The position numbers and the translations under genes are program-made. The notes under the pieces are model-generated. The model had not been told where the DNA came from. It did no database searches and saw nothing but the letters and a program-made list of their open reading frames with translations. From a virus, in the IMG/VR virus record IMGVR_UViG_3300009128_000070, positions 1-35,432 of that record: 35,432 nt of DNA. The stretch is one strand, 5' to 3'. Shown here piece by piece: positions 1 to 35,432 of this stretch. Every line of letters begins with the position of its first letter. Positions within the stretch are counted from its first letter, which is position 1.

Positions 1-44
1 AGCCTAAAAGATTTTTATTTTTTGATAATTTGTTTACCATAATT

Positions 45-116
45 GGTCCGTTCGTCTAGTGGTTAGGACTCCAGGTTTTCATCCTGGCAACAGGAGTTCG
101 ATTCTCCTACGGACTA
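45..116 (+). tRNA. tRNA-Glu(UUC)
   Basis: Full cloverleaf: acceptor GGTCCGT pairs with ACGGACT (first pair G-U), anticodon stem CCAGG/CCTGG with loop TTTTCAT gives anticodon UUC, and the T arm is GGAG-TTCGATT-CTCC like. The discriminator is A116. CCA is not encoded (TACAA follows). The GGTCCGTTCGTCTA start resembles Bacteroidota tRNA-Glu, a weak host hint. It decodes GAA, a common codon in these AT-rich genes. Confidence 0.96.
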
Positions 117-126
117 CAATAAATAT

Positions 127-197
127 GGGGGATTAGTATAACGGGATTACACTGCCCTTGCACGGCAGAAATTACAGTTCGATTCTGTAATCCTCCA
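127..197 (+). tRNA. tRNA-Ala(UGC)
   Basis: Acceptor GGGGGAT pairs with ATCCTCC and includes the G3-U70 wobble that alanyl-tRNA synthetase recognises. Anticodon stem CTGCC/GGCAG encloses CTTGCAC, giving anticodon UGC. The T arm is TACAG-TTCGATT-CTGTA. Discriminator A197; CCA is not encoded. It starts 10 nt after tRNA-Glu, so the cluster is probably one transcript. Confidence 0.95.
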
Positions 198-212
198 CAC
201 TCGGATTTTTTA

Positions 213-276
213 GAATGTTTTACCGAATGTAAGACTCCGGATAGTAACATTGAAGGCAAATACCATTAAAACATTC
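213..276 (+). ncRNA. Hairpin element inside the tRNA cluster
   Basis: The 89-nt gap between tRNA-Ala and tRNA-Cys can fold. GAATGTTTTA at 213-222 is the exact reverse complement of TAAAACATTC at 267-276. Inside it, AATGT (226-230) pairs with ACATT (247-251). There is no TTC-type T loop, so it is not a tRNA. It may be a processing signal, a small RNA or a decayed tRNA spacer. Function unknown. Confidence 0.35.
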
Positions 277-286
277 AAAGATATAT

Positions 287-358
287 GTACAGGTGGCCGA
301 AATGGTTAGGCAGTAGGCTGCAACCCTTCTTATGTCGGTTCGAGTCCGACCCTGTACT
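287..358 (+). tRNA. tRNA-Cys(GCA)
   Basis: Acceptor GTACAGG pairs perfectly with CCTGTAC. The anticodon loop CTGCAAC gives GCA; the anticodon stem GTAGG/CCTTC carries one T-T mismatch. The T arm is GTCGG-TTCGAGT-CCGAC. The D-arm sequence GGCCGAAATGGTTAGGC is typical of tRNA-Cys. Discriminator U358, as usual for Cys; CCA is not encoded. Confidence 0.93.
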
Positions 359-368
359 CAAATAATAT

Positions 369-449
369 GTGTGAGTATGCAAGTGGTTAAAGCACGCAGA
401 CTGTAAATCTGTTCCTTTGGGTTCGGTGGTTCAAATCCATCCTCACACA
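369..449 (+). tRNA. tRNA-Tyr(GUA)
   Basis: Acceptor GTGTGAG pairs perfectly with CTCACAC. Anticodon stem GCAGA/TCTGT encloses CTGTAAA, anticodon GUA. The length of 81 nt reflects the long variable arm expected of bacterial (class II) tRNA-Tyr. The T loop is TTCAAAT. Discriminator A449; CCA is not encoded. Confidence 0.95.
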
Positions 450-454
450 CCATT

Positions 455-524
455 CGCGGGGAAAGGAAGTCCTAACGGAGCCTCATAAGTTCTCGTTGTG
501 GTGGAGCGTTACCACCCCCCGCTA
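455..524 (+). tRNA. Degenerate tRNA-Met(CAU)-like element
   Basis: CGCGGGG (455-461) pairs with CCCCGC (517-522), leaving C1 opposite U523 as in initiator tRNAs, where position 1-72 is unpaired. The anticodon stem GGAGC/GTTCT pairs only with two G-U pairs and encloses CTCATAA, anticodon CAU at 484-486. The T stem GGTGG/CCACC is intact, but the loop is AGCGTTA rather than the TTCRANY type. Only 15 nt lie between acceptor and anticodon stems, so the D arm is cut down. It lacks the three G-C pairs of an initiator anticodon stem. It lies 5 nt after tRNA-Tyr, in line with the cluster. It could be a decaying tRNA or a specialised tRNA-like RNA. Confidence 0.5.
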
Positions 525-605
525 CACATTAATAAAAACAATAACAGGAGAAATAGTTATGGTGGAGCTCCTGTAAGCGGCGTTCAAGGTTCTTGGACTG
601 CAAAT

Positions 606-710
606 ATGTCAGGTAGATATGAACTCAAAATTGTAGTTTGGAATAAATGGGATAAAGATATAGTTTATAGATTTATAGATGTTCAAACAACTACCCTTTA
701 TCAATATTAA
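606..710 (+). pseudogene. Short ORF or gene fragment of unknown function
   Basis: The reading frame is open from about 489 to 710, but its upstream part lies in the Met-like tRNA. The first ATG in frame is at 606 and gives 34 residues beginning MSGRYELKIVVWNKWDKDIV, with no good ribosome binding site. Protein-like sequence (SYGGAPVSGVQGSWTAN) continues upstream of that ATG. A well-spaced AGGAG (546-550) instead leads to ATG 559 in another frame, which stops after five codons. This pattern suggests a gene broken by a frameshift, or the end of an unrecognised small gene. Confidence 0.3.
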
Positions 711-815
711 ATAATCTCATTCGGTAAAAGAAATTACTTCATATATATTATATTTATTAGTATAATGAAGGTTGCAATTGGACATTTTTCTTTAACCAAC
801 CAGGAGATATTCATT

Positions 816-1649
816 ATGAGTAAATCTAAACCAGTAAAAAAAGTTATTACTACCACTCAAGTTAAAGCAAATCAAGAATGTAAAAACAAACGACAAGTAT
901 TATCACAACTTAAAAGAATCAAATGGAATATAGAATTTCAAACAGAAAATCAAGAAATATTCTATAATACAGTAGATAAAAATGATATTTCATTTTGTGC
1001 GGGTCCTGCTGGATGTGGTAAAACTTATATAGCTACATATTATGCATTACATCAACTTGCCACCACTAAAAAATATGATGGTATTATTATCACAAAACCA
1101 TTAGTAGAAGTTGAAGGTGAAAAGCTTGGATACTTACCAGGAAATGTAGAAGAAAAAACAGAACCATTTATGATGTCCATTTATTATAATATGGAACAAA
1201 TAATTGGTAAAGATAGATTGAAAACGTTAAGAGAAACAGGTGTGATTACAGTAGTACCATTAGCTTATATGCGTGGACTTACTTTAACGAATAAATTAGT
1301 TTTATTGGATGAAGCTCAAAACTCATCTCCTCTTCAGATTAAAACTTTCTTGACCAGAATTGGCCGTGGTAGCAAATTTATTATTAGTGGAGATTTACAG
1401 CAAAGTGATGTTAAACATAAACAAGGTAATGGATTAGAAGATGCAATTAGAAGATTAACTGGATTACCACATTTAGGATTTTCTCAATTTACTCTTGACG
1501 ATGTAGTTAGACATCCAGTAGTCGCTGGTATATTAGAAAGATATAATGATGAATATTCTGTTGATGATATACCTGCCGAAGTAACTTTATCTGCTTGGTT
1601 AGAACATCCTACATATGATTACTCAAAAATAATGAATAGATGGGATTAA
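816..1649 (+). CDS. phoH: PhoH-like P-loop ATPase
   Basis: A 277-residue PhoH family protein. Walker A is GPAGCGKT, followed by the family's YIATYYAL helix; Walker B is LVLLDEAQN; the sensor-like segment FIISGDLQQSD is typical of PhoH. PhoH proteins are predicted ATPases, often linked to RNA metabolism, and are a very common auxiliary gene in marine T4-like phages; the phage role is not settled. The start at 816 is chosen over an upstream in-frame ATG at 765 because AGGAG lies 8-9 nt before it. An ATATTTATT sequence (750-758) upstream resembles the late motif of this phage, but promoter use is unproven. Confidence 0.93.
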   Translation: MSKSKPVKKVITTTQVKANQECKNKRQVLSQLKRIKWNIEFQTENQEIFYNTVDKNDISFCAGPAGCGKTYIATYYALHQLATTKKYDGIIITKPLVEVEGEKLGYLPGNVEEKTEPFMMSIYYNMEQIIGKDRLKTLRETGVITVVPLAYMRGLTLTNKLVLLDEAQNSSPLQIKTFLTRIGRGSKFIISGDLQQSDVKHKQGNGLEDAIRRLTGLPHLGFSQFTLDDVVRHPVVAGILERYNDEYSVDDIPAEVTLSAWLEHPTYDYSKIMNRWD

Positions 1650-1667
1650 AAAAAATAAAAAAAGTTC

Positions 1668-1696
1668 TTGACTTTCTCAAAATTCCTTTGTATATT
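1668..1696 (+). promoter_or_regulatory. Sigma70-like promoter, copy 1
   Basis: TTGACT (1668-1673), a 17-nt spacer and TATATT (1691-1696), with TTTG just before the -10. Together with the following leader TTAGTCGAAATGAGAAAGG it is repeated almost exactly at 1904. It precedes the gene at 1725. Confidence 0.7.
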
Positions 1697-1724
1697 TAGT
1701 CGAAATGAGAAAGGAAATAATAAA

Positions 1725-1907
1725 ATGAGTATATTTGACGCAACAATGATAGCTGAAGGTGTTTTTGAACCTTCAAGTGAACAAGAATGGATTGACGCCT
1801 GGCAATTACTATTAGATGAAGGTATTGTATGGAAACTACAAGGTTGGTTTGGTCGAATGGCAACCCAGCTATTAGATGCCGGAATAATAGTTGAAAAAAG
1901 AGCTTGA
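1725..1907 (+). CDS. Small conserved phage protein, unknown function
   Basis: 60 residues, MSIFDATMIAEGV... The start at 1725 is set by GAGAAAGGAAA upstream; an in-frame ATG at 1668 would lie in the promoter and is rejected. The pattern with an invariant-looking EWIDAWQLLLDEGIVWKLQG core, then a GRMATQLLDAGII helix, is one I recognise as a short family widespread in phages and annotated hypothetical. No signal peptide, membrane segment or metal motif. The stop codon TGA (1905-1907) overlaps the -35 box of the next promoter. Early expression is likely from its promoter. Confidence 0.85.
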   Translation: MSIFDATMIAEGVFEPSSEQEWIDAWQLLLDEGIVWKLQGWFGRMATQLLDAGIIVEKRA

Positions 1908-1932
1908 CTTTATCAATTATTGTTTGTATATT
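1904..1932 (+). promoter_or_regulatory. Sigma70-like promoter, copy 2
   Basis: TTGACT (1904-1909), 17-nt spacer, TATATT (1927-1932). The block 1904-1953 matches 1668-1717 at 44 of 50 positions; the last 31 bases, from TTTG through the ribosome binding site, are identical. The -35 overlaps the stop codon of the preceding gene. Confidence 0.7.
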
Positions 1933-1958
1933 TAGTCGAAATGAGAAAGGAAAAGGTT

Positions 1959-2162
1959 ATGAAAAAAACAAAATTCAGAAAATTAGAAAATCCAATGGAA
2001 ACTGTCACCGTTAATGGTGTGGAGATAGTTCCTGATGAGGTTACATTACCTAAAAATAGTAATAAGGTTATGGTTGGTGGAAACTGGCCGATTAACTTTG
2101 AAAATGAAAAAGATGAACACGATTTCAATGAAGCTATGAATGGTTATTGGAAGGAAGGATAA
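1959..2162 (+). CDS. Small hypothetical protein
   Basis: 67 residues with a basic N-terminus (MKKTKFRKLENP) and an acidic C-terminal half. No family recognised. The start at 1959 follows GAGAAAGGAAAAGG, part of the duplicated promoter-leader; the longer in-frame start at 1920 lies in the promoter. It ends one base before the next ATG, so the two are probably translated together. Confidence 0.75.
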   Translation: MKKTKFRKLENPMETVTVNGVEIVPDEVTLPKNSNKVMVGGNWPINFENEKDEHDFNEAMNGYWKEG

Positions 2163-2163
2163 T

Positions 2164-2481
2164 ATGAATAACAGTCCACTAAATACTAAAAACAGAATTA
2201 ACTTTGTTACTAATGAAGCTCCGGTATTAGAGTTTATTAAAAAATATCCTATAGTTAAATGTACTATGAATGAGTTTGTAGGAACTAAGCGACAAACAAT
2301 AGATGCTTACATAAATTGGTTGAATAAGTATGGTGAAAATGGACACTATCTCGGTGGGAAACCTGAAACGGTTAATAGTGAATCATTCGGGAGTAAAACA
2401 TTTTATAAATTTGATTGGAATGGAGTTAAGGGATGGGGAGAAGTATTTCAATATTTAACGGATAACAAGAAGGGAAACTAA
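2164..2481 (+). CDS. Hypothetical protein, possible DNA-binding helix pair
   Basis: 105 residues; the start at 2164 is set by GAAGGAAGG a few bases upstream, and not by the in-frame ATG at 2140 inside the preceding gene. The segment VKCTMNEFVGTKRQTIDAYI reads like a short helix-turn-helix (residues about 30-50), followed by an aromatic-rich C-terminal half. This is only a pattern impression; no family is recognised. It belongs to the early small-gene operon 1959-3014. Confidence 0.75.
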   Translation: MNNSPLNTKNRINFVTNEAPVLEFIKKYPIVKCTMNEFVGTKRQTIDAYINWLNKYGENGHYLGGKPETVNSESFGSKTFYKFDWNGVKGWGEVFQYLTDNKKGN

Positions 2482-2482
2482 A

Positions 2483-2803
2483 ATGAAATCAACAATGGCA
2501 ATGGATATAGATACTTTGATAACTGAACTAAATCGGTCAGCTGGGGATGTATATAAGAATATGAGAATGTTACCGCCTAAATATGTGGTCAATACTCGTG
2601 GTAGAAAATATTTAAAAATAACAGAGGACAGCACGAATGGTCGTGTAGTATGTTTCATAGAAAAAGAAACGGGTAACATATATAAACCCGCAGGTTGGAG
2701 AGGTCCTTACACTAAGGGTAATAACCCTGTAAGAGCTAATGTACATGATTATGAATCATTCATGAATAAGACTGACCCATATGGTGGTTGGTTGTATGTG
2801 TAA
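2483..2803 (+). CDS. Hypothetical protein conserved in T4-like phages
   Basis: 106 residues. Two parts are visible: an N-terminal helical segment (DIDTLITELNRSAGDVYKNM) and a C-terminal part with VVCFIEKETGNIYKPAGWRG, then VRANV. I recognise the last pattern (a 'cF.d..tG.iykpagWk.P.....R.n' motif) from short hypothetical proteins of large marine phages; function unknown. It follows the upstream stop by one base and has AAGGGAAA before it. An alternative start six codons in (ATGGCAATG) cannot be excluded. Confidence 0.78.
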   Translation: MKSTMAMDIDTLITELNRSAGDVYKNMRMLPPKYVVNTRGRKYLKITEDSTNGRVVCFIEKETGNIYKPAGWRGPYTKGNNPVRANVHDYESFMNKTDPYGGWLYV

Positions 2804-2819
2804 ATTTAAAGGATAATAA

Positions 2820-3014
2820 ATGATTGACCCAAAGTTACAAGCCATATTAGATATGCAAAAAGATATTCCAGATGTGAATATAAAAGGAATAGAAAGTGAT
2901 GAGATTGCATCGGATGATTATGTGAATTATTTACTTGGTGACATAACGATTTCAGATAATTCAGATGATTTTGTGGAATTTTCAGATACTAACAGTGAAG
3001 GTTATATAGATTAA
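2820..3014 (+). CDS. Small acidic hypothetical protein
   Basis: 64 residues, strongly acidic (runs such as DNSDDFVEFSDTNSEG), preceded by AAAGGATAATAA. No cysteine cluster or membrane segment and no recognisable family. Small acidic early phage proteins often bind host enzymes or mimic DNA, but nothing here proves that. It is the last gene of the small early cluster before tRNA-Gly. Confidence 0.65.
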   Translation: MIDPKLQAILDMQKDIPDVNIKGIESDEIASDDYVNYLLGDITISDNSDDFVEFSDTNSEGYID

Positions 3015-3056
3015 AAATATATTTGTATTTCAGGTATTTGCATGATATATATTATT

Positions 3057-3128
3057 GCGGATGAAGTGTTATAGGAAACACGCTTTGATTCCATTGAAGA
3101 GAAGTAGGTTCGACTCCTACCATCCGCT
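3057..3128 (+). tRNA. tRNA-Gly(UCC)
   Basis: Acceptor GCGGATG pairs perfectly with CATCCGC. D stem GTGT/ACAC, anticodon loop ATTCCAT in a stem with two G-U pairs (CTTTG/TGAAG), anticodon UCC, T arm GTAGG-TTCGACT-CCTAC. Discriminator U3128. It stands alone between two protein genes, away from the cluster at 45-524. A32 in the anticodon loop is unusual. Confidence 0.9.
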
Positions 3129-3186
3129 CAAATTTTGACCAGCTAGGTTATTTACTAATTGAAAAATAAAATAAAAGAGAAGTTAT

Positions 3187-4380
3187 ATGGCATTTGATTC
3201 ATTCTTTGATGAGCCTAAATTCGACTTTGATGTCGAAAGAAAAAAATTCATCGACAACCTCGACTTTCTAAAGTCAATGTCCGTTCAGGAACAAACCTTA
3301 TATAAAAAATGGCAAGAGTTTAATGCTGATGTCTATTCTATGACACAGAAGGCATCTAAATTCGCTAAGATAGAGAGATCTATCTGGACGCCTACTGATA
3401 TTACCAATAAAGAATTAACAATAAAAGAAATAGAAGCCCTTGAACCATATGTAGAAATGGTTGAACAAGGTAATGCTTCTTCTAATGAAATGTGGACTTT
3501 AGTTCGCAGATTAATTCATACAATGGAATTTACTGCTAATCCAGGTCGTAATGTAAAGTTTTATGTTAAAGATAAAGTTAGTGGTAAAATATTAGGTGTT
3601 ATTAGTTTAGGTTCTGATGTAACTTCTTTGGGTGCAAGAGATACATTTATTGGTTGGACTAAAGATAATAAATTTAAAGATGGAAAATTAAAATATACTT
3701 CTATTGGAACTACTATTTGTTGCGCACAACCACTAGGTTTTAATTTCTTGGGTGGTAAGTTAGTTGCCGCTTTAGTTACATCTTCTGTAATTAGAGATGC
3801 TTGGAAAGAGATTTATGGTCAAACATTAGTTGGACTTTCAACTACTTCTTTATACGGCATTCATTCAATGTATAACGGTATTCCACTTTGGAAAACGTTA
3901 GGTGAATCTAAAGGTAAAATTGCATTAAAGCCAGATGATTCAACTTATGAAGTGTGGCATGAATGGTTAAAAGAAAATCGTTCAGATGAATATAAAGTTG
4001 CTACCACACAAAAAGAAGGGGTAGCAGGTCCTCCGACTGGAGTTAAACAAAAAATTATCAATATGATTTTTAAAGTAGTTGGAGTTAAACCATCTAACTA
4101 TATGCACGGATTTAAGCGTGGGATTTATTTTGCTGATGTGTATGAAAATGGTAAAGAATTTTTACGATGTGAGATAGAAGAAAAAGATTTAAAGATGAAA
4201 CAAAAGTATATTGATGATAGTGATTACATTATGAAGTGGTGGAAGAAGAAGGCTATTAAAAGATATACTAAACTGTTTGATGAGAATAGATTAAAACCAG
4301 AGAAACTTTTCTATGGAGATATTGTAGGAAAGACTTGGGAAGAAACTAAAGAGCAATATCTTGAAGAAGTAGGAAGATAA
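3187..4380 (+). CDS. DruA/DUF4338-like protein
   Basis: 397 residues. The middle (about residues 139-225) matches the pattern I know from DUF4338, the family of DruA in the Druantia anti-phage system: ISLGSD, then GARDTFIGWT (R151, D152, G156, W157), a QPLGFNFLGGKLVAAL helix, and GLSTTSLYG (219-227). The N-terminal third is helical and the C-terminal third is rich in lysine (KWWKKKAIKRYTKLF), consistent with nucleic-acid contact. The molecular activity of DruA is unclear, and phage homologues might act in counter-defence, exclusion of other phages or DNA metabolism; all of that is inference. It follows tRNA-Gly with a weak GAGAAG ribosome site and is not fused to helicase or other Druantia parts. 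Confidence 0.55.
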   Translation: MAFDSFFDEPKFDFDVERKKFIDNLDFLKSMSVQEQTLYKKWQEFNADVYSMTQKASKFAKIERSIWTPTDITNKELTIKEIEALEPYVEMVEQGNASSNEMWTLVRRLIHTMEFTANPGRNVKFYVKDKVSGKILGVISLGSDVTSLGARDTFIGWTKDNKFKDGKLKYTSIGTTICCAQPLGFNFLGGKLVAALVTSSVIRDAWKEIYGQTLVGLSTTSLYGIHSMYNGIPLWKTLGESKGKIALKPDDSTYEVWHEWLKENRSDEYKVATTQKEGVAGPPTGVKQKIINMIFKVVGVKPSNYMHGFKRGIYFADVYENGKEFLRCEIEEKDLKMKQKYIDDSDYIMKWWKKKAIKRYTKLFDENRLKPEKLFYGDIVGKTWEETKEQYLEEVGR

Positions 4381-4382
4381 TT

Positions 4383-4403
4383 AACAAATAACAAATAACA
4401 AAT
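4383..4403 (+). repeat. Three tandem copies of AACAAAT
   Basis: A 7-bp unit repeated three times without gaps in the 33-nt space between two genes, just upstream of the ribosome site AGGAAA of the gene at 4414. Its role, if any, could be in translation initiation; it may also be slippage. Confidence 0.7.
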
Positions 4404-4413
4404 AGGAAATAAA

Positions 4414-4995
4414 ATGGCAACATATAAACTTACAAAAAACTACACACCTCGTATTAAATTTAATACTGACTTTAGTATCGGAGATAAAGAAAACGAACAA
4501 TATCTCAATTCTCTTGCGAAATGGCACATGGGTGGAATCAAACAAGGTGCGAAATCATATAACGAAAAACATCCCGGCACTACTAATAATGGTAAAAAAG
4601 GCAAAGATGTAATTGTAACTGTTGAAGAATTGAAAGAATTAATAATAGAAGCAAATGGTATTTCACCAGATGGGGCGAAGATTTATTTTGCACCTGTGGG
4701 TTATTTGAATAATCCAGGCCAAGCTATGAAACTTGGTTTAATGACCGCCGATGAAAATAGTAGAAAACCATCCTTTGATAGAAAAAATACTGATGAAACA
4801 ATGGGATCAATTCACTATATTAAAAATAATTTACAACATACCACAATGAGATATAATTTAGGTAAAGGTTCTAATGATTTATCTTTAACTATGACTCAAA
4901 ATGTAAAGATAAAAGTGAAAAATAGTATTGAACTTAATATAGATGATTGTTCACCACAATTTTTAGCAGCTTACACACAATCATTAGCTAATTAA
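4414..4995 (+). CDS. Unknown protein, faint HNH-like pattern
   Basis: 193 residues, no confident family. Residues 117-145 contain RKPSFDRKNTDETMGSIHYI then NNLQHTTMRYN, reminiscent of the 'PSxDRid...GYi..Ni......N..K' tail of phage HNH endonucleases, with D122-R123 in the conserved position. The zinc-binding cysteines and a clear His-Asn-His core are not seen, so this is only a resemblance. The N-terminal half has a KWHMGGIKQGAKSYNEKHPG segment and a short helical stretch. The gene has its own AGGAAA ribosome site and lies between the DruA-like and glycosyltransferase genes. Confidence 0.6.
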   Translation: MATYKLTKNYTPRIKFNTDFSIGDKENEQYLNSLAKWHMGGIKQGAKSYNEKHPGTTNNGKKGKDVIVTVEELKELIIEANGISPDGAKIYFAPVGYLNNPGQAMKLGLMTADENSRKPSFDRKNTDETMGSIHYIKNNLQHTTMRYNLGKGSNDLSLTMTQNVKIKVKNSIELNIDDCSPQFLAAYTQSLAN

Positions 4996-5016
4996 TGGTT
5001 ATGTGAGTACAGAATA

Positions 5017-6360
5017 ATGAATATTTTTGATTTCACAAAAGACAGAGATTCCGATAGGGAATATCCATACAAAATACTTGTATATCCAAACATTACATAT
5101 ATGCGTGATTTGGAAAAAGATTCCTATGTCGTAGTCTTGCGTAATGTAATCAAAGAACTTAACAAAGTTCGTGATGATATTCATTGGACTATAATGTCGC
5201 CAGGTGATATCAAAAGTTTAACATTTGAGAATACAACACAGATACCAATCAATTTACCATCTTACCCAAATGCTATGAGATGTCATTTTAATTATAGTGA
5301 AATAAAAAGTAATTTAAGATGGAAAGAAACTGATTATGATGTGGTGTATTCTCATTTACCAGAACATACTCTACAACTTAAAAATCTATTAGTTAATGAT
5401 ACTAACATAGATCCAAAGTTTGTAGGTTATTGCCATTGGTATGAAGTAGACGAAAATACAAATTATACCGGAAGAATGCTCTTGCATAATTATAATGGTA
5501 TGTTAAAAATGGATGAGTGTGGTGTAAATAGTATATGGTTGAAAGAATTGGTTTTGGAGAAGGCTAAAGAGTGGTATAATGATGACACTATTAAAGAATT
5601 AGATAATATAATTCAACCACATTATCTTGGTATAGATAAAATAAACAATGTAGAAGTTCCAATAAAAAAGAAAACTATCATCTTTAATCATAGAGATAAT
5701 TACTATACAGGTTGGACTTGGTTTATAGATAGAATGGATGAACTTTATAAGCAAAGGCAAGACTTCACTGTTTATACTACACTTGCTGATTTAGACAGAC
5801 CTTACGCCAAAAGGGTAAGGATAAGTGATAGAGATGAATACTTAGATTTTATCCGTTCAATGCATGTTGGTGTTGGAACATTTCAAAAGTATTCTGCTTG
5901 GTCTATATCAACAACTGATTCTCTCAGTATGGGCGTTCCTTACATATTACCAAATAAATTATGTTATCCCGAAATGGTTGGTAAAGATTATCCATTGTTG
6001 TATAATGGTAAAGATGAATTCTTACAAAAAGTAAATGGGGCATTAGACGATGATGGTAGTGTGGACAAAGCTAAGAATTATTTAAAAACAAAGATAGAAG
6101 AATTTCCGTGGGAAAATAGAGTGCCAAATTGGTTTAATGGTTGGGATTTTCTTACTCCTGATTCTTTTACTATGATTGGAGATAAAAGTGAATCATATCA
6201 TAAAATAGTAGATTACATTCATAAGAAAAAGTCGGTAACTAAAAAAGAAATATTAGAGTATATGGGCTGGGGTGTTAGAATATCATTCAGTCCATATAGA
6301 AATAGATTAAGAACAGAACCTACAATAAGGTTTACAAAAAATAGATATGAGGTTAGATAA
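5017..6360 (+). CDS. Glycosyltransferase, GT-B-like
   Basis: 447 residues. The layout suits a GT-B enzyme: an N-terminal Rossmann-like part (YKILVYPNITYMRDL; then DYDVVYSHLPEH), a second domain starting near residue 218 (KTIIFNHRDNYYTGWTWFID) and the nucleotide-sugar part STTDSLSMGVPYILPNKLC around 296-314, where S/T-x-S-x-G-x-P is the usual loop of GT1/GT4 enzymes. The last 55 residues (KIVDYIHKKKSVTKKEILEY...) read like a small winged-helix domain, which could bring it to DNA. Targets could be phage DNA bases, as for T4 glucosyltransferases, or a virion or host surface sugar. It has almost no ribosome site, and its stop is directly followed by the ATG of the HD gene. Confidence 0.7.
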   Translation: MNIFDFTKDRDSDREYPYKILVYPNITYMRDLEKDSYVVVLRNVIKELNKVRDDIHWTIMSPGDIKSLTFENTTQIPINLPSYPNAMRCHFNYSEIKSNLRWKETDYDVVYSHLPEHTLQLKNLLVNDTNIDPKFVGYCHWYEVDENTNYTGRMLLHNYNGMLKMDECGVNSIWLKELVLEKAKEWYNDDTIKELDNIIQPHYLGIDKINNVEVPIKKKTIIFNHRDNYYTGWTWFIDRMDELYKQRQDFTVYTTLADLDRPYAKRVRISDRDEYLDFIRSMHVGVGTFQKYSAWSISTTDSLSMGVPYILPNKLCYPEMVGKDYPLLYNGKDEFLQKVNGALDDDGSVDKAKNYLKTKIEEFPWENRVPNWFNGWDFLTPDSFTMIGDKSESYHKIVDYIHKKKSVTKKEILEYMGWGVRISFSPYRNRLRTEPTIRFTKNRYEVR

Positions 6361-7143
6361 ATGAAACAACTTACAGAACAACAGATATTAGATAATTGGA
6401 ATAAGTTAATTCAGTTAATAGAAGATACATTTGAAGGAGAACGTAAAGAGAAACTCTTAGAAATGTATAAATACTTTGAAGATAGAATGTCAGTAGCACC
6501 AGCTAGTGGTAAAGAAGCATATCACAATGCTATGGTTGGTGGGTATGTGGAACACGTGTTACACGTAACTGATTGCGCACTTCAAATTAAAAAGTTGTGG
6601 GAGTCTAATGGCGCTATGATTAATTTCACCGATGAGGAACTTATATTCGCTGCGATACATCACGACTTAGGTAAAGTGGGTGACTTACATCAAGACTATT
6701 ATATCCCACAAGAATCGGAATGGCATCGTAAGAATAAAGGTGAAATATTTAAACATAATCCGAATCTCCAATATATGACCGTAACTGATCGTGCGATTTT
6801 TCTTTTAAATCATTTTGGAATTACTATGAGTGAATGGGAATATATCGGTTTACGTTTAACTGATGGATTATATGAAGAAGGGAACAAATCTTATTATATG
6901 TCGTATAACCCGGACTGGTCGTTAAAATCTAACATAGCGTATATTCTTCATCAAGCCGATATGATGGCGACACATATTGAATTTGACCAATGGATGAAAA
7001 GTGATGAAGAATATAACACAAAAGTAACTACAAACATTCAAAAAGCGGTTGGTGGAAATACTAAAAAAACAAAGACAGAACCTTCACCACAAATGAGTAA
7101 AAAATCTCAAGATCTTTTTGATGAATTATTCGGAGATAAATAA
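6361..7143 (+). CDS. HD-domain phosphohydrolase
   Basis: 260 residues. The HD superfamily ligands are visible: H65 in GGYVEHVLHV, H101-D102 in AAIHHDLGK, and D200 in LHQADMMATHIE. Such enzymes are metal-dependent phosphohydrolases acting on nucleotides, cyclic or oligonucleotide signals, or RNA ends (compare bacterial YhaM-type). The substrate cannot be told from the sequence. The C-terminal 40 residues are a charged, probably unstructured tail (KKTKTEPSPQMSKK). It starts directly at the stop of the glycosyltransferase and overlaps the next gene by one base. A phage nucleotidase or a degrader of defence signals are both possible. Confidence 0.85.
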   Translation: MKQLTEQQILDNWNKLIQLIEDTFEGERKEKLLEMYKYFEDRMSVAPASGKEAYHNAMVGGYVEHVLHVTDCALQIKKLWESNGAMINFTDEELIFAAIHHDLGKVGDLHQDYYIPQESEWHRKNKGEIFKHNPNLQYMTVTDRAIFLLNHFGITMSEWEYIGLRLTDGLYEEGNKSYYMSYNPDWSLKSNIAYILHQADMMATHIEFDQWMKSDEEYNTKVTTNIQKAVGGNTKKTKTEPSPQMSKKSQDLFDELFGDK

Positions 7144-7403
7144 TGGTTATTGAAATAATTCTTGCTATAACATTACTTCTACTTTTTACATCATTTTATA
7201 TTATATGGAATTTAAATTCTAAACAAGAAATGATGGAAAATTGGATAGAAGATTTTGTGCAAGTAATAACAAAAGTAAATGAAGAATTGAAAGAGATAGA
7301 TTATCGTGGTTCATTTGAAGCCGATGATGAAACTGGCTCAATATTTAAATCAATACAAACAATAGTAGGTCAATTAGATAGATTCAAAGGAGAAGAACAA
7401 TAA
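7143..7403 (+). CDS. Small single-pass membrane protein
   Basis: 86 residues. Residues about 3-24 (IEIILAITLLLLFTSFYIIW) form one membrane helix, followed by a cytoplasmic-looking amphipathic, acidic helix (EMMENWIEDFVQVITKVNEE). The topology is probably N-out with the soluble part inside, though this is not certain. No holin-like second helix is present. It overlaps its neighbours by one base on each side, so it is expressed with the HD gene and the late sigma factor. Short proteins with this shape are common in large marine phages; function unknown. Confidence 0.75.
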   Translation: MVIEIILAITLLLLFTSFYIIWNLNSKQEMMENWIEDFVQVITKVNEELKEIDYRGSFEADDETGSIFKSIQTIVGQLDRFKGEEQ

Positions 7404-8140
7404 TGGCAGTAGTTAAAAAGAAAAAACGTGCAAAGAAGAAGAAAAATTATTACTTTACTCAATTAACAGAAAATGCAATTATTAGATACAACAAATCTGA
7501 TGATCCTCATTTAAAAAATAAAATATATAATGATCATATAGCCTACGCGTTTGATAAATTATGTGAGAATATTATTCATACATTTAAGTTTTATTATTTC
7601 GATGTATCATCGAAAGAAGTAAAGAATGAAGTGGTATCATTTCTTGTAATGAATATACATAAATTTAAGGAAGGTAAAGGTAAAGCGTTTTCATATTTTA
7701 GTATAGTTGCAAAAAATTATTTGATTCTTCATAATAATAAAAATTATAAAATGGGTAAAATACACTCTCAAATGGATGTGTTAGATTATAAACGTAATTT
7801 AAATAGTGAAGGTAGACAATTAGAACAAGCAGATGATTCTAAATTATTTGTAGATGAATTGCATAGATTTTGGGATGTTAATTTAGCAAATGTATTTCAC
7901 AGAGATAAAGATATAAGAGTGGCTGATTCTGTATTGCATGTGTTTCGTATGAAAGATAATATAGAGAATTTTAATAAGAAAGCTTTATATATTTTAATAA
8001 GGGAAATGACTGGGTCTAATACCCAACATATTACTCGAATTGTAAATGTAATGAAAAAATATAATAATAGGTTATATACGGAGTTTGAGAAAGATGGGAT
8101 GGTGGATGTGAGTTATACTGGGTCACTTATAAGAGAGTAA
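7403..8140 (+). CDS. Late-transcription sigma factor, gp55-like
   Basis: 245 residues. It begins with a strongly basic stretch (VVKKKKRAKKKKN). Residues about 60-115 correspond to a sigma region-2-like segment: EVKNEVVSFLVMNIHKFKEG then KGKAFSYFSIVAKNYLI. Near the C-terminus, KALYILIREMTGSNTQHITR resembles a helix-turn-helix region. T4 gp55 directs host RNA polymerase to late promoters and has the same order of a region-2 core and a short C-terminal part. The match to gp55 is by architecture and local pattern, not by alignment. A strong terminator follows directly, and the virion genes with the GATATTTAT motif start just after it. Confidence 0.72.
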   Translation: MAVVKKKKRAKKKKNYYFTQLTENAIIRYNKSDDPHLKNKIYNDHIAYAFDKLCENIIHTFKFYYFDVSSKEVKNEVVSFLVMNIHKFKEGKGKAFSYFSIVAKNYLILHNNKNYKMGKIHSQMDVLDYKRNLNSEGRQLEQADDSKLFVDELHRFWDVNLANVFHRDKDIRVADSVLHVFRMKDNIENFNKKALYILIREMTGSNTQHITRIVNVMKKYNNRLYTEFEKDGMVDVSYTGSLIRE

Positions 8141-8143
8141 AAG

Positions 8144-8174
8144 AAAAAAAGGAGTTGAAAAACTCCTTTTTTTT
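8144..8174 (+). terminator. Intrinsic terminator after the late sigma gene
   Basis: GGAGTT (8151-8156), loop GAAA, AACTCC (8161-8166), then eight T. Seven A residues before the stem can pair with the T tract, so the structure can work on both strands. It starts 4 nt after the stop codon and separates the accessory operon from the virion module. Confidence 0.93.
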
Positions 8175-8220
8175 GCCTTGTATTTTATAATATGATATAT
8201 TTAACAAAAGTTAGCAATAA

Positions 8221-8235
8221 CTATATTTATATAAG
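8221..8235 (+). promoter_or_regulatory. Putative late promoter
   Basis: CTATATTTATATAAG, the same core (ATATTTATA, 8223-8231) as the other late-motif sites but with CT in place of GA at the start. It lies 45 nt upstream of the first gene of the virion module. Confidence 0.5.
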
Positions 8236-8275
8236 AACAATGGTTTTACATTTTTTATCAACATGAGGTATAAAT

Positions 8276-8665
8276 ATGGCAAATGATTATGAAATATTTG
8301 GTGGCAAATCGTTATCAAATCTATTTGAGGACATTTATAATAACAGTACAAGAAATAAAGAACAACTTGATATTTTAATGAAGGAAGTTGTCGGGTTTAT
8401 TAAGGATGGTGATACTGCCGTTCAAATAATACCTATGTTAAAAGAGTATCTTGAAATAAATGTTAAGAATGATGAACAATTAGTAAAGATAGCTGGCATT
8501 GTACAAAGGTTAATAGCAGCTGAACAAAGAGGTAGTTCTGATGATGAGTTTGGATTATCTGATGCAGAGAAAGAACAGCTTATGTCAGCGGTAGAAGAAA
8601 CAGTTGTAGATTTACAGAAACACAGTGACCAGATAACAGATAAATTAAATAGGAAAACTGACTAA
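8276..8665 (+). CDS. Probable virion-module protein, helical, unknown
   Basis: 129 residues, acidic and almost wholly helical by pattern (heptad-like stretches such as RNKEQLDILMKEVVGFIK and EKEQLMSAVEETVVDLQKHS). No motif points to an enzyme. It is the first gene after the late promoter and overlaps the gp5-like hub gene by one base, which suggests a structural or assembly role in the tail. GAGG upstream supports the start. Confidence 0.75.
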   Translation: MANDYEIFGGKSLSNLFEDIYNNSTRNKEQLDILMKEVVGFIKDGDTAVQIIPMLKEYLEINVKNDEQLVKIAGIVQRLIAAEQRGSSDDEFGLSDAEKEQLMSAVEETVVDLQKHSDQITDKLNRKTD

Positions 8666-9891
8666 TGAGTAAAGTTAAACCTGGATTTAGAAAATCTGGA
8701 TTTACAGTAAGTAGAAATCCTGAAATAACAGGTACACCAACGTACAATCAAGTAATTGATATTATAAATGAAACAGTAGATAAAAATGCTGAGTTCTATG
8801 AAATAGAACCCGCTATTGTAACGAAGGTTTATGCTGAAGAAAAAGATTTACCATTGATAACAAATAAAGATGGTAATTTAGTACCAAATTGGAAATTGTT
8901 AGGTACTGTTGAGGTAGAATTAATGGAGCAAGGAGTTTCTAATAATACAAATATTAAACCTTTATCCCAACATATTTATCAGCTACCTGTTATAGGAGAA
9001 GTTATAAATATTACAGAACATGATGGTGAATTATATTATTCATTTCCATTAAATACAAATAATAATGTAAATATGAATCTGAAAAGAGGTGGGTGGTTAA
9101 AAGAAGTTCCTCCCGAAACTGGATTAAATAGAAAGGTTATTACGCAACAAGGAGATACTATTTTTCAAGGAAGATATGGTCAATCTATTAAATTTAGTAG
9201 TGCTAAGGATACAAAAGGAAAAAATGTTTTTCCAAATGTGAAAATATCAAATGGACAATACGATTCAATTATAATGACTGGAATGAAATTGGCTGATAAG
9301 AATTATCCTCATATACAAAATGTAAATATGGATGGTTCAACTATCCAATTAACATCAGGTGACGAAGTATTGGATTTAAATCCATCATTTCAATCAAATG
9401 AAGTGCCACCAAAGTTAAATGGTCATATTATTACATTAAATTCAGATAAGATTATTTTTAATGCCAAACGAAATACGGATAGACATAAACAAAGTGGTGA
9501 TATTCATTTTTTCGGTGGCAGAAATATTAATATAGGAGCTAATGAAGAAATTAACATTGAAATTCCAATGGCTGTTGGAAGTAAGATTACTATGGGTGAA
9601 TCCGATTCAACTAATCCAATAGTCAAAGGAGATCAACTTATGCAAATGTTTGAATCATTATTGTTGGCTATGGATACTTTTTCTAATGTGTTAGTTCAAG
9701 CTAAAGGAACATTAATCAAAAATTCAAATGAAGTTGATCTTATACCATTAAATGATGCTGCAGAAAAGTTAAGAAAGTCGTTAAATTTAATTAAAACAAA
9801 CTTTTTAAGTCCATCGTTTGAAACTTATAAGAAAGACAATTATTCTGGATCATTTCCAAGAATATTAAGTGATAAGATATTTATATCATAA
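8665..9891 (+). CDS. gp5: Baseplate hub/central spike protein, gp5-like, no lysozyme
   Basis: 408 residues. The N-terminal half has OB-fold-like beta segments (YQLPVIGEVINITEHDGELY) and the motif DTIFQGRYGQSIKFSS near residues 162-177, which I know from gp5-type hub proteins of T4-like phages. Further on, IHFFGGRNINIGANEEINIE looks like the start of a beta-helical spike. The T4 gp5 lysozyme domain is not present; the protein is shorter than T4 gp5 (about 575 residues). The C-terminal 90 residues are helical. The late motif for the next gene lies inside its 3' end. Confidence 0.72.
   Translation: MSKVKPGFRKSGFTVSRNPEITGTPTYNQVIDIINETVDKNAEFYEIEPAIVTKVYAEEKDLPLITNKDGNLVPNWKLLGTVEVELMEQGVSNNTNIKPLSQHIYQLPVIGEVINITEHDGELYYSFPLNTNNNVNMNLKRGGWLKEVPPETGLNRKVITQQGDTIFQGRYGQSIKFSSAKDTKGKNVFPNVKISNGQYDSIIMTGMKLADKNYPHIQNVNMDGSTIQLTSGDEVLDLNPSFQSNEVPPKLNGHIITLNSDKIIFNAKRNTDRHKQSGDIHFFGGRNINIGANEEINIEIPMAVGSKITMGESDSTNPIVKGDQLMQMFESLLLAMDTFSNVLVQAKGTLIKNSNEVDLIPLNDAAEKLRKSLNLIKTNFLSPSFETYKKDNYSGSFPRILSDKIFIS
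9876..9886 (+). promoter_or_regulatory. Putative late promoter GATATTTATAT
   Basis: Exact GATATTTATAT inside the last codons of the hub gene, followed within 9 nt by AAGGAG and the ATG at 9902. The spacing would give a very short leader containing just the ribosome site. Confidence 0.6.
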
Positions 9892-9901
9892 GGAGTTTTA
9901 T

Positions 9902-10408
9902 ATGGGAGTTTTAAGTGACGCATTACGAGATTTAATAAAGAAGAAAGTTGATGGTAAAGTTGAAGATTTAGATGTTAAATTAAATAAAAGTTTAAAATTA
10001 ATGGAGGCTGGAGAAAATGTAACTGAACAGCTTGACGAACTTAATCAGAAGTTAGAAGATGTTGAAAAAGTTCAAGAAGATATTGATGCGAAGAAAGAAC
10101 AAATGGAAGCTATTCAGAAGCAATTAGAGAATGCTAAAACGGTAGCAGAAACTACTGAAAAAGCGTCTACCATTTCTGCCGCTGTAAATCCAGCAGGAGC
10201 TGCTATTGCTTATGCTACAAAATTTGTGGTTGATAAAACTAAATCAGAAATTGCTGATTTAAAGAATGTAATTGATATAGTAGATCCATCATTAGATAGC
10301 CTTAGAAAGTTTAAAATACAAAGTAAAAAGAAAATAAATGCGGCTATTGAAGATAGAAAGAAACGAGAACGCATCCGTAAAGAAAAACTTAAAAAATATA
10401 GTGAATGA
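9902..10408 (+). CDS. Coiled-coil tail protein, unknown
   Basis: 168 residues. Residues about 15-85 are a continuous heptad-rich coiled coil (VTEQLDELNQKLEDVEKVQE), followed by a small-residue segment (ISAAVNPAGAAIAYATKFVV) and a very basic C-terminus (DRKKRERIRKEKLKKYSE). The start at 9902 is chosen over 9869 because of AAGGAG at a good distance. It lies between hub and gp25 genes, so a structural or assembly role in the baseplate is likely. The Ala-rich stretch could touch a membrane, but it contains few strong hydrophobics. Confidence 0.75.
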   Translation: MGVLSDALRDLIKKKVDGKVEDLDVKLNKSLKLMEAGENVTEQLDELNQKLEDVEKVQEDIDAKKEQMEAIQKQLENAKTVAETTEKASTISAAVNPAGAAIAYATKFVVDKTKSEIADLKNVIDIVDPSLDSLRKFKIQSKKKINAAIEDRKKRERIRKEKLKKYSE

Positions 10409-10420
10409 GATATTTATATT
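10409..10420 (+). promoter_or_regulatory. Putative late promoter GATATTTATATT
   Basis: GATATTTATATT starts within one base of the preceding stop codon and is followed by AGGAG and the ATG at 10441. It has the same orientation as the other late-motif sites. Confidence 0.6.
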
Positions 10421-10440
10421 AAACAATAGGAGTCTATATA

Positions 10441-10872
10441 ATGGCAAGTTCAAAAAAAATAGTTTCATTAATTAAAGAAATAGTGAAGTTAGAAGTTAAA
10501 AAAGAAGTGGAGAAGATATTTATTAAAGAGAATATAACATCTAATACAATATCACCACCTCCACCTAAAAAAGAAGTTCAATATACCGACGATCCAGTAT
10601 TGAATGGTATATTAAATGAAACTGCTAACAAGTATGAAGAAGATTATCCAACTATGAGTGGAAAGGCTTATGATTCATCAAGAGTATCTGAACTTCTTGG
10701 GTATGGAAATGTAATGGGTGGAAATGATGAAATGAAACGGAAAGCGGCTGCAATTGATACAGCGCATAAAGCTGGTGTAAATCCAGAAAATGTTCCGGGA
10801 GATGTTATGAATGCATTAACAAAAGATTACAGAGGTGTAATGAAAGCGATAGACAAAAAGAAAAATAAATAA
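10441..10872 (+). CDS. Virion-associated protein, unknown
   Basis: 143 residues. Basic helical N-terminus (VSLIKEIVKLEVKKEVEKIF), a proline-rich linker (SPPPPKK), then DPVLNGILNETANKYEEDYP and a C-terminal helical part. The 'DPVLNxILNET' segment is, as I recall it, shared with unnamed genes just before gene 25 in cyanophages. It has a strong AGGAG and overlaps gp25 by one base. It is likely a baseplate or neck component. Confidence 0.75.
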   Translation: MASSKKIVSLIKEIVKLEVKKEVEKIFIKENITSNTISPPPPKKEVQYTDDPVLNGILNETANKYEEDYPTMSGKAYDSSRVSELLGYGNVMGGNDEMKRKAAAIDTAHKAGVNPENVPGDVMNALTKDYRGVMKAIDKKKNK

Positions 10873-11288
10873 TGGCAAGTATAGAAAAAGATTTAAATCC
10901 CGATGTTCGTATTGGAATGGAATTACCATTGAAGCATGGCGTTAATGGGTTTTTTAAAACTACCAAAACGACATTAGAACAAACTAAACACAATATGAAA
11001 AATTTACTACTTACTAAAAAAGGTGAACGGCTTGGAAATCCTACTTTTGGCAGTAGATTGTTAAATATAGCGTTTGAACAAGAGGGTAATAATTTAGAAA
11101 GTAAAGTAGAAGAAGTGATTAGAGAAGCTATGTCCGAATGGCTTCCCTTTGTAGTAATAGAAAATATTTCTACAGAATTTTCACCTTATAATAGAAATGC
11201 TTTAAATGTTAGTATTCATTTTTCTATGGAAGTAGATACCACTTTGACGGAACAACTGTCGTTTGATATTTCTACAATAGAAACATAA
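10872..11288 (+). CDS. gp25: Baseplate wedge protein gp25
   Basis: 138 residues, typical of the gp25/GPW family. It carries the hallmark segment KNLLLTKKGERLGNPTFGSR (about residues 43-62), the basis of family recognition, then the helical LLNIAFEQ part and a C-terminal beta part with EWLPFVVIENIS. T4 gp25 (132 residues) forms the sheath-initiating core of each baseplate wedge with gp6 and gp53. Its position directly before gp6 agrees with this. Confidence 0.93.
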   Translation: MASIEKDLNPDVRIGMELPLKHGVNGFFKTTKTTLEQTKHNMKNLLLTKKGERLGNPTFGSRLLNIAFEQEGNNLESKVEEVIREAMSEWLPFVVIENISTEFSPYNRNALNVSIHFSMEVDTTLTEQLSFDISTIET

Positions 11289-11310
11289 ATTACTTTAATG
11301 GAGAAAAAGA

Positions 11311-13263
11311 ATGCCTTATTCAGCGCCAAAAAAATCAATTAAAGAAGTAAGATATTTAAACAAAGATTTTTCTTCTTTTAAAGATAACCTAATTGAATTT
11401 ACGAAAGTTTATTTCCCTAACCAGTATAATGATTTTAACGAATCTTCACCTGGGATGATGTTTATTGAAATGGCGTCGTATGTAGGGGATGTTCTTTCTT
11501 ATTATATTGATAACCAATTTAAAGAATCACTATTAGCCTTTGCTGAAGAAAAGAAAACAGTATATAATATGGCTCAAGCATTCGGATATAAACCTAAATT
11601 AGCTTCAGCAGCTACAACAAATATAGAAGTATATCAAACAGTGCCAGCAATATCATCTGGAACAGGAGCTAACTATACTGTAAAGCCTGATTTAAATTAC
11701 GCTATGATTATAAATTCTGGAATGGAAGTTTCATCTACAAATGGTACTAAATATATAACAGATGAAGATTGTAACTTTAAATATTCAAGCTCCTTTGATC
11801 CATTGGATATAAGTATCTATGAGTCAAGTAATAATGTACCGGTTACTTATTTATTAAAAAAATCAGTAGCAGTTTCAAGCGGGAATGTATCTACTGAATA
11901 TTTTACATTTAATGCAGCTGAAAAATATGCAAGAGTTGCTGTGGGGAATAAAAATGTAACGGAGATTATTTCTGTAACTGACAGTGATGGTAATAATTGG
12001 CATGAAGTTCCATTCTTAGCGCAAGATACAGTATTTACAGATATGGAGAATAATTCAAATAATGATCCTGATATGGCTCAGTATTCTGATCAAGCTTCTT
12101 ATATGTTAAAGTTACTTAAAACCTCTCGTAGATTTACAACTTTTATTAGAGAAGATGGTAGAACTGAATTAAGATTTGGCGCTGGGGTTAGTGATAATCC
12201 CGATGAAGAAATTATTCCAAGTCCAGATGAAGTTGGTTCTTCATTACCTGGCTCACCTTCAAAATTAAATCAGGCATTTGATCCATCAAACTTTTTGGAA
12301 ACAAAGGCTTATGGTCAAGCGCCTTCCAATACTCAATTGACAATTAGATATAAACATGGTGGTGGGCTTGAACATAACACAGCTGCTAATACTATAAGAA
12401 GTATTCAATCTATACAAACCACATTAGATGAAACTGGATTAACACAATCATTAGTAAATCAAACAAATGCATCAATAGCTGTAAATAATCCGATTCCTTC
12501 TTCTGGTGGAAAGGATGCTGAAAGTGTTGTTGAAGTTAAGAATAATGCTTTGGCTTATTTCCAAGCTCAACAAAGAGCGGTTACTAAAGAAGATTATATC
12601 ACAAGAGTATATTCTATACCACCTAAATATGGTAATATAGCAAAAGCATATATTGTTCAAGATTCTCAATTAGATAGTTCATCTGGAGCTGCTAATGCTG
12701 ATGCTCGGGTTATGAATCCACTAGCATTAAACTTATATGTATTGGGATATGATGCTAATAAAAAATTAACTCAAATAAATCAAGCAGTTAAACAAAACAT
12801 TCAAACATACCTAACTCAATATAGAATGGTTACAGACGCGGTAAATATCAAAGATGCATTCGTCATTAACATTGGAGTTAAGTTTAATTTATTAACAAAA
12901 GTTGGATATAATAAAGATGAAGTAGTATTGAGGACAATTCAAAGAATCAAAGATTTTTTCAGTATTGAAAAGTGGCAAATTGGTCAACCAATCGTGTTAG
13001 CTGATTTATCATATCAACTTTCATTAGTTGACGGTGTATCTGCTGTAGTTCCACCCTCTGAAAATAATCCAAATAAATTACCGGTGTTGATAGAAAATAA
13101 ATTCTTATCATCGGGTGGATACTCTGGTAATATTTATGATATAGCAAGCGCTACAAAAGATGGGGTAATATACCCATCATTAGATCCAAGTTGCTTTGAA
13201 TTAAAATTTCCATCAACTGACATTGAAGGTCGTGTAGTTGGTGATTCAACAGGAGGTAACTAA
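11311..13263 (+). CDS. gp6: Baseplate wedge protein gp6
   Basis: 650 residues, close to T4 gp6 (660). The N-terminus RYLNKDFSSFKDNLIEFTKV followed by SSPGMMFIEMASYVGDVLSY (about residues 44-64) is characteristic of gp6 and P2 gpJ-like baseplate proteins. A central beta-rich part follows, then QQRAVTKEDYITRVYSIPPK (near 421), another conserved gp6 feature. gp6 dimers link neighbouring wedges into the ring of the baseplate. AATGGAGAAAAAG supports the start; the stop overlaps the next start by one base. Confidence 0.92.
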   Translation: MPYSAPKKSIKEVRYLNKDFSSFKDNLIEFTKVYFPNQYNDFNESSPGMMFIEMASYVGDVLSYYIDNQFKESLLAFAEEKKTVYNMAQAFGYKPKLASAATTNIEVYQTVPAISSGTGANYTVKPDLNYAMIINSGMEVSSTNGTKYITDEDCNFKYSSSFDPLDISIYESSNNVPVTYLLKKSVAVSSGNVSTEYFTFNAAEKYARVAVGNKNVTEIISVTDSDGNNWHEVPFLAQDTVFTDMENNSNNDPDMAQYSDQASYMLKLLKTSRRFTTFIREDGRTELRFGAGVSDNPDEEIIPSPDEVGSSLPGSPSKLNQAFDPSNFLETKAYGQAPSNTQLTIRYKHGGGLEHNTAANTIRSIQSIQTTLDETGLTQSLVNQTNASIAVNNPIPSSGGKDAESVVEVKNNALAYFQAQQRAVTKEDYITRVYSIPPKYGNIAKAYIVQDSQLDSSSGAANADARVMNPLALNLYVLGYDANKKLTQINQAVKQNIQTYLTQYRMVTDAVNIKDAFVINIGVKFNLLTKVGYNKDEVVLRTIQRIKDFFSIEKWQIGQPIVLADLSYQLSLVDGVSAVVPPSENNPNKLPVLIENKFLSSGGYSGNIYDIASATKDGVIYPSLDPSCFELKFPSTDIEGRVVGDSTGGN

Positions 13264-14387
13264 TGTATTATTTTATTTATCCAGACGCTGATACAACTCT
13301 TTATCAATCAAGCGGTAGTAAAAATACTGGCCTTGATGAGATAGTAGAAATTAGAAAAGATTTAAGTGATGCGGGCACTAACCCAAAAGTATCTCGTATT
13401 TTAATGAAATTTGACTTGACTGAAGTTTCATCATCTATAGTAAATGGCACCATCACAAATCCAAAATACTTTTTGAATCTTTATGATGCTAATCCAGTAG
13501 ATTTATCATATAGCCAATCATTATGGGCTTACCCCGTAAGTCAAAGTTGGGTAGTGGGTGAAGGATATGATGGGGATAATCCAATAACATCTGAAGGTGC
13601 AAGTTGGAATTTTAGAGATGGATTTAACCAAGCTTCTCAATGGACTGGATCAATGACGGCTTCCGGTGGTACTTGGTTTGATGATGTGTATGCTTCTCAA
13701 TCCTTTGTATATGGAACAACTGATATGAGGATGGATGTTACACCAATTGTAAATAAATGGTTAGATGGTACTTACCCGAATGAAGGATTTATATTAAAAA
13801 GAAGTGGTAGTGTTGGTAATAACGACACAAATACAGATGAGGGAAGTGATGATAGGTTAGGAAATTTTTCATTCTTTTCAAGAAATACTAATACTATTTT
13901 CCCACCAAAATTGGAAGTGGAATGGTACGATACAACATGGAGTACTGGTTCATTAAGCGCACTATCTTCAACAGAATTAGAAGATTTAACTTTTTATATG
14001 AAAGGTATTAGACCTCAATATAAAGAGAACTCTAAGGTTAAATTTAGATTAGTTGGGCGGCCAAGATACCCTACCAAATCATATTCCAATACAGCATCAG
14101 AGTATTTAACTGTAAAGTATCTACCAAGTGGAAGTGTGGGAAGTATAGGTGGAGATGGAGTTTATTACTCTGTAAGAGATGAACAAACTGATGATGTAAT
14201 TGTTCCATTTGGGACTGGTTCACTTGTTAGTTGTGATTCAACTGGAAACTATTTTAATTTTTGGATGAATGGGTTACAATCTGAAAGATATTATAGATTT
14301 GAATTTAAAATGGTAAGTGGAAGTAATACTGCTGATGAAATAGTGGAATACTTCGATGATAATTTTGTATTTAAAGTTGTGAGATAA
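13263..14387 (+). CDS. Baseplate/tail protein with DNRLRE-like beta-sandwich
   Basis: 374 residues. The N-terminal 200 residues fit the DNRLRE (CBM96-like) pattern: DADTTLYQSSGSKNTGLDEI, then RILMKFDLTEV, FLNLYDAN, SQSWVVGEGYDG and the closing DVTPIVNKWLDG segment. Such domains are extracellular beta-sandwich modules that bind carbohydrate or stabilise surface proteins. The C-terminal half is also beta-rich. It lies between gp6 and the giant wedge protein, so it probably decorates the baseplate periphery, possibly in the place of T4 gp7/gp8 partners. The exact T4 equivalent is uncertain. Confidence 0.7.
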   Translation: MYYFIYPDADTTLYQSSGSKNTGLDEIVEIRKDLSDAGTNPKVSRILMKFDLTEVSSSIVNGTITNPKYFLNLYDANPVDLSYSQSLWAYPVSQSWVVGEGYDGDNPITSEGASWNFRDGFNQASQWTGSMTASGGTWFDDVYASQSFVYGTTDMRMDVTPIVNKWLDGTYPNEGFILKRSGSVGNNDTNTDEGSDDRLGNFSFFSRNTNTIFPPKLEVEWYDTTWSTGSLSALSSTELEDLTFYMKGIRPQYKENSKVKFRLVGRPRYPTKSYSNTASEYLTVKYLPSGSVGSIGGDGVYYSVRDEQTDDVIVPFGTGSLVSCDSTGNYFNFWMNGLQSERYYRFEFKMVSGSNTADEIVEYFDDNFVFKVVR

Positions 14388-14390
14388 AAA

Positions 14391-14696
14391 ATGCCTTATA
14401 CAAAAGATGAATTAAAAACTCATTCGTTTTATCAAAATCTTATTGATGAGGACGAACAAAAATATTTAAATGATAAACAACTTCTTATGGATAGAGCTGC
14501 TATTTCTGGATCTACAGATGATGGAAATTTATTAGTGAGAGATGAAGAAAATAATGTTTTATTGTTTGAAGATCCATACAAAAATGAAATACCAAAAGAT
14601 CCATCAACGAGATTAGTGGTTAAAACTATCGTAGATAGATTAAAAGATGATGAATCAATAAATGATATTATAGATAGAGATATAAGAGAATTATAA
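14391..14696 (+). CDS. Small acidic virion-module protein
   Basis: 101 residues, acidic. The N-terminus MPYTKDELKTHSFYQNLIDE and the C-terminal RLKDDESINDIIDRDIREL are helical, with a short GSTDDGNLLVRDEENN beta part between. No known family. It overlaps the giant wedge gene by one base, which suggests a partner or chaperone for that protein. No strong ribosome site is seen, so coupling to the gene before is likely. Confidence 0.7.
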   Translation: MPYTKDELKTHSFYQNLIDEDEQKYLNDKQLLMDRAAISGSTDDGNLLVRDEENNVLLFEDPYKNEIPKDPSTRLVVKTIVDRLKDDESINDIIDRDIREL

Positions 14697-17600
14697 TGGC
14701 AAGTAAATTATCACCAAGAGATAAACGATTATTAGATGCTGGAATGTCCAAACGAGTTGGTCAAAAACCTTATGAGGCTGGGCTATGGGGAGATCAAGGA
14801 AATAAAGATTTTGTTCTTTTAGAAATTTTCGACACTCAAAATAATTTAATTCAATACGAAAACTTACCTTTTTCTTCTGTAACAATAAATGAAACTTCTA
14901 ATAATATAGAAATTTATCCAGGAACTCATATTAGAGATTTAGGATTTGAGTCAGGCACATTTAAGTTAAGATATAGTTTTTTAAGAAAGTTGGCTGGAGA
15001 TGAATCAACTGTATTATTAAGAACTAAGGATAATCAAAAGGGAGAAATTCACACAGACACATCTAATATTTATATAACAGATGATGGTAAAGTATATATT
15101 GGAACTGAAGAACAATTTAGAGATAATTCACAATATAATGAACAACTTATTCTTGAAGATTTAAAATATCAAATACATAAGATTTCACCAAGTAGAAAAG
15201 AAGTTAGATTAAAAGCTAAAAACATTAAAGGAAGTTATCAAGAAGATTTTGCTAAATTACAAGAATCAATTCGATTAAGAAATGTAGATTTAGGAATTGA
15301 ATTTTTTGGTGGAGATCTTAATACTACAAATCAATTAAGAATTCAACCAACTCAAGACGGATTCATATTTACACAAAAAATGGTGAATAGTACGATTACA
15401 ATACCTGACGTATATAAAGTTGATGAAATAGTATCTGAAGTAATTACTCAAACTAATATACTTACAAATGGTGGTGGAGAACTATTAGAAACAAACGATT
15501 TAGGAGAAGTGATAACATTGGGTGATGCACACCAATGGGATTCATCATTACATAGTAATGCTGTAAAGCCTGTTGGTTGGTACAGCGGATTTAGGGATTT
15601 TTCCAGTGGAGCTTTTAGCGGAACAACTTCTACTGGCTATCACGCTCATTGGGTAAGAAATGAAGGTAAGCTTGGTGGGGTATGTATGAAATTTCCTGAC
15701 CAAAATCAACTATTCTATGAAAGTAGTGAACAATGGGAAAATGCTCCTCACCATTATCGTTATTTAATGATTACTACTGAACAGTTACCTAACCTACAAG
15801 GTCAAGGTATTCAGCATGGTGATTTAATAAATGTAGAATTTGATATGAAAGTATCTACACCAAATAGGGGTGTAAGTATAATGCCTTATTATCCCGGTGA
15901 CATGATTACAGAGGATATACCTACATCTCCTCCAAATGGATATTTTGATCCAACAACTGATCCACATACCGAAACTCAACCAACGTCTCCTCCACCAGGA
16001 TCAGTTGCTAATACTGATGCGAATGCTGGTATTATAGAAGATAAACCACCAACATCTCATGCTGAATTGGTAACTCATTTTGGAGTAACTAGTTTTGATG
16101 GTGTGGTTGGTGATTCTTCAGCTGATTGGGGTGGCGCTGGTGCGTGGAGAATAATTAATTATATACCAGGACAATCAGACGACGAATGGAAATCTCCACC
16201 AAAATGGTTTTGGGCATCAAATTTAACAGATCCAATGGAAGGAACGGTAAGTGATGGTGGAGAATGGATGTGGGATGGTACTGCATGGATTACAAATCCA
16301 AGCTTTGTTTCAAATGTTCCAACGCCGCCCGCAGGTACTGTGAATCCATTGGATTTTCCTACAGCAATAAACTCTCATCCATATCAATTGGATGGTCAGG
16401 GGACTCCTTTATTTAAAAGATTAAAGAAAAGAGGTGAGAATGATGGGTGGCAAGCGGGCACCATATGGGGAAATAAGGGTATATTATTATTTAAAGATGA
16501 TTTAATTTGGGAAACTGAATTTGAGTATACTACGGATTTTAATAAATTATCTTTAAGTACATTTGATGAATGGTTTCCAGATACACGAAATGTTAACTTG
16601 GACAATGGGAAAACTTTATATGAAGATATATTTTCAAATGGATTTATTCAAAGTGTTACAGGAGTTCCAGGCGGCGGTAACTCTGGTATGGCGATTCCAT
16701 GGATTTTAATATTCTATAATAATGGTGATATTGATTCTACCGATAATCCTGATTTAGAGTCTAATAGATATTTTTATTATAAAAAGGGTAGTGGAGTACA
16801 AATACGCCAAAGTAAAAAACTTCATTTTTTAAAGGATGTTGATTCAAATTTAAATAATAAAGTTATTGATAATAATTTAAGAATGTCTTGGGCCTTTAAA
16901 AAAGCTAATAGTCCAAATGCTGGAACATTTTATTATTATGTGATAGTTGATGATAAATATTTTAGAATAACAGATAATACTTCATTTGGAGAATTAGAAA
17001 ATAGAGGAGCTGATAGTGGTTACCCGATGAATGTAAATAGTGGATTTGGAAGTATAACAACTGATCCTGATGTATTTTTCCCTCATAGTAGTTACACACA
17101 TTATAATACTATCAAAGGTAAAAATGTGACCCAAAATAAATCAAACACACCCGAAGGTGTGAAATGGAGAAAATCTACAGAAGATATTTTTTATGGTGCC
17201 GGTATGTTTGGAACAAATGGGAATGATTTAATTTATGGAAGTAGAAATCCAGGAGCTACTAATTATAATCCTGTTGCTATATACGATGATGGAAGTTCTA
17301 TTTTTGATTTTGATGATAATCCATTAAAAATCGGAGTAAGAAGTGCTAAAGGAATATGGGAATGGAATGGATCTGAATGGGTGAGTGTTGCGGTTGTTCC
17401 ACCTAGATATTCATATAAACATCTTTCAACAGCAAACTCTAAACAACTTAATACAACAGTAGGTGAATGGGTTAAAAAGATAGTAAAATTAGAAATACCA
17501 GAAGATTGGTCGTTAGACCAAAAATGGTTTTTACAAATAATTGCTTCGGGTGGAAGAGGAGGAGAAGTTGGAACACAAGGAGTAGCTTGGGTTGATAATG

Positions 17601-20600
17601 TAGATGTTAGATTTACTTTAACTCAGCAAGCAGAAACCAGAGATGTATTTGTTCCATACACAGCGCAAATCCTATCTGTAAATGATGGTGGTAATATAAT
17701 AACGGTAGATAAGAATTTTCAAGATGTAGCTATGAATTTAGATTCATCTGGATTTGATGTAAATGAAGATTATCATGATGGTAATAATCCAGGAAGTTTT
17801 CCAGCAAGAAATACTGATAATGATACCGGTGGATTTGATGTTTCTTATACAGTGTATAATCCATTTGATTTAAGAACTTATTTAAAGTTTGAAAATGAAT
17901 TATTTTTAACTACAAATTTTAAGCCAGATAAACTTAATGTAAGTGATTATCCTAATGGTTTAGTTTATAAATTATACAAACCACTTCCTGATAGCTATCA
18001 AGAATTTGATGAATGTATTGTTGTAAAAGAAATGGCAGCGCCGGCAGAAGAAACTGTTAAGATTGTAGATTTTATTGATAAAGATGTTGGTGATGTTGTA
18101 TTAAAATCACCAGACTTAAATAATGTTGAAAGTCCTGTACAAAGGAGATCAACTTTATTTAAAAACGAAACTGACATTTTAACTTCTGATGATATTGTTT
18201 CAAATGAATTAAAGAATGAATTTGTAAGCCAAAGTTTAGATAGTGTAACCGTAAATACTGATTTTAGAAATTATGAAAATTTCGTTAATTTTAGCTCCAT
18301 TGAAAAAAGAGTTAGAAACTTTAAATATAAGTTAGAGTTGATAGAAACTTATACGGCAGAAAGCGCTTCCTTTAATGGTATAAGTGGTTCATCATCCGAT
18401 ACAAATGTGTGGACTAATAAGATTACGGATGTTAAGAATAACTTCGATCCATTTGAAACTTATATGTATTATGAAAGTTCTTCTTATATCAGCAGTTCAT
18501 TGGGAATCTTTTATGACAATGCTTGGCCAAAATCTGGTGGAAGTGGAACATTAGCTTCACCATATATTTTAGCTCATACAACTTCATCACAATCAGATAC
18601 TTGGTTTAGTAATGCTATAACAAGCGCTTCATTATATGATGAAGAAAATTTAAGTAAGTTAAGTTCATTGCTTCCAGAATATTTAAAAGAAGATAGTGAA
18701 AATGATGTATATTTGAAATTTACAGATATGATAGCGCAACACTTTGATTCAATTTGGGTTTATATTAACGCTATCACAGATACATTCGATAGAAGGGAAA
18801 AATTAACTGAAGGTGTTTCAAGAGATTTATTATGGAATGTTGCTAAGTCATTAGGTTGGAATTTAAATGATGGTAAAGATTTAGTTCCATTATCGAAATT
18901 TGCTTTAGGTAAAGAAGTGACAGGGTCTGCATATTCGGATTATTCAACTGTATCTGAAAGAGATATGTCAAGAGAAATTTGGAGTCGTATTGTAAATAAT
19001 ATGCCATTTTTCTTAAAGAATAAAGGTACTGTTAGAGCTTTAAAAGGTTTAATAAATATTTATGGTATTCCATCAACCATTTTAAGAGTAAAAGAATATG
19101 GTGGACCAGATGTACCTGACAATGAAACACCACAATTTGAAATCACTCGGAAATTCACAAAGGCTTTAGATTTTAGAGGAAGTCAATATGTTAAAACTGC
19201 TTGGTCTGATGATAGTTTATCGAGTAGGAAGCCCGATACAATAGAATTTAGATTTAGAGCCGCTACTGGTTCAAATCAAATATTGATTGAAAAGCAGGGT
19301 ACTGATGCTTCATCGAGTTTTTGGATTAGATTAAAAGATAATAATTCGATAGATGATTATGGTTATGTAGCATTTCAATTATCTGGCTCTGATGGAGTTA
19401 AGGAAATATCATCTTCCAACTTCCCTGTTTATGACGGAGATTTTTATTCTGTTATGTTACGGAGAACTTCGGGTAGTGATGCTGCAAATGTTTCTCAATC
19501 ATTCCAATTAGCAGTTGGTAAATATGATTCAAGTAGAAGTAAAATAAACTTATTTTCTGCGGTAACAATGTCTACTGATATAGCCGCTTCATCTTCATAT
19601 AACTTAGCCTACTCAAATGATGGTGAAATTTATATTGGTGGAAGTGGTGATGTATCTGGAATTGGAACGCAATTAAGTGGCTCGGTAATGGAATATAGAC
19701 ATTGGACTGAAACTTTAAATGTGGATTCATTTAGAAACCATATAGGCAATCCAAAAGCTTATGATGGTAATACTGTTTCTTCATCTTACAATAATTGTGT
19801 ATTAAGATATTCATTTGATGACAATAAAGATTTAAGTTCGGATACAGAAGGGATTAGAGATGTGAGCTCTAATCAAACATACACAGCTTCAGGATCTCAC
19901 AGTGGATTCACGGGGAACTTCTTTAGTAGTGTAGTTGATGAATTAAAAACTAATATACCAAGTATAGGAGCTTTAAGGCGAAGTACTAATAAAATTAGAA
20001 TTGAAGATAATCCAATTAAACCTGGCTTCATATTAAATAGAGATCACAGAGCAACAAATAGTGCATACGATAGTGCTCCAAATGATTCTAATAAAGTTGG
20101 GATATTCTTTGCACCAACTGATGTGATTAATAATGATATAATCAATTCTGTTGCTAATTTAAACTTTGATAATTATTTAGGTGATCCAAGAGATAAATTA
20201 GAATTAACTTATCGTGGATTAGAGGATATATCTGATAATTATTGGAAGAAATACACATCACCAAATAATTTTTGGGATTATATTAGATTGTTGAAATATT
20301 ACGATCAATCATTATATCCACAATTAAGAAAAATGGTGCCAGCAAGAGCTAAGCCCGATATTGGATTATTAGTAGAACCTAACATATTTGAAAGACCAAA
20401 AGTAGTTACTGGCAAGACACCCACGATGGAAAATGTGTATTACACTTCATCGGTAGATTTAACTTATGATGTAATTACTGTTACTGGTTCATATAACAAT
20501 GATAATTTTTCAGTATCAAGCTATGAGGCTTATGATGGCAATATAAAGATGTATTCTTATGAAACTGGTTCTTATATTTCATCAAGCGCTGAAAATGTAA

Positions 20601-21223
20601 CTAAAGAAGCAAGTGGTTCTGAATTTAGAACTGAAAAGCTTGGGTTGAGTTTATGGCAACGATTGAATACTAAAGATAAATTTTACGCCACATCTTCAAT
20701 AACATTTGGTGATTCAAAATATAATGAGGTTCATCAGCCTGTAGTTAGTGGTTCAAGAATATATGGTAGAAATCAAAAAATGTTATCATTTTATTCCTCA
20801 TCAGCAAGTGCATCTTTAAGATTAGCTTATTCATCTTCTTATTATGATGTCGATTTGGATAATCTTGTAGATCATAATTTATCCACATATAATTTATATT
20901 ATGCTGGGTGTAAGAATACTCCAAATACTACAACTGATGGCAATCCACCGGTTGAAATTATTGTTACATCACCAACTAAACTTGTAACAACTGACAGTGG
21001 TGATTCTACACTAAAAACTGATGAAGGTAATGTATCTAAATTTAAAGAGTTAGATAGAGATTCTGAAAAATCACCTATTAAAACTAAACCAGTTAAAATA
21101 AGAGGATTAAAAGGTTTATCTAAACATATGAGAGGTGAAATTGAAACAGAATCCGATCGAAAGGATAAACGTAGAAAAGAAAAATCAAAAGATTCTGAAA
21201 AAGAAAAAAGAGTAAGAAAGTAA
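14696..21223 (+). CDS. Giant baseplate wedge/tail protein, gp7-like with LamG-like domain
   Basis: 2175 residues. Visible parts in order: an N-terminal beta-rich region; about 390-900 an elaborate insert with proline-rich pieces (PTSPPNG, TSPPPGS) and two copies of a G-x-W-x-W-(D/N)-G-x-x-W motif (GEWMWDGTAW, GIWEWNGSEW); about 1320-1450 a P2 gpI-like tail segment (LSSLLPEYLKEDSEND, then MPFFLKNKGTVRALKGLINI); about 1495-1690 a concanavalin/LamG-like domain (DTIEFRFRA, YVAFQLSGSDG, FYSVMLRRTSG, GEIYIGGSG, MEYRHWTETL); and a strongly basic, probably disordered end (DRKDKRRKEKSKDSEKEKRV). By position and size it stands where T4 has gp7 (1032 residues), the wedge protein. The extra length comes from ligand-binding-like modules. 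Confidence 0.7.
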   Translation: MASKLSPRDKRLLDAGMSKRVGQKPYEAGLWGDQGNKDFVLLEIFDTQNNLIQYENLPFSSVTINETSNNIEIYPGTHIRDLGFESGTFKLRYSFLRKLAGDESTVLLRTKDNQKGEIHTDTSNIYITDDGKVYIGTEEQFRDNSQYNEQLILEDLKYQIHKISPSRKEVRLKAKNIKGSYQEDFAKLQESIRLRNVDLGIEFFGGDLNTTNQLRIQPTQDGFIFTQKMVNSTITIPDVYKVDEIVSEVITQTNILTNGGGELLETNDLGEVITLGDAHQWDSSLHSNAVKPVGWYSGFRDFSSGAFSGTTSTGYHAHWVRNEGKLGGVCMKFPDQNQLFYESSEQWENAPHHYRYLMITTEQLPNLQGQGIQHGDLINVEFDMKVSTPNRGVSIMPYYPGDMITEDIPTSPPNGYFDPTTDPHTETQPTSPPPGSVANTDANAGIIEDKPPTSHAELVTHFGVTSFDGVVGDSSADWGGAGAWRIINYIPGQSDDEWKSPPKWFWASNLTDPMEGTVSDGGEWMWDGTAWITNPSFVSNVPTPPAGTVNPLDFPTAINSHPYQLDGQGTPLFKRLKKRGENDGWQAGTIWGNKGILLFKDDLIWETEFEYTTDFNKLSLSTFDEWFPDTRNVNLDNGKTLYEDIFSNGFIQSVTGVPGGGNSGMAIPWILIFYNNGDIDSTDNPDLESNRYFYYKKGSGVQIRQSKKLHFLKDVDSNLNNKVIDNNLRMSWAFKKANSPNAGTFYYYVIVDDKYFRITDNTSFGELENRGADSGYPMNVNSGFGSITTDPDVFFPHSSYTHYNTIKGKNVTQNKSNTPEGVKWRKSTEDIFYGAGMFGTNGNDLIYGSRNPGATNYNPVAIYDDGSSIFDFDDNPLKIGVRSAKGIWEWNGSEWVSVAVVPPRYSYKHLSTANSKQLNTTVGEWVKKIVKLEIPEDWSLDQKWFLQIIASGGRGGEVGTQGVAWVDNVDVRFTLTQQAETRDVFVPYTAQILSVNDGGNIITVDKNFQDVAMNLDSSGFDVNEDYHDGNNPGSFPARNTDNDTGGFDVSYTVYNPFDLRTYLKFENELFLTTNFKPDKLNVSDYPNGLVYKLYKPLPDSYQEFDECIVVKEMAAPAEETVKIVDFIDKDVGDVVLKSPDLNNVESPVQRRSTLFKNETDILTSDDIVSNELKNEFVSQSLDSVTVNTDFRNYENFVNFSSIEKRVRNFKYKLELIETYTAESASFNGISGSSSDTNVWTNKITDVKNNFDPFETYMYYESSSYISSSLGIFYDNAWPKSGGSGTLASPYILAHTTSSQSDTWFSNAITSASLYDEENLSKLSSLLPEYLKEDSENDVYLKFTDMIAQHFDSIWVYINAITDTFDRREKLTEGVSRDLLWNVAKSLGWNLNDGKDLVPLSKFALGKEVTGSAYSDYSTVSERDMSREIWSRIVNNMPFFLKNKGTVRALKGLINIYGIPSTILRVKEYGGPDVPDNETPQFEITRKFTKALDFRGSQYVKTAWSDDSLSSRKPDTIEFRFRAATGSNQILIEKQGTDASSSFWIRLKDNNSIDDYGYVAFQLSGSDGVKEISSSNFPVYDGDFYSVMLRRTSGSDAANVSQSFQLAVGKYDSSRSKINLFSAVTMSTDIAASSSYNLAYSNDGEIYIGGSGDVSGIGTQLSGSVMEYRHWTETLNVDSFRNHIGNPKAYDGNTVSSSYNNCVLRYSFDDNKDLSSDTEGIRDVSSNQTYTASGSHSGFTGNFFSSVVDELKTNIPSIGALRRSTNKIRIEDNPIKPGFILNRDHRATNSAYDSAPNDSNKVGIFFAPTDVINNDIINSVANLNFDNYLGDPRDKLELTYRGLEDISDNYWKKYTSPNNFWDYIRLLKYYDQSLYPQLRKMVPARAKPDIGLLVEPNIFERPKVVTGKTPTMENVYYTSSVDLTYDVITVTGSYNNDNFSVSSYEAYDGNIKMYSYETGSYISSSAENVTKEASGSEFRTEKLGLSLWQRLNTKDKFYATSSITFGDSKYNEVHQPVVSGSRIYGRNQKMLSFYSSSASASLRLAYSSSYYDVDLDNLVDHNLSTYNLYYAGCKNTPNTTTDGNPPVEIIVTSPTKLVTTDSGDSTLKTDEGNVSKFKELDRDSEKSPIKTKPVKIRGLKGLSKHMRGEIETESDRKDKRRKEKSKDSEKEKRVRK

Positions 21224-21246
21224 ATTGAACAAAAATTTGGAAAAGT

Positions 21247-21257
21247 GATATTTATAT
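21247..21257 (+). promoter_or_regulatory. Putative late promoter GATATTTATAT
   Basis: Exact GATATTTATAT in the 83-nt gap after the giant wedge gene, 50 nt upstream of the next ATG, same strand and orientation as the other sites. Confidence 0.6.
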
Positions 21258-21306
21258 ATGAATCAAATTACACCGATCCAAATTTACAATAACATAGGAG
21301 TTAATT

Positions 21307-21969
21307 ATGGGATTTTTAAATAACGCAACAGTTACTGTTGATGCGATATTAACCAAGAAGGGTAGAGAACTATTAGCGCAAGGTTCTGACTCATTTAACA
21401 TTACAAAATTTGCACTGTCCGATGATGAAATTGATTATCGTTTGTGGGATGTTACTCATCCTAATGGAAGTGATTATTACGGGGCAGTAATCGAAAATAT
21501 GCCTTTACTTGAAGCATTTCCTGATGAAAATCATGTAATGAGATTCAAGTTGGTAACTTTACCAAAAAATACAAGAAAGATGCCAGTCATTTCGATACAG
21601 CCATCATCTGTAACATTCACAGCAGGAGGTGGGGTAAATCAATCACCAATAACTGTTAGTCCTGTAACAGCAAATGTTGAAGATACATCTTATACATTTA
21701 TATTACATGACCAATCAGTTTCCACTATGGTAGTTGCTCAAGCAGCTGGCGCTTCAAATGCTGGCGCTGTAACACCATTCTTTTTGGGTGAAGATGATGT
21801 ACCTAATAGTAAAACACTTGTTGCTAAATCAGTTAAGGTAGAAGTTTCACCTGTAGATAGTGCTAAATCAACACAGTTAACAGTAATTGGTAATGACACT
21901 GGTGCTACACAATCAATTACAATTACAAATAATGTAACATTGGCTAGTTTAACTGGAAACGCATCATAA
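21307..21969 (+). CDS. Tail/virion structural protein with Ig-like C-terminus
   Basis: 220 residues. The N-terminus NNATVTVDAILTKKGRELLA followed by FNITKFALSDDEIDYRLWD is a pattern I know from structural proteins of large marine T4-like phages (unnamed). From about residue 96 the sequence (VISIQPSSVTFTAGGGVNQS ... SITITNNVTLASLTG) is all beta and resembles a bacterial Ig-like domain, often used for weak surface sugar binding. It has AGGAG with good spacing and its own late motif. It heads a three-gene set of virion proteins. Confidence 0.75.
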   Translation: MGFLNNATVTVDAILTKKGRELLAQGSDSFNITKFALSDDEIDYRLWDVTHPNGSDYYGAVIENMPLLEAFPDENHVMRFKLVTLPKNTRKMPVISIQPSSVTFTAGGGVNQSPITVSPVTANVEDTSYTFILHDQSVSTMVVAQAAGASNAGAVTPFFLGEDDVPNSKTLVAKSVKVEVSPVDSAKSTQLTVIGNDTGATQSITITNNVTLASLTGNAS

Positions 21970-21983
21970 TATAGGAGTAAAAA

Positions 21984-23030
21984 ATGTCAGTATATAAAGA
22001 TTTTAATATTCAACCACCAGATAGTCCTCAATCAAGTGATGTAATCACAAACATAAAAGATATTGTATCTTCAGGAATGTGGGCTGGGGGAGATGGAAGT
22101 GTAACTACATTTTATACATCTTCAACTCAGTCTGGAAGTACCGGAGAACATTATTACGATGTGTATGTAGCAGATCATACAGATACTTCTCGAGTACCTC
22201 AATTTTCAATCGCTTATGGTCATTTTAATGGAAGTGGTTCGTTAGGAACGCCGGGTGTAGATGGAAATAGAGCGTCTGCTGGAATTTATAGGCAACTTTC
22301 ACAAACTTTATTAGGACCTGATGAAAGTCAGTTCACATTTGCTGGAAGTGGTGCTCATACACAACCTGATTATGTTTATGCTATTTCAATTTCAAGAACT
22401 CAACTTCGTGAGAAGATGGATCCGGGTAATTGGGAACTTCGTATAAGTGGAAGTTCAACGCATGGAATACTTAAATTAATTGATGATAGTGGTGCTACAA
22501 CTAATCCAACTGTCAATCAAGGTGGTAGAGTATTTAATATCGTAAGTGGTTCAATCGCAAGTGGAACTGCTGTAACGGCTACAACAGCTGCTAATCAGCC
22601 AGGCGGTTCTTATGGATTATTTTATCCTGATTTAGGATTGCTTGTTTTTAACGGACCAATTTTAAATGCTTCCGCTTCATTAGGAACTGTATTAACATCT
22701 AATACAAATGGTGATAATAATGATAAGTTTTTTGTAGCTATAAGAGATGGTGTTTACTTTGCATCAAGAAGAGAAGAAGTGATAACTTCACAACATTATT
22801 TTTGTAGAGTACCCAATAAAGAATTTAACTTTAGTTCAAACCCAACATTTACTTCTGGGTCTGATGGCTCATTTGAAAATGCTACTTTCTATAAGAATCC
22901 AAAAACTTATATTACACAAGTTGGATTATACAATGATTCAAATGAACTTTTAGCAGTTGCTAAATTAAGTAAACCTTTATTGAAATCATATTCCAGGGAG
23001 GCAATAATCAAAGTGAAATTGGATTTTTAG
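21984..23030 (+). CDS. Virion structural protein, paralogue A
   Basis: 348 residues, Ser/Gly/Thr-rich and beta-rich, N-terminus MSVYKDFNIQPPDSPQSSDV. The C-terminal 30 residues include TYITQVGLYNDSNELLAVAK and LSKPL, almost the same as the end of the next protein, so the two genes are paralogues. It shares with its neighbour the central GLLVFNGP-type segment. Proteins of this type are likely tail-tip or fibre-attachment parts. AGGAG precedes the start. Confidence 0.75.
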   Translation: MSVYKDFNIQPPDSPQSSDVITNIKDIVSSGMWAGGDGSVTTFYTSSTQSGSTGEHYYDVYVADHTDTSRVPQFSIAYGHFNGSGSLGTPGVDGNRASAGIYRQLSQTLLGPDESQFTFAGSGAHTQPDYVYAISISRTQLREKMDPGNWELRISGSSTHGILKLIDDSGATTNPTVNQGGRVFNIVSGSIASGTAVTATTAANQPGGSYGLFYPDLGLLVFNGPILNASASLGTVLTSNTNGDNNDKFFVAIRDGVYFASRREEVITSQHYFCRVPNKEFNFSSNPTFTSGSDGSFENATFYKNPKTYITQVGLYNDSNELLAVAKLSKPLLKSYSREAIIKVKLDF

Positions 23031-23048
23031 AGTTGGGAGAAAATAGTT

Positions 23049-24023
23049 GTGTTTAAAAGACTAGACCCAAGAGATATAAACATAACACCATTCAAAGTTT
23101 ACAAAGAGTTTACTGTATCCAATGTTGATAGTGGAAGTGGTATATATGGTTTTAGAGCAATAAGTGGAAGTCATCGTGACTTCGATTCCGATACTGCGAG
23201 TAAGACAGAGTTTTCATCAGCTAGTTTCTATCATATGCCGTCTTGGTTTATGGTTAATAGAATGTATTATCAAGATACTAATAATCCCTTCAATAACTTT
23301 GGACAAAATTCAAATAAACAATATAGATTATTACATCAATCAGCATCAATGATTTCTGTATCTCAAAAGTTATATGGTGAAAGAATAAAACCAAATTCAA
23401 TAACTCTTACTGACGACAGCACAGCTTCTACTGTTACTATTGTGGATGATGGTAATGGAAATTTATATGATAATGATCGTTCTTCCAGTTTTGCATTATT
23501 TGCAAGCCATAGCTTTTCTGATGATTATTTTTATGCTTCTACGGGAAGCTTTGTTGGGAATGTATTTTATGAACACGGACTATTAGTATTTACTAATACA
23601 GGTTCAAGATATATTGATACCGGAACTGGTACAGGTTCTGATGGATATAGTTTAACATATAAAGCGCAAACTACTATTCGTGAACATTCATATACTTGTA
23701 TAATAGGTGAGGGTGAAATGAATTCCACTACCAATAATTCTGTAACATCTGATAGAAGTGGTAGTTTAACTGTTTCTGGTTCACATTCTTGGAGAATGAT
23801 GCCACCCGGAGATGCATTGTATTCATCTGGATCATACAAACATTACTATGGTCAAGCTACTGAATTTGAAGCATTTGTTACACATTCTAATTTTGCTCCT
23901 TATGTTACTACAATTGGTTTATATAATGATTTTAATGAGTTATTAGCGGTAGGTCAATTATCATCACCATTAAGAAATGATCCTGATGTAGCTTTAGGTA
24001 TTGTAGTGAGGTTTGACACATAA
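23049..24023 (+). CDS. Virion structural protein, paralogue B
   Basis: 324 residues, starting at a GTG with GGGAGAAAA before it. Beta- and Ser-rich; segments SFVGNVFYEHGLLVFTN and, at the end, YVTTIGLYNDFNELLAVGQL plus SSPL parallel the preceding gene. The N-terminus MFKRLDPRDINITPFKVYKE is distinct and may be the attachment part. Its stop overlaps the start of the metalloprotease by one base. An assignment to a particular T4 gene is not possible. Confidence 0.75.
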   Translation: MFKRLDPRDINITPFKVYKEFTVSNVDSGSGIYGFRAISGSHRDFDSDTASKTEFSSASFYHMPSWFMVNRMYYQDTNNPFNNFGQNSNKQYRLLHQSASMISVSQKLYGERIKPNSITLTDDSTASTVTIVDDGNGNLYDNDRSSSFALFASHSFSDDYFYASTGSFVGNVFYEHGLLVFTNTGSRYIDTGTGTGSDGYSLTYKAQTTIREHSYTCIIGEGEMNSTTNNSVTSDRSGSLTVSGSHSWRMMPPGDALYSSGSYKHYYGQATEFEAFVTHSNFAPYVTTIGLYNDFNELLAVGQLSSPLRNDPDVALGIVVRFDT

Positions 24024-24409
24024 TGGGCAATTTTAAAAAAATGATGGAATCATCTTTTCTGATAGAAAGGGTAGATTATGTAGATACTGCAGAGCAACTT
24101 ATTAAACAGTATGGTTTAAAGTCTAATGTAAAGGTAGGTCGAGGTAAGAACTTTGGAGAATATGTTCCTGAAACAGATACTATTACTATTAGACCAAAAT
24201 ACCCAAATGTGAGAGAATTTCTAATGACTGTATTACATGAAATAGGTCATGCATTAGATGCTAAAAGATTAGGAGTTCAGAAATATATTAAGAAATATAC
24301 TCAAGCTGGAACAATGGCTGTATATGATGGACTTCACCCACATGATGATAATAAATGGGAAGAAAAGGCAGAAAGATTTGCAGAAAAAGAAATTAAAAAG
24401 TGGATTTAA
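24023..24409 (+). CDS. Small HExxH zinc metalloprotease-like protein
   Basis: 128 residues. LMTVLHEIGHALDAKR gives H72-E73-x-x-H76, the zinc-binding and catalytic motif of zincin peptidases. The helix WEEKAERFAEKEIKKW near the C-terminus could give the third ligand (Glu), as in gluzincin-type minimal proteases (SprT- or ImmA-like size). Preceding beta strands (TDTITIRPKYPN) fit such folds. It is coupled to the virion genes, so a virion-processing or entry role is possible; a defence- or host-directed protease is an alternative. No signal peptide. Confidence 0.8.
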   Translation: MGNFKKMMESSFLIERVDYVDTAEQLIKQYGLKSNVKVGRGKNFGEYVPETDTITIRPKYPNVREFLMTVLHEIGHALDAKRLGVQKYIKKYTQAGTMAVYDGLHPHDDNKWEEKAERFAEKEIKKWI

Positions 24410-24483
24410 TAAAATAAATTACATTTTGAGATTTCTCTGATATATGTATTACTATCAAAATGTTAACATTTAATTTGGTTTTA

Positions 24484-24503
24484 AAAATCTAACAATAGAT
24501 TTT
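24484..24503 (+). other. AT-rich hairpin after the metalloprotease gene
   Basis: AAAATCT, loop AACAAT, AGATTTT (7-bp stem), 75 nt after the stop of the virion module. It is too AT-rich to be a convincing terminator, and no clean T run follows. Possibly a weak terminator or part of the repeat-rich gap 24410-24694. Confidence 0.3.
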
Positions 24504-24550
24504 ATTGTAAATATCTATGCCCTGATTTAAAGATCCTGATTAAATATTAA

Positions 24551-24590
24551 TAATTAACAAGTAACAAGTATAATTAACAAGTATCAAGTA
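24551..24590. repeat. Two tandem 20-bp repeats
   Basis: TAATTAACAAGTAACAAGTA (24551-24570) is followed without gap by TAATTAACAAGTATCAAGTA (24571-24590), 19 of 20 identical. The unit itself contains AACAAGTA or TCAAGTA twice. It lies in the only long non-coding gap between the virion and the DNA-metabolism modules. Confidence 0.85.
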
Positions 24591-24611
24591 CTAAGTGATC
24601 AAGTACTTGAT
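24583..24611. repeat. 14-bp perfect palindrome with an upstream half-site
   Basis: ATCAAGTACTTGAT (24598-24611) is a perfect palindrome. Its left part ATCAAGTACT also occurs at 24583-24592, so the region can form a 10-bp stem with a 9-nt loop or act as two protein-binding sites 15 bp apart. It could be an operator or an origin element upstream of the nuclease-primase operon. Confidence 0.75.
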
Positions 24612-24694
24612 TTAAAAATTAAAAGTTTTAAATATGAAAACATCATCAATAAATAGAAAATTTTGTAGTAACAATTGTCAAAGGAAGTGGTTAT

Positions 24695-25060
24695 ATGAGC
24701 ACCGTTCAAAGCCGTAAGGCAAAAGGTCGTCGTTTACAGCAGAAGGTTAGGGATTTATTATTAGAAACCTTTTCAGATCACTTAGAGAATGACGACATCC
24801 GTTCAACTTCAATGGGAGTTTCAGGAGAAGATCTGCAAGTTTCACCCGCAGCTCGAAAACTAATTCCTTATTCTTGGGAAATGAAAAATCAAGAGAAAAT
24901 TAACATCTGGGATTCAATTAAACAATCAGAAGATAATTGTCCAGAAAATGCAACGCCAGTATTGGTATTTAAACGAAATAGAAGCAAAACATATGCAGTC
25001 ATCAATATTGAAAAACTTATAGAACTTATATATGAATCAGCTAATAAATCTACTGAATAG
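24695..25060 (+). CDS. PD-(D/E)XK nuclease, Holliday-junction-resolvase-like
   Basis: 121 residues. The core of a PD-(D/E)XK nuclease is visible: basic N-terminal helix SRKAKGRRLQQKVRDLLLE, then GEDLQVSPAARK with D46, and YSWEMKNQE with E62-x-K64, followed by WDSIKQSEDN and a PVLVFKRNRSKTYAVI strand pair. The GEDLxxSP...ExKNqE pattern is found in small phage resolvase-like nucleases. It probably processes recombination or replication intermediates alongside the SbcD-SbcC protein downstream. AAAGGAAG precedes the start; the next gene begins inside its 3' end. Confidence 0.75.
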   Translation: MSTVQSRKAKGRRLQQKVRDLLLETFSDHLENDDIRSTSMGVSGEDLQVSPAARKLIPYSWEMKNQEKINIWDSIKQSEDNCPENATPVLVFKRNRSKTYAVINIEKLIELIYESANKSTE

Positions 25061-25973
25061 AGTAATTGGAAATCATGGTAGAAAGTTAAAAAAAACTAAT
25101 GAGTATATGTATTGGTCACCTTTCATTTCTCACCATAAACCAAAGCTCCAAATAAATACAGAAACTCAGAAGTGGCATTGCTGGGTTTCAAATCAAGGTG
25201 GACATAATTTATTTCAGTTATTTAAGAAGTTAAATGCCACTAAACAGCAATACGTTGAATTAACAGATTTAGTAGGATCTCCAAAATATAGAAAACGAAG
25301 TAAAGAGGTCAGAAGTAATACATTACGGTTGCCGGATGAATTTAAACCACTTTGGAAAAATGGTGATGGTATTATTAAACGTCATGCATTAGCATATTTA
25401 AAAAGGAGAAATGTTAATATGGCTGATATTATTAAATATGGTATTGGTTATTGTGAAGGTGGATTATATGATAATAGAATAATAGTTCCATCTTATGATT
25501 CTAATGATAATTTGAATTACTTTGTTGGTCGTAATATATATGATGGTGGTATGAAATATAAGAATCCGCCAACTTCAAAGGATATTATAGGCTTTGATTT
25601 ATTTATTAATTGGGATGAAGCAATTGTGTTGGTTGAAGGTGTGATGGATGCGATTGTTGTGAAAAGAAATGTTATACCCTTATTTGGAAAGACAGTACCT
25701 AATTCTTTAATGAAGAAGATTTATGAAAAAAAAGTAAAAAGTATATATATATTATTAGATAGAGATGCAAGAAAAGATTCTATTGAAATAATAGACAAAT
25801 TTATGAAAAATGGAATTGATGTTTATTTTGTAGATATTAAGAACGGAGATCCTTCAGATTTGGGATTTGAAAAAGTTAATGAATTGATTAAAGATACAAA
25901 TAAAATATCATTTTCAGAACTGATGAAGTTGAGATTAAATGGCAAAACAAAAAAATATTTGGAAACTTTATGA
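25032..25973 (+). CDS. DNA primase, gp61/DnaG-like, reduced zinc ribbon
   Basis: 313 residues, close to T4 gp61 (342). The Toprim core is clear: E202 in AIVLVEGVMDAIVV and D243-x-D245 in YILLDRDARKD. The segment before it (RRNVNMADIIKYGIGYCEGG ... YDNRIIVPSYD) is typical of the primase N-terminal catalytic part. The zinc-ribbon region, which reads C-x-x-C ... HC-x-x-C in T4 gp61, is SPFISHHKPKLQIN ... KWHCWVS here: positions 29, 32 and 53 are S, I and S, and only C50 remains. The start overlaps the nuclease gene by 29 bases; no helicase gene is next to it in this window. Confidence 0.85.
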   Translation: MNQLINLLNRVIGNHGRKLKKTNEYMYWSPFISHHKPKLQINTETQKWHCWVSNQGGHNLFQLFKKLNATKQQYVELTDLVGSPKYRKRSKEVRSNTLRLPDEFKPLWKNGDGIIKRHALAYLKRRNVNMADIIKYGIGYCEGGLYDNRIIVPSYDSNDNLNYFVGRNIYDGGMKYKNPPTSKDIIGFDLFINWDEAIVLVEGVMDAIVVKRNVIPLFGKTVPNSLMKKIYEKKVKSIYILLDRDARKDSIEIIDKFMKNGIDVYFVDIKNGDPSDLGFEKVNELIKDTNKISFSELMKLRLNGKTKKYLETL

Positions 25974-26145
25974 AGATGAGTGGAGAATCCACTTGGATGG
26001 AAAACGTAAAGTGAACAAAATAATCAAAGAAACTAATGGACATATCGTATGTGAATATTTTAAACGTGGAAAAATATTTGCGTGGGATGTAGCCGTACCA
26101 TCTGAAAACATAAAAGTAGCTCGTAAAATCCTCAAGGAGAAATAA
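25939..26145 (+). CDS. Small basic protein, unknown
   Basis: 68 residues, overlapping the primase 3' end by 35 bases in another frame. NIWKLYEDEWRIHLDGKRKV, IVCEYFKRGKIFAWDVAVP and KVARKILKEK give a plausible small globular protein of beta-beta-alpha pattern. No family recognised. Its sequence looks protein-like beyond the overlap, and it ends with AAGGAGA, which serves as the ribosome site of the SbcD-SbcC gene. Context suggests a role in replication or recombination. Confidence 0.65.
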   Translation: MAKQKNIWKLYEDEWRIHLDGKRKVNKIIKETNGHIVCEYFKRGKIFAWDVAVPSENIKVARKILKEK

Positions 26146-26150
26146 ATAGT

Positions 26151-29100
26151 TTGATAGAAAAAGTTGTAAAAGTACCTTTTCGTAAACTCAAATACATACA
26201 CCACATTTCAGATATTCAAATTCGCAACCTTAAGCGACATAAAGAATATGAACAAGTATTTGAGAGAACTTATGAAGAGATAAAAAAACACAAAGATAAT
26301 TCAGTTATATACATTGGTGGTGATATAGCCCACTCGAAAACGGAGATGTCTCCTGAATTGGTAGATCATCTCTCAAGATTATTTAAGAATTTAGCAGATA
26401 TAGCTCCAACAATTCTAATCGCTGGCAATCACGATTGTAATCTTAATAATAGGTCAAGAATGGATGTACTCTCACCGATTGTTAATAACATCAATCATTC
26501 AGATTTACACTACCTAAAACATTCGGGAATATATAAGTGCGCCGATGTTAAATTTGTAGTATGGGATGTTTGGGAAAAGGAAGCAGATTATATTGAAGCT
26601 AAAGATGTTACTGGTGATAATAAAGTTGTATTGTTTCATGGTACTGTTGATAGCTCGGAAACTGATTTAGGATTTAGATTGCCTTCAGATGTGAAGCTTT
26701 CTAAATTTGATGGTTATGATTTAGGATTATTGGGTGATATTCACAAAAGACAATTTCTTAATAAAAAGAAAACTATTGGGTATTGTGGTTCATTGGTTCA
26801 ACAAAATCATGGTGAAGGTTTATCACATGGTTATTTATTGTGGGATGTTCCAAAAAGAAAATCAAAGTATATTGAAATACCAAATGATTATGGGTATTAT
26901 ACTATTGATATAGATAATGGATTAGTGCCTGATTGTACTGATATACCTAAAAAGGCTAGATTGAGAGTTAGAGTTTGTAACACTACGCCATCACAATTAA
27001 AGAAAGCTTTAACTATAATTCACAATAGGCATGGAATCAAAGAAATTTCAGTTACTAAAACAGATTCACTATACTCAAATGAAAAAGTTAGAGGTCAGAG
27101 AATAACTGTTGGTGATATAAGAGATGCTAATTATCAGTTTGGGCTTATTGAGGATTACTTAAAACAAAATCATTTTGTTGATGATAATACTCTCATTGAT
27201 ATTAAAAAAATAAATGAAGAATTAAATGGCAGATTGCCGGAAGAGGATGTTAATAGAGGTGTAACTTGGGAATTAAAGAAATTTGAGTTTTCTAATATGT
27301 TTAGTTATGGTGAAGATAATATTGTTGATTTTACTAAACTAAATGGTATTATTGGATTGTTCGCTCCAAACGCAAGCGGAAAGTCAGCTTTATTAGATGC
27401 TGTTTCATTCTGTTTATTTGATACTTCTTCACGAGCATACAAAGCTGTAAATGTATTGAATAATAAGAAAGGTTCGTTTCATTGTAAAGCTACATTAGAA
27501 GTGGATGGTGTGGAGTATTTCATTGAAAGAAATGGTAAACGACTAAAAAATGGTCATGTAAAAGTAAATGTAGATTTTTACACATTCGATGATAGCGGTG
27601 AAAAAGTTTCAATGAATGGAGATCAAAGAAGAACCACCGATGTAAATATCCGTAAAGTTATTGGGACGTACGATGATTTTATTATGACGGCACTTTCCTT
27701 ACAAAATAACTCAACTGTATTTATAGATAAAACTCAAAAAGAACGGAAAGAACTTCTTGCTCAATTTATGGGAATTGGTGTATTTGATCAATTATATACA
27801 ATGGCAGGTGATGAGATATATGATGTTCAAGCCCTACTCAAATCATTTCGTGAGAATGATTACGAAAGAGATTTATCTGAAATAAAATCTTCACTTACTG
27901 AAATGAAGAAAGAATCAAGAGCTCTTATCGCTGAAAAGAAAAGTGTTATTTCTGATAAGAAGGGGGTTGATAGTAGTATAATTAGTACAACCAAAAAACT
28001 TCGGAAAGTTGAAGATTTTACAGAGAGTATAGATGAAATGAACGATACCAAAGAATCTTTAGAAGTCGAATTGAATAGTATAGATATTAGATTTGGTGAA
28101 ATAAGAGAACTTTCTGAAAGTTATAAAAATAATGAGGTTGAATTGGAAGAAAAAATATCAATGTTTAGAGAAAATGATGTTGAAAGAAAGTTTGCTCAAT
28201 TAGAACAATATAGATTAGAGAAATCTAATAATAAGATCGAGATTGATAAACTTAAAATTGATGTTAAGAATAAACTTGATAAGATTGAAACGCTTGGTAA
28301 TTTAGAACACGATCCTAATTGTAGTTATTGTATGAGCAATCCATTTACTCTTGATGCCATTGAAACCAAAAAACGTTTGGATGAGGATAAAGAGTTAGCC
28401 AATAAATATGTTAATAAATCAGATCAATTAGATAGAATAATTACTAATCTTTCACACATTGAACTTCATAAATCACAAATGGATGATTGTATTCATCAGA
28501 TGAGTTTATTAACTTCTGATATGAGTTCATTGGATAGTGAAAGCCAGTTGATTACTGAAAAGAAAAGAAATTTAATAACACAGTTAGCAAACATTGAAGA
28601 TAAGATTAATTTATATCATACTAATGAGAAGGATATTGTTTATAATAACAATCTTCAAATAAAAATAATTGAACTTGAGAATGAATCTCAATCACTGGAA
28701 GATACATTGAATGGTTTAGATAATGATTTAGGTTCTGTTAATGGTGATATTAAAGTATTGGAAACCAATCGTAAAACTATACTTGAAAATATTAAAAAAG
28801 TTGAAGAATTAGAAGATAAGTATGCTGCTTACCAATATTATATGGATGCTATTAAAAGAGATGGTGTTCCGTATGAATTAATTTCAAAAGCTCTTCCAAC
28901 TATTGAAGGTGCTGTAAATGATATACTTGCACAAATTGTAGATTTTTCCATGATATTAGAAATGGATGGGAAGAACATCAATACATATATTGTATATGAT
29001 GATGATAATGTTTGGCCTCTTGAATTAAGTAGTGGGATGGAAAGGTTTATTTCTTCTCTTGCTATGAGAGTAGGTTTAATAAATGTATCTAATTTACCGT

Positions 29101-29303
29101 CTGCAAACTTTCTTGCAATAGATGAGGGTTGGGGAACTATGGATTCGGATAATCTAAACTCTGTTTATAATTTATTTCAGTTCTTAAAATCACAATTCCA
29201 ATTTACTATGATTGTTTCTCATATTGATTCTATGAGAGATGCTGTAGATACACTTCTTGAAATTAAGAAAGAGAAAAGTTTTAGTAACGTCGTTTTTGAG
29301 TAG
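26151..29303 (+). CDS. SbcD-SbcC (Mre11-Rad50, gp47-gp46) fusion
   Basis: 1050 residues in one uninterrupted frame, starting at TTG with AAGGAGA upstream. Residues 1 to about 360 are a calcineurin-like nuclease: ISDIQIR (D21), GGDIAH (D58, H61), AGNHD (N93-H94-D95), LFHG and LLGDIHKRQ. From about 370 follows an SMC-type ATPase: Walker A FAPNASGKSALLD, Q-loop-like LSLQNNSTVF, a long coiled coil with the zinc hook C724-S-Y-C727, signature ELSSGMERFISSLAMR and Walker B FLAIDEGWGTMDSDN. In T4 these are separate genes 47 and 46, acting in recombination-dependent replication and host DNA breakdown. The first metal motif reads D-I-Q where T4 gp47 has D-W-H. Confidence 0.93.
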   Translation: MIEKVVKVPFRKLKYIHHISDIQIRNLKRHKEYEQVFERTYEEIKKHKDNSVIYIGGDIAHSKTEMSPELVDHLSRLFKNLADIAPTILIAGNHDCNLNNRSRMDVLSPIVNNINHSDLHYLKHSGIYKCADVKFVVWDVWEKEADYIEAKDVTGDNKVVLFHGTVDSSETDLGFRLPSDVKLSKFDGYDLGLLGDIHKRQFLNKKKTIGYCGSLVQQNHGEGLSHGYLLWDVPKRKSKYIEIPNDYGYYTIDIDNGLVPDCTDIPKKARLRVRVCNTTPSQLKKALTIIHNRHGIKEISVTKTDSLYSNEKVRGQRITVGDIRDANYQFGLIEDYLKQNHFVDDNTLIDIKKINEELNGRLPEEDVNRGVTWELKKFEFSNMFSYGEDNIVDFTKLNGIIGLFAPNASGKSALLDAVSFCLFDTSSRAYKAVNVLNNKKGSFHCKATLEVDGVEYFIERNGKRLKNGHVKVNVDFYTFDDSGEKVSMNGDQRRTTDVNIRKVIGTYDDFIMTALSLQNNSTVFIDKTQKERKELLAQFMGIGVFDQLYTMAGDEIYDVQALLKSFRENDYERDLSEIKSSLTEMKKESRALIAEKKSVISDKKGVDSSIISTTKKLRKVEDFTESIDEMNDTKESLEVELNSIDIRFGEIRELSESYKNNEVELEEKISMFRENDVERKFAQLEQYRLEKSNNKIEIDKLKIDVKNKLDKIETLGNLEHDPNCSYCMSNPFTLDAIETKKRLDEDKELANKYVNKSDQLDRIITNLSHIELHKSQMDDCIHQMSLLTSDMSSLDSESQLITEKKRNLITQLANIEDKINLYHTNEKDIVYNNNLQIKIIELENESQSLEDTLNGLDNDLGSVNGDIKVLETNRKTILENIKKVEELEDKYAAYQYYMDAIKRDGVPYELISKALPTIEGAVNDILAQIVDFSMILEMDGKNINTYIVYDDDNVWPLELSSGMERFISSLAMRVGLINVSNLPSANFLAIDEGWGTMDSDNLNSVYNLFQFLKSQFQFTMIVSHIDSMRDAVDTLLEIKKEKSFSNVVFE

Positions 29304-29454
29304 ATTGAAGTTTTCGTTTATGGTGGTCTGATTCTCTACAATTATTTTCTATAAGTTTTTCAACAAATGCATACATTTTCAATCCGTGTACTTTACAATA
29401 CTCTTTTAGTATATCTCTATACATTGGTCTGATTTTAATATCAACTCGTTTCAT
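29281..29454 (-). CDS. Small ribbon-helix-helix-like protein
   Basis: 57 residues, the only gene on the minus strand. MKRVDIKIRP could be the beta strand, MYRDILKEYCKVHG helix A and MYAFVEKLIENNC helix B of a ribbon-helix-helix (Arc/CopG-like) fold, followed by a basic tail (HHKRKLQSTQKRRY). The start has AGGAG with 7-nt spacing and a late motif at 29471-29481. Its 3' end overlaps the end of the SbcD-SbcC gene by 23 bases in convergent orientation. A role as DNA-binding regulator is plausible but inferred from the pattern only. Confidence 0.8.
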   Translation of the reverse strand: MKRVDIKIRPMYRDILKEYCKVHGLKMYAFVEKLIENNCRESDHHKRKLQSTQKRRY

Positions 29455-29470
29455 TATATTCTCCTATATT

Positions 29471-29481
29471 ATATAAATATC
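29471..29481 (-). promoter_or_regulatory. Putative late promoter GATATTTATAT, minus strand
   Basis: The reverse complement reads GATATTTATAT followed by AATATAGGAG and the start codon at 29454, the same arrangement as at 9876-9902. It shows that the motif follows the gene's direction. Confidence 0.6.
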
Positions 29482-29538
29482 TATGTCATACAAAAATCAT
29501 ACAATAGGTAGAAATTAAAATATAAAATTTCAAATTTT

Positions 29539-29548
29539 GATATTTATT
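29539..29548 (+). promoter_or_regulatory. Putative late promoter GATATTTATT
   Basis: GATATTTATT, 32 nt before the ATG of the giant fibre gene. Directly upstream is the hyphenated palindrome AAAATTTCAAATTTT (29524-29538). It forms a divergent pair with the minus-strand motif 57 bp away. Confidence 0.55.
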
Positions 29549-29580
29549 ACCGAATCTAAAAATAATCCATTGGAAATTTA

Positions 29581-32500
29581 ATGAGCGTAGTAAAACGATA
29601 TAACAAACTCTTAAACCTTGATAATATTGACGTATTGGTAGATGAAGTTGACGTTTCGGATCATATAATTATATCCGAACTTCCTGAAAGCTTACCACAA
29701 GGTAGAAGTTCATTCCTTATAGAAGTTTCACCATATATGAGAGATGGTGTGGAGCTCCAAATTGACATTATTGATTCTGAAGGTAAGAGTATTTATTCAG
29801 AACCAGTCGAGAATCATTTGGAAGGTACTTCTCGTCGTGTTTCTATCGAAGTTTATGGTGATACCGCTCCTGGTGTAGCCACTATGATTATAGTTGGTGA
29901 GCTTGACGCTTTACCATTAGGACCTGGAGCATTTAGTGAGTATGAAGAAGTTCCAAAAGAATGGGAAGGTGTATATAATATACGGCTTACTAAAAATGTA
30001 ATCATTAACACAGCCGCTCTAAACACCCAACCGATAAAATTTTATTCCACACCAAAACTTCATATTTCAGAAACGAGATTGGGTTCGCTGGAGTTAGAGA
30101 GTACAATAACTGCTTTATCATCTTCTATTATTGAATTAGAAGGTATTCCAATGTCGGGTAGAGAATTCACACCATTTCCATCTTCTACAGACACATCCAC
30201 AAAGAGTGAGAAGCAGGGGACAAAGGATAGAGATGAGAAATCTCTTCCAGATGGTAGAGGTAAAACAGATATTGCTGATATAGAAACTCGAAAACAAAGT
30301 TCCAAAAAGCAAAGCACTCGTAAAAGTTCACATGGTAGGAGATCTGGTAGAGTAGCGAGAAGATCTTCACCTATACAATATCCATACAGCTTCACCATCG
30401 TATCCGGCAGTCATACATTCGATACTCAGCAAATTGGTGGAACAATAACATTTGAAACATTCGATACCAGCATTTATAACGCAGATACTTTCAGAGAAAA
30501 TGGGTTAGGTCACCCCGATAATGTATCAGCAAACATAGTTCAGTTATCTCATGATAGGAATTATCCATACTATTATACAGCTTCCATTTCCGATTTGGGA
30601 AATAGTACTACTGCTTTAGTATCTACTCCATTTACAAGGCAAACTACAAATGGTGAATATAAGATTATACCATTGAAGGCTACGGGAGTTGTCCATTACG
30701 AATCAGAACCATCTGCATCATATAGTACTGCTAATATTATTTCATATGCTAATGTTAAGATGAGTGATTTAAGAACTTTTTCTGGTGATGTATTCAAAAC
30801 AAAGGTTTATGTCCGGAGTGAAGGTTCTTGGGATGATTTTCAATTATTAACGGAACTTCCATTAGAGGCTCCCGAATTTATGATAAACAGCGGTTCAGTT
30901 GGAGTTGGTGAAAGAACAGGCTACTTTATTAGTCAAGAAGATGTTACAAATTATTGGAATGTTTATGGTGGTACTAATGGATTATCAGCAGCTGGACCTG
31001 AAACATCAGCGTCTTACGATAATGATACTCTATTAGATTCTATTGAGTTATCAGGTAGTATATCAGAGTTTAGTGACCAAATAAGATTTCAATTAAAGGA
31101 TGATTATAGATTTAATTTAGAGGATAATATAGATTACACACTCTCATTTACAGCCGTCGGTAGAAAATCTGCTGTAGATAAAGCTTTAATGATGTTGTAT
31201 GTATCTGGATCATCTGTTTATCAAAGTAATAAACTTCACAATGATACTTTCTTTGATGGTGAAGTATTAGAACCAACTCAATATGGAAAACGATTAGGAG
31301 TATTGGAGGTTAATACTTCTGATCAACCGACAAAGGAGTTTGGTTTAGTAAAGCATAACTTTAATGTTGATTTAACTGGTGATGCTATAATTCAATTTAG
31401 AATAATATCGGGTATATGGAATATTTCTGATGTTTCAATTAGACCATCAGCAGATACTGGCTTCTCACCATCATTTATAGAATTTAGCCAACAACTACCA
31501 CCTAACTTACAGCATAAAAGGCCGGACACTCTTGAATTTCTTGCTGAATTTTATGATATAAATAATAATTTAGCAGACACTATATCATTTACTACTGGAT
31601 CTGTATTTACAGGTCCAAATTTAGTTATTACTGGTGATGATAATAATATGAGTGGTGATTTATTCCTTGGTGGTGATACTACTGGTAGTGGTGTTCATAT
31701 GGGAGGTGTTAATTCCACACTTCCTGAAACAGGTGGAGCTGGAGCAGAAGGTTCTGGATTCATCCGTTCAGTAGGTTATCAAGGATTTATGTCAGCGTCA
31801 AATCAAGATGGTGATTATGGATTTATGATATATAGTGGATCTGTATTGCCAGATTCAGGCGATTCTTACGCTGGTGTAGGTTTAGAGTTAATTGGTGTGA
31901 GTGGTTCATTAAAGTTTAGAACTAATCCAAGTGTATTTGAGGTTATAGCTGATGCATTTTATGTTGGTAGTTCGGATACTCAATTCATAAGTGGTTCGAG
32001 CGGACAAATAGAAATATCATCATCCAACTTCCATTTATCACCGAGTGGTGATGTTAATATGACTGGTACAGTTACGGCTCAAGCGGGGGATATAGCTGGT
32101 TGGTTAATCACAACTGGCTCCGATGGCCGTTCTTTATTAAGTGGCTCTAATATAACATTAGACGCAAGCGGTTCTTCAATTTTTATGTCGGATAAAGGTC
32201 CAAGAAGTGATGTAAGTTATCCAAATGGTTTTGAACCTTTAGCCGATGAATATTATATGGATTTTACGCCAAGTGGAAGTGATGATTCTGCTGGTTATTA
32301 TGTAAAATTTGGTCCAAACTTCTCTGTTGATCACGAAGGTATTTTAATTGCAAGCGGAGCAAAGTTTGAAGGAACTATAACAGCATCCGCTGGTATGATT
32401 GGCGGGTGGCAGATTGAAGATACCTATTTAGGTTCAGTTCCTGATGGGGTTAGATTATATGGTGGGGGTACTCCTTATGTAATTTCATCTTCTAATTTCC

Positions 32501-35432
32501 AAGTTACTTCGGACGGTGATGTTAGTGGTTCTCAAGTATTATTTACTGGCGGTAAGATTGGTGGATTTAATATTGGAGCTTCAACACTAACAAATGTAGA
32601 AAATACAGTTGAACTAAGTACTATACTACCTGGTTTGAAAATTAAGGATAACACAGGTACTTCGAGGGTAGAGGTTAAGTCGGGATCATTTTCAGATATT
32701 GGTGGTGGAACTCAACATATAGGTAATGAAGGATTTGAGGAAACAGGTTCATTATCAGCTGGGAGAAATTTTAATCCAACAGTTGCAAGTTGGTCGTATA
32801 GTATGGGTGGTCACGTTACTGCTAGTTTGACTGATAGATCTGGTTATTCTGATTTTGAAAAAGCGGTTAGTGGAGATATTTCTTTTGATGTTGTAATACC
32901 ATCCGGCGCAGCAAATTACTCATCAAATAATACTTATGAGTTATCACAAGTTATAACAGCATCAATAGCCGAAGGAGACACTTTAAGTTTTTCTGCTGTT
33001 GCCAGATTTAGTTCAAGTTTTGGTACTGGAAAAGAAAGAGCATTACAACCTCAATATTATATAGTAGAATATAGTTCGTCTAATTCAAATGGGTGGACAC
33101 CATTTTTACCATCTGCTGCATATACGTCAAGTAATGGGTATGCGGAATACTTCTTAGGGGCAGGACAATACAATAGTTTTGGTGGAAGTGCGGCAATTCC
33201 TGAAGCTTGCGATTATTTGAGAGTTACGGTTACTGGAAGTATTAACGATGATGGGGGATTTACAGTAGAGGCTCCTTTATTTGCAAAAGCAAAAGCTGGT
33301 AAATGGAAAGAGGATTCTACTTTAGGTAAGAAGAAATATAATAAGGTTTTCACAAACACAGAATCACCAGAATATCCTGAAACTGAAATTACATTTGATA
33401 GTTTTAGATTAAAGAGTAACACAAGAAAAATTGAAATGACGCAAGATGGATTGTTAATATACAATTCAGAAGATAGTTTTATTAAAATGACTTCAGAGGG
33501 TATAGAAATTCAAGGTGGGAGCGGAGTTTCAGCATTCAGTACAGCAATCAATAGAGAGGCTTTCACAAATGATAGTCAGATTGCAGGAACGTTAGCGGCT
33601 CCACAATTACAAGCTGATGCCAATGTTCCTTCTAATATAGGAACTTCATCTGCCGCTGGTGACAACGCATTTTATTCAAGAGGTAATCATATTCACGGAT
33701 TGCCATTTTCAACACTTAATACTGTTGTTAATGGGCAAACATTTGATAGCTTAAATGTAACTGCTTTGACTTCATCTAATGTGTTATTTACTGATTCTGG
33801 TATTTTGAGTCAATCATCACAGGTTGATCACGACCAAACGGCAAATTTTGATGCCAATGAACATTTTACTCAAACTAACATTACAACTGTTGGTACGGTT
33901 ACTTCAGGGAATGTTGATGCTATATTACCTTCAAATTTATTAAGCGGTTCAGCACAAATTGCTAGTGATATTAGTGGGTCGTTAGGAACTAATGCTTCCT
34001 TAATTAGAAGTTTAACAGCTGTTGGTATAACTGGTTCATTCACATCACTTTCACAAAGTTTAGCAGCCCGAATAGCAACTGAAGAAGCCGAAGTGGGTGA
34101 TATATCTGCAGTTAATGTATCTGGAACTGGTTTAAGTGGAGGTGGAAGTTCAGGAGATGTTACTGTTACAATTACTCCTTCAGATGTGGTTTCTGCCGTT
34201 GGTGGATTTAGTGGTTCTGCTCAAGTAGATCATGACTCTACAACAAACTTTTCATCAGACGAACATTTTACTCAAGCTAACATTACAACTGTTGGTACTG
34301 TAACTGCCGGAAGTGTTACAGCAATTTTACCAACAGATACAGTAAGTGGTTCCGCACAAATTGCTAGTGATATTAGTGGTTCTTGGACTTCTGATAGATT
34401 ACCTGCGGGTACTGTAAGTGGTTCATCACAAATAGACCACAATTCTACAACTAATTATGACGCTGATAGTCATATAGATCATACTGGAGTTGGAATAACT
34501 GCTGGAAGTGGTATGACTGGTGGTGGGACTATTGATTCAAGTTTAACTTTGAACGTAATTGGTGGAGATGGTATCACTGCTAATGCAAATGATATAGAAG
34601 TTGATTCTACTGTTTTAAGAACAACTGGGGATAATATAATTAGTTCGTCTGCTCAAGTAGATCATGACTCTACTACGAACTTTGTTGCTAATGAACATAT
34701 CAATCACACGTCAGTAAGCATTGCAGCGGGAAGTGGATTAACCGGCGGTGGGACAATCGCATCTAATAGAACTATAAATATTGGAAGTGGAACTGGTATA
34801 ACAGTAAATGCTGATAGTATACAAACGAATGATTCAGCAATTGTTCATGATAATTTAAGTGGATTCGTTTCTAATGAACATATCAATCACACTTCAGTAA
34901 CTTTAACTGCTGGCGCTGGATTAAATGGTGGTGGGGATATATCCACTAACAGAACTTTTTCAGTTGATTCAGGCTCAATGGCAGCTTATTATTCAAGTTC
35001 TGCATTCGGAACTGTGACTGGTGATGTTTTAATAACTGATGCTGGAGTTTCAACGATACAAACTACATCAGTTGAAAATAGTATGTTAGCTGGTTCAATC
35101 GCTAATTCTAAATTATCCAATTCAAGTGTTAATTATGGTGGAATCACATTATCATTAGGAGGAAGTGATACAACACCTGCATTCAATTTATCAGATGCAA
35201 CTGCTCTACCAATAGTAGCTGGAACAACTGGAACACTTTCAGTTGCAAGAGGTGGAACGGGAGCAACAACTTTAAATAATTTAATTACACTTGGAACACA
35301 CACAACAGGAAATTATGTGGCAACTCTGACTGGTGGAACTGGAATAACATCTACCGGAGCTACATCAGGCGAAGGAATTACACATTCAATAAGTGTTGAT
35401 GCTTCACAAACTCAAATTACAGAATTGGGAAC
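29581..35432 (+). CDS. Giant tail fibre/adhesin, 3' end beyond the window
   Basis: Open from ATG 29581 to the window edge, at least 1950 residues without a stop; checked in frame at 32389, 34201 and 35398. The N-terminal 230 residues are probably the attachment part, followed by a basic linker (KQSSKKQSTRKSSHGRRSGR, about 237-256) and beta-rich, Ser/Gly-rich domains. Three short modules share an (A/G)G-x-I-(A/G)-G-(W/F)-x-I motif at about 834, 937 and 989 (AGDIAGWLI, AGMIGGWQI, GGKIGGFNI). Residues about 1415-1795 are repeats of SGSAQVDHDSTTNF and EHINHTSVSI-AGSGLTGGGTI-type blocks, common in marine phage fibres. The sequence before the window end (GTLSVARGGTGATTLNNL) is also typical of long-tail-fibre shafts. 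The ribosome site is weak (TTGGAAATTTA). Confidence 0.88.
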   Translation, partial: MSVVKRYNKLLNLDNIDVLVDEVDVSDHIIISELPESLPQGRSSFLIEVSPYMRDGVELQIDIIDSEGKSIYSEPVENHLEGTSRRVSIEVYGDTAPGVATMIIVGELDALPLGPGAFSEYEEVPKEWEGVYNIRLTKNVIINTAALNTQPIKFYSTPKLHISETRLGSLELESTITALSSSIIELEGIPMSGREFTPFPSSTDTSTKSEKQGTKDRDEKSLPDGRGKTDIADIETRKQSSKKQSTRKSSHGRRSGRVARRSSPIQYPYSFTIVSGSHTFDTQQIGGTITFETFDTSIYNADTFRENGLGHPDNVSANIVQLSHDRNYPYYYTASISDLGNSTTALVSTPFTRQTTNGEYKIIPLKATGVVHYESEPSASYSTANIISYANVKMSDLRTFSGDVFKTKVYVRSEGSWDDFQLLTELPLEAPEFMINSGSVGVGERTGYFISQEDVTNYWNVYGGTNGLSAAGPETSASYDNDTLLDSIELSGSISEFSDQIRFQLKDDYRFNLEDNIDYTLSFTAVGRKSAVDKALMMLYVSGSSVYQSNKLHNDTFFDGEVLEPTQYGKRLGVLEVNTSDQPTKEFGLVKHNFNVDLTGDAIIQFRIISGIWNISDVSIRPSADTGFSPSFIEFSQQLPPNLQHKRPDTLEFLAEFYDINNNLADTISFTTGSVFTGPNLVITGDDNNMSGDLFLGGDTTGSGVHMGGVNSTLPETGGAGAEGSGFIRSVGYQGFMSASNQDGDYGFMIYSGSVLPDSGDSYAGVGLELIGVSGSLKFRTNPSVFEVIADAFYVGSSDTQFISGSSGQIEISSSNFHLSPSGDVNMTGTVTAQAGDIAGWLITTGSDGRSLLSGSNITLDASGSSIFMSDKGPRSDVSYPNGFEPLADEYYMDFTPSGSDDSAGYYVKFGPNFSVDHEGILIASGAKFEGTITASAGMIGGWQIEDTYLGSVPDGVRLYGGGTPYVISSSNFQVTSDGDVSGSQVLFTGGKIGGFNIGASTLTNVENTVELSTILPGLKIKDNTGTSRVEVKSGSFSDIGGGTQHIGNEGFEETGSLSAGRNFNPTVASWSYSMGGHVTASLTDRSGYSDFEKAVSGDISFDVVIPSGAANYSSNNTYELSQVITASIAEGDTLSFSAVARFSSSFGTGKERALQPQYYIVEYSSSNSNGWTPFLPSAAYTSSNGYAEYFLGAGQYNSFGGSAAIPEACDYLRVTVTGSINDDGGFTVEAPLFAKAKAGKWKEDSTLGKKKYNKVFTNTESPEYPETEITFDSFRLKSNTRKIEMTQDGLLIYNSEDSFIKMTSEGIEIQGGSGVSAFSTAINREAFTNDSQIAGTLAAPQLQADANVPSNIGTSSAAGDNAFYSRGNHIHGLPFSTLNTVVNGQTFDSLNVTALTSSNVLFTDSGILSQSSQVDHDQTANFDANEHFTQTNITTVGTVTSGNVDAILPSNLLSGSAQIASDISGSLGTNASLIRSLTAVGITGSFTSLSQSLAARIATEEAEVGDISAVNVSGTGLSGGGSSGDVTVTITPSDVVSAVGGFSGSAQVDHDSTTNFSSDEHFTQANITTVGTVTAGSVTAILPTDTVSGSAQIASDISGSWTSDRLPAGTVSGSSQIDHNSTTNYDADSHIDHTGVGITAGSGMTGGGTIDSSLTLNVIGGDGITANANDIEVDSTVLRTTGDNIISSSAQVDHDSTTNFVANEHINHTSVSIAAGSGLTGGGTIASNRTINIGSGTGITVNADSIQTNDSAIVHDNLSGFVSNEHINHTSVTLTAGAGLNGGGDISTNRTFSVDSGSMAAYYSSSAFGTVTGDVLITDAGVSTIQTTSVENSMLAGSIANSKLSNSSVNYGGITLSLGGSDTTPAFNLSDATALPIVAGTTGTLSVARGGTGATTLNNLITLGTHTTGNYVATLTGGTGITSTGATSGEGITHSISVDASQTQITELG
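33859..34892 (+). repeat. Fibre shaft repeats visible at DNA level
   Basis: Near-identical blocks inside the fibre gene: 33859-33903 and 34261-34305 (GAACATTTTACTCAA...), with GCACAAATTGCTAGTGATAT at 33952 and 34354 at the same 402-bp offset; TCTGCTCAAGTAGATCATGA at 34216 and 34648; CTAATGAACATATCAATCAC at 34688 and 34871. All offsets (402, 432, 183) are multiples of three, so recombination between copies would keep the frame. Confidence 0.85.

Follow-up and report, generated by a model that had tools for sequence, protein, structure and literature searches.

A phage Mre11–Rad50 fusion gene with glutamine in place of a Mn1-ligand histidine

A marine viral record of 35,432 bases (IMG/VR IMGVR_UViG_3300009128_000070, analysed at full length and here called the window) carries an open frame at 26151–29303 on the plus strand, in which a phosphoesterase is followed by a Rad50-type ATPase and glutamine stands at a metal-ligand position of the nuclease. 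The locus raises two questions: whether this is one genuine gene, and whether its nuclease still works. The frame spans 1050 codons without an internal stop, and domain matches, profile matches and a structural model identify it as a fused Mre11(SbcD)-Rad50(SbcC) gene. We consider it probably the phage's only Mre11-Rad50 machine, built as one chain, with a nuclease that is most likely active and uses Gln23 as a Mn1 ligand (probability about 0.6). Fusions of this kind are already known; the glutamine replacement in motif I is the less known part. The parts of the gene and its upstream neighbours described below lie on the plus strand.

Pfam placed Metallophos at residues 16–199 and SMC_N/AAA_23 at residues 375–1042, and PHROGs named the second half only, as an SbcC-like subunit. 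The N-terminal profile of the family matched Thermotoga maritima Mre11 over nearly its full length (E 1.1e-21), and the C-terminal part matched Rad50 and SbcC. An AlphaFold2 model built with 39 sequences had a mean pLDDT of 82.7 and a pTM of 0.46, the latter as expected for a long coiled coil; it carries no metal geometry. Used as a Foldseek query, the model retrieved Mre11-Rad50 and other SMC-like entries.

The chain begins with a calcineurin-like phosphoesterase (Mre11 nuclease) core (residues 1–245; 26151–26885), supported by Pfam, the Thermotoga profile and the model. A capping, putatively DNA-binding domain (residues ~246–325; 26886–27125) was assigned from the secondary structure of the model and by analogy with Mre11. 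The Rad50-binding helix-loop-helix (residues 326–360; 27126–27230) corresponds to model helices 326–340 and 345–360 and is also backed by a profile match to the C-terminus of T. maritima Mre11. The Rad50/SbcC N-lobe (27264–27770; Pfam, profile matches and model) contains Walker A, APNASGKS, at 27363–27386. It is followed in the model by an antiparallel coiled coil (residues 543–715 and 731–901; 27777–28853) and by a C-lobe (28866–29288; profile matches and model) with the signature LSSGME (29025–29042), Walker B FLAIDE (29109–29126) and H-loop H1024 (29220–29222). The zinc hook C724-x-x-C727 lies at 28320–28331, and both cysteines are invariant in the family alignment. The Rad50/SbcC feature set is thus complete, from Walker A, signature, Walker B and H-loop to the coiled coil with its CxxC hook, and the original prediction of a phosphoesterase joined to a complete Rad50-type ATPase with zinc hook was confirmed.

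That prediction had also supposed that the fusion creates a topology different from that of the separate complex. This part was not supported. Mre11-then-Rad50 order is compatible with the T. maritima complex, in which the ends to be joined lie ~28 Å apart and a linker of 9–12 residues would suffice (PMC3175470). In our model, the predicted linker between the helix-loop-helix and the first Rad50 strand is 11 residues long (residues 361–371; 27231–27263), within the published range.

The active site departs from the canonical SbcD/Mre11 ligand set at three motifs. In place of DxH, GDxxD, GNHD/E, H and GHxH, the protein has DxQ, GDxxH, GNHD, H and GDxH. According to alignments and trees, motif I is D21-I22-Q23 (26211–26219) in the context H-I-S-D21-I-Q23, and the Gln23 codon is CAA at 26217–26219. 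The alignment places motif II, D58-I-A-H61, at 26322–26333; motif III, N93-H94-D95, at 26427–26435; motif IV, H163, at 26637–26639; and motif V, G195-D196-I197-H198, at 26733–26744. The GDxxH and GDIH forms of motifs II and V, which the original prediction had not recorded, are common to nearly the whole fused family and Mimivirus R555.

The predicted replacement of a metal-binding histidine by glutamine was borne out. Aligned motif I reads D-x-H in E. coli SbcD, T4 gp47 and Staphylococcus phage Stau2, and the family profile puts position 23 on the histidine of D-W-H in Thermotoga Mre11. Gln23 therefore occupies the Mn1-ligand position of PfMre11 His10. Two conditions had been named under which the replacement would lose its meaning, namely that Gln23 is normal in its clade and that position 23 is not the ligand position. 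The first describes the clade correctly, as D-I-Q occurs in all near relatives whose sequence includes motif I; the second does not apply, because the position aligns with the ligand histidine. A chance His-to-Gln sequencing error is ruled out by the presence of Gln in all near relatives.

Among 221 diverse relatives, position 23 was His in 142 and Gln in 79, with nothing else. A scan anchored on motif V, with position 23 left free, again returned only His or Gln; two other pattern scans fixed H or Q by design, so that their counts are not frequencies. The fused phage family includes both H and Q members, so that a protein with DxQ is one of its variants and does not stand outside it.

The two states have interchanged repeatedly. 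In a tree of the 221 rows, built without the column for position 23, parsimony required five His/Gln changes, at least three of them on well-supported branches; the window protein fell within an all-Gln clade of 61 rows (support 99). A 49-row tree also required five changes, and a single Gln clade was rejected by the AU test (p-AU 8.7e-46), which rules out a single origin of Gln. The Gln lineages comprise at least the window clade (IRNLKRH), a 1150-aa IRFGSRH clade that mixes Gln and His, the pair L147/L083, and L289. Within the window clade, we inferred about 15 CAA/CAG changes at the Gln codon that left the amino acid unchanged, indicating selection to keep Gln.

The remaining ligands have not drifted. 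D21, D58, N93, H94, H163, D196 and H198 were all invariant in the 79 Gln rows, in which only 36 of 240 columns were invariant; the chance of seven-ligand invariance is ~1e-6, a statistic that tests decay and not discovery, since the conservation of these ligands across the family already has known causes. A paired test on one column, Ser20, gave no signal of change parallel to Gln, with few independent changes available. Some columns were enriched with Gln, e.g. T165, possibly through shared ancestry only. Judged from these sequence comparisons, Gln is a selected, recurrent alternative to His at the Mn1 ligand. Invariance of the other ligands, retention of Gln and the repeated His/Gln changes argue against decay, and Gln23 is most likely a working oxygen ligand.

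The analysis shows the architecture, the linker, the ligand positions, their conservation, the recurrence of the change, the synteny and the single copy per contig; how the protein works, from catalysis and metal identity to its dimer form and role in replication, is inferred from these. Two chains would dimerise, as in the two-chain complexes, through their Mre11 parts, ATPase heads and zinc hook, and the short linker would allow each Rad50-binding helix-loop-helix to dock on the base of its own coiled coil. Gln is approximately the right length to place an oxygen at the position of the His N-epsilon, and Asn is not. The side-chain oxygen of Gln23 would be donated to Mn1 where His gives its N-epsilon, and together with Asp196, which replaces the second-site His, would make the metal site harder and richer in oxygen. 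Encoded next to a primase and a resolvase, the protein most likely acts as T4 gp46/47 do, trimming and tethering DNA ends in support of recombination-dependent replication and repair of the phage DNA.

A tentative extension, to which we give distinctly less credence, is that His/Gln forms an evolutionary switch. On this reading, a nitrogen-to-oxygen swap has repeatedly been added to the fixed Asp at the second site, suiting a harder or more abundant metal such as Mg2+ or a scarcity of Mn, and activity is altered, not lost.

It is unlikely that Gln23 abolishes Mn1 binding and leaves a dead or nearly dead nuclease, kept for tethering of DNA ends by the Rad50 part, even though two known substitutions point that way. 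LpxH with H10N at the same ligand position no longer binds Mn1 or captures substrate (PMC5016852), which shows that an amide side chain need not serve well as a ligand; and in SbcD, H84Q, which puts Gln at another active-site His, is widely used as a nuclease-deficient allele. However, lost catalysis should let the other ligands drift, and all seven are retained across diverse Gln rows. Moreover, Gln is held against synonymous change, and it interchanges with His repeatedly, with no other residue entering position 23. No biochemistry for any Gln-type member was found in the papers searched.

The original prediction allowed that loss of the His ligand could reduce Mn-dependent exonuclease activity or shift it to endonuclease. 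Spelled out, this would mean a weakened Mn1 and an enzyme that still cleaves DNA, with one metal or a weakly bound one, but acts as an endonuclease in place of a 3'-5' exonuclease. In favour of such a shift, the mechanism proposed for Mre11 has Mn1 activate the attacking hydroxide (discussed in PMC5016852), and SbcCD has two chemically distinct cleavage reactions (PMC6265447). Nothing links the choice between exo- and endonuclease to the ligand in motif I, however; for SbcCD, strand polarity and DNA melting are the factors discussed, and both reactions should suffer if Mn1 were defective. We therefore regard this shift as improbable. The reading that we prefer remains an active nuclease with Gln23 as a Mn1 ligand.

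The fused gene itself was observed repeatedly. An IMG/VR scan gave a near set of 38 loci with 72–89% identity, and every near locus long enough to show one had a single unbroken frame (more than 30 independent assemblies). The same one-frame gene occurred in more than 100 distant contigs, in the cultured Microcystis phage Mel-JY01 (40% identity) and in a 735-kb phage assembly. Nearly all untruncated loci from the pattern scans were single frames of ~1050 or ~1150 aa, in a tally that counts some contigs twice and includes several shared with the near set. The start is also conserved: the window gene has a ribosome-binding site, AAGGAG, at 26134–26139, 5' of its TTG codon, and a TTG start behind purine-rich AAAGGA is kept in four near relatives (L007, L011, L022 and L026). 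That two genes were joined artificially during assembly or sequencing, or that a frameshift is involved, has a negligible probability, as nothing was found in its favour and an unbroken frame of ~1050–1160 aa recurs in well over 100 contigs, in independent assemblies and in the cultured phage record. The predicted single-chain SbcD-SbcC, nuclease then ATPase in one frame, is thus genuine; its implied rarity is not, as members of this phage family normally have the one-piece gene and such fusions were published in 2011.

Some relatives carry a split gene, and in none of the cases seen does the break coincide with the SbcD/SbcC border. In L041 (split locus at 2959–7184), L068, L069, L131, L134, L189, L241 and L252, it lies just after motif V, within the nuclease domain, and L155 and L343 each hold one half of such a gene. 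Upstream halves gain an acidic tail, [IV]DE-E-L--Y---GW, and downstream halves a basic tail, M--KIKIRRK. Nothing lies between the halves in L189; in others the gap is filled by unrelated genes. A TnsA-like nuclease ORF lies between them in L041, and one of the same type precedes the downstream half in L343; L068 has a different nuclease-like ORF together with one or more protease-like and methyltransferase-like ORFs, and L241 and L252 have a 312–317-aa ORF. An intron was rejected as the cause of these splits, as no Rfam intron was found in ten such loci. They look like recurrent genes-in-pieces. Two unsplit genes (L188 and L211) have a 42–45-aa insert in the same loop after GDIH, which resembles the two tails joined and may be ancestral to the split genes. 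In another group (L298, L303, L305, L309, L316, L318, L324, L326, L337 and L345), a short nuclease-core gene lacks the cap, which is found, wherever the sequence suffices, with the helix-loop-helix and Rad50 part on a separate ~780-aa gene. Together, and on an unrooted tree, these splits suggest that the fusion came before the fission.

The surroundings of the gene are conserved as well. A DnaG-like primase with zinc ribbon and TOPRIM (313 aa; 25032–25973) lies just upstream of the fusion, and a primase was found there in 33/33 near, 90/92 Gln-pattern and 98/99 His-pattern loci. A small 68-aa ORF between primase and fusion (25939–26145) and a RusA-like Holliday junction resolvase / PDDEXK_15 nuclease (24695–25060) were each syntenic in 33/33 near loci, and a RecA-like protein is encoded on a 165-kb contig. 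Eight of eight large contigs carried a single Metallophos match and a single AAA_23 match, and the two always shared one frame; being fragments, these contigs may miss a second Mre11-Rad50 system.

The window also encodes PhoH, baseplate wedge proteins and five tRNAs, which indicates a tailed phage of myovirus type. Two giant ORFs had no PHROG match: one of 2175 aa at 14696–21223, and one of 1950 aa at 29581–35430 that runs off the window end, contains many Ser/Gly/Thr repeats and resembles a tail or fibre protein. Positions 6361–7143 gave a weak match to a phage metal-dependent phosphohydrolase family. The fusion gene was also present on contigs of bacterial MAGs (L281, L282 and L283; Gammaproteobacteria, Dehalococcoidia and Cellvibrionales), which are probably phage contigs binned with bacteria and name no host.

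Single-chain Mre11-Rad50 machines are common in aquatic phages, and database names that mention SbcC only (e.g. PHROG 77) hide the nuclease half. No characterised single-chain Mre11-Rad50 from an aquatic phage was found in the papers searched. A natural ligand swap that recurs while all other ligands are kept provides ready-made pairs for probing the first metal in Mre11 chemistry.

Among known proteins, LpxH H10N is alike in having an amide residue at the same Mn1-ligand position; it differs in that the residue is Asn, engineered rather than natural, in an enzyme with another substrate, and in that Mn1 is lost (PMC5016852). E. coli SbcCD and the Thermotoga and Pyrococcus Mre11-Rad50 complexes share the fold, ATPase motifs, zinc hook, cap and helix-loop-helix, but consist of two polypeptides with DxH and GHxH ligands and have low sequence identity to the window protein, which scores far below the curated NCBIfam cut-offs for SbcC and SbcD. 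T4 gp47/gp46 have a homologous nuclease and ATPase and, as proposed here for the fusion, a role in end processing during recombination-dependent replication; they are encoded by two genes, and gp47 has DxH and GHxH.

The closest counterpart is the R555 type. Yoshida, Claverie & Ogata (2011) reported fusions of Mre11 and Rad50 not only in Mimivirus (R555) but also in bacteria, plasmids, eukaryotes and a Bacillus phage, and argued that many aquatic R555 homologues are phage-borne, with phage primases on the same scaffolds (PMC3175470). In R555, His replaces the third Asp of GDxxD and Asp242 replaces PfMre11 His206 (PMC3175470). The window protein agrees in domain order, with Mre11-like and then Rad50-like parts in one frame, in retaining the cap and helix-loop-helix, in GDxxH (H61), in Asp for His206 (D196) and in predicted linker length; abundance in aquatic virus metagenomes and phage primases on the same scaffolds are also common to both. 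R555, however, is a 1351-aa protein of a eukaryotic virus, whereas the window protein has 1050 aa and belongs to a tailed phage, and motif I is DxH in R555 and DxQ in the window clade.
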